NCBI RefSeq assembly: GCF_017304635.1
Contig: NZ_JAFKMA010000005.1
Location: forward strand, 1 to 64,000
Direction: 5' to 3'
DNA length: 64,000 nt
Origin: Sphingomonas sp.
GTDB taxonomy: Bacteria; Pseudomonadota; Alphaproteobacteria; Sphingomonadales; Sphingomonadaceae
Made by a program: the position numbers and the translations under genes. This document shows positions 1-64,000 of the stretch, in pieces; position 1 is the stretch's first letter, and each line of letters opens with the position of its first letter. The notes under the pieces are model-generated. The model had not been told where the DNA came from. It searched no databases and was given only the letters and a program-made list of their open reading frames with translations.

Positions 1-66
1 CAATGCGCCGACGGCACGCTGCCAGAATGTCCGCTGATAGAGACGTTATTTGGTGAAGCCGCTTGA
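1..66 (+). CDS. C-terminal end of a probable MerR-family metal-responsive regulator (partial)
   Basis: Only the last 21 codons are in the window, ending at TGA 64-66. The tail reads CADGTLPECPLIETLFGEAA. A cysteine, a short loop and then CPxIxxL at the extreme C-terminus resembles the metal-binding end of MerR-type regulators for Hg, Cd, Pb or Zn. The DNA-binding domain lies outside the window, so the family is an inference from a short tail. It could also be the end of an unrelated protein with a CxnC motif. Confidence 0.4.
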   Translation, partial: QCADGTLPECPLIETLFGEAA

Positions 67-427
67 ACGCTTCGCCTATACGCTTTGCGGACTATGGAGC
101 AACTAAAGCCGACCGCTAAACGCTCCGAATACCCCATCTATAATAGTCGTCCTTGTGTCGGAGCCGCCAGTGTTTTTCCGTTTCGGGGCAACTTTTCCGG
201 GCGGAGCGGCCAACCTGATTCGGTCGCCTGATCCGTTGCTGATGTTTGGCCCAATTGATCAGATGAGCCGTATCGTCAGACCCCTAGGTATGAGCGCAAA
301 TCGACTGTGATCGGAGGGGGATCGAGCCGTCCGCCTCCACAAGCCCAAGGAGGATTCAGCGCACCAGAATGGCGGTGGGCGCGCGCAGAATTGCCGGTCG
401 CCGCTGCTCCGGCGCCTTCGGATCTGC
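67..427. other. Intergenic stretch without a supported gene
   Basis: The 361 bases between the MerR-like end and the NDUFS4-like gene hold only short frames with arginine/proline-rich translations that look like non-coding GC-rich DNA. I see no repeat, RNA gene or convincing promoter. Confidence 0.5.
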
Positions 428-772
428 TTAGTTCACGACATAGGTTAGACCCTGGCGTCGGGCGTAGGCGACCGCGGATTCGAGGGTCGGAAACCGGAGT
501 TCGACCTGCGTCAGCGGATCGTCACCACCCGTCCAACCCATCAAAGGCTCGATGAAGGGTGGGGTTTGCCGTTCGAAGCGGAGAATCCAATGCTTCGTGC
601 GCGCCTTGCCCGAGGTCATGACCGAGCGCGAGGGGCGAAAGATCCGAGCGACGGCATCGGGAGGAAACACCGAGTCCGGGTTGTGCGCACGCGGCGCGCG
701 GCGGCCGAGGTCGGTGCGACTTGTCTCGGACAGGGGCTGCGCGGGTTCTATTTCTTTCCAGACATAGCTCAT
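428..772 (-). CDS. NDUFS4-like (ETC complex I conserved region) protein
   Basis: The protein has 114 residues. The central and C-terminal part (about 40-114) matches the conserved region of the NDUFS4 accessory subunit of NADH:ubiquinone oxidoreductase: an ARIFRPSRSVMTSGKA start, then IEPLMGWTGGDDPL and a final FPTLESAVAYARRQGL. The genuine alphaproteobacterial subunit is of similar size and is normally a chromosomal housekeeping gene. Here it lies on a mobile element, 78 bp downstream of and on the same strand as Hsp20, and is probably co-transcribed with it. I infer a stress-related paralogue rather than the core complex I subunit. The first 35 residues are poorly conserved and the start is not certain. 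Confidence 0.75.
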   Translation of the reverse strand: MSYVWKEIEPAQPLSETSRTDLGRRAPRAHNPDSVFPPDAVARIFRPSRSVMTSGKARTKHWILRFERQTPPFIEPLMGWTGGDDPLTQVELRFPTLESAVAYARRQGLTYVVN

Positions 773-850
773 GACCTGTCCCTCCCGCGTACGGCAAAGG
801 AAAGGCCGGGGGCGACGACCCGGCTGGGTCTGCCCCTGGCCTCGTCAGGC

Positions 851-1357
851 TTACTGCGCCTGGGCGCCGCCGTTGATGGCGATGCGCTTGGCTTTGGACT
901 GGGCCTTTTCGGACTTCGGCAGGGTGATGGTCAGCACGCCGTTCTTGAAGTCGGCAGCGACCTTTTCCTCCTCGACGTCGAAGCCGAGCCCGATGCGGCG
1001 CTCGAAGCGGCCATAGATCCGCTCGCTGAACTGCCGCGCCGCGTCTTCGGTGTGTGAGCGCTTTTCGCCGCGGAGCGTCAGGACGCCGTCCTCGATGAGG
1101 ACCTCGACGTCCTTCTCCTCCAGGCCGGGGAGTTCTGCGGCGATACGCACGTCCTTCTCGGTCTCGGTCACCTCGACGCTTGGCCACGCCGGGGTGCGGC
1201 CGAAAAGACCGGGCGCGCCGAAGTCGCGGAAGGCCTCATCGAACAGGCGGTTCATGTCGCGATGGAGCGACAGGAACGGGCTCGGAGTCCCGCTCCGATA
1301 GGGGGTCGGGGTCTGATCGGTTTCCCGACCCCAGGGGATCAGATCACGCACGTTCAT
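851..1357 (-). CDS. hsp20: Small heat-shock protein, Hsp20/alpha-crystallin family
   Basis: This is a 168-residue ATP-independent holdase. The N-terminal arm MNVRDLIPW is typical of bacterial class A/C sHSPs. The alpha-crystallin domain spans about residues 45-148 (WPSVEVTETEKDVRI, ELPGLEEKDVEV, NGVLTITLPK). The C-terminal IAI is the I-x-I motif that docks neighbouring dimers. I chose the ATG at 1357 because GAAAGGA lies 7 nt upstream; an ATG two codons earlier would sit directly on that Shine-Dalgarno sequence. A heat-shock-type promoter candidate lies about 110 nt upstream. Its neighbours are the NDUFS4-like gene downstream and a divergent KaiC-like gene, so the block looks like stress cargo on the element. 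Confidence 0.92.
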   Translation of the reverse strand: MNVRDLIPWGRETDQTPTPYRSGTPSPFLSLHRDMNRLFDEAFRDFGAPGLFGRTPAWPSVEVTETEKDVRIAAELPGLEEKDVEVLIEDGVLTLRGEKRSHTEDAARQFSERIYGRFERRIGLGFDVEEEKVAADFKNGVLTITLPKSEKAQSKAKRIAINGGAQAQ

Positions 1358-1466
1358 CGTCATGTCCTTTCTCAAAGCAACATGGTTGAATGAGGTGCGC
1401 CCGGAGCGCCGGACGCCCCTCGGAGCCGGACCTCAATCGAGCGTCCGGCGCGTCAGAAATTTGGGA

Positions 1467-1487
1467 ATGGGGCGGCCGGAGGTCAAG
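1467..1487 (-). promoter_or_regulatory. Candidate heat-shock (RpoH-type) promoter for hsp20
   Basis: On the minus strand CTTGACC (1481-1487) is followed after a short spacer by CCCCAT (1467-1472). These resemble the -35 CTTGAAA and -10 CCCCAT boxes of RpoH promoters. The spacing (about 9 bp between the cores) is shorter than the usual 11-16 bp, so the call is tentative. The position, about 110 nt before the hsp20 start, fits a long 5' leader. Confidence 0.3.
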
Positions 1488-1733
1488 AACCACACGGTCG
1501 TGGTTGGGCAACTTTTCGATGAAGAAACAGCTTCGTCGGGCTGATCGCGACCTTTGGGCGACGCGCAGTCCCAGACATCTGCAAGATCAGGCAAGCTTGT
1601 TTGAACCAAACCGGCTTTGTTAAGTTACAGGCTGCGATGGAGTCTTGCGCCAAAGGGGCTGGCCTTGTGACGAACTGAGGTCGTGCGACCCGGCCGCGCG
1701 CTCCAAGCGTGTTTGCACCGGGGAGCGTCGACC

Positions 1734-3239
1734 GTGGAAGACCGACCGCAACTGGATAGCTTGGCCGCGAGTGGCATCGCCGGTTTCGATTCTGTCGTGC
1801 ATGGCGGGTTGGCGCGCGAACACATGTACCTGGTCGAGGGCACCCCGGGTTCCGGCAAGACCACGCTCGCGCTGCAGTTCCTCCTAGAAGGCGTCCGGTC
1901 GGGCGAGCGATGCCTCTACATCACGCTGTCGGAAACCGAGCGCGAGCTGCGCGCCACCGCACTCAGCCACAGCCTCGACCTGAATGGCTTGACCATCCTG
2001 GAGGTCGCGCCGCTGGAAGCCGATCCGGAGCAGCAGCAGGGCATCATCCACGCCGCCGAGGTCGAACTCGACCACACCGTCGGTTTGATCATCGACAAGG
2101 TGAAAGCGCTCCGGCCGGACCGCCTGGTCATCGATGCCCTGACCGAATTGCGTCTCCTCGCGCTCGACTCTTTAAGCTACCGCCGCCAGCTGCTGACCTT
2201 GAAGCGTTTCTTCGCGGATCAGCAATGCACCGTCCTGGCGCTCGATGATCTCACCGACAACGCGCAAGGTCTTCAGTTGCACAGCATCGTCCATGGCGTC
2301 GTCACCCTCGAGCAGCGGCGGATGCAATACGGCGTCTTCCGCCGCCGCATGTGCGTCGCCAAGCTGCGCGGTGTCGATTACCGCACCGGCTATCATGACT
2401 ATGCAATCTGCAAGGGCGGTATTTTGGTGTACCCGAGCCTGATCGCGGCCGAGCATCGGACCGAGTTCACGGCAGATGTGCTGCGGAGCGATGTCGGGCC
2501 GCTCGATGAGATGCTCGGCGGAGGGCTTCAACGTGGGACCAGCACGCTCCTGATCGGTCCGTCGGGCGTCGGCAAGTCGTCGCTCGCGCTGCAATACACG
2601 ATGGCGGCGGCGCGCCAGGAGCAGCGGGTGGCGTTCTTCGCTTTCGACGAGAACTACCGCACCGCCGAGGCGCGAGCCGCAGGGCTCGGCATGGAGATCG
2701 AGGCGGCGAGAGAGAGCGGAACGCTTGTCTGGGAGCAGATCAACCCGGTGACGCTGTCACCGGGCGAGTTCGTCGACAAGGTGAAGCGCAACGTCGAGGC
2801 GGGCGCGAAGCTGGTCGTGATCGACAGCCTCAACAGCTATATGGCGTCGATGCCGGAGGAGCAGGCGCTCATCCTGCATATGCACGAGCTGCTGGCGTAT
2901 CTCGGGAATCAAGGGGTGGTCACTATCCTGATCATGGCCCAGCACGGCATGGTCGGCGACGTGGCGGCGCCGATCGATCTCAGCTTCCTCGCCGACGGCA
3001 TCGTCCTGCTGCGTTACTTCGAGGCTGAAGGCGAGGTCCGCAAGGCGATATCAGTCTTGAAGAGCCGCAGCGGCCGGCACGAGACGACGATTCGCGAATA
3101 TCGTCTGATATCTGGCGAGGGCGTCAGCGTCGGTCCGCCGATTCGTTCCTTCCGTGGGGTCCTGTCGGGCGCGCCCAGATTTGTCGGAAGTCCCGAGGCC
3201 CTTCCGGACGCCCGCGATGACGCAAATCCCGGGCGCTGA
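1734..3239 (+). CDS. Two-domain KaiC-like ATPase
   Basis: The 501-residue protein has two RecA-like KaiC domains in tandem. Walker A motifs are GTPGSGKT (about residues 36-43) and GPSGVGKS (275-282). Each is followed by the KaiC-type acidic pattern (ITLSETERE; FAFDENYRT) and a Walker B-like VIDALTEL or VIDSLNSY. KaiC homologues outside cyanobacteria usually act with histidine kinases in stress signalling rather than in a clock. I chose GTG 1734 because GGGAG lies 8 nt upstream; a GTG 17 codons earlier adds only a non-conserved extension. The 3' end overlaps the hybrid kinase gene by 23 nt, so the two are translationally coupled and probably form one signalling unit. Confidence 0.88.
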   Translation: MEDRPQLDSLAASGIAGFDSVVHGGLAREHMYLVEGTPGSGKTTLALQFLLEGVRSGERCLYITLSETERELRATALSHSLDLNGLTILEVAPLEADPEQQQGIIHAAEVELDHTVGLIIDKVKALRPDRLVIDALTELRLLALDSLSYRRQLLTLKRFFADQQCTVLALDDLTDNAQGLQLHSIVHGVVTLEQRRMQYGVFRRRMCVAKLRGVDYRTGYHDYAICKGGILVYPSLIAAEHRTEFTADVLRSDVGPLDEMLGGGLQRGTSTLLIGPSGVGKSSLALQYTMAAARQEQRVAFFAFDENYRTAEARAAGLGMEIEAARESGTLVWEQINPVTLSPGEFVDKVKRNVEAGAKLVVIDSLNSYMASMPEEQALILHMHELLAYLGNQGVVTILIMAQHGMVGDVAAPIDLSFLADGIVLLRYFEAEGEVRKAISVLKSRSGRHETTIREYRLISGEGVSVGPPIRSFRGVLSGAPRFVGSPEALPDARDDANPGR

Positions 3240-4968
3240 AGAACGTGACGAGCGCGTGCTGATCCTGGCGCCGTCGCGTCGGGACGGTCCCACGGTCGCG
3301 GCGATCTTGGAGCGAGCAGGACTTGCGACCCAGACCGTCGCCACGCTCGCCGATCTATGCCGGGGAGTGGACGAAGGGGCCGGGGCAGTGGTGGTCGTCG
3401 AGGAGGAGGTCTCGCCACCGACCGCGATGTCCATGCTGCAGGCTTGTCTTGCGCGGCAGCCCGCGTGGTCGGAGCCGCCGATCCTGGTGGTGACGGCCAG
3501 TGGCTCGCGCGGCAGCGCCGGGTTCGGCCGCGGCAGTGAACACTTCGCAGGCTTCGGCAATCTGGTGCTGCTGGAGCGGCCGCTTCGCTCTGCAACGCTG
3601 GTCAGCACCCTGCATTCGGCGCTCCGGGCGCGACGGCGGCAATATCAGGTGCGCGACCATTTGCGCGAGCGGGAGCGTGTCGAGGCGCGGTTGCGGGCGC
3701 AGGAGCAGGAATTGCGCGGCCTCAACGAAACGCTCGAAGAGCGCGTTCGCGAACGCACCGTGGAGCTGGAAGAGGCGAACCGCAGGCTGGCGGCGGAAAT
3801 GGAGCAGCGGCAGGAGGCCGAGCGGGCGCTCCGGCAGGCGCAGAAGATGGAGGCGATCGGCCAGCTCACGGGCGGCGTCGCCCATGACTTCAACAATCTT
3901 CTGATGGTGGTCTCTGGCGGGCTGGACATGTTGGGGCGGGCTCCCGACCCGGAGCGCCGCGAGCGGATTGTCTCCGGCATGCGCCAGGCCGTCACGCGCG
4001 GCGCGTCGTTGACGCGCCAGATGCTTGCCTTCTCGCGACGCATGTCGTTGGCGCCCGAGGCGATCGACTTGCGTGCTCGCTTCGATGACATGCGCATCCT
4101 GATGGCAGGGGCTCTGCGCGAGGATATCGCGCTCGAGATCGAGCTTGCGGAAGACCTCTGGCCGGTGATGGCGGACCAGACGCAGCTCGAGCTTGCCATC
4201 CTCAACACGGTCGTCAACGCGCGGGATGCCATGTCGCAGGGCGGGACCGTGACGATCTTCGCTGGCAATGCGCGACTGGACGGCCGTGGCGAAAGTCGTC
4301 TGGCCGGCGAATTCGTGCGGATCGAAGTTCGTGACACCGGCATCGGAATAGCACCTGACATCTTGGATCGGATCTTCGATCCCTTCTTCACGACCAAAGA
4401 GGTCGGGAGCGGCACCGGGCTCGGCCTCAGCCAGGTCTACGGCTTCGCCAAGCAGTCGGGGGGACATGTGAAGGTGCGGAGCCGTCTCTGGGAGGGGACG
4501 AGGATCATCCTACACCTGCCGCGCGCCAGCAGCCTTCCGCTCGCGGCGGCTGTCGAGGCGAGTGCACCCGCAATACAGGTACCAGGCCCGAAGGGCGAGC
4601 GCCGGATTCTCCTAGTTGAAGACAATGACGAGGTCGCGGAGCTGGCCGGCCAGATGCTGGAGGGGCTCGGCTTCACGGTTCGCCGGGCGGAGAGCGCGCC
4701 GTCCGCGCTCGCGCAACTGGAGAACGGCCACGCCGCCGATCTGGTGTTCTCCGACGTGGTGATGCCGGGCGGCATGAGCGGCATTGAACTCGCCCGCGAA
4801 CTCGCGCGCCGCCGTCCGGGCCTGCCCGTCGTGCTCACGAGCGGGTTTAGCGACGGCCAGCGGGATGGCGACGCAGAGGGCCTGAGATTGTTGCGGAAGC
4901 CCTATCGGCTCGACGAGCTGGAGGCGGCACTCGCGGCTGCCTTTGGAGCGCATCTCCCTTCCAGCTGA
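3217..4968 (+). CDS. Hybrid sensor histidine kinase with C-terminal receiver, partner of the KaiC-like ATPase
   Basis: The product has 583 residues. An N-terminal receiver-like domain (about 10-130) lacks a clear phospho-acceptor. A coiled coil rich in Glu/Arg (about 145-210) leads into HisKA with the phosphorylatable His in GGVAHDFNN (H223). The HATPase has its N box at NTVVNARDA and G boxes at DTGIGI and GTGLGLSQVYGF. A C-terminal receiver carries Asp513 in LVFSDVVMPG. There are no transmembrane segments, so it is cytosolic. ATG 3217 lies inside the end of the KaiC-like gene. This KaiC/kinase gene pair recurs in alphaproteobacteria, and I infer that the ATPase modulates the kinase. A bidirectional hairpin terminator follows. 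Confidence 0.9.
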   Translation: MTQIPGAEERDERVLILAPSRRDGPTVAAILERAGLATQTVATLADLCRGVDEGAGAVVVVEEEVSPPTAMSMLQACLARQPAWSEPPILVVTASGSRGSAGFGRGSEHFAGFGNLVLLERPLRSATLVSTLHSALRARRRQYQVRDHLRERERVEARLRAQEQELRGLNETLEERVRERTVELEEANRRLAAEMEQRQEAERALRQAQKMEAIGQLTGGVAHDFNNLLMVVSGGLDMLGRAPDPERRERIVSGMRQAVTRGASLTRQMLAFSRRMSLAPEAIDLRARFDDMRILMAGALREDIALEIELAEDLWPVMADQTQLELAILNTVVNARDAMSQGGTVTIFAGNARLDGRGESRLAGEFVRIEVRDTGIGIAPDILDRIFDPFFTTKEVGSGTGLGLSQVYGFAKQSGGHVKVRSRLWEGTRIILHLPRASSLPLAAAVEASAPAIQVPGPKGERRILLVEDNDEVAELAGQMLEGLGFTVRRAESAPSALAQLENGHAADLVFSDVVMPGGMSGIELARELARRRPGLPVVLTSGFSDGQRDGDAEGLRLLRKPYRLDELEAALAAAFGAHLPSS

Positions 4969-5016
4969 ATCGATGGCCGTACGGCAAAGCCAAAGGTGCC
5001 GGAGAGCTGAAAGATC

Positions 5017-5043
5017 GCCCCGCCCGGTTTTGCCGGGCGGGGC
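5017..5043. terminator. Bidirectional hairpin terminator
   Basis: A perfect 11-bp stem (GCCCCGCCCGG / CCGGGCGGGGC) with a 5-nt loop lies between the convergent histidine kinase and DUF736 genes. Neither side has a strong U-tract. Confidence 0.65.
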
Positions 5044-5056
5044 ATTCGCTGGGGCC

Positions 5057-5383
5057 TCAGTCGCCGTTGCGGCGGCTGGGGCGGGACCAGATGAGGCTGA
5101 AGCCTTCGCCTTCCTCGTCGTCGAAGAGGTTGGCGTAGATCGGAGCGGTGAAGCTCGGATCGTCCAGCTTGAGACCGAGATAGTCGCGGCCCTCGTTGGA
5201 GCGCTTCGACCAGGCGGCGCCGATCTCGGCGCGGCCGACGAAGACCCGGTGGCTGGGGGCGTTCTCGCCGCTGGCGCGGGCTTCGGGGACGATGCGGACG
5301 TTCTTGGTCTGGACGCTGAGGGTGACGATTTCGCCGGTGTACTCGTTCGAGCCGGTCTTCTTGAAGGTGCCGATGGTCGCCAT
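5057..5383 (-). CDS. DUF736 family protein
   Basis: The 108-residue protein starts MATIGTFKKTGSNEYTGEI and continues with the conserved DUF736 body (VRIVPEARASGENAPSHRVF, EIGAAWSKRSNEGRDYL, KLDDPSFTAPIYANL). The family is restricted mostly to alphaproteobacterial plasmids and integrative elements, where it accompanies ParB-like, Toprim and DUF932 genes. Its biochemical role is unknown. The start at 5383 has GGAGACTT upstream; a longer in-frame extension to 5647 is not conserved. It supports the mobile-element reading of this region. Confidence 0.9.
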   Translation of the reverse strand: MATIGTFKKTGSNEYTGEIVTLSVQTKNVRIVPEARASGENAPSHRVFVGRAEIGAAWSKRSNEGRDYLGLKLDDPSFTAPIYANLFDDEEGEGFSLIWSRPSRRNGD

Positions 5384-5953
5384 GGGAAGTCTCCTTTGGA
5401 TTTGCCTGTCGAGCCCGCACCATTGCGGCCTCGATGGTGATCGCCCGGCCGGAGGCAATCGACGGCGCACCCGCAGGGCTTCAGACAGCAAAGGAGGGAC
5501 TTTCTTGGTGCGCGAGGAATGACGGCGCAGCCGGCAGGGGAAGAAAGTCTTGACGGCGCTGTTGCGCCTTAGGCGATTGAGGCGAAGCCGTCCTTCGGCC
5601 AGATACACCCATCGAAGAGGCCGTGTCGGTGCGCTCGCAACAGGCAATGGGTCAACGGAGACCTAGCGATCTGTCGCCGCCCGCAAAGCCCGGCTCCGGA
5701 CAGATGGCGATCGTCATCAACTTGGCGTGCGTACGACGCTCGCGCGGTCCCCGAAGCCCGCTTCTGGGCGGGGACGCTGCTGCTCGCGTCTTCATCAATG
5801 CGTGCGTCCGCGCCGACCCCGTCGCAAGCCCTCGAACGGCGCGGCTCTCGGCTGGACTGGACGCTTCGAGCCACCCGCTCCCCGACCGTCCTCTGGTCGA
5901 GGAGGTGCGCTGAACCAGGGTCTGGTCCCGCCGCTGCATCCCTCAGATGGGTA
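5384..5953. other. 570-bp stretch without a supported gene
   Basis: Short overlapping frames on both strands give Arg/Ser/Pro-rich translations without recognisable domains or good ribosome binding sites. The part next to 5383 presumably holds the DUF736 promoter. I see nothing else I can support. Confidence 0.4.
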
Positions 5954-6388
5954 TTACGCCCCCGCGAGCCTCTCGCCCGACTGGGCGGGAGCTGCGGCAG
6001 CGATCCGGACCCAGGCCGTCACGCCGACGGCGACGGCTCCGATTGCGGAGAACAGCATCTGCCAAGTCTCCGAGGGCACCGCGTGTTTCACGATCCCGTG
6101 GACGGCGTGATAGCCGGCCAGCGCCGCAGGCGCTGCAAAGACCAGCCCGACGGCCAGCCGCAGCCAAGCCGGGCGGGTGATGGTGAAGAGGAATTGGCCG
6201 AGCCCGAGCGTCAGCCCGGCGGTTATGAGGCCGACCAGGATGCCGCCGGGCCAGCCTGCGCCCATCTCATAGGCCCAGCTGCCGGCGACGACGCCGGCAA
6301 ACAGGGGCAGCGCGTAGATGGCGAGGGTGAAGAGCAGCCAGCACAAGATGCCGATGGTTGCGATGCTGAGGAGGATGCCGATAACCAT
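5954..6388 (-). CDS. Integral membrane protein of unknown function
   Basis: The 144-residue protein has four or five hydrophobic helices: about 3-20 and 22-38 at the N-terminus, a Gly-rich pair at 45-72, then about 78-95 and a C-terminal segment at about 118-135. There is no signal-peptidase site. ATG 6388 has GGAGCACC just upstream. I do not recognise a named family. It lies among element-borne small genes and could be a cell-envelope or entry-exclusion-like protein, but nothing in the sequence proves this. Confidence 0.6.
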   Translation of the reverse strand: MVIGILLSIATIGILCWLLFTLAIYALPLFAGVVAGSWAYEMGAGWPGGILVGLITAGLTLGLGQFLFTITRPAWLRLAVGLVFAAPAALAGYHAVHGIVKHAVPSETWQMLFSAIGAVAVGVTAWVRIAAAAPAQSGERLAGA

Positions 6389-6522
6389 GGTGGTGCTCCA
6401 TGCAATAGCCTGCGGGTCGCGCCTTCCACCACCGCCACGGCGCAGATCGAAATATAGCCGAAAGAGAGCAAGCGCGGGAGCGGAAATCCGGCAGGATCTT
6501 CGCTCCGCGGAGCCGATCGTGC

Positions 6523-6690
6523 TTAGAGCGCGAAGGGATCTACTTCGTGGACGATAGCCGCGGCGTCGCCGTCATATTCGTTGGCGGGAACGACGGAGAG
6601 GCTGCCGTCACCGGCCTGGAAGATCACGATGGTGACCATCAGCGTCGTGGCGAGGCTGAAGGCGAAGGCGTGCGCTTGGTTGAGGGACAT
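6523..6690 (-). CDS. Small single-pass membrane protein (55 aa), hypothetical
   Basis: The frame MSLNQAHAFAFSLATTLMVT... has a hydrophobic helix at about residues 8-25 and an acidic tail ending EVDPFAL. The start at 6690 is supported by AGGAG 8 nt upstream; a longer frame to 6807 would run through the leader hairpin. No family was recognised. A long hairpin in the leader (6701-6738) ends 10 nt before the start codon and may control translation. Confidence 0.55.
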   Translation of the reverse strand: MSLNQAHAFAFSLATTLMVTIVIFQAGDGSLSVVPANEYDGDAAAIVHEVDPFAL

Positions 6691-6700
6691 CGTTCCGGCT

Positions 6701-6738
6701 CCTGTCTGGAGGCGGGGGACCATCCCCCGCGTGACAGG
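6701..6738. promoter_or_regulatory. Leader hairpin upstream of the 55-aa membrane protein
   Basis: An inner perfect stem GCGGGGGA/TCCCCCGC (6712-6719 with 6723-6730, 3-nt loop) is enclosed by CCTGTC/GACAGG (6701-6706 with 6733-6738). The structure ends about 10 nt before the start of the 6523-6690 gene and borders its Shine-Dalgarno sequence. It could be an attenuator, a translational control element or a terminator. Confidence 0.45.
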
Positions 6739-6822
6739 CGCCCGATGTGTCCGGGCGAAGGCCGCAATCACCGCGCAGGCGAAGCCGCAGCGGCGGCATG
6801 CGCGCATAGCCGACCCTTTACG

Positions 6823-6865
6823 GGTTGATGGCGTCAGGCCCTCGGCCGGACCAAGGATCAGCGCA
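6823..6865 (+). repeat. 43-bp imperfect direct repeat, copy 1
   Basis: This copy matches 9179-9221 at 38 of 43 positions without gaps. The identical blocks are GGTTGATGGCGTCA and CGGACCAAGGATCAGCGCA. Read in frame, both copies give VDGV..S.GPRISA, so they may be remnants of one coding sequence. Confidence 0.7.
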
Positions 6866-7114
6866 AGGACAAGGGGGCTGGTCCGACGTCTGGACCGGAG
6901 GCTTGGCTGGATTCTCCAGTACGACGCGCCTCGATCTTTATTGGTTGGTCAGGACATAGCCTCGCGGATCGCTGTTCGGCCGGCACCTGCCTCTCGACCC
7001 GTGACGAAGGGCTGCGGTTACCCCCGTCAGAAGCGGAGTTGAGGCTGGGCGCCAACGCCCATGGTCCCGGCCGTGGGCAGGCGGCTTGACGCTCGATATG
7101 CACCGACATACATA

Positions 7115-7128
7115 TGCATCATGATGCA
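7115..7128. promoter_or_regulatory. Palindromic operator candidate over the arsR-type start codon
   Basis: TGCATCATGATGCA is a perfect 14-bp palindrome that includes the first ATG of the ArsR-family gene. ArsR regulators bind short dyads near their own promoters, so autoregulation is a reasonable inference. The palindrome also arises partly from the ATGATG start. Confidence 0.4.
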
Positions 7129-7459
7129 ACAAAGCGTTTTCCAGACATTGGCCGACCCGACGCGGCTTCGTATCGTCGAAGCGCTAGCAGCCGGGGAACA
7201 GGCGGTGGGCGACCTCGTTCGTGCCGTGGACATCGATCAGTCCGGCGTTTCGCGGCACCTGAGAATCCTCGGGGAAGCGGGATTCGTCGTCATGAGGCCC
7301 GATGGGGCAAGGCGCCTCTACTCGCTCCGACCTGAGCCGTTCCATGCGATCGACGACTGGGTTCGAAGCTATCGCAGGCTTTGGGAGGGCCGGCTCGATC
7401 GTTTCGATGCAGCTCTGGCGCGACGGGGGAGCGCGCGGCAATCCGAGGGTGAGAAGTGA
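7121..7459 (+). CDS. ArsR/SmtB-family transcriptional regulator
   Basis: The 112-residue winged-helix protein starts MMQQSVFQTLADPTRLRIVE, the canonical ArsR opening. The recognition helix is in DQSGVSRHLRILGEAG and the wing is VMRPDGARRLYSL. No CxC metal site is visible, so it belongs to the group that controls SRPBCC-type operons rather than to the metal sensors. The next gene starts on its stop codon (TGATG), which makes an arsR-SRPBCC-reductase operon. A longer frame to 7061 lacks conservation. Confidence 0.88.
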   Translation: MMQQSVFQTLADPTRLRIVEALAAGEQAVGDLVRAVDIDQSGVSRHLRILGEAGFVVMRPDGARRLYSLRPEPFHAIDDWVRSYRRLWEGRLDRFDAALARRGSARQSEGEK

Positions 7460-7974
7460 TGGCGCACCGCAGCGAGCGGGCCGCGGGTCCCATCAGGTTC
7501 GAGCGGATCTATGACGCATCGATCGAGGACGTCTGGGCGCTTTGGACCACGAAAGAAGGGCTGGAGGAGTGGTTCGCACCCGAGGGAATGCGCGTCGAGA
7601 TGACGGCCCTTCAGCTGCGGGTCGGCGGCGCCTTTGATTATGTGATGACCGCGGTGGGTGCCGAGCAGGTCGCCTACCTGGCAAACCTCGACATGCGGCA
7701 GACCGCGCGGGTGAGCGGTCGGCTCGTGGAGATAGTGCGCCACCGGCGACTGCGCATCCGCTTCGACATGGACTTCGTCCCCGGCGTCGAGACGTATCCG
7801 TATGACATGCTGGTCGAGATGAGCGTCGAAGCCGGGCGTGTCCGGATGGTCCTTACGGCGGATCGTCATCCGGACCCCGAGATGACAAGCGGCGCAATCC
7901 TTGGATTGACCAGCCAGCTGCAAAAATTCGACCTGGCTATCTCAGCAAGAGCAACAAAGGAGCAACGTCCATAG
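7459..7974 (+). CDS. SRPBCC (AHSA1-type START-like) domain protein
   Basis: The 171-residue protein has the AHSA1 opening IRFERIYDASIEDVWALWT followed by EGLEEWFAPEGMRVE and LRVGGAFDYVM, the front of a helix-grip fold that binds small hydrophobic ligands. ATG 7459 overlaps the upstream stop. ArsR-AHSA1 pairs are very common in proteobacteria and actinobacteria; the ligand is usually unknown. The C-terminus ends in a Lys/Arg-rich tail overlapping the next start by one base. Confidence 0.85.
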   Translation: MAHRSERAAGPIRFERIYDASIEDVWALWTTKEGLEEWFAPEGMRVEMTALQLRVGGAFDYVMTAVGAEQVAYLANLDMRQTARVSGRLVEIVRHRRLRIRFDMDFVPGVETYPYDMLVEMSVEAGRVRMVLTADRHPDPEMTSGAILGLTSQLQKFDLAISARATKEQRP

Positions 7975-8546
7975 TGCGACCCCTTCTCTACTCCATCAAC
8001 GTGACGATCGACGGTTGTGTCGACCATAGCGCCGGCTCTACGGACGCGGTGCTTCTGGAGGAGGCGCTGCGTGCAACACATCACCATGCCATAGCGAGCA
8101 TGGGCCGCGCCGATGCGCTGCTCTTTGGTCGCGTCACCTACCAGATGATGGAGGAAGCGTGGCGGCTGGAGACGCGGACCTTGACAATGCCCGAGTGGAC
8201 GGACCCGTTCGCACGGACCATTGATGCGATGAAGAAGTACGTCGTTTCCAGCACGCTCGGCGAGGTCGATTGGAACGCGGAGCTGGTCCGTGGCGATTTG
8301 GCCGAGGCCGTCCAGGCGCTTAAACAAGAACCCGGGAAGGCGGTGTTCACCGGTGGCGTCAGGCTCCCAATGGCGTTGGCGGAGCTGGGCCTGATCGACG
8401 AGTATGAGTTCGTGGTCCAGCCCATTATTGTGGGGCGTGGCCCCAGCTTGTTCGCCGGCCTCTCAAAGGTCATAGACTTGAAACTCGTCGATCGGATTGA
8501 GCTGAGCTCCGGCGCCGTGGCTCTGCGCTATGAGCCTAGAAGGTAG
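7974..8546 (+). CDS. Dihydrofolate reductase-like / RibD C-terminal domain protein
   Basis: The 190-residue protein has the RibD_C fold: an N-terminal strand LLYSINVTIDGCVDH, a GRADALLFGRVTYQMM helix, KYVVSSTL, a glycine turn at VFTGGVRLPMAL and the late QPIIVGRGPSLFAGL. These stand-alone reductases use NADPH on unknown substrates. The GTG start at 7974 shares a base with the previous stop, so it is the third gene of the operon. The similarity to folate enzymes is structural and does not imply trimethoprim resistance. Confidence 0.85.
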   Translation: MRPLLYSINVTIDGCVDHSAGSTDAVLLEEALRATHHHAIASMGRADALLFGRVTYQMMEEAWRLETRTLTMPEWTDPFARTIDAMKKYVVSSTLGEVDWNAELVRGDLAEAVQALKQEPGKAVFTGGVRLPMALAELGLIDEYEFVVQPIIVGRGPSLFAGLSKVIDLKLVDRIELSSGAVALRYEPRR

Positions 8547-8750
8547 GTTGGACGCAGCTCGCAGGCCCCTTTGCTTCCAATCAGATGCACGCCAGGGGCA
8601 AATCGGAGTCTTGCGACCAATGGTTTAGGTGCCAGCTCCTTTGACGAGTGGCCATTACGTGGCTCCCCGGCCGGGTTGTCGCGGCAGGCACCCAAGGGGG
8701 CGTTCGTGTTGTTAACTGGCTTTACGTAGCAAGCTGTATGGAGGCGCTGC

Positions 8751-9101
8751 ATGGCTTACGAAGGCAGCTGTCACTGTGGGAAGGTAGCATTCCGAGTTAA
8801 CGAAGACCTTCCAGCGAATGCGGTCAGGTGTAACTGTTCGCACTGTCGAAGGAAGGGGTTTTTGCTATCCTTTGTGCCATCAGGCAGTCTAATGATCCTT
8901 CAGGGAGAAGAGGTGCTTACGGATTATTTCTTCAATAAACATGCCATTGCTCACCGGTTCTGTTCGACATGTGGTTGTGAGGCGTTTGGTTATGGCAAGG
9001 GTCCAGATGGTGCTGATATTGCGTTCATTAACCTACGGTGCGTGCCTTCGATCGATCTCGATGCCCTGGTAATTCAAGACGTGGACGGTGCTAATCTTTA
9101 G
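8751..9101 (+). CDS. GFA / CENP-V family zinc protein
   Basis: The 116-residue protein has the full set of zinc ligands: CHCGKVAF near residue 7, RCNCSHCRR near 26-33 and RFCSTCGCEAFG near 65-75. The family was named for glutathione-dependent formaldehyde-activating enzyme, but most members have no proven activity. GGAGG lies 6 nt before ATG 8751. Codon third positions are visibly richer in A/T than in neighbouring genes, which suggests separate, recent acquisition. It stands alone between two gaps of about 200-240 bp. Confidence 0.88.
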   Translation: MAYEGSCHCGKVAFRVNEDLPANAVRCNCSHCRRKGFLLSFVPSGSLMILQGEEVLTDYFFNKHAIAHRFCSTCGCEAFGYGKGPDGADIAFINLRCVPSIDLDALVIQDVDGANL

Positions 9102-9178
9102 ATATGCCTGATCGCACCGTCCCATGGATGAGTCGAATGCTGAGAGCTCTTGCTACGCGGGCCGTTCCACATATTATT

Positions 9179-9221
9179 GGTTGATGGCGTCAATCGATCG
9201 GTCGGACCAAGGATCAGCGCA
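9179..9221 (+). repeat. 43-bp imperfect direct repeat, copy 2
   Basis: This is the second copy of the element at 6823-6865 (38/43 identical), 2.36 kb away. It lies downstream of the GFA gene in a 244-bp stretch without a supported gene. Confidence 0.7.
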
Positions 9222-9345
9222 GCAAAGCGGGAGATGGTGGCCGGCGATGGGTGGTTCGATGGTTGTTCTGGATACGGGCCGGACTTCGCCCTTGTCATGA
9301 GCCCGCAGGAGAATGCAACAGTGCGCGGCCTGAAACGGAGCGGTC

Positions 9346-9804
9346 CTACGGCACCGAATTGAGACGCTCGGCCAGACGATCCAGGCCGCCGCGAATCATG
9401 CTCGCATACGGGGTGTCGGGCAGATCTGCGGTGGCGGCCATTCCTGCCGCGAGATGGCGCTGGCAAGCCGCTCTGTCTCCTAGGCGCAAATAATCGTCGC
9501 CGAGGTTGAGGTGCAACGACGGCATGAAAGCCGCAATAGATAGGCTGTCGTGATGTCCTTTGGCTTCGGCGTCGGTGCAGCGCAGCGCTGCAGCCAGCGC
9601 TCGCTGGTCCCATGCCAGCTCATCCTGCAGGTTGTCCTGCGCATCGGCCATGAAATGCGCCAGTGTGCACTCATGGAGGGGTCTTGGATCGCGCTCAATT
9701 TTATCCCAGATATCCACGAACGCTTGGCGCGCTTCGGCTCGTGCACCACCTTGTAAGGTCGTGATGGCTGCTTGGATCTCGGTCATGATAGGATCGTCGG
9801 ACAT
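9346..9804 (-). CDS. Helical, TPR-like hypothetical protein
   Basis: The 152-residue protein is almost entirely alpha-helical, with TPR-like phrases: EARQAFVDIWDKIERDPRPL, CTLAHFMADAQDNLQDELAW and PSLHLNLGDDYLRLGDRAAC. Proteins with this pattern occur in many actinobacteria and proteobacteria without assigned function. ATG 9804 has AGGA 7 nt upstream; a TTG two codons earlier is the alternative start. No operon partner is evident: the upstream side is the end of the short gap before the DUF2493 gene. Confidence 0.65.
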   Translation of the reverse strand: MSDDPIMTEIQAAITTLQGGARAEARQAFVDIWDKIERDPRPLHECTLAHFMADAQDNLQDELAWDQRALAAALRCTDAEAKGHHDSLSIAAFMPSLHLNLGDDYLRLGDRAACQRHLAAGMAATADLPDTPYASMIRGGLDRLAERLNSVP

Positions 9805-9848
9805 TGGCAAATCCTAACAAAAATAGATGGTTTTGCGGAAGTCCGGGG

Positions 9849-10778
9849 CTAACTCGCCCCGGCTCCGAAGTGCCAAACCGGGATGCCGAGCTTCTTCGCC
9901 TTGTCGGCGAGGTTGTCCTGGATGCCCGTGCCGGGAAAACGCATGACCCCGATCGGCAGCACGTCCAGCATCTGATCGTTACGCTTGAAGGGCGCGGCCT
10001 TGGCGTGCCTGGTCCAGTCGGGCTTGAACGCCACCTGCGGCACCTTGCGATGGTCCGCCCAACGGGATGCGATGCGTTCGGCGCCCTTGGGCGAACCGCC
10101 GTGCAACAGCACCATGTCGGGGTGCTTGGCGTGGACCTGATCGAGCTTGGCCCAGATCAGACGGTGATCGTTGAAGTCCAGTCCGCCGGTGAAGGCGATC
10201 TTCGGGCCAGCCGGCAGCATGACCTGCGTCTCGGCCCGCTTCTTCGCCGCGAGGAAGTCACGGCTGTCGATCATCGCCGAGGTCAGGTGGCGGTGGTTGA
10301 CCATCGATCCGCTGCGGGGTCTCCACGATGAGCGAGTTTGGCGCTCGAACTGCTCGGCGGCCTCGTCGCGCATCAGTTCGAAGGCGTCGCGCCGCTCGAT
10401 CAGCGTCTGCCCTTCGGCAATGAGGCGTTCCAACTCGACCGACTTCACCTCGCTGCCGTCCTGCTCGCGCTGCGAGCGGCGCTGCGCCTGCTCGTTGTCG
10501 TCCAGTTCGCGCTCGATCCGCTGGGTGGCGCGGTGGAAGAGGTTGACCGTCGACCAGAGGAGGTCGTCGAGGTCCGGCTCGAGGCGGGTGTCTTCGAGCG
10601 TCGAGATCAGGGCGTCGAAGATGTCCGCGATGGCGCCTGCCACCTGGTTGCCATCGGGCAGTTCCCTCGGGTCGGGGTCGTCCGCGAAGGGACGGTAGCC
10701 ATAGAGCTGAAGTTCGCTGAGGACATGGTCGGTGGGAGATGCGGCGTGGTCCGGTTCGTGGTCGTGATGCTCGCTCAT
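9849..10778 (-). CDS. DUF2493 domain protein
   Basis: The 309-residue protein has a variable acidic N-terminal half with a helical stretch (about 80-150) and a C-terminal DUF2493 domain (about 190-305). That domain shows the Rossmann-like pattern KIAFTGGLDFNDHRLIW, then VLLHGGSPKGAERIASRWAD and IGVMRFPGTGIQDNLADKA. DUF2493 resembles the SLOG/DprA-LOG nucleotide-binding fold. The family is common on alphaproteobacterial plasmids and integrative elements beside Toprim, ParB-like and DUF932 genes, as here. GGAGC lies 6 nt before the ATG. No catalytic activity is established. Confidence 0.85.
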   Translation of the reverse strand: MSEHHDHEPDHAASPTDHVLSELQLYGYRPFADDPDPRELPDGNQVAGAIADIFDALISTLEDTRLEPDLDDLLWSTVNLFHRATQRIERELDDNEQAQRRSQREQDGSEVKSVELERLIAEGQTLIERRDAFELMRDEAAEQFERQTRSSWRPRSGSMVNHRHLTSAMIDSRDFLAAKKRAETQVMLPAGPKIAFTGGLDFNDHRLIWAKLDQVHAKHPDMVLLHGGSPKGAERIASRWADHRKVPQVAFKPDWTRHAKAAPFKRNDQMLDVLPIGVMRFPGTGIQDNLADKAKKLGIPVWHFGAGAS

Positions 10779-11093
10779 GGGATGCTCCGTCGGTCGTGAC
10801 CGCGACCCTCGCGGCCTTCATGGCGACGAAAGCTGGCGAGCGGACCGGACCTGCACCCGCAGCGAAGCGCAGGGCCGAAGCGTCAGCGGAGGATGGCGGA
10901 GGCCGGCTATTTTGTTTCGCGATGGAAAGCGGCCCAACGGGGCCGCGCCGGAAAATAGTCGGCTGCAGACATTGCCGGTCCGGCCCGGTTGCCGGCCGAT
11001 CGCCCTCTCGAAGGCCGGGGCGCGGTCCTCCCCGACACGGGAAAGCATCTGAGCGAGGCGGAGAGCGGATTGCCTGCCACATCCCTTCTCGGC
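10779..11093. other. Intergenic region with nested inverted repeats
   Basis: This 315-bp region has no supported gene. It contains a minus-strand hairpin (10929-10946) enclosed by a longer imperfect inverted repeat GCCGGCTATTTT / AAAATAGTCGGC (10902-10913 with 10952-10963, 11 of 12 pairs). The DUF2493 promoter should also lie here. Confidence 0.5.
10929..10946 (-). terminator. Hairpin terminator candidate after the Toprim gene
   Basis: The stem GCGGCCC/GGGCCGC has a 4-nt loop. Read on the minus strand it is followed by TTTCC. It lies about 150 bp downstream of the Toprim stop codon. Confidence 0.4.
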
Positions 11094-12152
11094 CTATGCC
11101 GCCAACTGCATAAAGCGCGCGACGTCCTGCGCCGCGATCTGCACCCGCAAGGCTGCCCGAAGGCTATCCTGGCCCAGGATGCGCAAGTCTTCGTTGAAGT
11201 CCTCAAGGCTCGGCGACAGCACGATCGCCTCGATGCCGACCGCATGCGCGCGTTCGGTCAAGGTCGCCATCGCGCCGTCGCCTGCCGGATCGTCGTCGCG
11301 CGCGATGTAGAGCCGGCGCAGCGTGTCCGGGAAGAGGAGGGCGGCAAGGTGCGCGGCAGAGAGCGCCGCCGCCACGGGCATGGCGGGCAGGACTTGCCTC
11401 AAAGAAAGCATGGTCTCAATGCCTTCGCCGGCCGCCATCACCTGGCCCGCCACGCCGAACCGTACGGCGTGTCCGAGGAGGTCGCCCATCGCCCGCCTCG
11501 GCGTGTCGATCGTCGCCTTGCCGTCTGCGCTCGAATCCATGCCAGGGGGCGCGAGATAGGTGCGGTGCGCCCCGGTGATCCTGCCGTTAAGGTCGGTGAC
11601 GACCGCGATCATTGCCGGCCACGTCTGGGTCGGAGAATGCTCGTCGGGGCGATAGTAGCAGCGAGGGTGGAAGCGCAGCGACCCGCTTGCGTGCAAAGCC
11701 GTAATGCCGCGTTTGCGGAGATACGTTTCGGCGAGAGTGCCCGAGATCGGCTGCGACATGGCGACCAGCCGCCGTGCCGCCTCCGGCGATCCGGTCGGAG
11801 CGGCTGCCTGGCGCGAGGACCGCTGATCAGGGTGAGGCTCAGGATGCGGCAGGCTGAGGAAGCGCCGCGCCTCATCGGTGACGTCCTTGAAATCGATGAG
11901 GCCACAGCTTTCGCGGATCACGTCGAGCAGGTCGCCATGCTCGCCCGTGGCCGCGTCGGTCCATTTGCCGGCCGCGCCCTTGCCGGACTCGGAGCCTTTC
12001 AGCCGGACGAACATCGATCGGCCGGGCGTGTTGCGTGCGTCGCCGACCAGCCAGTAGCGGCCCTCGCGGCGTCCGGCGGAAAGGTAATGGCGGCAGACCG
12101 CTTCCGCCTGACGGCCGAGACGCTGCGCGAGGTCTGATGCGGTTTTCGGCAT
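11094..12152 (-). CDS. Toprim domain protein (element-borne primase-like)
   Basis: The 352-residue protein has an N-terminal DUF7146-like region (WLVGDARNTPGRSMFVRL, GKWTDAATGEHGDLLD). The C-terminal Toprim domain starts near residue 235: VMAAGEGIETMLS supplies the catalytic Glu and LYIARDDDPAGDGA the DxD motif. It lacks the zinc finger and helicase domains of DnaG. In conjugative and integrative elements of Sphingomonas and Rhizobium this protein follows a ParB-like gene. It may prime replication of the transferred strand. An intrinsic terminator separates it from the ParB-like gene, so it may use its own promoter. Confidence 0.88.
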   Translation of the reverse strand: MPKTASDLAQRLGRQAEAVCRHYLSAGRREGRYWLVGDARNTPGRSMFVRLKGSESGKGAAGKWTDAATGEHGDLLDVIRESCGLIDFKDVTDEARRFLSLPHPEPHPDQRSSRQAAAPTGSPEAARRLVAMSQPISGTLAETYLRKRGITALHASGSLRFHPRCYYRPDEHSPTQTWPAMIAVVTDLNGRITGAHRTYLAPPGMDSSADGKATIDTPRRAMGDLLGHAVRFGVAGQVMAAGEGIETMLSLRQVLPAMPVAAALSAAHLAALLFPDTLRRLYIARDDDPAGDGAMATLTERAHAVGIEAIVLSPSLEDFNEDLRILGQDSLRAALRVQIAAQDVARFMQLAA

Positions 12153-12172
12153 AAGGCGACCCCAGAAAAAGA

Positions 12173-12196
12173 AGGCCCGCCGTCGCCGGCGGGCCT
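12173..12196 (-). terminator. Rho-independent terminator after the ParB-like gene
   Basis: The perfect 9-bp stem AGGCCCGCC/GGCGGGCCT has a 6-nt loop. On the minus strand it is followed by TCTTTTTCTGG. It lies 29 bp beyond the ParB-like stop codon. Confidence 0.8.
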
Positions 12197-12224
12197 GAGG
12201 TGGAGACGGGTTTGTTGACGAACG

Positions 12225-14396
12225 TTATTCGGCCGCGACGGCGTGGGGGACGTTGGCCTCGGCTTCCTCATCATCGTCGACGGGATCGAACTCGCCCATA
12301 GCCGTTTCGCCGCCGTCCTCCGCCGTCTCTTCGACGACATCGGTGTCGGCGGTCTCGACCGGGGCCGGCGCCGTGATTGCCGCGTCGCCGGCGTCGGCCG
12401 TCTCCGCAGCGACGGTGCCGATCGCCCGCCCAGGCGTGCGCAGCGGCTCCGGCAGCCAGCCCGAGCCCGCGAGGATCTGCGCGGCGGCCTCCGCCATGTC
12501 GCCCTTCTTCATATGCTCGATGCGGTCACCGGCCCGGTCGCCCTTCGCCTCGCGCACGGCGGCGAGGATGCGCGCCTTGGTGAGCCGGCCGAGGAAACCG
12601 TCCACGGTCGGGGTCCAGCCGGCGCCCGCCATGTCGAGATCGACCGCCTGCGCGAGCCGGTCGGCATGAAGGATCGCCCGCGGCCGGCGATTGTAGGGCT
12701 CGATCACGGCGTTGACCGACAGCGCGACGCAGTGCGCGAACAGCGCCTGCCGGCTGTCCGCATCGAAGCCGTCGAGCGCGTCCCAGAGCTCTTCCGGCTC
12801 CTTCGGGAGGGTGTTGGCCCAGGCCTGATGCCGCACATCGAGCGCGCGGGCCGACGGCGTATCGGCGAGCCCGGGCGCCTGAGCGGCGAAGCCGGCGCTC
12901 TTCAGGTCGAGCTCCAGGCAGGTGTCGAGCGCGTAGCGGTAGAACACGCGGATGCAGAGCGCGTGCAGCGCCGCCAGGAACGCCACGTCCGGGTTCTCGC
13001 CGAGCGCGTGGCGCAGCGCGATCGTGCGATGCGCGGTGAGTTCCGCCATCAGCCGGTCGGGAATGGGCTTCAGGCCCTCATCCTCCTCCGGCTCCTCGAC
13101 GGGTCCGACCTGAACGGCCGTGCCATCGTCGTCGACCTGAGCTGCGACGGTCCGCGTCTCCTCGCCATCGCCGGTCAGTTCGCCGGTGGCGCTGTCCGCC
13201 TCCGGCTCGATCGGCAGCTCGTCCTCCGGCCGGACGAACCCGCGCTCGATCCGCAGACCGCCGCCGGCGTCGATGCTCACGAAGGCGCCGGCGCGCCCGA
13301 TCTCGTCGACGTCGAACCGGACCGGCCGCTGATCGAGGGCCTCCAGCGCGGTCTCGATCTCGCCCAGGCGTGCGTCCACCTCTTCGGGCAGCTCGTCCGC
13401 CTCGGCGTATTCGGCCTCCAGTCCATCGAGCTCGGCCTGGAGCGCGGCACGCGCGGCTTCCTCCTGCTCGGTAATGGGGACCTCCTCGCCGCGCAGCTGA
13501 CGAAGGCCGAACACATGGCCGTAGGGGAACGAAGTCGCGACCTCGGTCCACTTCCAGCCCTCGGCCTCTACCTCGGCCGCTGCTTCCCGGAGCTTCTCCG
13601 TCACCATCATGTCGAGCAGGCTGACATCCTGCAGCCAGCCGCCATCGTCGGCCTGGAACAGGTCGCGCAGGACCGTGCCGCCGGCCTCGACATAGGCGTC
13701 GATCCCGACGAACTGCGCCCGCTTGTCGGAGGCGCGGACGGCGTGCTCGGTCAGCATGCGCCGGATCACGTAGGGCTGCTTGTCGTAGCCTTGCGTCAGT
13801 CGTTCGAACACCTGCTCCTGGCGCTCATGATCGCCCGAGACGGTGAAGGCCATCAGCTGGTCCAGCGTCATGCCGTCCTCGGCATAGACGTCGAGCAGGC
13901 GCGGCGACACCGAAGCGAGCTTCAACCGCTGCTTGACGACCGCGACCGGCACGAAGAACGCCGCCGCGATATCCTCCTCGGACTGGCCCTTCTCGCGCAG
14001 CGCCTGGAAGGCCCGGAACTGGTCGAGCGGGTGCAGCGGCGCGCGCTGGACGTTCTCGGCGAGGCTGTCTTCCTCGGCGATGCCGTCGTCGCGCACGACG
14101 CAGGGCACGGGGGCAGTTTTGGCGAGGCGCTTCTGCTTGACCAAAAGCTCCAGCGCCCGGAACCGCCGACCGCCGGCCGGAATCTCGTAGATGCCAGTCT
14201 CGGTCCCGTCCTCGCCGACGATGGGGCGAACCGACAGGCCCTGCAGCAGGCCGCGCCGGGCGATGTCCTCGGCGAGCTCCTCGATCGAGACGCCGGCCTT
14301 GACGCGCCGGACGTTCGACTGGGAGAGCACGAGCTTGTTGAGGGGGATGTCGCGCGAGGACGACAGGGTAATCTTCTTCGATGCCGCTTGGGCCAT
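12225..14396 (-). CDS. Large ParB/RepB/Spo0J-type nuclease-like protein
   Basis: The 723-residue protein has an N-terminal ParB/sulfiredoxin-like domain (about 15-125) with IPAGGRRFRALELL and SLAENVQRAPLHPLDQFRA, followed by a KorB-type HTH region. The remaining 500 residues contain a Glu/Asp-rich coiled-coil segment and a C-terminal helical part. Canonical ParB is about 290 residues and paired with ParA. This one is much longer and has no ParA nearby. I therefore infer an element-specific role (transfer or anti-restriction type) rather than segregation. ATG 14396 has GGAGTGAA upstream. It shares a conserved 78-bp leader with the DUF932 gene, which suggests common regulation. Confidence 0.85.
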   Translation of the reverse strand: MAQAASKKITLSSSRDIPLNKLVLSQSNVRRVKAGVSIEELAEDIARRGLLQGLSVRPIVGEDGTETGIYEIPAGGRRFRALELLVKQKRLAKTAPVPCVVRDDGIAEEDSLAENVQRAPLHPLDQFRAFQALREKGQSEEDIAAAFFVPVAVVKQRLKLASVSPRLLDVYAEDGMTLDQLMAFTVSGDHERQEQVFERLTQGYDKQPYVIRRMLTEHAVRASDKRAQFVGIDAYVEAGGTVLRDLFQADDGGWLQDVSLLDMMVTEKLREAAAEVEAEGWKWTEVATSFPYGHVFGLRQLRGEEVPITEQEEAARAALQAELDGLEAEYAEADELPEEVDARLGEIETALEALDQRPVRFDVDEIGRAGAFVSIDAGGGLRIERGFVRPEDELPIEPEADSATGELTGDGEETRTVAAQVDDDGTAVQVGPVEEPEEDEGLKPIPDRLMAELTAHRTIALRHALGENPDVAFLAALHALCIRVFYRYALDTCLELDLKSAGFAAQAPGLADTPSARALDVRHQAWANTLPKEPEELWDALDGFDADSRQALFAHCVALSVNAVIEPYNRRPRAILHADRLAQAVDLDMAGAGWTPTVDGFLGRLTKARILAAVREAKGDRAGDRIEHMKKGDMAEAAAQILAGSGWLPEPLRTPGRAIGTVAAETADAGDAAITAPAPVETADTDVVEETAEDGGETAMGEFDPVDDDEEAEANVPHAVAAE

Positions 14397-14404
14397 GGTC
14401 TTCA

Positions 14405-14482
14405 CTCCACGACGGGCGGCCGGGAGCCTCTCTCTCGGCCTCCTACCCGTCACGAAGCGCAGCGCCGCCCTCTTCCTCTGAA
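14405..14482 (-). promoter_or_regulatory. Conserved 5' leader, copy before the ParB-like gene
   Basis: These 78 bp just upstream of the ParB-like start align with 15775-15852 upstream of the DUF932 gene. The blocks CGGGAGCCTCTCTCTCG and ACCCGTCACG (plus-strand reading) are identical, and similarity extends to the Shine-Dalgarno sequence. The leader is probably transcribed and may bind a common regulator or fold as an RNA element. Confidence 0.65.
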
Positions 14483-14571
14483 GAGAGCGACGCCGCAGAA
14501 ACGTGGATCAGGAAAAGCGCAGAGCCGGAGAGCCGCGAACCGGCAAAGCCGATTCCACGGCTCGGCAGGAG

Positions 14572-15768
14572 TCAGGCCGCGCGGTCGAGGAGCTTCTTTG
14601 CCCGGGCTTCGAGATCCAGCCGCGCGTCCTGGTGCGGCTTGTCGCGGGCGACAGCGGTGATGCCCTGGACGAAGTCGAAGACGCTGGTCGGCGCGCGGCC
14701 CTCCTCGACGAGCACCGCCTCGATGATCTTGGCGGTTTCGGCCTTGCCGAATCCACGCTTGCGCAGGAAGTCGGTCCGGTCCTCGTCCGTGCGGGCGACG
14801 ATCTGCGCCCGGGCGGCCTTGATGCCATTGATGAAAGGCGCCGGTGAAGAGTTCGCGAAGCGCGTCAGCGCCGGCGCCGCCTCGTGAGCGAAACGGGAAG
14901 CGGCATATTTGGAGTGCCGGATCGTGATCTCCTCGAAGTCTTCGACGCCCCAGAGATTGCGGTTCTGGCAAACGGCGCGGAGATAGAAGCTGGCCATCCC
15001 GAGCGTCTTCGCGCCGACCTCCGAGTTCCAGCAGTAGAAGCCCCGGAAATAGAGATCAGGCGAGCCGTCGGGCAGGCGCCCGGCTTCGATCGGGTTGAGG
15101 TCGTCGACCAGGAAGAGGAACACGTCTCGGTCGCTGGCGTAGAGCGTCGTCGTGTCCTGGGTGATGTCCACTCGCGGATTGTAGAAGCCGGTCGACCAAT
15201 CGAGCACGCCTGGCACCTTCCAGCGGGTGTCGCCGGTGCCGTTGCCGGCGATGCGCTGCACCGCGGCGACCAGCTCGTGGTCGAAGATGCGGCCATAGTC
15301 CGGGCCGGTGACGGCGCGCAGTTCGACGCGTCCATCGTCGGTCTCGAGAGTCTTGACCTGCTCGGCGCGGTGCGAGGTGAGGCCGTATTGTAGGTTGATG
15401 CCCGCCAGCGGCGCCGGAAGTTGGCGCAGATAGGCGGCCGGCGCGCCGACCAGCGCGGCGAGTTGGCCGAAGCTCCAGTGCGTGGGGGCGACCGGCGCCT
15501 CGGAGCCGGGCAGCACCAGGTCGAGCCGCTCGGCATTGTCGCGGCTGGCTTCGACGCGAACGGCGGCGCTCTCGACGGTGCGGGTGCGACTGCGCGCGGC
15601 CCGCCCTTTCACCGACGCCATCAGCTCGGACAGTGATAGGTAGCGTTCGTCGGCCGGTCGGTTGAACCACTCGGACGACACGCGGCCGATTCGCTCACCT
15701 CGACTGACATCGACCTTGTAGCCGCCACGCGCATCGGGGCGGGTATCCAGGACTTCAACTTCGGTCAT
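14572..15768 (-). CDS. DUF932 domain protein
   Basis: The 398-residue protein belongs to the DUF932 family found in phages, plasmids and integrative elements. Diagnostic parts are LPAPLAGINLQYGL, the aspartate-rich VTGPDYGRIFDHELVAAV, YNPRVDITQDTTTLYASDRD, the acidic FLVDDLNPIE and RGFYCWNSEVGAKTLGMASF. Its activity is unknown. It is the first gene of the minus-strand backbone group DUF932 - ParB-like - Toprim - DUF2493. The start at 15768 follows GGAGATGAGTC and the conserved leader. The length is normal for the family. Confidence 0.88.
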   Translation of the reverse strand: MTEVEVLDTRPDARGGYKVDVSRGERIGRVSSEWFNRPADERYLSLSELMASVKGRAARSRTRTVESAAVRVEASRDNAERLDLVLPGSEAPVAPTHWSFGQLAALVGAPAAYLRQLPAPLAGINLQYGLTSHRAEQVKTLETDDGRVELRAVTGPDYGRIFDHELVAAVQRIAGNGTGDTRWKVPGVLDWSTGFYNPRVDITQDTTTLYASDRDVFLFLVDDLNPIEAGRLPDGSPDLYFRGFYCWNSEVGAKTLGMASFYLRAVCQNRNLWGVEDFEEITIRHSKYAASRFAHEAAPALTRFANSSPAPFINGIKAARAQIVARTDEDRTDFLRKRGFGKAETAKIIEAVLVEEGRAPTSVFDFVQGITAVARDKPHQDARLDLEARAKKLLDRAA

Positions 15769-15774
15769 GACTCA

Positions 15775-15852
15775 TCTCCATGACGAGCCGGCCGGGAGCC
15801 TCTCTCTCGACCCTCAACCCGTCACGGCGATAGCCGCTGCCCTCATCCTCTT
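15775..15852 (-). promoter_or_regulatory. Conserved 5' leader, copy before the DUF932 gene
   Basis: This is the partner of 14405-14482, with the same length and position relative to the start codon. Conservation across two unrelated coding sequences means the leader itself is under selection. Confidence 0.65.
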
Positions 15853-15894
15853 ATGGGCGCCTTGCGGGGCAGGATGCGCGGAAAACGCGGCGCT

Positions 15895-16299
<405 letters not shown>

Positions 16300-16481
16300 A
16301 TCTCTCTCCTGACCCGGCTCCCTTTTGTCCAGTGAACCAAAGTAGGGTTGGACAGCGCCAAAGTCGTGTCTTGCAGGGCGCGTCGCCGTGCCTCGCTCCG
16401 ACGCGGAGTTTCAGCACGGCCTCCGGGGTGCCGCCCGCAGATGGGGTTCGGTGAGAGCACGGGCTGGCCCGGGGAAAGGCT

Positions 16482-16910
16482 TCATCCCTCGCCGCCCTCC
16501 ACCCAAAAGCCGCTGGCGAGTGCTTTCCGAAGGCGGGTGCTCACCGTGATCGCGTCCGCCGCAGTCCAGCCGGCGGCGCCCGCCTCCACGAACTCGGCCA
16601 CACGATGGACACGCGAAAAAGGGCTGAGGGCTTGCAGGAAGGCGCGAATCTCGGGGTCGATACCCTCGAGCCCCTCCCGCTCGCACGCGGCGAGCGCCTT
16701 GCCGAGATCGTGTCGGACATCTGCGATGCAGCGCGCATCCGTCCACCCGCGATGGTGAAGGTAGGCCTTCAGCAACAGTTCCAATCCCCAATGGAGATTT
16801 TGGAACACATGCTCGTCGGTGCGGCCCCCGTCAGTCCCGTCGAATCGTTCTGCCGATGCGCAGAAATTTCCGCCCATGCTGCGGAGGTGTTGCACGAGAG
16901 TTTCCTGCAT
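16482..16910 (-). CDS. HEPN-like hypothetical protein
   Basis: The 142-residue helical protein contains FQNLHWGLELLLKAYLHHRG, then DVRHDLGKALAACEREG and LSPFSRVHRVAEFVEAG. This layout resembles HEPN-type four-helix bundles. No clear Rx4-6H ribonuclease motif is visible, so RNase activity is not supported. It is a single gene divergent from the response regulator at 17060. It could be half of a toxin-antitoxin pair, but no nucleotidyltransferase partner is adjacent. Confidence 0.5.
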   Translation of the reverse strand: MQETLVQHLRSMGGNFCASAERFDGTDGGRTDEHVFQNLHWGLELLLKAYLHHRGWTDARCIADVRHDLGKALAACEREGLEGIDPEIRAFLQALSPFSRVHRVAEFVEAGAAGWTAADAITVSTRLRKALASGFWVEGGEG

Positions 16911-17059
16911 CTGCCTGCCCCACCCTGATCACTCCTACCGGTCACGCGCTCCGTCGGCCAGTCCGTCCTTTTTGTGCGCCGAGGCGCGCTACGGCGCCCG
17001 GCTCGTGCCGCTCCAGGAACCTGGGACCAGCTTGGGCATTGTGTCGGAAAGGGGGTGAG

Positions 17060-17476
17060 ATGATCGAGCCTGCATCCGACTCGGAAGAAGAACGCACGTC
17101 GATACTCGTCGTTGAAGACGAGATTTTGGTAAGGTATGTCATATGCGACTACCTGAGAGACTGTGGCTTCCATGTCATCGAGGCTGGTACAGCCGACGAA
17201 GCTCTGGAATACCTGCGGTCACATAACGATGTAGGGCTGGTCTTCTCGGATGTGCGCATGCCAGGGTCGCTGGATGGCATAGGCCTTTCCCAGCAGGTGC
17301 GGCTTCTCTACCCGCATATCCCGGTGATCCTGACGTCTGGGCATCTGCTGCCGGGCGAGATCGACGGAACGCCGCTGATGACGAAGCCCTATGTACTTGG
17401 CGACGTGGCTCAGAAAATCCGTGCCATTCTGGACGACGCGGGGGGCGGTTTCACGTCGAACAGTGAAGCGGTATGA
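17060..17476 (+). CDS. Single-domain response regulator (receiver protein) 1
   Basis: This is a 138-residue CheY-like receiver without an output domain. The acidic pocket is VVEDE near residue 20, the phospho-acceptor Asp lies in LVFSDVRMPG, the Thr/Ser switch is in VILTSGHLLP and Lys in MTKPY. ATG 17060 is preceded by GGGGGTGAG. The 3' end overlaps the second receiver gene by 4 nt, so the pair is translationally coupled. No cognate kinase is adjacent; the hybrid kinase at 3217 is on the same element. A longer frame from 16856 is unlikely. Confidence 0.88.
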   Translation: MIEPASDSEEERTSILVVEDEILVRYVICDYLRDCGFHVIEAGTADEALEYLRSHNDVGLVFSDVRMPGSLDGIGLSQQVRLLYPHIPVILTSGHLLPGEIDGTPLMTKPYVLGDVAQKIRAILDDAGGGFTSNSEAV

Positions 17477-17877
17477 CTAGTCCCCATATCCTGTTGGTGG
17501 AGAACGACGTGCTCGTGCGGAAGCCGCTCGCTGAATATTTGCGCGACTGCGGCTATAAGGTGGTTGAAGCCCTGAATACCGATGAAGCGGTTGAGGTGCT
17601 GACCACGGGCAGCGCTGCCATCGGCATCGTGCTGGCCGACGTGAGCAGCCCCGGCAAGATCGATGGCTTCGGTCTTGCGCGTTGGATGCGGTCGAACGGT
17701 ATCGACGCAAAGATCATTCTCGCCGGCACCGTCCAGAAGGCGGCCGCCAAGGCGCAGGACCTCTGCGAGGACGGCCCGCTGTTGTCGAAGCCCTACGATC
17801 ACTCGCTTCTGCTCAATCGCATCAAAAGCGAAGTGGCGGCGAGAGCGCGAAACGGAAAGCCGGAGTCTGACATCTGA
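17473..17877 (+). CDS. Single-domain response regulator (receiver protein) 2
   Basis: The 134-residue receiver is a paralogue of the preceding gene (both share the LRDCG..V.EA..TDEA.E.L pattern). The first acidic pair has become VENDV instead of VEDE. The phospho-acceptor is in IVLADVSSPG, and the switch Thr region reads IILAGTVQK. Lys is kept in LSKPYD. The altered acidic pocket and DVSSPG suggest weaker or different phosphorylation. It starts inside the stop of the upstream gene. Together they look like a tandem duplication with divergence. Confidence 0.85.
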   Translation: MTSPHILLVENDVLVRKPLAEYLRDCGYKVVEALNTDEAVEVLTTGSAAIGIVLADVSSPGKIDGFGLARWMRSNGIDAKIILAGTVQKAAAKAQDLCEDGPLLSKPYDHSLLLNRIKSEVAARARNGKPESDI

Positions 17878-17905
17878 GGTCGGCGAAGAGCGCGAAGAGC
17901 AAACG

Positions 17906-18115
17906 ATGGACTGCAAAGAAAAGGCGCGCCTGGTCATTGATTACGAAGCAAAAACGGCCAGTTTTTCACGCGCTGTGACGGTTTTTCAAGGCAAGTTGGC
18001 GACGTCTGCAAAGGAGGAATACGACCGACTGCAACGGCGTGTCGACGAGGCGCGGGTTGAATCGGAGGGCGCCCGGCTCGCGCTGGAACGCCATATCTCT
18101 GAACATGGTTGTTGA
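17906..18115 (+). CDS. Small helical protein (69 aa), conserved hypothetical
   Basis: The frame MDCKEKARLVIDYEAKTASF... ends EGARLALERHISEHGC. It is charged and predicted helical throughout, probably a short coiled coil, with Cys at positions 3 and 69. Small proteins of this kind with the MDCKEKARL opening accompany two-component genes in alphaproteobacteria as far as I recall; function is unknown. It starts 28 nt after the second receiver gene and is probably in the same transcript. The ribosome binding site is weak. Confidence 0.6.
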   Translation: MDCKEKARLVIDYEAKTASFSRAVTVFQGKLATSAKEEYDRLQRRVDEARVESEGARLALERHISEHGC

Positions 18116-18384
18116 ACTGACTCTGCGGTACGGCGGTGCGATTGACGGGTGCGTCTCCCCTGGCGGTCGCGCGCGAGAATATTTCGCGAGGGAGGAGGAG
18201 CGCCCGGTCCGGGAAATTGAAGCACCTCGCGCGCGAATGCGAGGTTCTGGGACGACCAGCGGGTGGGGGACGCGGGGCGGTTTCAGGGTCGCGGCTGCAG
18301 TGGTATCGGCGTAGGAAGAAGGTCGGTCTGCTTTTGGTCCGAACGTTGCGGGTTGCCCTCCCTGGGCGATAAGCTTTCAGTGCG

Positions 18385-18652
18385 ATGAAAAGCAAGTTCG
18401 GCCCCAAAAATTGCTTACGAGGTGCTCGTCCAAAGCGTTGTGGACTACGCGATTTACTTGCTCGACCGCGAGGGCCGCGTGTCGAGCTGGAATCCAGGCG
18501 CGGAGCGGATCAAGGGCTATTCGCCGGGCGAAATCCTGGGCAAGCACTTTTCCCGGTTTTACACCGAAGAGGATCGCCACGCCGATGTGCCCGAGGCGGC
18601 GCTTGGCCCAAGCTTGGGCGGTGACATTCAGTTCGAGACTGCCGTCCCCTGA
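18385..18652 (+). pseudogene. Frameshifted, truncated PAS-domain sensor remnant
   Basis: From ATG 18385 the frame reads MKSKFGPK and then loses sense. One base less in the A-run at 18406-18410 would continue IAYEVLVQSVVDYAIYLLD..., a typical PAS domain (WNPGAERIKGYSPGEILGKH, FYTEEDRHADVPEAAL). The frame ends soon after with TGA at 18650-18652 and no kinase domain follows. A one-base expansion of the A-run plus loss of the 3' part therefore explains the remnant. An alternative in-frame GTG at 18422 could express only a bare PAS fragment. Confidence 0.7.
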
Positions 18653-18793
18653 GCCGCGTAGCGACGGGCTCTCGCGCCAATCATGAAATTGTCCGTGCCG
18701 CTCGCATCAGGTCGAGGTGATGGGCCACGGCTGGCGAAGATGAGCACTACATCTACGCTTTACCACAATGATGATCCGATCCGGAGGTCGAAC

Positions 18794-19348
18794 GTGACTA
18801 TCGTGGCAACTGCCTTTTGGCGACGGCTGGATACGCTCGGTCACGACGCGTGCCGTTTGGAGCAGTGCGGTAGTGGTTGGCGTATCGAAGGAACCGCCGT
18901 CTTTCGCCGTAAGGAAGGCCCGGCGTGCATTGCCTATCGCGTCGAATGTGGCGCCGATTGGAAAACGGTGCGCGGAGACGTTCGGGGTTTCCTTGGGCGC
19001 CGACCTATCGAATACCTCATCGTTCGACAGGGGACTGAGTGGACGCTGAACGGGGAGGTCGTGCACGGCTTGGATCATCTCGTTGATCTCGATCTCGGGT
19101 TCACGCCTGCGACGAACCTGCAACAGCTTCGTCGCGTTCCGATCGCTCAAGGCTGCGCCGCTCACATCTCTGTTGCATGGCTCGATGCCGAGACAGGTGA
19201 GTTGACCGAACTGGACCAGCGATACACGCGACGTGGCGAATCTGCCTTCTGGTACGAGGCACCGAGCGCCAGCTACGAAGGCCTCCTCAAACTCGCGCCG
19301 GATGGCTTCATTCGGCATTATCCTACTCTCTGGAAGGCGGAACAGTAG
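18794..19348 (+). CDS. Putative glycolipid-binding domain protein
   Basis: The 184-residue protein matches the glycolipid-binding-domain family: an FWRRLDTLGHDACRL start, GTAVFRRKEGPACIAYRV, YLIVRQGTEWTLNG, DLDLGFTPATNLQQLRR and a C-terminal YTRRGESAFWYEAPSASYEG. It is cytosolic with a beta-rich fold and no known enzymatic role. GTG 18794 is preceded by GGAGG with ideal 6-nt spacing; a longer frame to 18683 lacks support. It borders the defence island and is not obviously linked to it. Confidence 0.82.
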   Translation: MTIVATAFWRRLDTLGHDACRLEQCGSGWRIEGTAVFRRKEGPACIAYRVECGADWKTVRGDVRGFLGRRPIEYLIVRQGTEWTLNGEVVHGLDHLVDLDLGFTPATNLQQLRRVPIAQGCAAHISVAWLDAETGELTELDQRYTRRGESAFWYEAPSASYEGLLKLAPDGFIRHYPTLWKAEQ

Positions 19349-19467
19349 CGTAACGGCGGCGGCGACGCCGCGCCCCAGCGTAGATTTGGCGGGGCAATTG
19401 GAGCCAGAAAGCAGCTGCCTCACAATTCTTGAACCTGAATCTCGGTGCCTCGGGCTGGACGGAGATT

Positions 19468-21372
19468 TCAGGCTATCTGGATGGTCTGAACGCCGGCCTT
19501 GCTGAGAAGGCCGTAGAGGGTGGCGATCTTGGTGCGCGCCCCGCGTTTGGCGCAGTAGGTGAAGACCACCCTCTGCTTGGCCCGCGTGAACGCGACGAAG
19601 AAGCCGGCGGTCGCCTCCATTTGGTCGCCAGCAAAACTCCACCAGGCGCCGTCATCAAGCCCGACAAAGATGACGCTATGGTATTCGAGCCCCTTGCTCT
19701 TGTGGATCGTCATGAGCGGAATGGCATGCAGGCCTTCGTAGGTGTCGAGGGTCTCCGTCCAATCTGCGGCGTCGGCCGATGACCCGTGCAGATGCACTGC
19801 GGTGGCCTCAACGACCTTCTCAAACCACCCGCCCTGCGCATAGGCGGGATGAACGGCGATCAGCCGTTCACGGCCGACGAAGCAAAGGACGTCATCAACG
19901 ATGGTCCGCGCATCGGCTTTGGACGCTGGCGGTTCGGGATGGTCGGCGCTGAGCTGGGTCGCTTGGGCGTCGAGCTCGCGGGCGAATATTGCCTGGGCGG
20001 CTTCGTCCTCGGGAGAAATCCCGCGCAAAGCCCCCAGCGCCTCCTGGCATTCGGTCCAATGCCGACCTGCGCGTTTCGTCATGGCAAGACGTAGAACCTT
20101 GACCAACAGCTCTGATGCTTCTTCCGCGAGAAGCTCTTGCAACATGACGGCGCCGACGGTTCCGGCCTCGTTGCGAAGCGGGATTCCCGCGGCTCGAAAG
20201 GCTGGCTCGAGTACGGCCGCATAGTCGACCGCCTTCTGGCGCACGAGCAGGACGAAGTCGCGAGGGCCGAGCGCATGGGCCTTCACTTCGCCGGCGACGA
20301 ACCGGGCCAGCCGCTGTGCTTCGATCTCGGGACTCGAGAAGTCCCAGATTGCGCAGCTTTCGCCTGCAATCGTGGTTGCCGTCTTCGAAACGGGCTCTAC
20401 CGCACGAGCGTCTAGCGCTTGCGCGAGGACATGCTGGATGCGCACGAGCTCGGGCGACGACCGATAGTTGTTGTAGAGCGGCGTGCGCTTGCCGCCGAAA
20501 TCGGCGTCGAACGCGGAGAATGGATCGTCCATCGCCATCGCCCAACGCATGATCTGCTGCTTATTGTCTCCCACTGCAGTGATCACTGCATCGGTTCCGA
20601 GGAAGACCGAGCTCCTCGCACAGCGCGCCGCCTATCTTCTGCAGACCGGCATCGCGCCGCCGCCGCGGCGCATTCTCGCGATCAGCTTCAAGCGTGACGC
20701 CGCGACCAATCTCGCCGCCCGCGTCCGCCAGCGCTGCCATCGCAGCCACGCCGGCCGTCTCGATTCGATGACCTTCGACGCGTTCGCCAAAAGCCTGGTC
20801 GACCGGTTCGGCCAAGCGCTGCCCGAGCGATGGCGACCGCGACCCGACTATGAACTCATGTTCCCAAACGATACGGCCTTTCGGGGATTTCTGTTCCAGG
20901 ATGTCGGTACGCCTCCGAAAGCCATAGGCAGCTACGCTGACCTCCAGGCGATCTCCATCAAGACATTCGAGCGCTCGCTGCTCGTAGGCTCACCGCTTCC
21001 CGTTCTGGGCTGGCCTGACCCGACAGTCGGCCAGTGGGCGGCGGATCGATTCTGGCAATCGTCGCTGCACGAGGGAAAGAAGACCTTTCTGTCGTTCCCG
21101 ATGATCGGACGGCTCGCCGAACTGCTCCTGCGCGTCAATCCGATGGCGCGCGACGCCCTCCGTTTGACCTACTCGCACCTGTTCATGGACGAGTTCCAGG
21201 ACACCACCCAGATCCAATACGATCTCGTGCGAACGATCTTCCCCGCACCGGGGCCGGCGATGACCGAGCGGTTGTCGGTGGAGCGGACCACCTTGATCGC
21301 GTTCGCTTCGAGGGCGTCGACACCGATCGGCTTCCAATCGTCGGGTCGAACCCGTCGCGCAAGCACCGCCAT
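19468..21372 (-). pseudogene. gajB: UvrD-like helicase (GajB-like) split by an internal inversion
   Basis: The N-terminus reads on the minus strand from ATG 21372 (MAVLARRVRPDDWKPIGVDA ... VIAGPGAGK). The middle (TELLAQRAAYLLQTG through FMDEFQDTTQIQYDLVRTIF) reads on the plus strand at 20607-21236. The C-terminal half (LGTDAVITAVGDNKQQIM ... VAFTRAKQRVVFTYC) reads on the minus strand again. Inverting 20607-21236 joins the three parts in frame into a 634-residue superfamily 1A helicase with Walker A GPGAGKT, Walker B DEFQD and motif VI VAFTRAKQ. The intact gene would start 2 nt after the OLD-nuclease stop, the Gabija arrangement. As present, no full-length helicase can be made. Confidence 0.88.
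20607..21236 (+). other. Inverted 630-bp segment inside the helicase gene
   Basis: The segment is bounded by GGAAGA at 20601-20606 and its inverse TCTTCC at 21237-21242. Re-inversion gives GGG AAG ACC GAG CTC at one junction (GKTEL) and ATC TTC CTC GGA at the other (IFLG), both in frame. A perfect 16-bp palindrome, TGCAGTGATCACTGCA (20575-20590), lies 10 bp outside the left breakpoint and could favour a cruciform. Confidence 0.88.
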
Positions 21373-21374
21373 GG

Positions 21375-22534
21375 TCAGTCTCGCCGCAGGCATTTGGCGA
21401 TATGGTTGAGAAGTTCCGAAAGCAACGGCGGCATGTCCTCACGCAAGGCCTTGGTCTTGATGTGGGTGAGCGCCGCGAGATGTGTCGCCGGCTTGCTGTT
21501 CGTGATGAAGTGGTAGCGATAGGCGGGCAGCAGATCCGGGTAGTCCTTGTAAGGTCCGGTGTAGAGGGCGAGCCCTGGTCCAGCTGTGCCCAGGACGACT
21601 TCGGCTGCCTTATCGACGGCCATCTTGGGTCCGCCCCCCTTGGGTATAACTGCTTCATAGGCGTCGGGAAAAGCCGCGATCATCGCCAGGTCGAGGTCGA
21701 GCGGCGCGGAGAAGTAGACGGCGTGAGGCTTCAGGCAGTCGACCCATCCCTTGAGCAGCTTGCGGTCATCGGCATCCTGCCACGTGTGCATCTTGGCGAA
21801 ATCGGCGTCCGATAACATGCCGCCTTCGATCTTGAGCAGGTTAGCCTTCGGCACGCCGAATTCGATAAGTTTCTCGATCGCGGTCTTCACCCGGCCGAAG
21901 CCGCCGCCGCTACGGCCGAGGTCGAGATCGAGCAGAGTCGCGTGTGGAATGCCAAGGTGCGTCAGCAACCGCCAGAAATGCTGCACATGGCGCCCGCCCA
22001 GCGGCACGATCGCGACGAAGGCAGGATCGATCAGGAGGTCGAGCGCTTCGGCGAGACGCGGGAGGACGATCCGCTCCGAGTCCCCTTCGACGAGAAGGAC
22101 GAAGCGTGCGAAGTAGAGTTCCGGGTAGGCGAGCATGGCGCCACGGACGAACTTGGCCGCCTCGTCTATCGACCCAGAACAGCTCCTGCGACACCTCGCC
22201 CTCGACGGTTCCGTCGTCCTCCCAACGCGCTTCGAGCCGCAAGCGACAGACCGGTGCTTTGTCTGCACGCTCGAGCTGCATGTGCCGAAATGACGGTGCG
22301 ATGGTTTCGGGCGTGGTCATCGATGTCCTCGTCAGCTCCGACATGAAAATCCGACCGCTGCACGGTGCGTTGTGCGCGCGAGACGCCGAACAGCTTCGAC
22401 AAGGCGTGGAGGAGCGCGGTCTTGCCGGCCGCGTTCGGACCAACGACGGCGGTGATCTCCGAGGCAATCGGCACCGTGATCGGGTCGGGGCCGAAGCAGC
22501 GGAAGCCGGACAGGGTGACGCTTTCTAGACGCAC
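21375..22534 (-). pseudogene. gajA: OLD-family ATPase/Toprim nuclease (GajA-like), internally deleted and frameshifted
   Basis: Three frames carry consecutive parts. Frame A from GTG 22534 has MRLESVTLSGFRCFG and Walker A VGPNAAGKTALL. Frame B (about 22318-22170) has SFRHMQLERADKAPVC and EGEVSQELFWVD. Frame C (about 22170 to 21375) has the Toprim domain with LLVEGDSERIVLPRLAEAL and ATLLDLDLGRSGGGFGR. About 385 codons remain where class 2 OLD proteins have 550-600. The missing part includes Walker B and the ABC signature. The A/B and B/C junctions both change frame, consistent with two deletions. Followed by a UvrD-type helicase, the locus is Gabija-like. Only a bare Toprim fragment could be expressed. 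Confidence 0.82.
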
Positions 22535-22548
22535 AATTTTCTCTCGGG

Positions 22549-23727
22549 TTAGGCTGCGGGCAGGGGATCGGTGCCCTCGCTGAGGATTGCGAGATAGCGG
22601 CGATAGCCGAAGACGCGACCGCGCCGCCGGCCGGTCACCTCCTCGACGATGCCGAGGCGTTCAAGATCGGCAAGCGCGGCGTTGACGGTGGGCGCGGACA
22701 GGCCCGTTCGCTCGACCAGCAGGTTTGCGGTGAGATAGGGGTTCTGCTGAAGGAGATCGTGGATGCGCAGCGCGGAGCCAGGGCGTTCGCTCTCGCCGGT
22801 GATGCGTTCGCGGTCGTGCTTGAACAGTTCGACGATCCGGGTCGCGGCGTCGAAGGCTTGGTTTGCCGTATCCGCAACGCCGGTCAGGAAGAAGTCCAGC
22901 CAAGCCTCCCAAGCCCCGTGTTCGCGCACCTCCTGAAGCAGCCTATAATAGTCGGCGCGATGGGTCTTCAGATAGAGGCTCAGGTAGAGCAGCGGCTTTC
23001 GCAGCACGCCGTGAACGCAAAGGTAAAGCGTCACCAGCAGACGCCCGATACGGCCATTGCCGTCCAGGAAGGGATGGATCGTCTCGAACTGGACGTGCAG
23101 GAGGCCCGCCTTGATCAGCGCCGGCAGTCGAGACTCGTCCTCGTGCATGAAGCGTTCAAGGGCGTCGAGGCAGCCATCCAACTCCGTCGTTGGAGGCGGG
23201 ACGAAAAGCGCGTTGCCTGGTCGGCTGCCGCCGATCCAGTTCTGCGAGCGCCGGAATTCGCCCGGGCTCTTGGTGCCGCCCCGCCCGCTTTGCAGAAGCC
23301 GTGCGTGCATTTCGCGGATCAGGCGGAGCGACAGCGGCAAGTCCTCAAGCCGCTCCAGGCCATACATCATTGCGTCGACGTAGTTCGAGACTTCGCGGAT
23401 GTCGTCGATCGGCTGCCCGGCCTGCGCCTCGGTCTCGAAGCGCAGGAGGTCGGTAAGGGTGGATTGGGTTCCCTCGATCTGGGACGAGAGGACGGCCTCC
23501 TTCCTCACATACATGTAGAGGAAGAGCTCCTGGCGCGGCAAAAGCATGGTTATGCCGTCGAGGCGGCCCAGCGCGCGTTCAGCTAGGCTCAAACGGTCCA
23601 GCAGCGTGAGCACGTCGATCGGCGGCGCCGGGGGGAGCGGCGGCGGCACGAAGGCACGCACCGTCTCGCCGGCGACGGGGGTTTCGACAAAGCGGCCCAG
23701 CCGCTGATTGGGTTCGGGATCAACCAT
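22549..23727 (-). CDS. fic: Fic family protein with C-terminal winged-helix domain
   Basis: This is a 392-residue AMP-transferase-type protein. The inhibitory helix SSQIEGTQ (residues 81-88, S/T-x3-E-G) is present. The catalytic loop HPFLDGNGRIGR (218-229) is complete, with the flap near VPPPTTELD. The C-terminal winged helix (about 325-385; LTANLLVERTGLSAPTVNAA) should bind DNA. Fic proteins of this class are self-inhibited and often act as their own repressors or as toxins. The gene is divergent from a zinc-ribbon-like gene across an AT-rich spacer with repeated GCTTAAATA sites. The stop codon lies 15 bp from the GajA-like start. Confidence 0.92.
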   Translation of the reverse strand: MVDPEPNQRLGRFVETPVAGETVRAFVPPPLPPAPPIDVLTLLDRLSLAERALGRLDGITMLLPRQELFLYMYVRKEAVLSSQIEGTQSTLTDLLRFETEAQAGQPIDDIREVSNYVDAMMYGLERLEDLPLSLRLIREMHARLLQSGRGGTKSPGEFRRSQNWIGGSRPGNALFVPPPTTELDGCLDALERFMHEDESRLPALIKAGLLHVQFETIHPFLDGNGRIGRLLVTLYLCVHGVLRKPLLYLSLYLKTHRADYYRLLQEVREHGAWEAWLDFFLTGVADTANQAFDAATRIVELFKHDRERITGESERPGSALRIHDLLQQNPYLTANLLVERTGLSAPTVNAALADLERLGIVEEVTGRRRGRVFGYRRYLAILSEGTDPLPAA

Positions 23728-23753
23728 GTGCGCCGATTATGGCAACCCACCCT

Positions 23754-23814
23754 TATTTAAGCAATGCCCACTTGGCTTAAATAGGAAATGGGCTAAGGTA
23801 AGTCAGCTTAAATA
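23754..23814. promoter_or_regulatory. Operator candidate in the fic divergent promoter
   Basis: TATTTAAGC (23754-23762) and GCTTAAATA (23775-23783) form a perfect 9-bp inverted repeat with a 12-bp spacer. A third half-site GCTTAAATA lies at 23806-23814. This AT-rich island lies between the divergent Fic and zinc-ribbon-like starts. The winged helix of the Fic protein is the obvious candidate ligand. Confidence 0.65.
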
Positions 23815-23831
23815 ACGAGGCCTGATGAGAA

Positions 23832-24458
23832 GTGGGAGGCTACAGCCAGCGCGTGCGCGACAGCATTCTGCCCCTTTCGGTGGCCGACACGCTGCCTGCC
23901 GCCTTCGCCGAGTGGTCCTTCACCGAAAACACGGTCGACCACGAGACACCGATCGAGACATGCGAACTGTGCGGCCAGCAGGACCTCAGATATCACTTCG
24001 AGATCGCCAACCCATATACCGAGGCAGCGCTCTGGGTCGGCTCACATTGCATACTTCAATTCGACGTCGCCGTCATGGAGAATGGCCGGCGCCTTTCGCC
24101 CGAGGAGGCAAAGCGCCATCTGGCCAAACTTACCCAGCGGATGCAACTGGAGTCCTGCATCCGTGCGCTGGAACAGCTCGCCACGAAGGAGGTCAACCCG
24201 GTGCTGTCGGGCGCGCTCGACTACTACCGGCGCAACAAGAAGCTCACGCCCAAATATGCCGCCGTGGTGTTCTGGAAGCTTCGGACGTTTCGGATCGACC
24301 ACCACCCCTCCTTCTTTCAGGTCGAGCTTCGCCGCGCCCAGCACATCGAGGACCTGCGACAGATGCCGACACGCCGGGTTCATCGCTTCTGGAGCGCGCT
24401 GAGCGCGGGACAGCGCCGGAAGGCGGTGGAACTCGGACATACTCCCCCAGATGAATGA
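23832..24458 (+). CDS. Zinc-ribbon-like hypothetical protein divergent from fic
   Basis: The 208-residue protein has a CELCGQQDLRYHFEIANP segment (about 44-61) followed by WVGSHCILQF (about 69-78), a likely CxxC...H..C zinc site near the N-terminus. The rest is helical and basic (EEAKRHLAKLTQRM, GALDYYRRNKKLTPKYAAV). I recognise no named domain. The start is a GTG at 23832, a few bases after the third operator half-site, so it is probably repressed together with fic. It could be a DNA- or RNA-binding partner or target of the Fic protein; that is inference. Confidence 0.6.
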   Translation: MGGYSQRVRDSILPLSVADTLPAAFAEWSFTENTVDHETPIETCELCGQQDLRYHFEIANPYTEAALWVGSHCILQFDVAVMENGRRLSPEEAKRHLAKLTQRMQLESCIRALEQLATKEVNPVLSGALDYYRRNKKLTPKYAAVVFWKLRTFRIDHHPSFFQVELRRAQHIEDLRQMPTRRVHRFWSALSAGQRRKAVELGHTPPDE

Positions 24459-24491
24459 TGGGGGACAGGACTGGGCATTCTGTATTGCACG

Positions 24492-24520
24492 AGCGGTCAC
24501 TTACATTGAAGGTGATCGCT
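24492..24520. promoter_or_regulatory. Inverted repeat upstream of the ABC-3C operon
   Basis: AGCGGTCAC (24492-24500) and GTGATCGCT (24512-24520) pair at 8 of 9 positions across an 11-nt spacer. The element is about 50 bp upstream of the operon start, and TGTAAT (24520-24525) could be a -10 box. It is an operator or terminator candidate. Confidence 0.3.
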
Positions 24521-24571
24521 GTAATTACCGAACCGAAGGAATCTTCATTTGAGTAGGGGCCAGAGCCAGGG

Positions 24572-25768
24572 ATGAAGCCAGCCAGCACGCACGAAGCCAG
24601 CGCTTCGGCGACTGGCTACCTTTTTCAATGCCGCTACGCCTTGCTCGCCGGTCTTCAGGCTATCGCCAAGTCGCCCCAACTGGAGATTTCGATCGAGAAG
24701 TTCGACGATGTGGGGTTCGAGGTCAACGGTGAGCCGACACAGCTTATCCAGACCAAGCACCATGTGGGCAAGCTGGGCAACCTGACGGATGCCAGCGTCG
24801 ATCTGTGGAAAACGTTGCTCATCTGGACCAAGCGCGTGACGGAAGACGTCGAGGCGCCCTTCAGGATCAAGTTCGTCCTGTTGACGACAGGGTTCGCGCC
24901 AGATGGGTCAGCGGCGGCGCTCTTGCGCATGCGCGAACGGGATGAGTCGGCCGCTGATCAGCTGCTCCTGAAGACCGCTGCTTCATCCAAGAACAAGGAG
25001 AACGCTGCAGCCTATCAAGCCTACTCGGCGCTGCCGGAAGATTTGCGTCAAAGCATGCTGAAGGCGATCCTCGTTCTCGACGGCTCGCCCAACATCGTCG
25101 ACGTCGGGGATGAGATCGCGCGCGAGCTCGTTCACGCCGCGCCGCGCGATCAGGTCGACCATCTGGTAGAGCGCCTTGAAGGATGGTGGTTCGGCGTGGT
25201 GATCAAGGCCCTCTCCGGAGCAGGCCCTTCGGCCATCCCCGTGCTCGCCATTGACCAGCGGGTCGATGAACTTCGGGAGGAGTTCAGGCGAGACGCCCTG
25301 CCGGTCGATTATGCGTCCACCTATCCGTCACCGACGGTCGTCGCCGAACTCGACAAGCGTCCTTTCGTGAAACAGTTGCGAAGGATCGAGGTCGGCCCGC
25401 GGCGCGTGGAGTTCGCGATTCGAGACTATTACCGAGCGTCCGAGCAGCGATCGCGCTGGGCGCGCGAAGAGCTTCTCGTAGGTGGCGAACTCGAGAACTA
25501 TGAGCGGCAGCTCGTGGAAGCGTGGGAGCCGCGCCACGCCGCCTTGGTCGACGAACTCGGCCCGGGTTGCCCGCCCACCGAGAAGGTCGCCGCCGGGCAG
25601 CTGCTTTACAAATGGGTGGAGAACGAGGCCCAGTTTACATTGAGAAGCGTTCGGGACCGGTTCCTGACCCACGGCAGCTATCACATACTGTCGAATCGAT
25701 ACGCAGTCGGGTGGCATCCTGAATATCAGAGCGACCAGGATGACCCTTCCGATGACGGGGTGGGCTAA
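24572..25768 (+). CDS. ABC-3C system effector with N-terminal REase-like nuclease domain
   Basis: The 398-residue protein starts with SASATGYLFQCRYALLAGLQ and then EKFDDVGFEVNG ... LIQTKHH. The D46 and Q60-x-K62 pattern fits the D...QxK active site of DUF4297-type restriction-endonuclease-fold nucleases. A helical C-terminal region (about 225-385) contains the ABC-3C C-terminal signature area (FAIRDYYRASEQRSRW, LLYKWVENEAQFTLRS, HILSNRYAVGWHPEYQ). In ABC three-component systems, predicted by comparative genomics as conflict systems, such proteins are the effectors controlled by the SMC-like ATPase. It is first in a three-gene operon, 3 nt before the next gene. It is full length with no visible lesion. 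Confidence 0.8.
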   Translation: MKPASTHEASASATGYLFQCRYALLAGLQAIAKSPQLEISIEKFDDVGFEVNGEPTQLIQTKHHVGKLGNLTDASVDLWKTLLIWTKRVTEDVEAPFRIKFVLLTTGFAPDGSAAALLRMRERDESAADQLLLKTAASSKNKENAAAYQAYSALPEDLRQSMLKAILVLDGSPNIVDVGDEIARELVHAAPRDQVDHLVERLEGWWFGVVIKALSGAGPSAIPVLAIDQRVDELREEFRRDALPVDYASTYPSPTVVAELDKRPFVKQLRRIEVGPRRVEFAIRDYYRASEQRSRWAREELLVGGELENYERQLVEAWEPRHAALVDELGPGCPPTEKVAAGQLLYKWVENEAQFTLRSVRDRFLTHGSYHILSNRYAVGWHPEYQSDQDDPSDDGVG

Positions 25769-25771
25769 TCC

Positions 25772-26272
25772 ATGCAGCCCTGGTCGAACCGCGTCACCGA
25801 AGAAGCTTATCTGTTCAATCCGGCTTTCTGCGCCACTTTGCTGGCGAAGACGACTGAAGACTATACGAAGAAGGCGGGGCGGCCGTTCCCGTTTGCTCTC
25901 ACCTTCCTTATTCTCCCGATCGTTCTGCACCAGGGCACGCGGCGAGCGTTGCCGAGCTCGACAGTGACCTCGCTTTTGCCTTGGATTCAGGACAACCGTG
26001 AGCAACTTGTCGACTTCGCGAACAGGGTGACGCGCCTGAGCGCGATCACCCGCGAAGCCGTTGTGTTCGGTGCTCAGCACCAGATCTTGGCGCTGGCGGA
26101 CAGCGGCGACCTGAGCGTTGGGGCGAAGCGTCAAACCGCGACCGAGAAGCGGACCGCGCTGTTCACCGCAGAAGCCCGCGAGTGCGTCGACCGGGCAGGT
26201 TTCTTGGGACGATGGTTTGCCGCCGCGGGCACAACCGCAACAATCTACGCCGCGTGGGGGGTGACACCGTGA
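25772..26272 (+). CDS. ABC-3C system middle component
   Basis: The 166-residue helical protein has the middle-component features EEAYLFNPAFCATLLAKTT, FALTFLILPIVLH and an alpha-helical C-terminus with LGRWFAAAGTTATIYAAWGV. The family links the SMC-like ATPase and the effector in ABC-3C systems. It is known only with such partners, which supports the assignment here. ATG 25772 begins 3 nt after the effector stop. The stop codon overlaps the ATPase start (GTGA). No catalytic motif is expected. Confidence 0.78.
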   Translation: MQPWSNRVTEEAYLFNPAFCATLLAKTTEDYTKKAGRPFPFALTFLILPIVLHQGTRRALPSSTVTSLLPWIQDNREQLVDFANRVTRLSAITREAVVFGAQHQILALADSGDLSVGAKRQTATEKRTALFTAEARECVDRAGFLGRWFAAAGTTATIYAAWGVTP

Positions 26273-28206
26273 GTCTGCAAATTGCCAAGCTCATTCTCTA
26301 CAGTCGCCGGGGTGAAGTTCGCGAGGTCGTGTTCAGACCCGGCGAGCTAAATATACTGACCGGCGGCTCAAAAACCGGCAAGTCAGCGATAATCGACATC
26401 ATCGATTACTGTACGGGCCGCAGCGAATGCAACGTCGCGGATGGCGTGATCCGCAAGTATGTCGGCTGGTATGCTTTGCTGTTTCAAATTGGCGACGGAC
26501 AGATCTTCATCGCCCGTCGCAACCCCGATGTCGGCGATCGAACGAACGGCGATATCTACATGGACCGAGGGTCGAGCATCGAGACACCGTCGGAGTCCGC
26601 CCTGTTCAAAAACACGACGGTGGGCGCAGTAGAGAAGTTCCTCGGCGCCGCGATCGGCATCAGCGAGAACGAACATCGACCTCCGACCCCAACCCGCGAC
26701 CCGCTGGAGGCAAACTTCCGGCACGCGCTGTTGCTCTCCTTCCAAGACCAGAACGACATCGACAGCAAACAGCGCCTGTTCCACCGGCAAGGCGAGGACT
26801 TCGTCAGTCAGGCCATCAAAGATACGTTGCCCTATTTCCTTGGGGCCGTGGATGAAGACCGCCTATTCAAGCAATCCCAGCTCGATCAGGCCAAACGCGA
26901 ACTACGTCAGCTAGAACGCCAGCTCCGCGACGCGGACGCCCTTGATAGCAGCACGTACCCGCGTGCGCGCGCCCTTGTCGACGAAGCCAAACAGGTGGGA
27001 CTTATCGACGAGCGGACTGTCGCGCTCACCTACGAGGCGGTCCTTGCGGTTCTTCAGCGCGTGGTGCGTGACACCGGCGTGCGCGACAATTTTATGGTGG
27101 GTGACGGCGAGGACGTGCTGGCTGGCCTACGCGCTGAACGCCAGGGTCTTCGAACCGAACTCGAGAGGGTCAACGCCGAGATTCGATCGACCCGGACGTT
27201 TACGTCGGAGACGAGTGGCTACGAACGTGAAGCAAAAGAGCAGCGAGCTCGCTTGAGCTCCGTCGGCCTGATCAAACATGGCGATCACGATTCCGCTCAT
27301 TGCCCGCTGTGCGAAAGCCAGCTTCCCGTGCCGGCGCCGACCGTGGTGCAGATGCAGCGCTCGCTTCAGGAGCTCAGCGATCAACTCGAGGCGGTTGAGG
27401 CTGAGAACCCGCGGCTTCAGCTCAGATTGGCGTCGCTCAATCGCGAAGAGGCCGACATCGAGCAGCGTCTGCGGGAAAACCAGCAGCAGATTGCGGCGCG
27501 AATGAGGGAGAACGAGATCCTCCGCGTTCAACAGGACAGCTTCATTCTACAGGCGCGAACAACCGGAAAGATCACTCAGTATGTCGAGACCGCCAGCACC
27601 GCCGACACCAGCTCAGGGCTGAAATCGGCCATCGCGGCAAGCCGGATTCGGGTTGCGGCGCTGGAGCGGGAGCTCGACGCCGAAGCGATGAAGGAAAAGC
27701 TTGATGCCTTCTTGAACATTATCGGCCGCTACATGACCCAGTATTCTGACGATCTGGAACTGGAGCACCGAGGTAGCCAGCTAAGGCTCGACATCAGGGC
27801 CCTGACGGTCGTCGCTGATACTCTTGACGGTCCGGTCCCTTTGTTCCGGATGGGAAGCGGCGAGAATTGGGTCGGCTACCACGTCCTGGCACACCTGGCT
27901 CTCCATAAATGGTTTCGTCAAAAGAAGCGTCCCGTGCCGGGGTTCATCATTTTCGACCAGCCATCTCAAGCTCACTATCCACCGGACCGCGATGCGGAAG
28001 GTTCAATCGACGGGCTTTCCGACGAGGACCAGACCGCCGTGCTGCAGCTCTTCAAGCTGGCGGCCGATGCAGCGGCCGAACTCGCGCCGGAGCTGCAGAT
28101 CATCATCATGGATCACGCAGACCTAAAGCCGGAGTGGTTCGCAACGGCGGTGATCGAGCGATGGAGGAAGGGCGAGAAGCTCATTCCCGCGAGCTGGTTA
28201 CAGTGA
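26269..28206 (+). CDS. ABC-3C system SMC-like ATPase (DUF3732)
   Basis: The 645-residue protein has an N-terminal ABC half with Walker A GGSKTGKS (residues 32-39). A long coiled coil (about 230-500) is interrupted by a CPLC zinc-hook-like motif (C345, C348). The C-terminal ABC half has FRMGSGENWVGYHVLAHLAL as signature, FIIFDQPSQ as Walker B and IIIMDHADL as the late His/Asp region. This order is diagnostic of DUF3732. The start is a GTG inside the stop of the middle component. As in Rad50/SMC proteins, the ATPase probably senses DNA structure and gates the effector. It is full length. Confidence 0.85.
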   Translation: MSLQIAKLILYSRRGEVREVVFRPGELNILTGGSKTGKSAIIDIIDYCTGRSECNVADGVIRKYVGWYALLFQIGDGQIFIARRNPDVGDRTNGDIYMDRGSSIETPSESALFKNTTVGAVEKFLGAAIGISENEHRPPTPTRDPLEANFRHALLLSFQDQNDIDSKQRLFHRQGEDFVSQAIKDTLPYFLGAVDEDRLFKQSQLDQAKRELRQLERQLRDADALDSSTYPRARALVDEAKQVGLIDERTVALTYEAVLAVLQRVVRDTGVRDNFMVGDGEDVLAGLRAERQGLRTELERVNAEIRSTRTFTSETSGYEREAKEQRARLSSVGLIKHGDHDSAHCPLCESQLPVPAPTVVQMQRSLQELSDQLEAVEAENPRLQLRLASLNREEADIEQRLRENQQQIAARMRENEILRVQQDSFILQARTTGKITQYVETASTADTSSGLKSAIAASRIRVAALERELDAEAMKEKLDAFLNIIGRYMTQYSDDLELEHRGSQLRLDIRALTVVADTLDGPVPLFRMGSGENWVGYHVLAHLALHKWFRQKKRPVPGFIIFDQPSQAHYPPDRDAEGSIDGLSDEDQTAVLQLFKLAADAAAELAPELQIIIMDHADLKPEWFATAVIERWRKGEKLIPASWLQ

Positions 28207-28356
28207 GTTTGCGGGATCAGCCCGCGCGGGGTCGGCGATGGCCGGCATGTTGCTTCGGCACCGAGGCAGTATCTCATCGTCTGTGCGAAGCGGGTCCACA
28301 GGAGCTTGGACGCTCGAGCGACAGCGGGTGAGCCTAGGGAGCTACAGGTTCTCGGG

Positions 28357-28779
28357 CTAGCGGCCGCCCTGAGGCGCGCCGATCTGCCGCAACAATGTTC
28401 CGATCGATCGTCCGCTGATCTGGCAGACGGCGATGACGCGGTCATAGACCTGCACGCGGCCATTGCGGCCACGCACCGCGGTGCAGAAGGCCCCGCGGCC
28501 GAGAGCGACATCTTCCAGTGCTGCCTTGGCACGCGCTCCGATTGGGGCGTGAAGCTCGGGCGCATCGAAATCCGCCAGGCGGACCTCGATCCAAGTCGTC
28601 GGATCTGGGGAATCGCCGACGCACAGGCCGTCGCCGTCACCCACGTAACGGACCTGGCCCGAAAAGGAGTGACCGGCGCGAGTGGGGACCGGTGCTGTGC
28701 ACGGATCCGCAGCTGCCGGGGTCGCAGCCGCCCCAGCGGCCAAGACGCACGCCACGATCATAAGTACGCGCGAGATCAC
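28357..28779 (-). CDS. Secreted thermonuclease (SNase-like) family protein
   Basis: The 140-residue protein has a signal peptide (MISRVLMIVACVLAAGAAAT, cleavage after AAA about residue 24) and a staphylococcal-nuclease fold: YVGDGDGLCVG, then VRLADFDAPELHAPIGARAK with the catalytic Arg and Asp, and a late CQISGRSIGTLL. Cysteines suggest a periplasmic disulfide. Members of this group accompany integrases and transfer genes in alphaproteobacteria; their role is undetermined. It starts inside the end of the integrase gene (4-nt overlap), so it is expressed with it. Confidence 0.82.
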   Translation of the reverse strand: MISRVLMIVACVLAAGAAATPAAADPCTAPVPTRAGHSFSGQVRYVGDGDGLCVGDSPDPTTWIEVRLADFDAPELHAPIGARAKAALEDVALGRGAFCTAVRGRNGRVQVYDRVIAVCQISGRSIGTLLRQIGAPQGGR

Positions 28780-30029
28780 GCCGCCTGCTTCGCTGGCCGG
28801 CGGACGGGCTTCTTGGCCAGCATGGTGCGGGCGAACTTGTCCCAGCGCGCCATGCCAGCTCGCTTCTCTGGCATGTAGTTCCAGCGGTCGTAGCTCTTGG
28901 AGCTAACGTCCTGCAGCGCATGGTTCTGAATGCGATCGCGGATTTCCTTCGGCACGCCAGCCTTGCCTGACAGCGTCTTCCACGTTCGCCGCAAGTCGCG
29001 ATTGGTCACGACCGGGATGACGCCGCGGTCGCGCTGGCGCCACATAAAGGCATAGAGCGTCCCATGGCTGACGGGCTTCGATGGATCCTTCGCCGAGGGG
29101 AAGAACCACCCATGTTCGTTCGGCTTAATGGAATCGAGAAGCTCCGCCGCCAAGGACGGAACAGGGACCGCATGAGGCTTGCTGTTCTTGGTTTTTGACC
29201 AGTCGAGAATTCGTTCGCGGGAATCCCACTGATCCTTGTGAAGGCGCGCGATTTCCTCGACCCGCTGGCCCGTGAGCATCAGGATCTGAACGGCCCGCAG
29301 ATAGGGCGGGTGCACCGGCACGTCGGGGCATTCGAGCCATCGCCAGAGCTGGACAAACTCATCTTCGTCCAGCCACCGGGACCCGACGACCTTAGGCTCA
29401 GTCGGGATACCTGCCGCCGGATTGTAGACCAGTCGAAATCGGCGCGGCGACGTGTTTCGATAGTCGTGCTCCGATTTCATTCCCCAGCTGTAAGCTGCGC
29501 GGATGTAGCAGCGGACGTGGTCCGCCATGGCAGGGGCCCCACGCTCAAAGATCGGGCGGAGCACCTCCGTCACCTCGTCCGGCTCGATCTCCCGGGCAAG
29601 GCGGTTGCGCCCAAGAGTGTCGGCTACCTTGTTCAGTCCTTTCTCCGTTTCCTTCCAGGACGGCTTACCTGCTTCTTTGAGCGAGGCGACGTAGGCTTCG
29701 AAAAGGTCGGCGACGGTTCCGGGCCGAGCATCGGTGACGATCTTGATGCTCCGACCCTTCTGGATCGCGTCCGCGAAGTCGCGCTTGAAAACCTCTCGGG
29801 CTGCGGCGAGCGACATCGATGGATAGTCGCCGAGTTTCGCCTTGATCCGCTTACCGTCGCGCCATTGCTGGGCCATCCATTCCGCCAGCACCCGCTTAGG
29901 CATCGGCCGCACGACGAGGACCAGGCGGCCCACGCCGCGTCCCTCGCCGTCGGCCAGGGACTTCTGCTTTCCGGTCAGTTCGACGTCCTTGATGCTGCGC
30001 CGGATCGCGCCATCGGTGAGGCTGCCCAT
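28776..30029 (-). CDS. int: Tyrosine recombinase / P4-type integrase of the element
   Basis: The 417-residue protein has an N-terminal DUF4102-type arm-binding domain (AKLGDYPSMSLAAAREV), a core-binding domain (about 105-210) and a catalytic domain. Catalytic Arg is in TGQRVEEIARL, Lys in KTKNSKPHAVPV, the second Arg in TNRDLRRTW, the late His in QNHALQDVSS and the Tyr nucleophile in KSYDRWNY. The usual H of HxLRR is Arg here. The gene is adjacent to and reads away from the radC junction. The start codon is 176 nt from the HNHP codons, and a strong inverted repeat lies in between. It is presumably responsible for insertion into radC. Confidence 0.93.
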   Translation of the reverse strand: MGSLTDGAIRRSIKDVELTGKQKSLADGEGRGVGRLVLVVRPMPKRVLAEWMAQQWRDGKRIKAKLGDYPSMSLAAAREVFKRDFADAIQKGRSIKIVTDARPGTVADLFEAYVASLKEAGKPSWKETEKGLNKVADTLGRNRLAREIEPDEVTEVLRPIFERGAPAMADHVRCYIRAAYSWGMKSEHDYRNTSPRRFRLVYNPAAGIPTEPKVVGSRWLDEDEFVQLWRWLECPDVPVHPPYLRAVQILMLTGQRVEEIARLHKDQWDSRERILDWSKTKNSKPHAVPVPSLAAELLDSIKPNEHGWFFPSAKDPSKPVSHGTLYAFMWRQRDRGVIPVVTNRDLRRTWKTLSGKAGVPKEIRDRIQNHALQDVSSKSYDRWNYMPEKRAGMARWDKFARTMLAKKPVRRPAKQAA

Positions 30030-30043
30030 GCTACGTCTCCCGA

Positions 30044-30116
30044 AAACTGAGGGCGGTAGTCAGTCGGTTATTGGGGTCGGAATGTGCTCCGATCCCCCAA
30101 TTACCGCCCTCAGTTT
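30044..30116. repeat. Nested inverted repeat between int and the radC junction
   Basis: Perfect 15-bp arms AAACTGAGGGCGGTA (30044-30058) and TACCGCCCTCAGTTT (30102-30116) enclose a second imperfect pair, TTGGGGTCGGA (30071-30081) with TCCGATCCCCCAA (30088-30100). It lies in the int promoter region and near the attachment site. It could be arm sites for Int or an excisionase, or a regulatory hairpin. Confidence 0.75.
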
Positions 30117-30160
30117 GCCCCAGTCACCGGAAGCTTTTCAAGCCCAAAAATCGTGGTGTT

Positions 30161-30757
30161 TCAATGTGCTTGGGCGTGATCGAGCGTGATCGATGTGGGT
30201 CTAGTAGGATGGTTGTGAACCAGGATGATCGCGGCGGATTTCAGGTCCATCGCCCGGCGGATAACCTCGCGAACATAGACCGGCGCTTCGTCGATCGATC
30301 CTTCATTCATCAATTCGTCGCGAATCAACATGTTGCGCGTATTGAGATGCAACACGCGAACGCGTTCGTTGCCGTGATGTGCCATGTCGGCGCGCAGATA
30401 GTCGAGCAGCGCCTGCCAGTTGCCGAGCACCGGCTTGGCCATCGCTTCCGCCCGCAACAGCCGCAACGCCGCCGCCTGCGCGATCTTGATCGCGGCGACC
30501 GACGTCTCGCCCATCCCCTTCACGCGGCCGATCGCCTCGGCATCAGCCGTCAGCAGGCCGGCGATCCCGCCGAACTCGGTCAACAATGCCTTCGCCAGCG
30601 GCTTGGTGTCGCGGCGCGGGATGGCGAGCGCGAGCAGATATTCGATCAACTCGTGGTCGAGCAGCCCGTCGGCATCCGTCAGCAGCCGCTGCCGCAGCCG
30701 GGCGCGGTGCCCGTCATTCGGTCCGCCAGTGGGGGAGGGCGCCTCGCTCATCGCCAT
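30161..30757 (-). pseudogene. radC: radC, truncated at its JAMM motif by element insertion
   Basis: The N-terminal HhH region (ELIEYLLALAIPRRDTKPLA, GLLTADAEAIGRVKGMG) and the MPN domain as far as AAIILVHNHP are normal RadC. The frame then changes to TRPTSITLDHAQAH, ending at the stop at 30161-30163. The missing S-x2-D half of the JAMM motif and about 45 C-terminal residues should lie beyond the other end of the element. A metal-dependent hydrolase site cannot be completed, so the protein is probably inactive. ATG 30757 or 30751 is the start; the longer frame to 30799 is not conserved. Confidence 0.88.
30206..30217. other. Probable attachment-site core at the element/chromosome border (radC HNHP codons)
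   Basis: On the minus strand the RadC codons CAC AAC CAT CC(T) are the last conserved bases; sequence to the left no longer matches RadC. An att core of at least part of these bases is expected to be repeated at the far end of the element, outside the window. Confidence 0.6.
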
Positions 30758-30794
30758 GCAGCGTATCGGGCGCGGCGGGGCGGTGCAATCGAGC

Positions 30795-30841
30795 GTCACA
30801 ATGTCACAATGGTTGACTCGCGAGTCCGCCTTTCCTAAACG
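30795..30841 (+). promoter_or_regulatory. Candidate promoter of the F0 ATP synthase operon
   Basis: TTGACT (30813-30818) and TAAACG (30836-30841) are spaced by 17 bp, about 110 nt before the atpI start. A tandem GTCACAAT (30795-30802 and 30803-30810) lies just upstream. The perfect palindrome GACTCGCGAGTC (30815-30826) overlaps the -35 box and spacer and could be an operator. Confidence 0.4.
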
Positions 30842-30950
30842 CGCGATCAGCGAACGGGGGCTGTGGCCAGTCCGTTGCCCACCCGCTCGTTTTTTGCCGT
30901 CGCCCGCTTGGCTGAGCGTGGCGGCGTTTCTTTATCAGGATGTTTCCGCG

Positions 30951-31244
30951 TTGGCAGACGACCGCCGTTCCGATGATCTAGACCGCCGCATCGCTGATGC
31001 GAAGGCCGAGATCGAGCGCCCGATAACTCCTGGTGAGGGCGCGGCCGAAAGCCGTGGTTGGGCGATCGGTATCGAGTTCGTCGGCACCGTGCTGGTCTCG
31101 GCCGCGATCGGCTATTTCATCGATCGCGCCGCCGGCACCGCACCTTGGGTGATGATCGGCCTGCTCGTGCTGGGTTTCATTGCCGGCGTGTATCGTGCAT
31201 CCAAGACCTCGGCGCAGTTCGACGCCGACGGCGCGATCAAGTAA
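30951..31244 (+). CDS. atpI: AtpI/AtpZ-type ATP synthase assembly protein
   Basis: The 97-residue protein has a charged N-terminus (RRSDDLDRRIADAKAEIERP) followed by two membrane helices: AIGIEFVGTVLVSAAIGYFI and PWVMIGLLVLGFIAGVY. The pattern and its place as first gene of atpI-B-E-b'-b are typical of alphaproteobacteria. It helps assemble the c-ring or supports Mg2+/Ca2+ handling. The start is taken as TTG 30951 (AGGA 10 nt upstream), since no ATG lies between the membrane helices and the upstream region. A much longer frame from 30420 runs antisense to radC and is not credible. Confidence 0.82.
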   Translation: MADDRRSDDLDRRIADAKAEIERPITPGEGAAESRGWAIGIEFVGTVLVSAAIGYFIDRAAGTAPWVMIGLLVLGFIAGVYRASKTSAQFDADGAIK

Positions 31245-31257
31245 GAGGACCGACGCC

Positions 31258-32007
31258 ATGGCCGGCCCGATGGAACAGTTCGCGCTCAAGGTGCTCCACC
31301 CGATCAATGCTGGCGGGTACGATCTGTCGTTCACCAACTCGTCGCTGTGGATGGCGGTGGCGCTCGCGGGCGTCGCGATCTTCCTGTTCGTCGGTACCGC
31401 CCGACCGCAACTGGTGCCGGGTCGGTGGCAGGCGGCGGTCGAGTATGTGTACGATTTCGTGCGCAAGATGCTCGATGAGAATGTGGGGCCGGAGGGGCGC
31501 AAGTTCGCGCCTCTGGTCTTCTCGATTTTCATCTTTGTGCTCGCCTGCAACATCCTCGGCCTGATCCCGTGGGTCGGCGCCTTCACCCCGACCAGTCATA
31601 TCGCGGTGACGCTGGGGCTCGCGATCATCGTGTTCGCGATCGTCTGCATCGTCGGTTTTGCGAAGCACGGTCTGCATTTCTTCAGCCTGTTCTGGCCGCA
31701 TGATGCCAACATCTTCTTGGGTGCGTTCGTGTTCGTAATCGAAGTTCTGAGCTTCCTCAGCCGCCCGTTCACGCTCGCCATCCGACTGTTCGCCAACATG
31801 ACCGCGGGGCACGTGCTGCTGAAAGTGTTCGGCACGTTCGTCGTCGCGCTCGGCTCATTCGGCGCGTTGCCGTATGTATTCGGGATCGTGCCGTTGGGCG
31901 TCAACATCGCGCTGTCGGCGCTCGAGGTGCTGATCGCGGTCGTCCAGGCCTATGTTTTCGCACTGCTTGCGTCGCTCTATCTCAACGACGCGATCAATCT
32001 TCACTGA
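31258..32007 (+). CDS. atpB: F0F1 ATP synthase subunit a
   Basis: The 249-residue polytopic subunit has the proton-half-channel helix RPFTLAIRLFANMTAGHVLL with the essential Arg, and the late helix LEVLIAVVQAYVFALLASLY. The N-terminal part PMEQFALKVLHPI is the alphaproteobacterial form. ATG 31258 starts 13 nt after atpI. Its length is normal. It forms the stator side of the proton path in the inner membrane with subunits b, b' and the c-ring encoded just downstream. Confidence 0.97.
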   Translation: MAGPMEQFALKVLHPINAGGYDLSFTNSSLWMAVALAGVAIFLFVGTARPQLVPGRWQAAVEYVYDFVRKMLDENVGPEGRKFAPLVFSIFIFVLACNILGLIPWVGAFTPTSHIAVTLGLAIIVFAIVCIVGFAKHGLHFFSLFWPHDANIFLGAFVFVIEVLSFLSRPFTLAIRLFANMTAGHVLLKVFGTFVVALGSFGALPYVFGIVPLGVNIALSALEVLIAVVQAYVFALLASLYLNDAINLH

Positions 32008-32036
32008 GTAACGGTTCAACTAAGAAGGATTTCGAC

Positions 32037-32264
32037 ATGGACGTGGCAACGGCAGCTAAGATCGGTGCGGGTCTCGCCGCGATGGGCGCGGGCTTCGCGG
32101 CGATCGGCGTGGGCAATATCTTCGGTCAGTATCTGAATGGCGCAGTGCGTAATCCGGAAGCCGACGCGAAGATGGGCGGCCGCCTGATCTTCGGCTTTGC
32201 TGTAACCGAGGCGCTCGGCCTGATCGCAGCGGTCGTCGCGCTGGCGCTGGCCTTCTCGAAGTAA
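32037..32264 (+). CDS. atpE: F0F1 ATP synthase subunit c
   Basis: The 75-residue hairpin protein has two helices: AAKIGAGLAAMGAGFAAIGV and FAVTEALGLIAAVVALALAF. The polar loop RNPEAD and the proton-binding Glu in VTEALGL are present. It forms the c-ring rotor in the membrane. AAGGA precedes the start, and the gene lies between atpB and the b' gene. Nothing is unusual; no Na+-site residues are evident. Confidence 0.97.
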   Translation: MDVATAAKIGAGLAAMGAGFAAIGVGNIFGQYLNGAVRNPEADAKMGGRLIFGFAVTEALGLIAAVVALALAFSK

Positions 32265-32295
32265 GCGCCGTCACCGACGAAAGAAACGGACGGCC

Positions 32296-32784
32296 ATGCC
32301 TCAGTTCGAGTTCTCTTCCGCCATCCTGTGGTCGCAGCTTGTCTGGCTCGCGATCTTCTTCGTGGTCCTGTATTTCGGGATTGTCCGCTTCACGCTGCCC
32401 AAGGTCGGGCGCGTGATGCAGGCGCGCGAGGATCAGGTGTCGGGCGATCTCGCCAATGCGGAATCGGCGAAGGCCGCAGCCGATCGCATGGCCGCCGACT
32501 ATGATGCGGGCGTCGCCGCTGCGCAGGAAACCGCGCGGGCGCGGCTGGTCGAGGCGCGCGCCGCCGCGAGCGCCGCGCTGGAGGCGCAGTTGAAGGCGTC
32601 GCACGACGCGATCGCGACCAAGACTGCGGCGGCGGAAGCTGATCTCGGCAAAGCGCGCGACCGGGCGATGGGCGAGATCGAGGGCGTCGCCGCCACTGCC
32701 GCTGCCGATATCGTCGAGCGACTGACCGGAACGCGTCCGTCAGACACCATCGCCGGTAACGCCGCGCGCTTGGCGATCGGTTAA
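32296..32784 (+). CDS. atpX: F0F1 ATP synthase subunit b'
   Basis: The 162-residue protein has one N-terminal membrane helix (LWSQLVWLAIFFVVLYFGIV) and a long Ala/Glu-rich helix for the peripheral stalk. Duplicated b-type subunits (b' then b) are typical of alphaproteobacteria. The gene after atpE is the b' form. It dimerises with b and holds the F1 head. It ends 11 nt before the next gene. The F1 genes are not in the window, as expected for this group, where F0 and F1 operons are separate. Confidence 0.92.
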   Translation: MPQFEFSSAILWSQLVWLAIFFVVLYFGIVRFTLPKVGRVMQAREDQVSGDLANAESAKAAADRMAADYDAGVAAAQETARARLVEARAAASAALEAQLKASHDAIATKTAAAEADLGKARDRAMGEIEGVAATAAADIVERLTGTRPSDTIAGNAARLAIG

Positions 32785-32795
32785 GGAGCCCCGTA

Positions 32796-33362
32796 ATGAC
32801 CGTTGGTTCCACCACCGTCGCGACCACCGAAGCGAATGGTGCCGCCCAGAACGCGGACGAGGAAGGCCCGACGCTGCTCGGACTGGGGGCGGAAGGTTGG
32901 GTTTATGTCGGCCTGACGATTTTCCTGCTGCTCGCGGTTTTCGTGGCGAAGGCGCCAAAGCGGATCGCCGACGCGCTTGACGGTCGCATCGCTGAGACGC
33001 GCCGCCAGCTCGATGAGGCCAAGGCGATCCGCGCCGAAGCGGAAGCGCTGCTGGCCGAGGCGAAGAAGCGCGATGCGGCGAGTGCCGGCGACGCGCAGGC
33101 GATCGTCGCGCATGCCGAGCAGGAGGCGCAGGCTCTGCTCGCCAAGGCACAGTCCGACGCCGCCGAGCTGGTCGCGCGCCGTGGCCAGATGGCCGAGGAC
33201 AAGATCGCCGCCGCCGAGCGCGCCGCGCTTGCCGAGGTCCGCGCCAAGGCGGCCGACGCCGCGACGAAGGCCGCCGCGTCGATCATTGCCGACACCCACG
33301 GCGCCGGCGCCGATGCGGCGTTGGTCGACAAGGCGATCGCCGGCCTGTCGCGGCTGAACTGA
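32796..33362 (+). CDS. atpF: F0F1 ATP synthase subunit b
   Basis: The 188-residue protein has a short polar N-terminus, a membrane helix (GWVYVGLTIFLLLAVFVAKA) and a long amphipathic helix rich in Ala, Glu and Lys for the stator stalk. The KRIADALDGRIAETRRQLDEA segment after the membrane helix is the usual start of the b-subunit tether domain. It is the last gene of the F0 operon and is followed 0-20 nt later by a hairpin with a T-rich loop. Confidence 0.93.
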   Translation: MTVGSTTVATTEANGAAQNADEEGPTLLGLGAEGWVYVGLTIFLLLAVFVAKAPKRIADALDGRIAETRRQLDEAKAIRAEAEALLAEAKKRDAASAGDAQAIVAHAEQEAQALLAKAQSDAAELVARRGQMAEDKIAAAERAALAEVRAKAADAATKAAASIIADTHGAGADAALVDKAIAGLSRLN

Positions 33363-33381
33363 TCCCCGATTTTTTCGGGGA
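33363..33381 (+). terminator. Hairpin terminator after atpF
   Basis: The stem TCCCCGA/TCGGGGA has a TTTTT loop and begins right at the atpF stop. There is no U-tract after the stem, so it may be weak or act with Rho. Confidence 0.5.
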
Positions 33382-33427
33382 CGCGGCGGACTTGGCATAG
33401 CCGGTCCGCTTTGCTTTCACGGGCGCC

Positions 33428-33907
33428 ATGCCCGCCGACCCGCTTGATCTGACGTCCCTCAATGCCGCCGAGCGTGAAGCGCTGGCGTTGCTGGCGTCGG
33501 GACATACCGCGAAGAGCATCGCGACGCTGACCGGTCGCACCGAGGCAGCGGTCAATGAGCGGCTGCGCGACGCCCGGCGCAAGACCGGGGTCGGCAGCAG
33601 CCGCGAGCTCGCGCGCCTGCTCCGCGACCCGGATTGGGCGTCACGGACCGAAGAGGCGATGCTGGCCCGCTATCGTCGGATCGCCGGGGTCGGATCCGAC
33701 GTGCAGGTGCGATGCGCCCGGACGATATGCGTGGTGACTGGCGCGTTTCGCTCCGACGATGCGGTCGATGCTCTGCAGAGCGCTAAGCTGACGGCGGATA
33801 TGCGGGCATTGGGTTTCGTCGAGGATGCACAGCATTTCGAAACCGATGCGACGAACGGTGAGCGCTTCGCGGCCTATTGGGTGCGCTCGACTCCGGCGTC
33901 CGACTAG
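33428..33907 (+). CDS. LuxR-type helix-turn-helix protein
   Basis: The 159-residue protein has an N-terminal LuxR-like HTH (about 10-65; LNAAEREALALLASGHTAKSIA, then TEAAVNERLRDARRKTGVGS with SRELARLL). The remaining region is cysteine-poor and without a recognised sensory domain. Chromosomal proteins with this layout occur beside the atp operon in Sphingomonadales. Its targets are unknown. It starts 65 nt after atpF, beyond the hairpin, so it may be partly co-transcribed. Confidence 0.78.
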   Translation: MPADPLDLTSLNAAEREALALLASGHTAKSIATLTGRTEAAVNERLRDARRKTGVGSSRELARLLRDPDWASRTEEAMLARYRRIAGVGSDVQVRCARTICVVTGAFRSDDAVDALQSAKLTADMRALGFVEDAQHFETDATNGERFAAYWVRSTPASD

Positions 33908-33940
33908 CGCGGGCGCTGTGTGCCCGCTATCGCCTGCGCC

Positions 33941-34240
33941 ATGATCCTTCCCGAAGACTGCCAGACGATGACCGAGGTGCGCGCCGGGGTCGACGAGGTC
34001 GATCGCCAGCTCGTCGCTCTGCTCGGCGTGCGGTTCCGCTTCATGACCGCCGCCGCGCGGATCAAGCAGGATCGCCGCACGGTGCGCGACGAGGGGCGCA
34101 AGGCGCAGGTGATCGCCAATGCGCGTGCCGAGGCCGCGACGATCGGCGTGCCGTCCGATGTCGTCGGCGAGCTGTGGGAACGGCTGGTCGAAGGCTCGAT
34201 CGCGTACGAATTCGATCGCTGGGACGAGCATCGGGGTTGA
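33941..34240 (+). CDS. Chorismate mutase (AroQ-type, isochorismate pyruvate lyase-like)
   Basis: The 99-residue all-helical protein shows the AroQ pattern MTEVRAGVDEVDRQLVALLG, RFRFMTAAARIKQDRRTVRD, then KAQVIANARAEA and LWERLVEGSIAYE. It converts chorismate to prephenate for Phe/Tyr synthesis; PchB-type lyase activity is possible because the two families overlap. ATG 33941 is chosen; a GTG 7 codons earlier (33920) is possible, and neither has a strong ribosome binding site. Confidence 0.85.
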   Translation: MILPEDCQTMTEVRAGVDEVDRQLVALLGVRFRFMTAAARIKQDRRTVRDEGRKAQVIANARAEAATIGVPSDVVGELWERLVEGSIAYEFDRWDEHRG

Positions 34241-34306
34241 TCGAGATCGCTTGATTCGTCCGCCCGACCCGGCCTAGCAAGGCGCTCCATCCGGGGAGGG
34301 TTCTTG

Positions 34307-34624
34307 ATGAAGATTCTGTTTGCCGCCGCCATGCTCGCCGCCACGCCCGCTCTCGCGCAGACCGCGCCGGCGCCGGCGCCGGCTCCCGCGTCACCTGCCG
34401 TCGCGGCCGCGAAGTTCGGGCTCGACACGCCGATCGAGACGCTGATGGCCGATCCCAAGGCGAAGGCGGTGCTTGCGGCCGACTTCGGCACCGACTTGAC
34501 GGCCAATCCCGCCTACGATCAGTTCAAGGGCATGAGCCTCAACCAGGTCCAGCCCTATGCGCCGGACAAGATGCCCGCGACGCTGATGACCAAGATCGCC
34601 ACCGACCTCGCCGCGATCAAGTAA
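34307..34624 (+). CDS. Periplasmic hypothetical protein with signal peptide
   Basis: The 105-residue protein has a signal peptide (MKILFAAAMLAATPALAQ, cleavage after ALA), an Ala/Pro linker and a folded part (FGLDTPIETLMADPKAKAVL, PAYDQFKGMSLNQVQPY). The mature part resembles small conserved periplasmic proteins of Sphingomonadales with no known role. GGGAGGG lies 6 nt before ATG 34307. It lies between chorismate mutase and uvrC. Confidence 0.75.
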   Translation: MKILFAAAMLAATPALAQTAPAPAPAPASPAVAAAKFGLDTPIETLMADPKAKAVLAADFGTDLTANPAYDQFKGMSLNQVQPYAPDKMPATLMTKIATDLAAIK

Positions 34625-34672
34625 GCCCGTCGCACTAGTCGGACGCCCGGCGACTCCCTAGATTCGCCGGGC

Positions 34673-36598
34673 ATGTCCGATCCCAATTCGCCCAATCGAT
34701 TCAACGAGGAAAAGGCCACCTACGCCGTTCGCGGCGAGGGGAATGCGCCCGACCTCGCCGCCGGGGTGGCGGCGATCCGCAACGTGTTGAAGACGTTGCC
34801 GACGCGGCCCGGCGTCTATCGCATGCAGGATGCGCGCGGCGACGTGCTGTACGTCGGCAAGGCGCGGGCTTTGCGCAACCGCGTGACGAACTACACCCAG
34901 GTCGATCGCCTGCCCAAGCGGTTGCAGCGGATGGTCGCGCAGACGCGGTCGATGACCATCGTCACGACCAACAACGAGGCCGAGGCGCTGCTGCTCGAAG
35001 CGCAGCTCATCAAGCGCTTCCGCCCCGCCTACAACGTGCTGCTGCGCGACGACAAAAGCTTTCCGTTCATCCTGCTGCGCGCCGATCACGACTACCCGCG
35101 CGTGCAGAAGCATCGCGGCGCTCGGCGCGCCAAGGGCAATTATTACGGCCCGTTCGCCAGCGCTGGCAGCGTCAACAACACGCTCAACGCGTTGCAGAAG
35201 CTGTTCCTGCTGCGCTCGTGCACCGATGGTTTCTTCAAGACGCGCGACCGGCCGTGCCTGCTCTACCAGATCAAGCGCTGCTCGGCACCGTGTGTCGGGC
35301 GGATCGACCAGGCGGGTTATGCCGAACTGGTCGGCGACGCGAAGGACTTCCTGGCCGGCAAATCGACCAAGGTGCAGGCGAAGCTGGGCGCGCAGATGGA
35401 AGCGGCGGCCGGGGCGATGGACTTCGAGCTCGCGGCGGTGCTGCGCGACCGGCTGCGCGCGCTGACCTTCATCCAGGGGACGCAGGCGATCAACGCCGAA
35501 GGGGTGGGCGATGCCGACGTCTTCGCGCTGGCGTGCCGGGACGGGGTGATCGGCATCCAGGCGTTCTTCATCCGCGGCGGCCAGAATTGGGGTCACCGCA
35601 GCTTCTTCCCCGCGCACACCGCCGACGTACCGGAGGACGAGGTGATGACGCAGTTCCTGACCCAATTCTACGAGGAGGTGCCGCCGGCGCGGACGGTCCT
35701 GCTCGACCGCGAGCTGGAAGAAGGCGCGCTGCTGAGCGAGGCGCTGGCCGAGCGCAACGGCTACAAGGTCGCGCTGTCGGTGCCGCAGCGTGGGGACCGC
35801 CGCCGGTTGATGGAACAGGCCAAGCGCAATGCGGTAGAGGCGCTGGAACGGCGGCTGGCGGAGAGCACGACGCAGGCGAAGCTGTTGCGCGAGGTCGCCG
35901 AATTGTTCGATCTGGCCGAACCGCCCGACCGCATCGAAATCTATGACAACAGCCACATCCAGGGCACCAACGCGCTCGGCGCGATGGTCGTCGCGGGCCC
36001 TGAGGGGTTTCGCAAGGGCCAGTATCGCAAGTTCAACATCCGCAACAAGGATACCGTGCCGGGCGACGATTTCGGCATGATGCGCGAAGTGTTCCAGCGC
36101 CGCTTCGCCCGCGCGCAGGCGGAGGATCCCGATCGCGATGCCGGCGACTGGCCCGATCTCGTGCTGATCGACGGCGGGCGCGGGCAGCTCAACGCGGCCA
36201 AGGGCGTGCTGGAGGACATGGGGATCGAGGACGTGTGCCTGGTCGGCGTGGCGAAGGGACCGGGACACGGCCGCGAGGGGTGCGAGGTGTTCCACCTGAT
36301 GGACGGGCGCGACTTTACGCTGCCGACCAACGCGCCGGTGCTGTTCTATCTCCAGCGGCTACGCGACGAGGTCCACCGTTTCGTGATCGGCGCGCATCGC
36401 GACAAGCGTGCCAAGGCGATCGGCGCGAGCCCGCTCGACGAAGTGCCGGGGATCGGACCGGCGCGGAAGAAGGCGCTGCTGATGCATTTCGGCACCGCGC
36501 GGGCGGTGCGCGGCGCGAGCCTGGACGACCTCAAGAAAGCGCCCGGCGTGTCGGCAGCGGTCGCGCAGCAGGTCTACGACTTCTACCACGCGCGCTAG
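34673..36598 (+). CDS. uvrC: Excinuclease ABC subunit C
   Basis: The 641-residue protein has the GIY-YIG nuclease (PGVYRMQDARGDVLYVGKAR), a UVR motif (AGAMDFELAAVLRDRLRALT), the RNase H-like domain with EIYDNSHIQGTNALGAMVV and DLVLIDGGRGQLNAA, and tandem HhH motifs at the C-terminus (LDEVPGIGPARKKALL, LKKAPGVSAAVAQQV). It makes the dual incision in nucleotide excision repair with UvrA and UvrB. Length and domain order are normal. Confidence 0.97.
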   Translation: MSDPNSPNRFNEEKATYAVRGEGNAPDLAAGVAAIRNVLKTLPTRPGVYRMQDARGDVLYVGKARALRNRVTNYTQVDRLPKRLQRMVAQTRSMTIVTTNNEAEALLLEAQLIKRFRPAYNVLLRDDKSFPFILLRADHDYPRVQKHRGARRAKGNYYGPFASAGSVNNTLNALQKLFLLRSCTDGFFKTRDRPCLLYQIKRCSAPCVGRIDQAGYAELVGDAKDFLAGKSTKVQAKLGAQMEAAAGAMDFELAAVLRDRLRALTFIQGTQAINAEGVGDADVFALACRDGVIGIQAFFIRGGQNWGHRSFFPAHTADVPEDEVMTQFLTQFYEEVPPARTVLLDRELEEGALLSEALAERNGYKVALSVPQRGDRRRLMEQAKRNAVEALERRLAESTTQAKLLREVAELFDLAEPPDRIEIYDNSHIQGTNALGAMVVAGPEGFRKGQYRKFNIRNKDTVPGDDFGMMREVFQRRFARAQAEDPDRDAGDWPDLVLIDGGRGQLNAAKGVLEDMGIEDVCLVGVAKGPGHGREGCEVFHLMDGRDFTLPTNAPVLFYLQRLRDEVHRFVIGAHRDKRAKAIGASPLDEVPGIGPARKKALLMHFGTARAVRGASLDDLKKAPGVSAAVAQQVYDFYHAR

Positions 36599-36620
36599 CG
36601 TCCCACGCGCACCGTCGCAG

Positions 36621-37508
36621 TCATCCGAAATAATGCGCGCGCATGTCGTCGAGCAGGCCGGGGTGGGTCGGTTCCCAGCCTAGGGCCTCGCGCGTGATCG
36701 CGTTGGAGGCGGGATTGTCGGAGCCGGCGAACCCCGCCATCCAGCCGAAATAGCCCGGCGCTTCCTCGGCCGCGATGCTGCGGACGGGCAGGTCGAGCCC
36801 TTCGCTGATGACGGTCGCGATATCGCGAAACGCGACGCCCTCCTCACCGACGCCGTGATAGGTCTTCCCGCCCGGCGTCCGCTCGACCGCCAGCCGATAG
36901 AGTCGCGCGGCGTCGAGCTGGTGCACCGCCGACCAGCGGTTGGCGCCGTCGCCGATATAGGCGGCATGGCCCTTTTCGCGCGCGATTTTGATGAGCATGG
37001 GAACGAAGCCGTGCTTGTCGGCTTGACTGTGGACGCTCGGCGACAGGCGCACCACCGCGCCGCGCACGCCGGACGCGCCGGTCACCACCAGTTCGGTATC
37101 GCCGCGCGACACGCCGCCGCCGCGCGATCCGGGGCGGTCCTGCTCCGTGCCGAGCCGGCCCGGCGGCAGCATCAGCGTGCCGGAGGTGCCGATGAACGGC
37201 TTGTCCGACCCGCCCAGCGCCTCGATCATCGCGGTCACGACGGCGTTGTCGGTCTCGATATTCTGTTGGAACTTCGCGAAATCGTGGATGAAGGCGAGGT
37301 GGATCACCGCATCCGCCTGACGCACGCCCGCGATCAGGCTGTCGGCGTCGTTGAGGTCGCCGCGATGGACCGCTGCGCCGGCCGCCTCCAGGATTGCGGC
37401 ATTGGCGTCGTTGCGCGCCAGGCCCAGCACGTCATGGCCATGACCGATCAGCTCGGCGGTGACCGCCTGGCCGATGAATCCGGCCGCGCCCGTCACGAAA
37501 ATCCGCAT
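36621..37508 (-). CDS. NAD-dependent epimerase/dehydratase (SDR) family protein
   Basis: The 295-residue protein has the Rossmann motif TGAAGFIGQAV at the N-terminus, VIHLAFIHD and the substrate loop GTSGTLMLP in place of the classic YxxxK. It is an atypical/extended SDR that probably acts on a sugar nucleotide or small carbonyl compound; the substrate is unknown. The start at 37508 (AGGAGACGAGGG upstream) is preferred over 37733. It converges on uvrC, 22 bp away, and is divergent from the deacetylase gene. Confidence 0.85.
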   Translation of the reverse strand: MRIFVTGAAGFIGQAVTAELIGHGHDVLGLARNDANAAILEAAGAAVHRGDLNDADSLIAGVRQADAVIHLAFIHDFAKFQQNIETDNAVVTAMIEALGGSDKPFIGTSGTLMLPPGRLGTEQDRPGSRGGGVSRGDTELVVTGASGVRGAVVRLSPSVHSQADKHGFVPMLIKIAREKGHAAYIGDGANRWSAVHQLDAARLYRLAVERTPGGKTYHGVGEEGVAFRDIATVISEGLDLPVRSIAAEEAPGYFGWMAGFAGSDNPASNAITREALGWEPTHPGLLDDMRAHYFG

Positions 37509-37620
37509 CCCTCGTCTCCTGCATCGTTGTCCGGGCAAGTGGGGGCGGCGGCCGACACAGAAAAGGGCGCGGGGCGGGCGATTGGCAAAATCTTCACGCC
37601 CGCGCGCTACGCGGCGAGGC

Positions 37621-38571
37621 ATGACCGCGGTGTTCCTGACGATCGATACCGAATTGATGTGGCGCCACCACGCCGCCGGCCTGCCGCTCGTCGAGCAGAT
37701 GGCGCGCTCTCTGGAGCCGGCCGGGGTCGGCATCGCGCATCAGCTGGCGACGCTCAGGCGGCATGGGTTGAAGGCGACCTTCTTTGTCGATCCGATGCCG
37801 ACGATGGTGTTCGGGCTCGACGCGATCCGGCCGGTGATCGAGGCGATCCTGGCGGCGGGGCAGGAGGTCCAGCTGCACCTCCACCCCAATTGGAGCGGTG
37901 CGCGCGCCGACGATGCCGGCGAACGCTACGCGCGGTTCAACCTGATCGAATATAGCCTGGACGAGCAGCGCGCGTTGCTGTCGGGCGCGCGGGACTTGCT
38001 GAAGGCGTGCGGCGCGCCCGAACCGTGTGCGTTCCGCGCCGGCAGCTACGCCGCCAACGACGATACGCTGACCGCTCTCGCCGAGCTCGGCTTCGCCTAT
38101 GACAGCAGCCATAACGGCGCCGACGCGCCGTGGCCGAGCGCGATTGGGCTCGACCGCCGCCAGATCGCGCCGGTCTCGCGGAACAACGTGACCGAGGTGC
38201 CGGTGACCCTGATCGAGGATACGCCGGGGTCGCTGCGTCATTTCCAGATCTGCGCGGTGTCGCGCGGTGAGATGCGCGCGGCGCTCGACCATGCGATCGA
38301 TCGCCGCCACGCCGCCGTGACGATCGTCGGCCATAGTTTCGAGCTCGCCAATCGTGCCGGCACGCGCGCCAATCGCATCCATGTCACGCGGTTCGAGGCA
38401 TTGTGCGCGATGCTCGCCGACGCGCCGTCGACGCTGCAAACCACGCATTTCCGCGATCGGCCGACCTTCGCCGCGGGCGAGGCGGTGCTGCTCGGGCCGA
38501 GCGTGCTGCGGACGCGGTGGCGGCAGGCCGAGCAGCTCTGGTCCAACTGGATCGAGGAACGCGCGGCGTGA
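37621..38571 (+). CDS. Polysaccharide deacetylase-like protein
   Basis: The 316-residue protein starts MTAVFLTIDTELMWRHH (metal Asp and neighbouring His) and continues with GLKATFFVDPMP and EVQLHLHPNW, the NodB-type metal-binding His pair. The late catalytic-loop FRAGSYAANDDTL is present. It belongs to the polysaccharide-deacetylase superfamily; the substrate is probably a surface sugar. It is the first gene of a pair: the GNAT gene starts on its stop codon (GTGA). No signal peptide is seen, so it is cytosolic. Confidence 0.85.
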   Translation: MTAVFLTIDTELMWRHHAAGLPLVEQMARSLEPAGVGIAHQLATLRRHGLKATFFVDPMPTMVFGLDAIRPVIEAILAAGQEVQLHLHPNWSGARADDAGERYARFNLIEYSLDEQRALLSGARDLLKACGAPEPCAFRAGSYAANDDTLTALAELGFAYDSSHNGADAPWPSAIGLDRRQIAPVSRNNVTEVPVTLIEDTPGSLRHFQICAVSRGEMRAALDHAIDRRHAAVTIVGHSFELANRAGTRANRIHVTRFEALCAMLADAPSTLQTTHFRDRPTFAAGEAVLLGPSVLRTRWRQAEQLWSNWIEERAA

Positions 38572-39500
38572 CGCTGGCCGCGCCCGCCGCCCGCTCGCTG
38601 CCGCTCAAGTTCCAGGTCGGTGCGCGGACCTTGCTGGCGATCCGTCGCGAACTGGTGCGCGTGCCGTTCGATCTCGACGCGGCGCTGGCGGCGCGGTTGC
38701 CGGCGTTGCCGCCGCTCGACGCCGGCGCCGACGGATACCTCGTGACTTCGCTCCCGCTGGCGCAGCGCGCGGCCTTGCTGGCGACGGCGCGCGGGATGAT
38801 CGCCTTCACGCGCCAGACCTATACGCGGCGCTATGCCGATCTGAGCGGCGGGTACGATGCGTATGTCGCGCGGCTGTCCGGCAACACGCGCGGTACGATC
38901 AAGCGCAAGGCCAAGAAGCTGGCCGAGGCGTCGGGCGGGACGATCGACGTGCGGCGCCATGCGACCCCGGACGAGCTTGCCGCGTTCCACCCGATCGCGC
39001 GTGCGCTGGCGCTTGCCACCTATCAGGAGCGGCTGATGGGTGCGGGCCTGCCCGATACGCCCGACTTCGTGCAGCGGATGTACGCGATGGCGGCGGCGGG
39101 GCAGGTGCGGGCGTGGCTGCTCCATGTCGGCGGCGAGCCGGCGGCGTATCTCTATTGCCCGCTGCACGGCGATACCGCGATCTACGAGTTCGTCGGTCAC
39201 GATCCGCGCTTCGCCGAATTGTCGGCGGGGACCATGCTTCAGGTCGAGGCGTTGCGCGATCTCGCCGCCGATCCGGCGGTCGCGCGGTTCGATTTCACCG
39301 AGGGTGACGGCCAGCACAAGCGCCAGTTCGCGACCGGCGGCGTCGAATGCTGCGACCTGCTGCTGCTGCGCCCGACGCTGGCCAACCGCGCGGTGATCGC
39401 CGCCTTGCGCGGCTTCGACGACGCGATGGCGCTGGCCAAGCGATCGGTCGAGCGACTGGGGTTGCAGGCTCTGGCGAAACGCGTCCGCCGCGCCTCCTGA
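38568..39500 (+). CDS. GNAT-fold acetyltransferase (CelD/BcsL-like)
   Basis: The 310-residue protein contains ARLSGNTRGTIKRKAKKLAE followed by a C-terminal GNAT-like domain (about 135-280; HPIARALALATYQERL, RAWLLHVGGEPAAYLYCPLH, YEFVGHDPRFAELSAGTMLQ, FDFTEGDGQHKRQFATGG). This pattern is shared by CelD/BcsL-type proteins linked to extracellular polysaccharide modification. GTG 38568 overlaps the deacetylase stop, and the coupling suggests action on the same sugar. The donor and acceptor are unknown. Confidence 0.8.
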   Translation: MTLAAPAARSLPLKFQVGARTLLAIRRELVRVPFDLDAALAARLPALPPLDAGADGYLVTSLPLAQRAALLATARGMIAFTRQTYTRRYADLSGGYDAYVARLSGNTRGTIKRKAKKLAEASGGTIDVRRHATPDELAAFHPIARALALATYQERLMGAGLPDTPDFVQRMYAMAAAGQVRAWLLHVGGEPAAYLYCPLHGDTAIYEFVGHDPRFAELSAGTMLQVEALRDLAADPAVARFDFTEGDGQHKRQFATGGVECCDLLLLRPTLANRAVIAALRGFDDAMALAKRSVERLGLQALAKRVRRAS

Positions 39501-39503
39501 TCG

Positions 39504-40517
39504 TCAGAACAGCCGCGTCAGCATGTAGAAGCCGGCGCCGACCGCCGCGCTTGCCGGGATCGTGATGATCCACGCGACGACGACGTTCTGCGCGACGCCC
39601 CAGCGCACCGCGCTCGTGCGACGCGCGACGCCCGCGCCGATCACGCAGCCGGTGATCGTGTGCGTGGTCGACACCGGGATGCCGAGCAGGCTGGCGCCGA
39701 AGATCGTGACCGATCCGCCGGCCGACGCGCTGAACCCCTGGTGCTGCGACAGTTTGGTGATGCGACTGCCCATCGTCTCGATGATCTTCCACCCGCCCGA
39801 AAGCGTGCCCAGGCCCATCGCGATATAGCAGCTGAACGCCACCCAATGCGGGATCTCGAACTTGCCGGCCAGATGCCCGGTCGAGAACAGCAGGACGGTG
39901 ATGATTCCCATCGTCTTCTGCGCGTCGTTGAGGCCGTGGCTGAGCGAGAATGCCGCCGACGAGATCAGGTGCAGCACGCGGAAGCTGCGCTCCGACGACT
40001 TGCTGGTGGCGCCGCGGAACATCCAGCTGGTGACCAGCATCATCAGCATCGACACCGCCATCCCGATCAGCGGCGACAGGACGATGAACAGCAGGGTCTT
40101 GTTGAGGCCGGTCCACTGGATCGCGCCGAACCCGGCATGCGCCACGCCCGCGCCGATGACGCCGCCGACCAGCGCGTGGCTCGACGACGACGGAATGCCC
40201 TTCAGCCAGGTAACGACGTTCCAGAACATCGCCCCGGCCAGCGCACCGAACACGACGCTGGGCGTCACCAGGTCCTTGTCTATCAGCCCCTTGCCCATCG
40301 TCTCCGCGACCTTGTGCAGCGACGGATAGGCCAGCGTCAGGAAATAGGCGGCGAAGTTGAAGAAGGCGGCGAAGGCGACCGCGTGGATCGGCTTCAACAG
40401 CCGCGTCGCCACCACCGTCGCGATCGAGTTGGCGGCGTCGTGCATGCCGTTCAGGAAATCGAACGCCAGCGCGGTCAGGATCAACCCGATCAGCAGGGGA
40501 AGCGCGAGCTCGTGCAT
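39504..40517 (-). CDS. pit: PiT-family inorganic phosphate transporter
   Basis: The 337-residue protein has about nine membrane helices and both PiT repeats: FLNGMHDAANSIATVVATRL near the N-terminus and SHGLNDAQKTMGIITVLL in the middle, each with GxND-type phosphate motifs. The ends are GIPVSTTHTITGCVIG and SSSHALVGGVIGAGVA. It takes up phosphate with cation symport. It lies immediately downstream of a DUF47 gene, its usual regulator, with 15 nt between them. Confidence 0.95.
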   Translation of the reverse strand: MHELALPLLIGLILTALAFDFLNGMHDAANSIATVVATRLLKPIHAVAFAAFFNFAAYFLTLAYPSLHKVAETMGKGLIDKDLVTPSVVFGALAGAMFWNVVTWLKGIPSSSSHALVGGVIGAGVAHAGFGAIQWTGLNKTLLFIVLSPLIGMAVSMLMMLVTSWMFRGATSKSSERSFRVLHLISSAAFSLSHGLNDAQKTMGIITVLLFSTGHLAGKFEIPHWVAFSCYIAMGLGTLSGGWKIIETMGSRITKLSQHQGFSASAGGSVTIFGASLLGIPVSTTHTITGCVIGAGVARRTSAVRWGVAQNVVVAWIITIPASAAVGAGFYMLTRLF

Positions 40518-40532
40518 GGTTCGGCCCCGTCG

Positions 40533-41639
40533 TCAGGCGTGATCGATGACGATGCCGTCGATCTCGTTGGCGACATCCTCGAACGCGTCGACGATCCGCT
40601 CGAGATGCTTGAAGATTTCGCGCTTGACGATGAAGTCGCGCGTCTCGACGTCGCCCATCGCCTTGAACGCCTTCTTGAGCGCGGCGGTGTGGATGGCGTC
40701 GGCCTGCCCCTCCATCCGCACGATCCGTTCGGTCAGTTCGTGCAGGCGCGGGCCGTTCTTGCCGACGTCGCGGAGCAGCGGCATCGCCTCGACGGTCAGC
40801 CGGGCGGCATCGACGATGATCGCCGCCATATCGCGCATTTCCTGGTCGAAGCCCTGGACCTCGTACACGTCGATCGCCTGCACCGCGGCCTGCATCTCGT
40901 CGACGGTGTCGTCCATCGACCCGATCAGGCTGGTGATCGCCCCGCGATCGAACGGCGTCAGGAAGGTCTGGCGCACGGTCAGCAGCACGTCGCGGGTGAT
41001 GCCGTCGGCGTCGTTCTCGCGCTCGATCACTTCACGGATATGGTCCCGCGCCGCGACCCCGTCCTGCATCAGCCGCGACAGCGCGTCGGCGGCGGCGCTG
41101 ATCGTGACGGCGTGCGCTTCGAACAGGTCGAAGAAATTCCCGGATTTGGGCAAGAGCCGCTGAAACCAGGCGAACATGGGACTGATCCTCGATTTTTGCG
41201 CGACGATGGCGAGCATGGTGGTGCGGCGCGTGGCCGCGGTGAAATCGGCGGGGCCGAACGAACGGATGAGATCGCGAAGGTCGGGCTCGTCGACCGCGGC
41301 GGCGGCGTCGGCCAGGCTGAACCAGCGGCGCTCGCGCTCGGCCTGTTCCTTCCATTCGGGCAGTTCGCGGCTGACGGCGAGCGGAAAGATGTCGACGTCG
41401 ACCATCAGCGAGGCGCCGTTGCCGCGCGTCTTGCGATAGCGGTACGAGCCGAGCGGGGTGGGGCAGACGAGGCCCTGCACCCCGGCCTCCTCCTCCGCCT
41501 CCAGCGCGGCGGCGGCATGCGGGCCGAGCGTCGCGGACGGATTGCCCTTGGGCACCACCCAGCGCTTCGACTGGCGCGACGTCACCAGCAGCACCCGCAC
41601 CGGCGCGTCGATCCCCGACCCGTCGGTACGGTAAGGCAA
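40533..41639 (-). CDS. Nudix domain and DUF47 (PhoU-like) phosphate-transport regulator in one reading frame
   Basis: The 368-codon frame has an N-terminal Nudix domain (WVVPKGNPSATLGPHAAAAL then EAEEEAGV, a degenerate Nudix box keeping EExEE) and, from residue 155, a complete DUF47 domain (MFAWFQRLLPKSGNFFDLFE, VIERENDADGITRDVL, TPFDRGAITSLIGSMDD). DUF47 proteins control Pit transporters. ATG 41177 with AGGA 8 nt upstream could start DUF47 alone. Because no stop codon separates the parts, a fusion protein and a separately initiated DUF47 are both possible. The Nudix start is TTG 41639; the true start may be a nearby non-canonical codon, as conserved residues (SIRQIAA) precede it. Confidence 0.82.
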   Translation of the reverse strand: MPYRTDGSGIDAPVRVLLVTSRQSKRWVVPKGNPSATLGPHAAAALEAEEEAGVQGLVCPTPLGSYRYRKTRGNGASLMVDVDIFPLAVSRELPEWKEQAERERRWFSLADAAAAVDEPDLRDLIRSFGPADFTAATRRTTMLAIVAQKSRISPMFAWFQRLLPKSGNFFDLFEAHAVTISAAADALSRLMQDGVAARDHIREVIERENDADGITRDVLLTVRQTFLTPFDRGAITSLIGSMDDTVDEMQAAVQAIDVYEVQGFDQEMRDMAAIIVDAARLTVEAMPLLRDVGKNGPRLHELTERIVRMEGQADAIHTAALKKAFKAMGDVETRDFIVKREIFKHLERIVDAFEDVANEIDGIVIDHA

Positions 41640-41758
41640 GGCGGCGATCTGACGAATGCTGGGCTCCCCGGCGCGAGCCTGCCGGGAAGCAGTGCGCGCC
41701 GTCGCTCTATTGCGCTAATGTGACAGTCCTGTGAAGCCGCCGGACCGAAGCCGTCCGG

Positions 41759-42283
41759 TCAGCGCCCGGCGAGCTTGTCCTTCAACGCGGCGAGTGCGCC
41801 GAACGGCCCCGCTTCCTCCTCGCTCAGCACGCCAGCATCGCGCAGTGCCGCCTCGGCGCCGGGACCGCGCGGGAAGGGATCGAGCGCGAGCGCCATCGTC
41901 TCGGAGGCGGTCTCGCCCAGGTCGATCGCGCCGCCGTCACAGGCGATCACGTCGAGATCGCCATCGGCGAGCTCGACCTCGTCCACCCCCGATTCGCTCG
42001 CCTCGACGAAGCGCAGGGCGACGGGCTCGTCGACCGTGGCGGCGATCGGATCGCCGGTGATGCTGCACGCCTGCGTGACGGCGGCCTGCACGCGACCCTC
42101 GGCGACGATCCCGGCGGCGTCGCGACGGAGCGTGAAGGTGCCGGTCAGGCGGTCGATCGCGACCAGGTCGAAGCGGCGGGCGAGGGCGGTGCGCTCCGCC
42201 GCATCGGCGTCGATCGTGACCGCGCGCGGTTCGGCGCCGATCGTGTCGACGCGCTCGATCCGCGAGAATTCGGGGGCGGTCAC
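41759..42283 (-). CDS. yceD: YceD family protein (DUF177)
   Basis: The 174-residue protein is beta-rich with the family pattern QACSITGDPIAATVDEPVAL (Cys position of the zinc-ribbon remnant) and an acidic C-terminal region with ETASETMALALDPFPRGPGA. YceD (23S rRNA accumulation protein) is co-encoded with L32/fatty-acid genes in many bacteria but here pairs with a cytochrome bc1 chaperone, as in other Sphingomonadales. The start is a GTG at 42283 that overlaps the upstream stop (GTGA). Confidence 0.88.
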   Translation of the reverse strand: MTAPEFSRIERVDTIGAEPRAVTIDADAAERTALARRFDLVAIDRLTGTFTLRRDAAGIVAEGRVQAAVTQACSITGDPIAATVDEPVALRFVEASESGVDEVELADGDLDVIACDGGAIDLGETASETMALALDPFPRGPGAEAALRDAGVLSEEEAGPFGALAALKDKLAGR

Positions 42284-42786
42284 AGCAGGTCGCCCGCCAG
42301 CAGCGCCGACGTCGGCATCGTCGCCAGCGCATCGCGCAGCGCCGTCAGCGAATCGGCGACGTGCCGTACCGCCCCGGGCTCGGGCGATTCGCCGCGATAG
42401 AGGTTGCGGACCAGCGCCGGCGCCAGATCGCCCGCCGCCAGTCCGTCGCGATACGCGCCGAGCCGGCCGCCCAGCATCCCCATCATCCGCCCGACATGCT
42501 TGCCGACCAGCAGGTCGCCGATCCCGATCTCGCGCAATTGCGGGTCCATGTCGTCGACGAACGCTTCCGACAGCTGAGTCGAGGCGCGCACGCCGGCGGG
42601 ATCGTCCTCCAGCCGCAGCATGACGATCGCCAGCACCGCGGCGATCATGTCGAACCGGCCGTCGATCGTGTCGGGCACCGCGCCCGCGAGATACCAGTGC
42701 GGTTGCCGCGCCCTGGCGACGACCGCGCGGTACAGCGTCGCGGTCTCGTCGCGCGATTTCCTGAAACGATCGAAGATTCCCATCAT
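42280..42786 (-). CDS. Ubiquinol-cytochrome c chaperone family protein
   Basis: The 168-residue protein has the CBP3-like chaperone core: RARQPHWYLAGAVPDTIDGR, FDMIAAVLAIVMLRLEDD, LSEAFVDDMDPQLREIGIGD and KHVGRMMGMLGGRL. It assists cytochrome b / bc1 assembly. The two adjacent ATGs at 42786 and 42783 are both possible starts. A longer frame to 43515 crosses bamE and is not credible. It is divergent from bamE and coupled to yceD. Confidence 0.9.
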   Translation of the reverse strand: MMGIFDRFRKSRDETATLYRAVVARARQPHWYLAGAVPDTIDGRFDMIAAVLAIVMLRLEDDPAGVRASTQLSEAFVDDMDPQLREIGIGDLLVGKHVGRMMGMLGGRLGAYRDGLAAGDLAPALVRNLYRGESPEPGAVRHVADSLTALRDALATMPTSALLAGDLL

Positions 42787-42891
42787 CTCGCCATAAAGTG
42801 GGCGGCCTTGTGCCACGCCGGTGGTTTCCATATTGAGGCGATCGGCGCGCGATGCAACGCGTCGGGTGACGCGTGGGCGCAGGAGATACGA

Positions 42892-43374
42892 ATGATGAAG
42901 GCTGGCCGGATCGCGGGAAGGGTCGCCATGGCGGCGGCACTGACGCTGGTGGCGAGCGCCTGCGTGCCGCTCAGGTCCCACCAGGGCTATATCATCGATG
43001 CCGATCTGGTGAATTCGGTCCAGCCGGGCGTCGACAACCGCTCGTCGGTCCAGCAGACGCTGGGCACGCCGACCTTCGCCAGCCAGTTCAACAAGGGCGA
43101 ATGGTATTATCTGGCGCGCGACAGCCGCAACCTGGCCTATCGCAACCCCAAGCCCGCCAGCCAGATCACGCTGAAGATCGCCTTCGACGACAAGGACGTC
43201 GTGTCGAGCATCACGCGGACCACGGTCGATCAGGTCGCGCAGGTGACGCCGTACGGCAAGACGACCCCGACGCTCGGCCGCAAGCGCGGCTTCTTCGAGG
43301 ATATCTTCAGCAATATCGGCGCGGTCGGGGCGGGCACCGGGGCCGGCCAGGGCGGCGGCAGCGACCAGCCCTAG
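42892..43374 (+). CDS. bamE: Outer membrane protein assembly factor BamE
   Basis: The 160-residue lipoprotein has signal peptide MMKAGRIAGRVAMAAALTLV with the lipobox VASAC. The SmpA/OmlA domain follows: NSVQPGVDNRSSVQQTLGTP, WYYLARDSRNLAYRNPKPA and KIAFDDKDVVSSI. It is part of the BAM complex at the periplasmic face of the outer membrane. AGGAG lies 6 nt before ATG 42892. The C-terminus has a Gly-rich tail. The start of a long frame at 42361 is irrelevant. Confidence 0.93.
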   Translation: MMKAGRIAGRVAMAAALTLVASACVPLRSHQGYIIDADLVNSVQPGVDNRSSVQQTLGTPTFASQFNKGEWYYLARDSRNLAYRNPKPASQITLKIAFDDKDVVSSITRTTVDQVAQVTPYGKTTPTLGRKRGFFEDIFSNIGAVGAGTGAGQGGGSDQP

Positions 43375-43635
43375 GTAAGGCGAAGGCGCGGCGACGCCCG
43401 CGCCGCTCGCGTAGCGATCGCCTTGCCCGGACGGCGGACGGACGCAGTCCGATCCGGCCGACGACGGCGGCTTCGCCGCCGGCGCCGCTCCTGCTCCAAC
43501 GAGCACGCGACACATCGTTACAACCCTGTCGCCAGCCTGACTCGCCTATTCGCGGTCCGTTCAGTCCGCCCCGCCTAGATCGTCTCCCACGGCGACGCAT
43601 GGTGCGCGTCGTCACCAAGCCATGGAGAGTCGATC

Positions 43636-44076
43636 ATGCGTACATTGATCCTGACCGCCCTCGTCGCCGCGACCGTCCTGCCGGTCGCCGCCCAAGCCCA
43701 GTCGTACGGCGACATCCAGCGTGACCGTCGCGATATCCGGCAGGACCGCCGCGACCTGCGCGAGGACCAGCGCGACTATCGCCAGGACATGAACCGCCGC
43801 TGGGGCGACAATGACTGGCGCGGCTGGCGCGACCAGAATCGCGGGCTGTATGCGCGCGGCAACTGGCGGGCGCCGTTCCGTTACTATGCGTTCCGCCCCG
43901 GCGTGCGAATCGCCCCGGTCTATTACGGCGGCGCCTATGTCGTCGCCGATCCGTGGCGCTATCGCCTGCCGCCCGCCGGCTACGGCCAGCGCTGGGTGCG
44001 CCACTATGACGATCTGTTGCTGGTCGACATGCGGCGCGGCATCGTCGTCCGCGTCATCAACCACTTCTACTGGTAA
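43636..44076 (+). CDS. RcnB-family periplasmic protein
   Basis: The 146-residue protein has signal peptide MRTLILTALVAATVLPVAAQ with cleavage after AQA. An Arg/Asp-rich heptad-like region (DIQRDRRDIRQDRRDLREDQ) follows, then the RcnB C-terminal motif YGQRWVRHYDDLLLVDMRRG and VINHFYW. RcnB in E. coli is a periplasmic nickel/cobalt homeostasis protein; this paralogue class is abundant in Sphingomonas and its role here is not established. It is monocistronic with a strong hairpin 16 bp downstream. Confidence 0.87.
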   Translation: MRTLILTALVAATVLPVAAQAQSYGDIQRDRRDIRQDRRDLREDQRDYRQDMNRRWGDNDWRGWRDQNRGLYARGNWRAPFRYYAFRPGVRIAPVYYGGAYVVADPWRYRLPPAGYGQRWVRHYDDLLLVDMRRGIVVRVINHFYW

Positions 44077-44091
44077 TCACCGGTAGAGGCC

Positions 44092-44126
44092 GACGCCCGG
44101 GCGTATTCAATGCCCGCCCGGGCGTC
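44092..44126 (+). terminator. Hairpin after the RcnB-like gene
   Basis: The perfect 12-bp stem GACGCCCGGGCG/CGCCCGGGCGTC (44092-44103 with 44115-44126) has an 11-nt loop. It starts 16 bp after the stop codon and lacks a U-tract. Confidence 0.55.
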
Positions 44127-44226
44127 GCTGGCCGGCCAAAGTTGACGAACTTGACGGGGGTACGGCCCCCGTTCGGGCGTCGCGGATCGGCCAAAGTTGA
44201 CGAACTTGACGAGGGTACGAGCCCCG
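44120..44226. repeat. Two-copy 55-bp tandem repeat
   Basis: Two units of about 55 bp share a 20-base core, GGCCAAAGTTGACGAACTTG, plus flanks (identical over 44133-44156 and 44188-44211), followed by GGGTACG and a C-run. TTGACG is itself repeated within each unit. The stretch is non-coding, between the RcnB-like gene and pbpC. The function is unknown. Confidence 0.75.
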
Positions 44227-44362
44227 GGCGGTGGCCGCCGCGCCGCGCATGACGGGGCGCCGACCGTGCCGCGTGCATACGCGGCATCACGATGTTCCTT
44301 CCGGCGCTGTCAAAGATCGCCGGCCAGCATGACGGCCGCGATCCAACATTGGAAGCGCGGCG

Positions 44363-46579
44363 TCAGCGCATCGTGAAGACGACCTGATCGACCACCTTGC
44401 CGCCCAAATCGAGCAGCGCCAGCCGGTGCCGGCCGCGCCCCGGCAGGATCAGCGGGGCCGCCGCCGCATCGCCCAGGTCGCGATCGTCGAGCTTCAGGTG
44501 GTGCGCCGCCGCGTCCCCGGTCACCGCCACCGCCAGCCGCTGGCGATCGATCGGAATGTCGGGATCGAGCGCGTAGATGCTGCCCGACACCGGATTGGCG
44601 ATCTTCGGCCGGCGCGATTCGCCGGGGGCGGCGGCGATCACGCTCATCCCCGTGCCGGCGAGGAAATAGTCGCGGCGCGGCTGCTCGATGTTGTCGGCGA
44701 AGCGGATGCTGCGCGCCTCGATCCCGCCGGGCATCGGCGGCTGGCGGCTGGGTCGCCCGGCGTGGAGCGCGAGCATCACGTCGCGCCACACCGGCGCCGC
44801 GCCGCTGGTCCCCGACACCGCGCGCATCGCGTCGCCCTCGACATTGCCGACCCACACCGCGACGGTGAACCTGTCTGAGAAACCGACGCACCAATTGTCG
44901 CGCATCGCCTTCGACGTACCCGTCTTGGCCGCCGCCCAGAACGGCAGGCGCAGCGACGAATCGAGTCCGAACGTGACGGCGCGGGCGTTGGGGTCGCTCA
45001 GCATGTCGCCGACGATCCACGCGGCCTGCGGCGTGGTGATCGCGCGGCCGGCCGCACGCGGATCGCTCGCGGTCAGCCGCCACGGCGCCCAGCGCCCGGC
45101 ATTGGCGAGACTGCGATAGGCATTGGCCTGTTCGAGCAGCGACACCTCGGCCGACCCCAGCGCCAGGCTGAACCCGTAATAGTCGCCGTCCTCGACCAGC
45201 CCCTTGTAGCCCGTGTCCCACAACCGATCGCGAAACGCGTCGACCCCGACCAGCAACAGCGTGCGTACCGCCGGCACGTTGAGCGACCCCGCCAGCGCCG
45301 ACCGCACCGACACCGGCCCCTTGAACCCCTTGTCGTAATTCTGCGGCACGTAGAGCCCCGACGCGGTGTCGAGCTGCACCGGCGAATCGTCGAGGATCGA
45401 GGCCGCGGTCAGGTAACCGCGCTCGATCGCCTGCGCGTAGAGGAACGGTTTGAGCGTCGATCCCGCCTGGCGATAGGCGGATGCGCCGTCGACCGCCGGC
45501 GCGGTCGAATTGCCGCCGATCCCGCCGACATAGGCCAGCACGTCACCGGTCGCATTGTCGAGCACCACCACCGCGCCATCGCGCGCGCGGCTGCCGCCCA
45601 GCTCCAGCAATTGCCGTTTGAGCGCGACGATCGCGATGCGCTGGATCGCGGCGTCGAGCGTCGTGGTGACGCGCAGGCCGGGCTTGGTGAGCAGGCGCGC
45701 GGCGAGATGCGGGGCGAGGCCGGGGTCGAGTTGCAGGCTACGCGCGGGGCCGGTCATCGCATACGCCTCACCCTCGAACCGGCTGCAATCGCTATCGTGC
45801 GACACCGCGCAGGCGCGGCGCGCGATGGCGGCGGGGGCGGCCTGTGGTTCGGGCAATAGCGCGGTCAGCATCACGGCGTCGTCGCGGCTCAGCGCATCGG
45901 GAGTCTTGCCGAACAGCCCGAGCGCGGCGGCACCGATCCCCTGCGCCTCGCCGCGATAGCCGGCGAGGTTGAGGTACGCCTCCAGGATCTGGTCCTTGCG
46001 CCACGCGCCGTCGATCGCCCAGGCGGCGCGCATCTGACGCAATTTGTCGAGCCAGCCGCGCGCGCCGGGCCGCGCGAGGTCGGGCGCCAGGAACCCGGCG
46101 ACCTGCATCGACAGCGTGGAAGCGCCGCGCGACGGCTTGCCCTCGACGCGGTCGCGCAGAGCCGCGAAGCTCGCCAGCCAGTCGACGCCGCCATGGCTGT
46201 AGAAGCGGTGGTCCTCCGCGGCGACGATCGTCGCGGGCACGGCGGGCGCAACATGATCGAGCGGCGTCCAGGCCAAGCGGCGGCGCTCGAAATCGACCCG
46301 CGACGAATCGATCAGTACGCCGTGGCGGTCGTACAACCACGCCTCGGACGGGCGATAGGCGGCGCGGACGCTGGCATAATCGGGGATCGGCGGCGGGTAG
46401 GTCAGGTAGTCGAGTACGCCGAACGCCGCGACGACCGTGCCGATCGCGACCCACGTCCAATGCCGGCGATTGCGCGGGCGATGCGCGACGAGCCAGTACC
46501 AGGTGGTCGCGAGCACGTCGTTGACGCGCGCCTCGATCGCGCGGACGCGGCGCCAGAGGTTCATTGCCCGCGCCTTCAC
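44363..46579 (-). CDS. pbpC: Penicillin-binding protein 1C
   Basis: This is a 738-residue bifunctional cell-wall enzyme with an N-terminal membrane anchor (about 40-62). The GT51 transglycosylase has EDHRFYSHGGVDW, STLSMQVAGFL and ILEAYLNLAGYRGEAQGIG. The transpeptidase has the SxxK box in GSTLKPFLYAQ, SxN-type ALGSAEVSL and KTG in AKTGTSKAMRDNW. A C-terminal beta domain (BiPBP_C) follows. PbpC is normally encoded beside an alpha-2-macroglobulin, as here. The start is GTG 46579 or ATG 46564. Confidence 0.95.
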   Translation of the reverse strand: MKARAMNLWRRVRAIEARVNDVLATTWYWLVAHRPRNRRHWTWVAIGTVVAAFGVLDYLTYPPPIPDYASVRAAYRPSEAWLYDRHGVLIDSSRVDFERRRLAWTPLDHVAPAVPATIVAAEDHRFYSHGGVDWLASFAALRDRVEGKPSRGASTLSMQVAGFLAPDLARPGARGWLDKLRQMRAAWAIDGAWRKDQILEAYLNLAGYRGEAQGIGAAALGLFGKTPDALSRDDAVMLTALLPEPQAAPAAIARRACAVSHDSDCSRFEGEAYAMTGPARSLQLDPGLAPHLAARLLTKPGLRVTTTLDAAIQRIAIVALKRQLLELGGSRARDGAVVVLDNATGDVLAYVGGIGGNSTAPAVDGASAYRQAGSTLKPFLYAQAIERGYLTAASILDDSPVQLDTASGLYVPQNYDKGFKGPVSVRSALAGSLNVPAVRTLLLVGVDAFRDRLWDTGYKGLVEDGDYYGFSLALGSAEVSLLEQANAYRSLANAGRWAPWRLTASDPRAAGRAITTPQAAWIVGDMLSDPNARAVTFGLDSSLRLPFWAAAKTGTSKAMRDNWCVGFSDRFTVAVWVGNVEGDAMRAVSGTSGAAPVWRDVMLALHAGRPSRQPPMPGGIEARSIRFADNIEQPRRDYFLAGTGMSVIAAAPGESRRPKIANPVSGSIYALDPDIPIDRQRLAVAVTGDAAAHHLKLDDRDLGDAAAAPLILPGRGRHRLALLDLGGKVVDQVVFTMR

Positions 46580-46588
46580 CTTACCACT

Positions 46589-46692
46589 CCACCCCGGCGA
46601 AGGCCGGGGCCCAGTATCGACGAAAGAGCGGCGGCGCGACGCGCCCGGTTATGAAGGACATCGCAACTGGGCCCCGGCCTTCGCCGGGGTGG
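46589..46692. repeat. REP-type inverted repeat pair between pbpC and the macroglobulin gene
   Basis: The 27-bp arms 46589-46615 and 46666-46692 are exact inverse complements (core CCCCGGCGAAGGCCGGGG), separated by 50 bp. This sequence is a common intergenic REP element in sphingomonads. It may stabilise the transcript end or act as a Rho-type terminator between the two genes. Confidence 0.8.
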
Positions 46693-46719
46693 CGCTCATC
46701 TCAAGGATGTCTTTCGGCC

Positions 46720-49700
46720 TCACTGTGCCGCGATCACGAATGGCGCGTTCGGCACCTGCGCGCGGATCGCGGGGGAGTACATCGCCTCGACCCGGCTCGC
46801 CGGTATATTGAACGTGCCCGGTCCGTTCAGCCGCATCGTGTAGGCGACCGTGAACTGCCCGCGCGGGACCCAGCCGAAATAGCCCTTCCACGCATCGCGC
46901 TGGCGCTCGACATAGCTCGGCTGGACGCCCTGGCCACCATCGGCCTGGAGCATCTGCGACTGGTTGGCGAGGTCACCGATGATCGTCGCGCCCGCCGGGA
47001 TCGGGTCGTTGACCACCACCCAGTTGCGTTCGGCCGAGGCATCGACGGTGATCGTCACCTTGACGACATCGCCGCGCGTCCAGCGGCCGGCGTTACGCTG
47101 GCTGACCGCCTCGACCTTGCGCGTCATCCGGTAGCCGGCGTTGAGCGGCTGGGTCAGCGGCACCGCCGCCGACAGCGACACCGTCGCCCACGGCCCCGCC
47201 CCGCTCGGCTGGCGCAGCCACAGCGGCATCGCCTGCGCCGGCAGCGGGAAGCTGACCAGCCGCTGGTCGGCGGCGAGCGGCCACATCCGCGTGACCGACT
47301 GCTGGCCGAGCGACAGCGTGGTCGGCCCGGTGATCGCGCTGGCCGGGTAGAGCCCGCCGAACTTGCGCGCGGCGACCGCGCCCCAGGCATTGGCGGTGGT
47401 CGTGTCCCAATGCCCACGGCGCTGGCGCAGCGCGACGCCGACCATCATCTTCGCCGCCTCGTCGTTCCAGCCCGGCCGGCCGAGCGTCGCGACGACCGCC
47501 TTGATCGCCGCCTCGTCCTCCGACGACATCAGCCACCACGCGGCCTTGTCGCCGTCGCTTAGCTGGAGCTCGGTCCCTTCATAGACCAGCCGCTTGCGCA
47601 GTTCCGCCTCGACCTTGCCCTTCAGCGCGGGGGCGTTGGCGAGGCCCGGCACCTTGTCGAGCGCGACGAGATAGTCGGCGAGACTCGCGGTCGGCATCTC
47701 GAACGGGTTGATGCCGAGCTGGCCGAGCATCGCCGGGGTCGCGGCGCCGGCGCGGGCCAGGGCATTGAACGCGGCGAGTCGACGGAGCCGCGGATCGCCG
47801 TAATCCTCGTGCCGCAGCCGGCCGTCGAGCACCGCCTTCATCGCCTCGACCATGCGCGTCTTGTTCGCCTCCGGAATGGCGAGTCCGGCATCTGAAGTCA
47901 GCGACAGGACGTAGGCGGTCAGCGCCTCCGACCCATCGAGCGAGGCCATCGGCCAGTAGCGGAGCAGCCCGTCGCTCGCCTGATAGGTCGGGATCTCGCT
48001 CGCCAATTGCGTCCAGCCGGCGGCATCGCCGATCGCGACGATCCGGCTCAACCGCTGCTCGAAACAGTCGTACGGATAGGCGAGCATATATTGCCGCACG
48101 CCCTCGAGCGGGGGCGCCAGCGTGTCGGACAGCCGCACGTCGATCACCCCGCGCCCGGGCAGCGCGCCCGCCGGCGGCGCGATCGGGATCGAGGTGTTGG
48201 GACCGAGCCGCGTCAGCGTCGCCGCCCACATTTCGGTCGGGACCGCCTCGACGATATCCTGCGTCGTGGTCAGCCGGTCGACCGCCTTGCCGTCGGCCGA
48301 GCGCGCGCTGACCGTCCATTTGAGTTGCCCCGCATTGGCCGGCGCGGTCAGGTTCCACGCGACCGGTGCGGCGCCCCCGGCCGGGATCGTCACCGTCAGC
48401 GGCTTGCCGGTGGCGATCGCCGGCGACAGTTCGACGGTCGCGGTCACCGTCATCGGCTTGTCGGAGCCGTTGCGGAGCGTGAAGCCCGCCGCATAGTTAT
48501 CGCCGGTGCGCACCAGCCCGGGCAGCCCGGCATAGACCGTCAGGTCCTGCGCGGTGCGGATATCGGTGCTGCCCGTCCCGAACAATTGCGCGCCGTCGGT
48601 CGCGATCGCCACCAGCTTGAAGGTGGTCAGCGCGTCGTTGAGCGGGACGGCCACGCGGGCATGGCCGTTCGCGTCGAGCGGCACCTCGCCCTGCCACAGC
48701 AGCACCGGCTGGAAATTCTCGCGGTTGAGCCCCGACAGGTCGCCGCCGCCGCCACCGCCGGCCTCGACCGCTTTCTTGCCGTAATGGCGCTTGCCGACGA
48801 CCTGCGTCTGCGCGGTCGCGGTCAGCACCGACAGCGGGCGATCGCCCATCATCGCGGTCAGCACGTCCCAGCTATCGTTGGGCGCGAGCTGGAGCAGCGC
48901 CTGGTCGACCGCGACGAACGCGACGTTGGCGGTGCGCGCCGGCTTGCCGTCCGGACCCTTCACCGCGACGTCGACCTGCGCCGTTTCGCGCGCGGCATAG
49001 CGCTGGCGGTCGGCCTTCACGCTGACGCCCAGCGTGTGCGTTTCCCACCCGACCTTCACCTTAGCGATGCCGAGGCGGTAGCTCGGCTTGGCGAGGTCGA
49101 CCAAAGCGGTCGGTTCCTGTTCCTCGGGCGCCGGCGCGACGATCCCCAGCGTCTGGCCGAGCCCGCGCAGCCAGCCGCCGTTGCTCGTTGCCACGCGCCC
49201 GCGCACCGCCATCACCGACACGTAGCAATCGGGCGCATAGCCGCCGGGCATCGCGACCTCGACCACCGGATTGTCACCGGTCAGGTGCGCGACGAAGCTC
49301 GACAGCACGCCCTCGCGCTCGACCGTGACCAACGCGGTCGCCTCGCGGAACGGCATGCGCACCTGGAACTTGGCGATGTCGCCCGCCTTGTAGCTCTGCT
49401 GCTCGGGCACGACGTCCATGCGGTCGCCATTGTCGCCGCCGAACCACCATTCCTTGTCGCCCGCCAGCCAGACCGAGCGCACCGCGCGCGCGACGTTGCC
49501 GTTCGCGTCCTTGGTCGTCGCGACGATATAGACCTCGCCCGACACGCCGGGGTCGATCTTGCACTGCGCGGTGCCGAGCGTGTCGGTGGTCGCCGAACAG
49601 CTTCCCGAAATCCGCTTGGTCGTCATCTGGTTGTCATAGGCGTAGAAGCCGCCGATCAGCCGCCGCCGCGCGGTCAGGATCTGGCGGCTGTAGAGCGCGA

Positions 49701-52458
49701 CCTGGATCGCTTGCCCCTTCACCGGCTTGCCGGCGGTGTCGAGTGCCACGAACTTCAGCGGCAAATCGTCCTGCTTCATCAGCCAGCCGTCGGTCCTGAC
49801 GCCGAGCTGCACCGCCGAGGGGAAGATCGGGATTCGTTTCGACGCGGTCAGTACTTCGCCGTTCGCGTCCTGGTAATCCATCTCGACCAGCATATCGGTC
49901 GCGCCGTCCAGGCCGGGCACGTCGACCGCCTGTTGCCGGGTGCCGTCGCCGCCCAGCGTGACGGGAATGGTCTGGGTCGGGGGCAGGGGCGTCGCGGTCT
50001 CCTCGCCGTCGCCTTTGAGCGGTTTCGTGCCCTCCTGCACGTCGGCGCCGCCGAACGTGTAGCCGTCATAGCCATCCGGCGTCGCCGACCGCCCGAAATA
50101 GCCGATCCGCATCTCGACCGGCAGGTTGGACGCGCCGCCGCCCGCGAGGTAGCCGACGAACAGGTCGAGCGGCAGCGAGCGCGGGCGCACCGCGGCGTCC
50201 TTCGGCCCGGTCACGCTCGCCCGCATCGTCGGCAGTTTGTATTCGTCGACCTTGAACGACTGGCCGGTCGAAATCTTGGTGACGTTGTCGACCACCACCG
50301 ACAGCGAATAGTCGCCCATCGGCGCGCCCTTGGGGGCGGTCCATTCGGTCTCGCCGATGCCGTTGGCATCGATCTTGAGCGGCAGGTCGAACGTCGTGTC
50401 GGACCCGGTGTGCGACAGCCGCAGCGTCCCGGTGAACCCCGCGCCGATCGAGAAGCCCGATCCGTCCGGCTGGCGGACGATATGCTTCATGTGGATCGTC
50501 TCGCCCTGGCGGACCAGGGCGCGGTCGAACACGGTGTGGAACACCTCGTCGGACTTCGAATAGCCGTAGGGCAGGTCGAAGTCGAACGGGCGGATGCCTT
50601 CGCCCCAGGCGGTCAACGTGAAGCTGTAGTCGCCGTCGGCGCGGGCGGAGACCATCAGCGGGTGGCTGCCGCTGTCGTTGCAGCCGCCATAGGTTTCGGG
50701 CTCGGGCAGTCCGGCCGGGATGAACACCGCGCCCGACGCGTCGGTCGTGCCCTTCGCCAGCAATTGCCCGGTGCAGCTGTCGGTCACCGCCACCGCGGCG
50801 TTCGCGACCGGCTTCGCGCTGTCGAGCGCGGTCACCCAGGCGAGGCTGCGCTCGCGGCCCCATTTGAAGTGCACCGCCATGTTCGTGACGAGCGCGGCGG
50901 TCGCGACGTAGCGCGTGCCGGCATGGCCGAGCAGCGCGCGGCCGAGCGTCGGGCTGGCGAGTTCGACGACGTAGAAGCCGGGTTTCGCGAGCGGGATGCC
51001 GACGACCTCGAAATCCTTGCCCTTGCCGGGCAGGGGGAGGGACACGCCCTGGCCGGCGTTCGACCCGTTGAGGATCGGCGTCTCGCCGGTATGGTTGACG
51101 CGGGCGACGACGTCGTCGCCGTGCTTGATGTCCTCGATCCTGGTGTCGTCGGCCGCATCGACCGTACGCAGCCACTCGGCCACCTTGCCGTCCGACGCGT
51201 CGATCCGCAGCATCTGGCCGCCGATCGCGAGCTTGCGCGATTGCAAAGCCGGTTCGACGTTGCGCACTGTCACCGGCAGCACGCCGCCTTCCTTCAGTTC
51301 CAGGATACCGAACCCGGCGGCGAACTTCACCAGCGGCGGCGCCTGATCGAAGCGGATGTCGAGCGGGAAGCGCTCGCCGTTGGTCAGCGGGCGGCCGCTC
51401 TCGTCCTTGACCCCGGCCGGGATGCTCAGCCTGGCGGTGGTGGCGTAGGGGAAGGGGGCGGCGAAGGTGATGTCGCTGATCGTCGCCGCTTTCTCCTCGT
51501 CCTTGTCGAAGGTCGGCTTGATCGTGGTGCCATCGGCGGCGGTGATGCGGACGTCGCGCGCGACGCTCATCGGCACCGGCGCGGTGAAGCGCAGATACGC
51601 CTTCTCGACCGGATTGCATCCGGCCTGCGCGTTGACACGGCTGCATTCGAAGCGCGCCGCGAACGGCTTGCGCACCGTATAGTCGAACCGCTGATCGGCG
51701 CCGGCCAGCTTGCCGCCCGCGCTCGCGATTCGGCCCGACCAGACCAACGCCATGTCGTGCCCGGCGGGCAGCGGCCGGCGGCATTTCAGCGCGATCACCC
51801 CGGCCAGCATCTTCTGCGCGTCGGTCGCGCTCGCCGGCACCTTGTCGGGCAGCCCGGCATTCTCCAGGAAGCTGCTGACGTTGTAGTCGTCGTGCATCTG
51901 GCCGAGCACCTTGGCGGCGGTATCGGCGGGCAGGACGTCGACCGGGATCTTCTCGCCCAGCCCCTCGACCGAGCAATAGGCGTTGGCGGCGACGCTGGCC
52001 GGGGCGGCAGGCAGGTTGGCGGCGACCAGGAACACCTGGTCCTCCTCGATCTCGCCATTGCCGCTCGTCGGCAGCACCGCGCGGGCGATCGGTCCGCCGG
52101 CATCGACCGTGAAATGCTGGCCGGCGGCGAGCGCGTAGCCCGACACGCTCTTGACCCCGGTTTTGGTCGTGAACGCGCAGGTGGTCCCGCCGGGCAGGCC
52201 CTTCTCGAACTCGTAGACGAAGGTCTGCTGGTCGGCCCAGCGGCCCTGACCGCCCACGTCGCACTTCACGTCGAACGGCGACGCGGCGCGCGGATCGCCC
52301 AGCGGCACCATCGGCTGGCTGAAACGCACCGTTAACCGCTCGATCGCGCCGTCGCCGACTCCCGGCGTCGCCATCGTGATCTGCGGCGCATTGTCGCCGA
52401 ACGCCGCGAACGGAGCCAGCACGAGCGCCACACAAGCGAACCGCATCGCGAGCTTCAT
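46720..52458 (-). CDS. Bacterial alpha-2-macroglobulin
   Basis: The 1912-residue protein has a signal peptide (MKLAMRFACVALVLAPFAAFG) without a lipobox, so it is probably soluble in the periplasm. Repeated MG domains fill the N-terminal two thirds, including a YfaS-type region (about 600-1000). The thioester motif CFEQ is in AYPYDCFEQRLSR near residue 1464. The C-terminus has the receptor-binding-like beta domain. It traps proteases that breach the outer membrane, and PbpC next door is thought to repair peptidoglycan. It is at the upper end of the family length. No breaks are visible. Confidence 0.95.
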   Translation of the reverse strand: MKLAMRFACVALVLAPFAAFGDNAPQITMATPGVGDGAIERLTVRFSQPMVPLGDPRAASPFDVKCDVGGQGRWADQQTFVYEFEKGLPGGTTCAFTTKTGVKSVSGYALAAGQHFTVDAGGPIARAVLPTSGNGEIEEDQVFLVAANLPAAPASVAANAYCSVEGLGEKIPVDVLPADTAAKVLGQMHDDYNVSSFLENAGLPDKVPASATDAQKMLAGVIALKCRRPLPAGHDMALVWSGRIASAGGKLAGADQRFDYTVRKPFAARFECSRVNAQAGCNPVEKAYLRFTAPVPMSVARDVRITAADGTTIKPTFDKDEEKAATISDITFAAPFPYATTARLSIPAGVKDESGRPLTNGERFPLDIRFDQAPPLVKFAAGFGILELKEGGVLPVTVRNVEPALQSRKLAIGGQMLRIDASDGKVAEWLRTVDAADDTRIEDIKHGDDVVARVNHTGETPILNGSNAGQGVSLPLPGKGKDFEVVGIPLAKPGFYVVELASPTLGRALLGHAGTRYVATAALVTNMAVHFKWGRERSLAWVTALDSAKPVANAAVAVTDSCTGQLLAKGTTDASGAVFIPAGLPEPETYGGCNDSGSHPLMVSARADGDYSFTLTAWGEGIRPFDFDLPYGYSKSDEVFHTVFDRALVRQGETIHMKHIVRQPDGSGFSIGAGFTGTLRLSHTGSDTTFDLPLKIDANGIGETEWTAPKGAPMGDYSLSVVVDNVTKISTGQSFKVDEYKLPTMRASVTGPKDAAVRPRSLPLDLFVGYLAGGGASNLPVEMRIGYFGRSATPDGYDGYTFGGADVQEGTKPLKGDGEETATPLPPTQTIPVTLGGDGTRQQAVDVPGLDGATDMLVEMDYQDANGEVLTASKRIPIFPSAVQLGVRTDGWLMKQDDLPLKFVALDTAGKPVKGQAIQVALYSRQILTARRRLIGGFYAYDNQMTTKRISGSCSATTDTLGTAQCKIDPGVSGEVYIVATTKDANGNVARAVRSVWLAGDKEWWFGGDNGDRMDVVPEQQSYKAGDIAKFQVRMPFREATALVTVEREGVLSSFVAHLTGDNPVVEVAMPGGYAPDCYVSVMAVRGRVATSNGGWLRGLGQTLGIVAPAPEEQEPTALVDLAKPSYRLGIAKVKVGWETHTLGVSVKADRQRYAARETAQVDVAVKGPDGKPARTANVAFVAVDQALLQLAPNDSWDVLTAMMGDRPLSVLTATAQTQVVGKRHYGKKAVEAGGGGGGDLSGLNRENFQPVLLWQGEVPLDANGHARVAVPLNDALTTFKLVAIATDGAQLFGTGSTDIRTAQDLTVYAGLPGLVRTGDNYAAGFTLRNGSDKPMTVTATVELSPAIATGKPLTVTIPAGGAAPVAWNLTAPANAGQLKWTVSARSADGKAVDRLTTTQDIVEAVPTEMWAATLTRLGPNTSIPIAPPAGALPGRGVIDVRLSDTLAPPLEGVRQYMLAYPYDCFEQRLSRIVAIGDAAGWTQLASEIPTYQASDGLLRYWPMASLDGSEALTAYVLSLTSDAGLAIPEANKTRMVEAMKAVLDGRLRHEDYGDPRLRRLAAFNALARAGAATPAMLGQLGINPFEMPTASLADYLVALDKVPGLANAPALKGKVEAELRKRLVYEGTELQLSDGDKAAWWLMSSEDEAAIKAVVATLGRPGWNDEAAKMMVGVALRQRRGHWDTTTANAWGAVAARKFGGLYPASAITGPTTLSLGQQSVTRMWPLAADQRLVSFPLPAQAMPLWLRQPSGAGPWATVSLSAAVPLTQPLNAGYRMTRKVEAVSQRNAGRWTRGDVVKVTITVDASAERNWVVVNDPIPAGATIIGDLANQSQMLQADGGQGVQPSYVERQRDAWKGYFGWVPRGQFTVAYTMRLNGPGTFNIPASRVEAMYSPAIRAQVPNAPFVIAAQ

Positions 52459-52850
52459 CGCATCCCCTCCGTGGCGTCGATCGAGTGTACGCGATGCTAG
52501 CCGACGGCGCGATTCAGTCTAGCGGAAATCATAGGCGGGAAGAGGGTTCGGGCGCGAAATTTGTCGGGCGCTTGGCTGGCCGACATACACCCGCCGAATA
52601 CAACGCCTTCGGGGTGAATCCGTATCGCATGAGAGGCCGGCGTTCGGGAGATCGATTGCGTGCATCAAGCCCGCCGACTCGACGGAAATGCGGTGGATGG
52701 CGACGCAGCACATCGGTCCGTCTTCTTCGTTTCGGCGCACGGGTCGCTCCAGCCACCCGCTAAATCGACCGTTTCGCCCGCCGCATTCATCTGACGGACA
52801 GGTTAGGCTGAACACCCGGACTCCACCGAATTCGCGAAGAGGAGTCTTTC
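52459..52850. other. 392-bp intergenic region without a supported gene
   Basis: This is a divergent promoter region for the macroglobulin and OmpA-family genes. Short frames here have no domain. AGGAG precedes ATG 52851. I see no operator or RNA element. Confidence 0.5.
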
Positions 52851-53753
52851 ATGCGTGGAATTTCGAAGATGGCGGTCGCGCGCGTCGCGATCGTGGCGGC
52901 GGCCATGACCGCGTCGGGCGGCCTGTACGCACAACAGCAGGATACTGCCGCCCAGCAACAGCCGGCGGTGCAGGCGGAGGCCAATCCCAGCGTCATCGTC
53001 AACGGCCGGCGGGCGCCCGCCGGGCCGGATATCAAAGGCGTCATCGTCGCGCGTAACGGCGACAAGCTGAAGATCGCCGCGGCGGACGGCAGCAGCACGA
53101 CCGTCGCGGTCGACGATCAGACGCGGATCCGCGCGGGTGGCGGCCTGTTCGGCGGGCGGAGCAAGCTGGCGGCGGACTCGCTGCTCAACGGCTTGCCGGT
53201 GACGGTCAAGACGCAGCAGCTGGACGGTGGCGACGCGGGCGGCGGGCTGGTCGCGCGCGAGATCAGCTTCCGCAAGGGCGACCTTCGCACCGCGTCGATG
53301 ATCCGCAACGGCACCAGCCAGCGGTTCGACGAACAGACCGCCGCGACAGAAGCGCTGCGCGGCCGCATGGGCGATATCGACAAGTACAATATCAAGAGCA
53401 CGACGAACGTGCACTTTGCGACTGGCAAGGCGGACCTGTCGCCGTCCGACAAGGCGAACCTCTGCGCCACGGCCACCCAGGCGCAAGGCCAGGAAAACGC
53501 GCTGATGCTGGTGGTCGGCTACACCGATTCGACCGGCGGCGACGACCTCAACCAGCAACTCAGCGAAAAGCGCGCCGCGCGCGTCATCAACTACCTGCAA
53601 CAGGCGTGCGGATGGAAACCGTATCGCATGCTGACCCCGACCGGCATGGCCAAGGCCGATCCGCTGGCCAGCAACGACACGCCCGACGGCAAGGCGCAGA
53701 ATCGCCGCGTCGCGGTGAATATCCTGGTCAGCAAGAGCGTCGACGGGTTCTGA
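52851..53753 (+). CDS. OmpA-family outer-membrane/periplasmic protein
   Basis: The 300-residue protein has a signal peptide (cleavage near GLYAQ, about residue 27), a Gln-rich linker, a beta-barrel-like middle part (VIVARNGDKLKIAAADGSST) and a C-terminal OmpA domain (about 180-295; VHFATGKADLSPSDKANL, VVGYTDSTGGDDLNQQLSEK RAARVINYL, QNRRVAVNI). The OmpA domain binds peptidoglycan. No transmembrane barrel is certain, so it may be an anchored periplasmic protein. Confidence 0.88.
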   Translation: MRGISKMAVARVAIVAAAMTASGGLYAQQQDTAAQQQPAVQAEANPSVIVNGRRAPAGPDIKGVIVARNGDKLKIAAADGSSTTVAVDDQTRIRAGGGLFGGRSKLAADSLLNGLPVTVKTQQLDGGDAGGGLVAREISFRKGDLRTASMIRNGTSQRFDEQTAATEALRGRMGDIDKYNIKSTTNVHFATGKADLSPSDKANLCATATQAQGQENALMLVVGYTDSTGGDDLNQQLSEKRAARVINYLQQACGWKPYRMLTPTGMAKADPLASNDTPDGKAQNRRVAVNILVSKSVDGF

Positions 53754-53874
53754 CGCGGCGATGGTCGGGTCGGGAACGAGCGATCGGTCCTGACCTGACC
53801 TGCCGGCCCGAGCGTCGCATGATCTGGAGCGCAGCCGCGTTGACCTGATGCGAGCGGCCGGTCATCTTCGCCGG

Positions 53875-55686
53875 ATGACCAACCTCTTGTCCCGCCGTGA
53901 AACCTTGATCGGCATGACGGCCCTGTCGGTTGCGGGATCGGCCCATGCCGCAGCGCCGGCCGATTCCGCCGCGGCCCTGCTCGACCGCCTGACATGGCAG
54001 TTGCTCGACCTCGTTCCCGAACGGGCCACCGGGCTCGGCGTCGACAGCGGCGCGCATACGGACTTGCGCCGCCGGCTGGAGGATCGCTCGCCGGCCGGTA
54101 TGGCGGCTCGCCAGCATTTCCTCACCCAGGCGTTGGCCGAGCTCGCGCGGCTGCCCCGTGCCGGGCTCGATCCCTCGACCGCGACCAGCATCGCGGTGGT
54201 GGAAAGCGCGTTCCGCACCGCGCTCGACGGCATGGCGCTGCCCTATGGCGTGGCGACGATCGGCGAGTGGCGCAACACGCCCTATGCCGTCGTCCAGAAC
54301 GTCGGGTCGTGGCTCGACGTGCCGCAGATGCTCGACGGCGATCAGCCGATCCGCGATGCGGCCGATGCGGAGGCCTATCTCGCCCGTCTCGCCGCGATGC
54401 CGGCGCAACTCGACGGCGAGACGGTTCGTATCCGGCAAGCGCGCGGCCTGGGCGTGGTCCCGCCATCCTTCCTGCTCGACAAGACCGTCGCTGGCATGAC
54501 GCGGACGCTCGCCGAAGCGGCGAAGGCCGATGGTCCGTTGATCGGGCCCTTGGCGCGCAAGGCGGCGTCCATTCCCGGCGACTGGACCAATCGGGCGGCA
54601 CGGATCGTCACGTCGGCGATCATCCCTGCGCTCGACCGCCAGCTCGCCGAATTGCGGGCGCAACGTGCCGTCGCCACCGATGCGGCCGGCATGGGCACGC
54701 GGCCGCACGGACCCGAATGGTACGCCTGGGGCTTGCGCGCGGGCACGACAACTCGACGGAGTGCGGCCGACCTGCACGCGATGGGCCGCGCGCGGCTGGC
54801 CGACCTGCAAGCGCAGATGGACGCGATCCTCCGCAAGGAGGGCCTGACGCAGGGCAGCGTCGCCGAACGCGCGATCGCCTATCAGCACCGCCCGGGCATC
54901 GGCTTCCCCGATGGCGACGAAGGGCGGCGCCAGATCGTCGCCTACATGCAGGGTCGTATCGATGCGATCCGTCCGCGCCTGCCGCTGGCATTCCGTCGTC
55001 TGGCGCGCGGCAACCTCGAGATCCGGCGCATGCCGCTCGCGCAGGAGCCGGGCGCGCCGGCTGCTTATGGCGGTCCGGGCACGATCGACGGGCGCGTGCC
55101 GGGCAAGGTGTGGGTCAATCTGGGCGACCCCTCGATCCACAATCGCGTCACCATCCCCGACCTCGTCTATCACGAAGGCATTCCGGGCCACGTCTGGCAG
55201 GGCGAATATGCGCAACGATTGCCGCTCATCCGGTCGGTGCTCGCGTTCAATGCCTATTCGGAGGGTTGGGCGCTCTATGCCGAGCAACTCGCCGACGAAC
55301 TCGGCATGTACGAGGGCGATCCGGCCGGGCGGCTGGGCTATCTGATCGGACTGGCCTGGCGCGCGGTGCGGCTGATCGTCGATACCGGCATCCACGCGAT
55401 CGGCTGGTCGCGCGACCAGGCGCTCACCGAATTCATCGCCGCCACCGGCCTGCCGCGCAGCAATGCCGAAAGCGAGATCGATCGCTATTGCGCCTGGCCG
55501 GGCCAGGCCTGCGGGTATGAGGTGGGCCGGGCCGAGATCGTCGCGCAACGCGCGCGAGCGCAGGCCGCGCTCGGACCGTGCTACGACCTGCGCGATTTCG
55601 ATCAGGCGGTGGTGGACGGCGGCAACGTGCCGCTCACCGTGCTGGGCGATAACGTGTCGCGCTATATCGCCGCTACTCGTCGATAG
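53875..55686 (+). CDS. DUF885 family protein (zinc peptidase-like)
   Basis: The 603-residue protein has a twin-arginine-like leader (SRRETLIGMTALSVAGSAHA). The DUF885 body includes YHEGIPGHVWQGEYAQRLP, an HExxxH-type site with a downstream acidic residue in SEGWALYAEQLADELG, and WRAVRLIVDTGIHAIGWSRD. DUF885 proteins are predicted metallopeptidases, probably periplasmic. ATG 53875 is preferred over 53848 because it begins just before the leader. Confidence 0.88.
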   Translation: MTNLLSRRETLIGMTALSVAGSAHAAAPADSAAALLDRLTWQLLDLVPERATGLGVDSGAHTDLRRRLEDRSPAGMAARQHFLTQALAELARLPRAGLDPSTATSIAVVESAFRTALDGMALPYGVATIGEWRNTPYAVVQNVGSWLDVPQMLDGDQPIRDAADAEAYLARLAAMPAQLDGETVRIRQARGLGVVPPSFLLDKTVAGMTRTLAEAAKADGPLIGPLARKAASIPGDWTNRAARIVTSAIIPALDRQLAELRAQRAVATDAAGMGTRPHGPEWYAWGLRAGTTTRRSAADLHAMGRARLADLQAQMDAILRKEGLTQGSVAERAIAYQHRPGIGFPDGDEGRRQIVAYMQGRIDAIRPRLPLAFRRLARGNLEIRRMPLAQEPGAPAAYGGPGTIDGRVPGKVWVNLGDPSIHNRVTIPDLVYHEGIPGHVWQGEYAQRLPLIRSVLAFNAYSEGWALYAEQLADELGMYEGDPAGRLGYLIGLAWRAVRLIVDTGIHAIGWSRDQALTEFIAATGLPRSNAESEIDRYCAWPGQACGYEVGRAEIVAQRARAQAALGPCYDLRDFDQAVVDGGNVPLTVLGDNVSRYIAATRR

Positions 55687-55760
55687 GGCGCATCGCGGCG
55701 CGTCGAATGCGGGATTGCGCCGTTGAGGCGGCGTCTGCCGACTTTTTTGAAGGAGCAACC

Positions 55761-56738
55761 ATGGCACGCGTCGCACGGATCACTCGGCATGGCGGGCCGG
55801 AGGTCATCGAATGGGTCGATACCGAGCTGCCCGAACCCGGCGCGGGCGAGGTGCGGGTGCGGACCGTCGCGGTCGGGCTGAACTTCATCGAGGTGTATCA
55901 GCGCACCGGCCTCTACCCGCTGAAATTGCCGAGCGGGCTGGGCGGCGAAGCGGTCGGGGTGGTCGAGGCGGTGGGGGCGGACGTCGCCGGCTTCGCGGCG
56001 GGCGACCGGGTCGGCACGGTCGGGCCGAGCGTCGGTGCTTACGCCACGCATCGCAACGTACCCGCCGCCGAGCTGATCCACCTGCCCGACGATATCGACG
56101 ATCGCACCGCGGCGGCGATCCTGCTGAAAGGCGCGACCACCGAATTTCTGATCGAGCGCTGTGCCAGGGTGCAGCCGGGCTGGACCGTGCTGCTGCATGC
56201 CGCGGCGGGCGGGGTCGGCCACCTCGCGGTCGGCTGGTTGAAGGCGGTCGGCGCGACGGTGATCGGGACGGCGGGCTCGGCCGACAAGGCGGCAAAGGCG
56301 CGCGCGGCCGGCGCCGACCACGTGATCGAATATCGCACCGAGGATATCGTCGAGCGCGTCCGCGAGATCACCGGCGGCGCGGGCGTCGACGTGTCGCTCG
56401 ACGGTGTCGGCGCGGCGACCTGGCAGGCGTCGCTATCGTCGGTCAAGCGCCGCGGGCTGATCGTCAGCTTCGGCAATGCGAGCGGCCCGGTCACCGGGGT
56501 GGGGCTGGGCACGTTGTCGAGCCACGGCTCGCTGTTCGTCACGCGCCCGACCCTGTTCCATTACTACGCGACCCCCGACGAGCGCGAGGCCGGGTTCGCG
56601 CGCGTGTTCGAGATGGTACGCAACGGCGCGATCACGCCCGAAATCGGCCAGACCTTTCCGCTCGAACAGGCCGCCGACGCGCATCGCGCGCTGGAAGCGG
56701 GCAGGACGGTCGGCGCGACGTTGCTGTTGCCGGCGTGA
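55761..56738 (+). CDS. qor: Quinone oxidoreductase (zeta-crystallin type, MDR family)
   Basis: The 325-residue medium-chain reductase opens with ARVARITRHGGPEVIEWVDT and has LNFIEVYQRTGLYPLKLPSG, LLHAAAGGVGHLAVGWLKA (NADPH Rossmann fold) and AGADHVIEYRTEDIVERV. No zinc ligands are seen, consistent with NADPH:quinone reductase. AAGGAG lies 5 nt before ATG 55761. It is normal in length and is downstream of the DUF885 gene by 74 nt. Confidence 0.93.
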   Translation: MARVARITRHGGPEVIEWVDTELPEPGAGEVRVRTVAVGLNFIEVYQRTGLYPLKLPSGLGGEAVGVVEAVGADVAGFAAGDRVGTVGPSVGAYATHRNVPAAELIHLPDDIDDRTAAAILLKGATTEFLIERCARVQPGWTVLLHAAAGGVGHLAVGWLKAVGATVIGTAGSADKAAKARAAGADHVIEYRTEDIVERVREITGGAGVDVSLDGVGAATWQASLSSVKRRGLIVSFGNASGPVTGVGLGTLSSHGSLFVTRPTLFHYYATPDEREAGFARVFEMVRNGAITPEIGQTFPLEQAADAHRALEAGRTVGATLLLPA

Positions 56739-56827
56739 ACGATCGCGCAACCCTCCCTCTCCCGGTGGGAAGGGTGAGGGTGGCTCGACTGGCGGGGTGA
56801 CCGAGGCAGCGCGGCCGAAAGCCCGCC

Positions 56828-57601
56828 CTACTGCCCCGACCCGTCATCCTCCGGCGCCGGCGGCGCGTTCGATTTCGCCGGCTTGCTGCCGAAGCTGATG
56901 AGGATCTTGACCCAGGCGCGCGGGATCGGCTGGCCGCCGCGGCGGGGCGGGCGGACCAGGAATTGCCACGACGCCAGCCGCATCGCCCGCGCCAGGCCGG
57001 AGCCGAGCGGCTCCTCGCCCAGCTGGCGGCAATTGTCGACGTGGTAGCGCTCGGCGGTCTGGCACGCGATCAGCGCCCAGCTGCCGGGTGGCGCGCCGTG
57101 CGGCAGATAGCCGTTGAGTTCGGCATCGGTCGGCTCGCGATACCATTCGACGGGGTAGAGCGGCTGGCCGCCCGGTCCTTCGCTGGGGCCGTAGGGCGCC
57201 TTGCTGTCGCCGCTGTCGCTGCCGGCGTCGTGATGGCCGAGCTTGCCGATATCCGCCGCGCCGAGTTCGATCGGCAGCACGCCCTTCAACCCGCCGGTCG
57301 CGGGCGGCGTGGTCGGAGCGGGGCGCGGGATCGGGAGGGGAGGCGGCGTCGGTGGCGCGGCGGACGCGGCCGATGCCGCGCTGTGCTTGGGCGTCGCCTT
57401 CTGCGCGGGTTTCACCGCTTCGGTCTCGCCGCTGTCGGGCGCGAACGAGAAGGTCGTCAGGTGGCGGTCGTCAGGCTTGCGCCGCTCGTACGGCGCCCAC
57501 AGCAGCAATGCGATCAGCAGCGCGAGCTCGATCGCCAGCGCGAGGGCGAACGACATGGCGCGGCGACGATCGGGAAACATCCGAGTGATCGCATCGCGCA
57601 T
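56828..57601 (-). CDS. TonB-like energy-transducer/envelope protein, hypothetical
   Basis: The 257-residue protein has a short cytosolic head, one membrane helix (about 15-37; MSFALALAIELALLIALLLW), a Pro/Ala-rich periplasmic linker (about 78-105) and a C-terminal domain (PLYPVEWYREPTDAELNGYL, ending RAWVKILISFGSK). The layout resembles TonB, but the classic TonB beta motif is not clear. ExbB/ExbD genes are not adjacent. It may be an orphan TonB-like protein. Confidence 0.65.
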   Translation of the reverse strand: MRDAITRMFPDRRRAMSFALALAIELALLIALLLWAPYERRKPDDRHLTTFSFAPDSGETEAVKPAQKATPKHSAASAASAAPPTPPPLPIPRPAPTTPPATGGLKGVLPIELGAADIGKLGHHDAGSDSGDSKAPYGPSEGPGGQPLYPVEWYREPTDAELNGYLPHGAPPGSWALIACQTAERYHVDNCRQLGEEPLGSGLARAMRLASWQFLVRPPRRGGQPIPRAWVKILISFGSKPAKSNAPPAPEDDGSGQ

Positions 57602-57695
57602 CGCGGCTGGCCGGTAGGCGCATGGACGCGCGACTGCAATGGCGTTTGATTTTTAGGCGGTGCCGGCCCGCTCCAGCACGCGCCGCCGCCAATCC

Positions 57696-58289
57696 TCAGC
57701 CCCTGACGCCGCTCCGCTTGAACAGTTTCCACCCGATCAGCGCGACCGCGAGCAGGCCGACCACCACCCAGGCCAGATTGCCGAGGATGTCGGCGATCGC
57801 CTGCACCTGGTCGCTGAACGCGCGGCCGAGCGAGACGTAGATCAACAGCCACAGCAATTCGCCGACCACGTCGATCATCACGAAGCGCGGCCACGAATAG
57901 CTCGACAGCCCGCTCGTCACGTTGATCCACGGACCCAAGGGGCCGATCAGCCAGCGGCTGAAGAAGATGCCGGGCCCGGCCCATTTGCGTGAGAACGCCT
58001 CGGCCGCCTCGACCTTGTCCGCCCCGCCGAAGCGTCGTGTCGCGCGATCGACCAGCGGACGGCCGCCCCAATAGCCGATCGCATAGCCGACCTGATCGCC
58101 CGCGACCGCTCCCGCCGTGCCGACCAGGACGACCGGCCAGAAGTCGAGGTCGCCCTGCGCCACGAACGAGCCCAGCGCGATCAACGTCAGCGAGCTCGGG
58201 AACGGCACGCCGACCGACACCATCGCCATCAGCACGAACAGCACCGGCATGCCGTACGTGGTCAGCAGTTCGAGAAGTTGTCCGCTCAT
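57696..58289 (-). CDS. dedA: DedA family inner-membrane protein
   Basis: The 197-residue polytopic protein carries SNARE-associated (DedA) features: VGVPFPSSLTLIALGSFVAQ, VGTAGAVAGDQVGYAIGYWG, then GPGIFFSRWLIGPLGPWINV and ELLWLLIYVSLGRAFS. DedA proteins are proposed to scramble undecaprenyl phosphate or export lipids and support membrane homeostasis. The start overlaps the upstream gene's stop by 4 nt. Confidence 0.9.
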   Translation of the reverse strand: MSGQLLELLTTYGMPVLFVLMAMVSVGVPFPSSLTLIALGSFVAQGDLDFWPVVLVGTAGAVAGDQVGYAIGYWGGRPLVDRATRRFGGADKVEAAEAFSRKWAGPGIFFSRWLIGPLGPWINVTSGLSSYSWPRFVMIDVVGELLWLLIYVSLGRAFSDQVQAIADILGNLAWVVVGLLAVALIGWKLFKRSGVRG

Positions 58290-58666
58290 CGGGGCGTCGG
58301 CGTCGCGGTCGGTCGCGGCGGCGGGCCGGGCGGGGGATAGGGCGGGCGGACATGGACGATCGCGTCAGTCAGCTTCACGGCGATCGCCGCGACCGTCGTG
58401 CCGCGATCGTGCGCGATACGGCCGATCGGGCGATGGTCGGGATCGGGCGGCAGGCCGAGCGCCTGGTGCAGGATGTGCGGCGGCACATGATAGGAATGCG
58501 CGACATAGCCGAGCGTCATCCAGCGCTGGATCGGCTCGTCGCGATGCTGGCTCCAGTAGATCGTGTCGTAGGTGACGCGCGCGACGTGATAGCCGGTGAA
58601 GGCGAGCGCGGCGACGAAGGCGGCGATCAGCAGCGCGCGCCAGCGGCGGGACGGAGTCTCGGTCAT
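58286..58666 (-). CDS. Membrane-anchored hypothetical protein
   Basis: The 126-residue protein has one membrane helix (about 9-28; ALLIAAFVAALAFTGYHVAR), a periplasmic part with WMTLGYVAHSYHVPPHILHQ and GRIAHDRGTTVAAI, and a proline-rich tail. No family name was recognised; similar proteins lie beside dedA and transporter genes in sphingomonads. It overlaps genes on both sides by 4 nt and is therefore in one operon with dedA and the ArsB-type transporter. Confidence 0.7.
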   Translation of the reverse strand: MTETPSRRWRALLIAAFVAALAFTGYHVARVTYDTIYWSQHRDEPIQRWMTLGYVAHSYHVPPHILHQALGLPPDPDHRPIGRIAHDRGTTVAAIAVKLTDAIVHVRPPYPPPGPPPRPTATPTPR

Positions 58667-59925
58667 CCGATCAGGATGCGCGCGCCGAGCGCGAGCAGCA
58701 AGGCCGGCGGCATCGTCACCGCGCCGACCTTCAGGAACCGCCAGAAACCGACATCCTGCCCCTCGCGCCGGATCGCGGTCAGCCACAGGATCGTCGCCAG
58801 ACTGCCGGTGATCGACAGATTGGGGCCGAGGTCGACGCCGATCAGCAGCGCGTCGGTGACGAGCTGGGGCGGGTGCGCCTGCTGGATCGTGGTGCTGGCG
58901 ATCAGGCCGGCGGGCAGGTTGTTCATCAGGTTCGACGCGACGGCGAGCGTCGCGCCGGCCACGCCCGCCGTCGCCTGCGGCGCGGTGGCGGCCGCGTGGT
59001 GCAGCGCCTGCGCCAGCCAGTCGATCACGCCGGTCCGCCCCAGCGCCTCGACCAATATGAACAGCCCGGCCACCAGCGGCAGCACCGCCCACGACACGCA
59101 GCGCAGGATCGGCAATGGCGACGATCGGCTGCCGATGCAGACGACCAAGGTGGTCGCGATCCCGGCGAGGCAGGTCGGCAGGCCAAGCGCGCGGTCGAAC
59201 GCCGACACGGTGACGAGCAACGCCGCGGTCGCGACGATCCCGATCAGCGCGATCAGCCCGCCGCGCGACAGCCGCGATTGCGGCAAGTCGCGGGCGCACC
59301 CGCTGCCGAGCGAATCGCGCTCGACCCAGCGCAGCATCGCAAAGGTAGCGCCGATCGCCAGGACCGACGGCACCGCGAACGACGCCAGCCAGCTGCCGAG
59401 CGGGGGCATCTTGCCGCCATACAGGACGAGGTTGGCGGGGTTGGAGATCGGCAGCACGAAGCTCGCCGCGTTGGCGATCAGCGCACAGGCGAACAGCAAC
59501 GGCAGCGGCTTCGCCTTCGCTTTCGTCGCGGCGGCATAGACGGCGGGGGTCAGCACGACCGCAGTCGCGTCGTTCGACAGGAAGATCGTGACGATCGTCC
59601 CGACCCCGAACACCAACGCGAATAGGCGGCTGGTCGAGCCCCCGGCGGCGTTGACCGCGTGCACCGCGACCCAGTCGAACAGCCCCTCGCGCCGCGCCGT
59701 CTCCGACAACAGCATCATGCCGATCAGGAACAGATAGACGTCGCCGCCCTTCAGCACCGCCGTCCACGCCGCGCCCACCGGCATCAGCCCGACGATCGCC
59801 AGCAGCACCGCGCCCGCCACCGCCCACACCGCCTCGGGCAGCTTGAACGGGCGCACGATCACGCCGGCGGTGGCGACGAGGCAGATCGTCCAGATCGCGA
59901 TAGTGGCGACGGTCGGCGCGATCAT
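58663..59925 (-). CDS. ArsB/NhaD-type anion or cation transporter (SLC13-like)
   Basis: The 420-residue polytopic protein has about 11 membrane helices with TIVTIFLSNDATAVVLTPAV and PISNPANLVLYGGKMP in the first half and ASNLMNNLPAGLIASTTIQ in the second. These SNDATA/NNLPAG repeats are typical of the ArsB/NhaD superfamily. It could export arsenite or move other ions; no arsenic genes are next to it, so the substrate is not fixed. It is followed by a 4-nt overlap with the next gene. Confidence 0.82.
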   Translation of the reverse strand: MIAPTVATIAIWTICLVATAGVIVRPFKLPEAVWAVAGAVLLAIVGLMPVGAAWTAVLKGGDVYLFLIGMMLLSETARREGLFDWVAVHAVNAAGGSTSRLFALVFGVGTIVTIFLSNDATAVVLTPAVYAAATKAKAKPLPLLFACALIANAASFVLPISNPANLVLYGGKMPPLGSWLASFAVPSVLAIGATFAMLRWVERDSLGSGCARDLPQSRLSRGGLIALIGIVATAALLVTVSAFDRALGLPTCLAGIATTLVVCIGSRSSPLPILRCVSWAVLPLVAGLFILVEALGRTGVIDWLAQALHHAAATAPQATAGVAGATLAVASNLMNNLPAGLIASTTIQQAHPPQLVTDALLIGVDLGPNLSITGSLATILWLTAIRREGQDVGFWRFLKVGAVTMPPALLLALGARILIG

Positions 59926-59941
59926 GCCGCCAGATATCCGC

Positions 59942-61210
59942 TCACGCCGCCAGCGGCTTCAGCTTGGCGTCGGGCCGCCCGGCACAGGCCGGCTTCAGGA
60001 TCGACGCCGCGCCGATCCACAGCGCGACCGACCCGAGCGCGAACCCGCCCAGGATCAGGAAGGTGACCGGATACCCCAGGAAGTGCACGATCCATCCCCC
60101 GATCGCCGGGCTCAGCGCCGCCCCGACGCCCTGCACCGTCATCACCGCGCCCTGACCGACATTGACGCGCCCGGTCCCCGCCAGGATGCGCGCGACCAGC
60201 CCGGGCACGGCGACGCTTTGCAGCCCCGCGGCGATGCCGTCGAGTACCTGCACCGGAAAAACGCCCCACGAGGTGATGAAGCACGACGCCAGCACGCCGC
60301 GCACCGGCAAGATCAGGAAGGTCAGCAGGATCACCAGCCAATAGCCGCGCCCCTCCGCCATCCGCATGCCGCAGATCGCGGTCACGATCATCACCGCCTG
60401 CGCGACGACGATCATCTCCGCCGCGAACAGCGCCGGGTTGACGTGCGTCTTGGCCACCGCGAGCGTGTAGAGCGGCAGCAGCGCGCCGTTGCCGAGGTGG
60501 AAGAAGGCGAGGCTGGCGGCCAGGATCAGCAGCGGCTTGTTGTGCAGGAGGATCTTGAACCCCTCCGCCTTGCCGTCCTCCGCGTCCTCGTCGTCCTCGT
60601 CCTTTTCCAGCCCGCGCGCGGCCTGATGGTCGATCTCCTTTTCCGGGATCAGCAGCACCGACACGATCGCCAGCAAGCCGAACAACGCGGCGAGCAGGAA
60701 CACCGCGCCGAACCCGAACTTCCATCCGAGCAGGCCCGACAGCCCGGCACCCACCATGTTGCCGGCGTGGTTCCACGCCTGGTTGCGGCCGTTCTGGCGA
60801 TTGAAGCCCTTCTGCCGGACGATGCCGAGCGTGATCCCGGCGACCGCCGGGCCGATGGCGGCGCCGGCGATCGCGGTCGCGACCTGCGACAAGGCGACCA
60901 CCCAGGTCGCCTGCGAGAACCAGATCAGCGACGAGGCGAGCACGGTGAAGATGCCGGAGACGATGACGTACCACCGCTTCTGCTTGGTCGAGTCGATCAG
61001 CGCGCCGGCGGGCGCGGTCATCAGCATGCCGGCGATCCCGCCGATCGTCATCACCGATCCGATCGCCCCGGTCGCCCAGCCCTTCCCCTGGAGGAACACG
61101 CCGAGGAACGGGCCGATCCCCGCCTGCATGTCCGCCATCGAGAAGTTAAGCGCTTCGAGCGCCCCGCGGGCACGAGCGGACCCGCGCAGTTTCGTCGCCT
61201 GTTCGCCCAC
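59942..61210 (-). CDS. MFS transporter
   Basis: The 422-residue protein has 12 membrane helices and MFS features: a GWATGAIGSVMTIGGIAGML segment, the charged loop GALIDSTKQKRWYVIVSG between helices 2 and 3, and a Lys/Asp/Glu-rich central loop (RGLEKDEDDEDAEDGKAEGF). The substrate cannot be deduced. It is 16 bp from the ArsB-type gene, on the same strand, so probably in one operon with it. Confidence 0.88.
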   Translation of the reverse strand: MGEQATKLRGSARARGALEALNFSMADMQAGIGPFLGVFLQGKGWATGAIGSVMTIGGIAGMLMTAPAGALIDSTKQKRWYVIVSGIFTVLASSLIWFSQATWVVALSQVATAIAGAAIGPAVAGITLGIVRQKGFNRQNGRNQAWNHAGNMVGAGLSGLLGWKFGFGAVFLLAALFGLLAIVSVLLIPEKEIDHQAARGLEKDEDDEDAEDGKAEGFKILLHNKPLLILAASLAFFHLGNGALLPLYTLAVAKTHVNPALFAAEMIVVAQAVMIVTAICGMRMAEGRGYWLVILLTFLILPVRGVLASCFITSWGVFPVQVLDGIAAGLQSVAVPGLVARILAGTGRVNVGQGAVMTVQGVGAALSPAIGGWIVHFLGYPVTFLILGGFALGSVALWIGAASILKPACAGRPDAKLKPLAA

Positions 61211-61298
61211 CGTTCGACCCCGTTAGTTACGCATCGGGCCAAACTACGCGCGTCGCGGCGATAGGCTCCCGAAATCCCGACCTTGATGAAAATTGGTT

Positions 61299-62792
61299 TT
61301 ACGGTCGTCCGGGCAGGTCGAGCGTGATCGCCGCTGTACCTTTGCCGGTAACGGCCAGGTAGACGCCTTGTCCGGTCGCTTGCAGCGCGCCGGTCCGCAC
61401 GTCGTCGATATGCGCGCGCAGCACGAACTGGCCGACGCGCTTCTGCGCCAGCGCGGTGCCGATCTTACCGAGCAGGCGATCGTAATCCTTGCCGAAATTC
61501 TGCGTCAGCGCGTCGGCGATGGTGTCGCTCAGGACGGGTGCATTGACCAATTTGATGAGCAGGCTCGACCGCGTCGAATCGGTGACGCCGGCGACCGACA
61601 GGTCGGCGAAGCCGACGCGGCGGCTGTTGGGCTGGTTGATCGGGCGTGCGGTCAGCCAGACGGTGCCGTGCGAGGCGCGCTCGCCGGGGCGATTGGCGCT
61701 GAACGTCACGCCGACCGCGATCCGGCCACCGGACGTCCCGTACATCGTCACCGACCCGAACTGCGCCAGGACCGGGCCGAGACCCGGCACCTCGAACGGC
61801 CGCGCCGACCGCCTGACCAACGCGCGCATCAGCACGGGTTCCAGCTCGTGATAATCGGCGATCACCGGGATCGCGAACAGGACGTAGCCGGGCTTCTCGT
61901 CGAGCGGCTTGACCGGCGGCAGCGGGATCGGCGCGGGGTCGGCGGGGCGCGGACCGACGAACGTCTCGGTCAGGGCGGTCATGCCGAGTTGCAGCACCAG
62001 CCGGTTGCCGCTGACGCGATAGCCGCCATAGCGCAGGTCGCGTGGGCTGATCCGCATCCAGACCGGCGGGTCGGCGTCGTTGAGCTCGAGCGAGGTGAAG
62101 GCCGACCGCCACGCCTCGGCCACGCGATCGCGCACCGACAGCTTGCGCAACTCGCGCGGCAGCGTCCGTTCGAGCCGGGCGATCACCCCCTTCAACTTGG
62201 CGTCGGCCTTGTCGGTGAACTCGATGCGGCGGCCCAGGAAATCGATGTGCGGCGCGTCGGTCCAGTCATAGCTGATCGAGACGGTGCCGCGCGGCGACCA
62301 GTCGGACGCGAGATCGAGCCGGATCAGCGCGCGGACGCGCGCGTCGGCGGTCGCGGTCTCACGCTTCAGCACGCCGCCGATATCCTGCGCGCTGACGACG
62401 GCGTGGAGCGGCATCGTCACCTGGATCGTCCGCCCGCTGCCCGACAGCGCCAGCGCGCCGCGCGTCACCCGGCCGACGATGCGGCACTTGATCGTCGGCG
62501 TCTTGATCCTGGCGAACAGGACCTTGACCTTGGTCGAGGGCACGCAGACCTGGCCCGGCTGGTCGATCGTCCACAGCGCGCGCGGCACCGCGCGTTCCAG
62601 CGCCTTGCTCAATTCGCCGAGCGGCGCGCTGATCGGGACCGCGATGACGGAGGTTTGCGGCGGCACGACGATGCGGTCGTTGGCGCGCGGCGGCGCCTCG
62701 CGCGGCACGCGCCACACCAGCCACGCGGCCAGCCCGCCGATCGCCGCGACCAGCACCAGCCCGACGACCGCAATGATCCGGTGTATCGACAT
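61299..62792 (-). CDS. DUF4403 family protein
   Basis: The 497-residue protein has an N-terminal membrane anchor or signal (IIAVVGLVLVAAIGGLAAWL). The body has DUF4403 features: SVIAVPISAPLGELSKALE, SIEYDWT-type SISYDWTDAPHIDFLG, RDRVAEAWRSAFTSLE and a final GQGVYLAVTGKGTAAITL. It looks like a repeated lipid-binding (BPI/SMP-like) fold. Function is unknown; it faces the periplasm. ATG 62792 is chosen over the TTG four codons earlier. Confidence 0.85.
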   Translation of the reverse strand: MSIHRIIAVVGLVLVAAIGGLAAWLVWRVPREAPPRANDRIVVPPQTSVIAVPISAPLGELSKALERAVPRALWTIDQPGQVCVPSTKVKVLFARIKTPTIKCRIVGRVTRGALALSGSGRTIQVTMPLHAVVSAQDIGGVLKRETATADARVRALIRLDLASDWSPRGTVSISYDWTDAPHIDFLGRRIEFTDKADAKLKGVIARLERTLPRELRKLSVRDRVAEAWRSAFTSLELNDADPPVWMRISPRDLRYGGYRVSGNRLVLQLGMTALTETFVGPRPADPAPIPLPPVKPLDEKPGYVLFAIPVIADYHELEPVLMRALVRRSARPFEVPGLGPVLAQFGSVTMYGTSGGRIAVGVTFSANRPGERASHGTVWLTARPINQPNSRRVGFADLSVAGVTDSTRSSLLIKLVNAPVLSDTIADALTQNFGKDYDRLLGKIGTALAQKRVGQFVLRAHIDDVRTGALQATGQGVYLAVTGKGTAAITLDLPGRP

Positions 62793-62923
62793 CGCATCCC
62801 CCAACGCGTCATCGCGCGTCGGGAGCCATGCGTAAATCGCTTCTGGTCCGGCCCGATGTGGGACGGCTCCTATAGCATCGTGTCGCCCTCACCCTTCCGG
62901 CAAGCGAGGGTGATCGAATATAT

Positions 62924-63172
62924 TTAGCGCGCAACTGCGGGCGCGGTCGTCGCCTTGGCCGCTACCGTGCAGCGAGCGGGCGGCGTCATCTGACCGCGGC
63001 CGGCGCGGTGATGCGTTGCCGCCTCGACGCAGGCCGGGCGCTCGCGTGGGCGATAGGTGGCGGCGGGGGTCTTGCCGGCCGGATGCCAGACGAGTTCGTG
63101 CGTATCGGGCAGGGACTGCGCGCCGGCGGTCGCGGGCAGTGCCAGCGCGGCGAGCAGAAGGATCGGTTTCAT
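62924..63172 (-). CDS. Small secreted hypothetical protein
   Basis: The 82-residue protein has signal peptide MKPILLLAALALPATAGAQ with cleavage after GAQ. The mature part is about 63 residues with two cysteines (RPACVEAA, PARCTVAA) that could form a disulfide. No family was recognised. It is divergent from the response regulator at 63307. Confidence 0.6.
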   Translation of the reverse strand: MKPILLLAALALPATAGAQSLPDTHELVWHPAGKTPAATYRPRERPACVEAATHHRAGRGQMTPPARCTVAAKATTAPAVAR

Positions 63173-63306
63173 GAGTCGGCTCCGCTTGAGTGACGCGCGG
63201 TCAGGTAGCGACCGGCGGCGGACGTCGCTTTGCGGCGGCGTAACGAAACGTTGCTGGGGCGGGTGGCGGCTTGAGATGACGCCGCAGCGGGCCTAGCGCG
63301 ATCGGC

Positions 63307-64000
63307 ATGACCGCCCCCACGATCGTCCTGGTCGAAGACGACCCGCCGCTCCGCGCGCTGACGACGCGCGCCTTGCAGGAGAACGGCTACACCGTCCGCC
63401 CCGCCGCCACCGCGCCCGAGATGTGGCGCGCGTTCGAACAGGGGCCGGTCGACCTCGTCCTGCTCGACATCATGCTGCCCGGCACCAGCGGCATCGACCT
63501 CTGCCGTGAATTGCGCCGGACCAGCGACGTGCCGATCATCTTCGTTTCGGCGAAGGGGAGCGAAACCGATCGCGTGATCGGGCTCGAACTCGGCGCCGAC
63601 GATTATCTGCCGAAGCCGTTCGGCACCCGCGAACTGGTCGCGCGCGTCCGCGCGGTGCTCCGCCGCCATGCGGTCGAGCGCGCGCCGTCGGATCGCGAGA
63701 AGGGCGAGCTGGAATTCGCGCGCTGGACGGTCAACCTGCCGCGCCGCGAACTGCTGTCGCCGACCGGGGCGGTGGTCGACCTGACCGGGGCCGAGTTCGA
63801 CCTGCTGGTGGCGCTGTGCGACAATGCCCAGCGCGTGATCGCGCGCGAGCGGCTGATCGAATTGTCGCGCACGCGGCTCGGCGACAGTTCCGATCGCAGC
63901 GTCGACGTGCTGGTCAGCCGGCTGCGGCGCAAGCTATCGAGCGTCGGCACCGACGCGCCGATCGTGACGGTGCGCGGGGTCGGCTACATGCTCAACGTGC
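63307..64000 (+). CDS. OmpR-type response regulator (cut by the window end)
   Basis: The frame runs open from ATG 63307 to the last base (231 codons). The receiver has VLVEDDPPLRALTTRALQEN with the acidic pair, the phospho-acceptor in LVLLDIMLPGTSG, VPIIFVSAKG and the Lys in DDYLPKPFGTREL. The output winged helix follows with VDLTGAEFDLLVALCDNAQR, DRSVDVLVSRLRRKL and VTVRGVGYML, close to the normal C-terminus. A histidine kinase is usually downstream, outside the window. Confidence 0.93.
   Translation, partial: MTAPTIVLVEDDPPLRALTTRALQENGYTVRPAATAPEMWRAFEQGPVDLVLLDIMLPGTSGIDLCRELRRTSDVPIIFVSAKGSETDRVIGLELGADDYLPKPFGTRELVARVRAVLRRHAVERAPSDREKGELEFARWTVNLPRRELLSPTGAVVDLTGAEFDLLVALCDNAQRVIARERLIELSRTRLGDSSDRSVDVLVSRLRRKLSSVGTDAPIVTVRGVGYMLNV

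Follow-up and report, generated by a model that had tools for sequence, protein, structure and literature searches.

Gabija is a defence system of two genes, gajA and gajB, which encode an OLD-family nuclease and a UvrD-like helicase, respectively. Defence reportedly requires both of them (PMC10822852; PMC10681800), and GajA has been described as a sequence-specific nicking enzyme (PMC8136825). In the operon described here both genes are broken, whereas its intact copies match the PADLOC profiles of the system. One of the lesions is an inversion within gajB. Known invertible phase-variation elements (Hin, Fim, hsdS) likewise involve the precise inversion of DNA within or next to a gene; the present locus differs from them in its 6-bp repeats, in that no invertase was found among the 33 window frames scanned, in the single orientation among 44 relatives, and in the presence of a second dead gene. 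In Escherichia coli, paired template switches have been invoked to explain complex events that include inversions and short shared bases (PMC3161906). The likeness to our locus lies in short junction homology, inversions, and several changes occurring together; the E. coli events, as reported, accompanied gene amplification under starvation, and two separate inversions among them were not exactly reciprocal, whereas the inversion described here is exact and lies at an inverted 6-bp repeat. The gene radC is a known integration site of ICEs in Mesorhizobium (PMC8627217). Integration at radC is shared with the element described below, which is represented here by one end only.

The analyzed stretch of DNA (the window) comprises bases 1–64000 of a 274,486-bp contig. 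The source assembly has a size of 3.18 Mb in 7 contigs, with a completeness of 99.9% and a contamination of 0.32. The comparison set consisted of 46 relatives, i.e., 43 genome contigs and three plasmid records. The features of the locus are listed in Table 1.

Table 1. Position, strand, and state of the pieces of the Gabija operon and of neighbouring features in the window.
Feature	Position	Strand	Remarks
Empty site of IS21	18675..18681		IS21 element here in Bradyrhizobium, with 7-bp target duplication CGCCAAT
Point in gajB where the Caulobacter copy passes into the end of the same IS21	19605..19606		Near contig end
C-terminal part of gajB (UvrD-like helicase)	19468..20606	-	UvrD_C domain (frame 19468-20586); DNA identical in Bradyrhizobium copy
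Perfect 16-bp palindrome near left breakpoint	20575..20590		Present in intact copy too
Left 6-bp inverted repeat, GGAAGA	20601..20606	+
Inverted 630-bp middle of gajB	20607..21236	+	Residues about 53-263 of intact 641; opposite strand relative to relatives
Right 6-bp inverted repeat, TCTTCC	21237..21242	+
N-terminal part of gajB up to Walker A	21237..21393	-	From its ATG now stops after 74 codons
3' part of gajA	21375..22166	-	Out of frame with the start; identical to Bradyrhizobium copy
Junction of 758-bp gajA deletion	22167..22169		3 shared bases; removes residues about 144-397
gajA piece kept between both deletions	22170..22314	-	22167-22316 with shared bases
Junction of 65-bp gajA deletion	22315..22316		2 shared bases; removes residues about 74-95
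5' part of gajA	22315..22534	-	Read from its GTG, stops at codon 123
Fic protein, SoFic-type defence gene	22549..23727	-	Full length; identical in Bradyrhizobium and Caulobacter
Lamassu-type genes	24572..28206	+	LmuA 24572-25768, LmuC 25772-26272, LmuB 26182-28206; full length and identical in Caulobacter
Tyrosine integrase of the element	28776..30029	-	Pfam Phage_integrase
radC	30161..30799	-	Identity to Caulobacter ends inside, at 30214 (element end)

According to the original prediction, one helicase gene lies in the window in three pieces, the middle one being flipped between two short inverted repeats. The pieces are placed as claimed, with the C-terminal and N-terminal parts on the minus strand and the middle on the plus strand, and both repeats are present at the proposed positions with a spacer of 630 bp. 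The inversion is exactly reciprocal, and no bases were lost. Re-inversion had been expected to rebuild the GKTEL and IFLG junctions in a single reading frame of 634 residues. In the uninverted Bradyrhizobium copy both junctions are indeed found in one open reading frame; its length is 641 codons and not 634. The uninverted form was looked for in related genomes and was found in all 44 of the 46 relatives in which both the middle and the C-terminal pieces could be placed (44/44 on the same strand, 0 inverted); the other two had no match to the middle of gajB and carry this gene as fragments only. The inverted junction was absent from viral contigs in an exact 25-base pattern search. When inversions were drawn at random in gajA/gajB (200,000 trials), inverted end homology of at least 6 bp was obtained in 0.235% of cases. 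Since such homology is rare by chance, the repeat probably took part in the inversion. As a recombination site, a 6-bp repeat is nothing special, and gajB contains 834 inverted repeat pairs of 6-mers, 218 of 7-mers, 57 of 8-mers, and three of 10-mers.

The partner gene gajA, absent from the original prediction, carries two disrupting deletions, one of 758 and one of 65 bp, compared to the Bradyrhizobium copy. The shared bases at the deletions were within chance expectation (6.8% for at least 3 and 18% for at least 2). Searches elsewhere in the source genome revealed no match to the lost gajA pieces and neither a second intact copy nor moved pieces of the operon. In the window, neither gene of the Gabija system is intact. 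By comparison with relatives, the flipped and deleted states are shown to be the derived ones, since the inversion and the deletions occur only here and the middle of gajB is unflipped in the 44 relatives.

Two copies of the block, identical apart from rearrangements, were found, probably in genera other than that of the source: none of the same-genus genomes searched is near-identical here, and beyond the element radC is clearly different from that of Caulobacter. The copy of Bradyrhizobium sp. U87765 SZCCT0048 spans positions 16973–24763 of the window (7.8 kb), and that of Caulobacter sp. CCUG 60055 (three records) spans positions 19606–30214 (10.6 kb), both with 0 substitutions outside the rearrangements. 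Four mismatches in the Bradyrhizobium alignment represent an overrun past the 6-bp repeats and are covered identically by the neighbouring alignment. The Bradyrhizobium and Caulobacter copies share 5,981 bases without a difference, and the DNA common to all three strains amounts to 5.2 kb. In Bradyrhizobium, intact gajA (660 aa) and gajB (641 aa) matched the PADLOC profiles over nearly their full length (GajA, E = 6.1e-245; GajB, E = 3.1e-226), while no NCBIfam model scored above its cut-off for either protein. PADLOC and Pfam together place in this copy a GajA with ATPase and OLD-type TOPRIM domains next to a GajB of the UvrD-like helicase type, i.e., the composition of Gabija. The Caulobacter copy is uninverted, and its gajA is intact. 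Judging from the substitution-free DNA in Bradyrhizobium and Caulobacter, the block was exchanged very recently. As no substitution has accumulated, the lesions in the window are recent as well, or else artefacts.

Near-identical carriers were sought in samples of genus, class, and order genomes, which may overlap; for the class and order sets, no more than two candidates were scored in each listed genome. Seven of 41 same-genus genomes matched, namely the source itself and six over only 26–78 bases. Among 385 genomes of the class, 71 matched (E ≤ 0.001), including the source, and the best other among the matches listed was 67% identical. The source alone was present at E ≤ 1e-20 among the matches listed for 396 genomes of the order. 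For 398 genomes of the order of CCUG 60055, six were present at E ≤ 1e-20 among the matches listed, CCUG 60055 and others at 66–74%.

Identity to Caulobacter is complete up to position 30214 and falls sharply within radC. The integrase beside radC and this sharp break identify the block as the integrase-bearing end of an integrative element inserted in radC. As the contig starts within this element, only one of its ends is seen; the Bradyrhizobium copy would be the same element at the same site. radC matched NCBIfam TIGR00608 with 130.9 bits, just below the cut-off of 133.85. The G+C content of positions 16973–30200 is 62% vs. 67% for the whole window, in keeping with a foreign origin. The Bradyrhizobium sequence compared ends at 24763 and covers wholly the SoFic gene but not the Lamassu genes. 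Near the contig start, at 1683–4968, a KaiC-like ATPase gene is followed by a gene for a histidine kinase with a receiver domain; these are perhaps cargo of the element.

We interpret the inversion as a fixed loss-of-function lesion in a Gabija operon destroyed by three clustered rearrangements soon after its transfer, and we put the probability of this reading at roughly 0.72. Among the three options named by the original prediction, the accidental lesion is the best supported. An integrative element with an intact Gabija operon would have been acquired at radC by transfer; the 630-bp inversion in gajB would then have arisen at the 6-bp inverted repeat, and gajA would have lost 758 and 65 bp by deletions joined at 3 and 2 shared bases, respectively. 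Short-homology repair in cells could account for this, either by inverted template switching during replication or by end-joining; the latter is considered since Ku is encoded in the source genome. All three lesions may have been produced in one event. The loss may have been favoured if Gabija is costly or useless in the present host. Within positions 16973–30214 every break falls in gajA or gajB. Under a uniform model, which was selected once the data were known, the probability that three events cluster in these genes by chance was estimated at 2.1%; this figure is only suggestive.

The palindrome near the left breakpoint, which had been taken as a hint of a cruciform or template-switch event, is real, with 10 bases separating it from the left repeat. 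The window contains seven perfect palindromes of at least 16 bp, this one included, and two of the seven overlap. The position of the palindrome fits a stalled fork, whereas the stability of the stem at the breakpoint is ordinary: at the six breakpoints the predicted stem stability was not unusual, the fraction of positions at least as stable ranging from 0.17 to 0.99.

Defence systems are thought to be quickly gained and lost owing to their cost to the host, and the early stage of such a loss is rarely observed. In the present case, a single Gabija operon in otherwise identical DNA is met in three states: intact, cut by an IS, and rearranged. The operon was hit separately by IS21 in Caulobacter, and the Lamassu and SoFic genes were spared there and in the window. 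One of the two other copies being broken and the neighbours spared, there are hints that Gabija may be unwelcome after transfer. The window was picked for being broken, and the unbiased count is therefore one broken copy (Caulobacter) of the two others; support for selection is thin. Degradation of DNA in vitro has been reported for GajA on its own (PMC10681800), which would give the host grounds for losing gajA too. In E. coli, co-expression of the Gabija complex was reported not to be toxic (PMC10822852), and this counts against loss by selection. Selective inactivation has been described for CRISPR-Cas in Bacillus cereus (PMC7242445), and the titles and abstract openings among the top matches listed in literature searches contained nothing on this locus or on Gabija loss by inversion. 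Only tentatively do we suggest that template switching or end-joining, in one burst, broke up the Gabija operon, and nothing else, of a just-acquired element and that the outcome was retained because Gabija harms this host. If this is true, the cost of one named defence system could be measured in matched hosts. These three strains offer a natural set in which to ask why Gabija is unwelcome.

Three rearrangements without a substitution are odd for slow neutral decay, and they are also what in-vitro chimeras are expected to look like. Stepwise decay is a variant within the preferred explanation, with overlapping odds, and assumes that the first hit was selected or neutral and that the other two were neutral in a dead operon. 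We consider it a serious but rather doubtful version of events. It agrees with the presence of three separate lesions in one operon and with the fact that gajB is split also in Roseomonas sp. OT10, where an IS5 transposase gene lies between its halves, in Rhizobium sp. CC-CFT758, and in Acetobacter persici, where gajA is split as well; some of these gajB splits may be sequencing frameshifts. Coverage of at least 95% by a single open frame is seen for gajA in 42 of the 46 relatives and for gajB in 40, counted on stop-to-stop frames with pieces below 35% identity dropped, some of the shortfalls being contig ends. Zero substitutions, however, leave little time for decay, and three neutral rearrangements without a substitution are improbable unless the region rearranges unusually fast.

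An in-vitro artefact, i.e., amplification or library chimeras or a mis-joined low-coverage region, would confine the rearrangements to the assembly. Three rearrangements with zero substitutions and short shared bases at the joints would be explained by it, and the 16S rRNA gene, for which a search of all 7 contigs of the source assembly gave 0 matches, might hint at an imperfect assembly. This last hint is weak, since the same search was positive in only 9 of 14 control genomes. The completeness and contamination values indicate that the assembly is not generally scrambled; elsewhere the compared block agrees letter for letter with other assemblies, and the breaks are confined to the two Gabija genes. 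We regard such an artefact as unlikely. An assembly error in the usual sense, the third option of the original prediction and a case separate from an in-vitro chimera, is unlikely, as an assembler is not misled by repeats of only 6 bp.

Self-inflicted cutting, in which GajA nicked its own locus and misrepair gave the clustered rearrangements, draws on the reported sequence-specific nicking activity of GajA (PMC8136825) and seems hardly probable: matches to the nicking consensus of Bacillus cereus GajA, which may not be the consensus of this GajA, lie no nearer to the six breakpoints than expected by chance (P = 0.37).

A reversible on/off switch, in which a recombinase would flip the 630-bp segment and re-inversion would restore GajB, is very unlikely and fares worst among these readings, even though the inversion is exact, reciprocal, and free of base loss, and inversion can be linked to phage resistance, as with PinQ, a serine recombinase reported to affect phage adsorption by inverting prophage DNA (PMC12529663). 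A switch needs two usable states, and re-inversion leaves gajA broken, with two deletions whose missing pieces were not found in the genome. Invertons have repeats long enough for a site-specific recombinase; here they are only 6 bp, a length shared by 834 pairs in gajB, and longer inverted repeats in this gene were left unused. None of the 44 relatives is inverted, and the inverted junction, sought as an exact 25-base pattern, was not found in viral contigs. Among the 33 window frames scanned, no recombinase was detected except the tyrosine integrase of the element (28776–30029), and Resolvase-domain matches, the sole invertase family searched genome-wide, were found on another contig only. 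An inversion rebuilt by eye can thus resemble a switch even where, as here, a second broken gene beside it says otherwise.

Copies of the block differ also by insertions of IS21. A 2.5-kb difference at the empty site (18675–18681) was considered as a deletion in the window and rejected; it is an IS21 insertion in Bradyrhizobium. The Caulobacter contig departs from gajB at residue 596, just before the stretch VAFTRAK, motif VI in helicases of this kind, and runs for a further 327 bases to its end. One open frame still spans residues 1–596 of Caulobacter gajB, and loss of its function is predicted. The far side of this insertion had no match in that genome. The final 327 Caulobacter bases open with the IS21 end that is also present in Bradyrhizobium, after which the sequence jumps inside the element. 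The jump lacks about 1.2 kb and has about 5 shared bases, and it is possibly another short-homology deletion or a contig-end effect.
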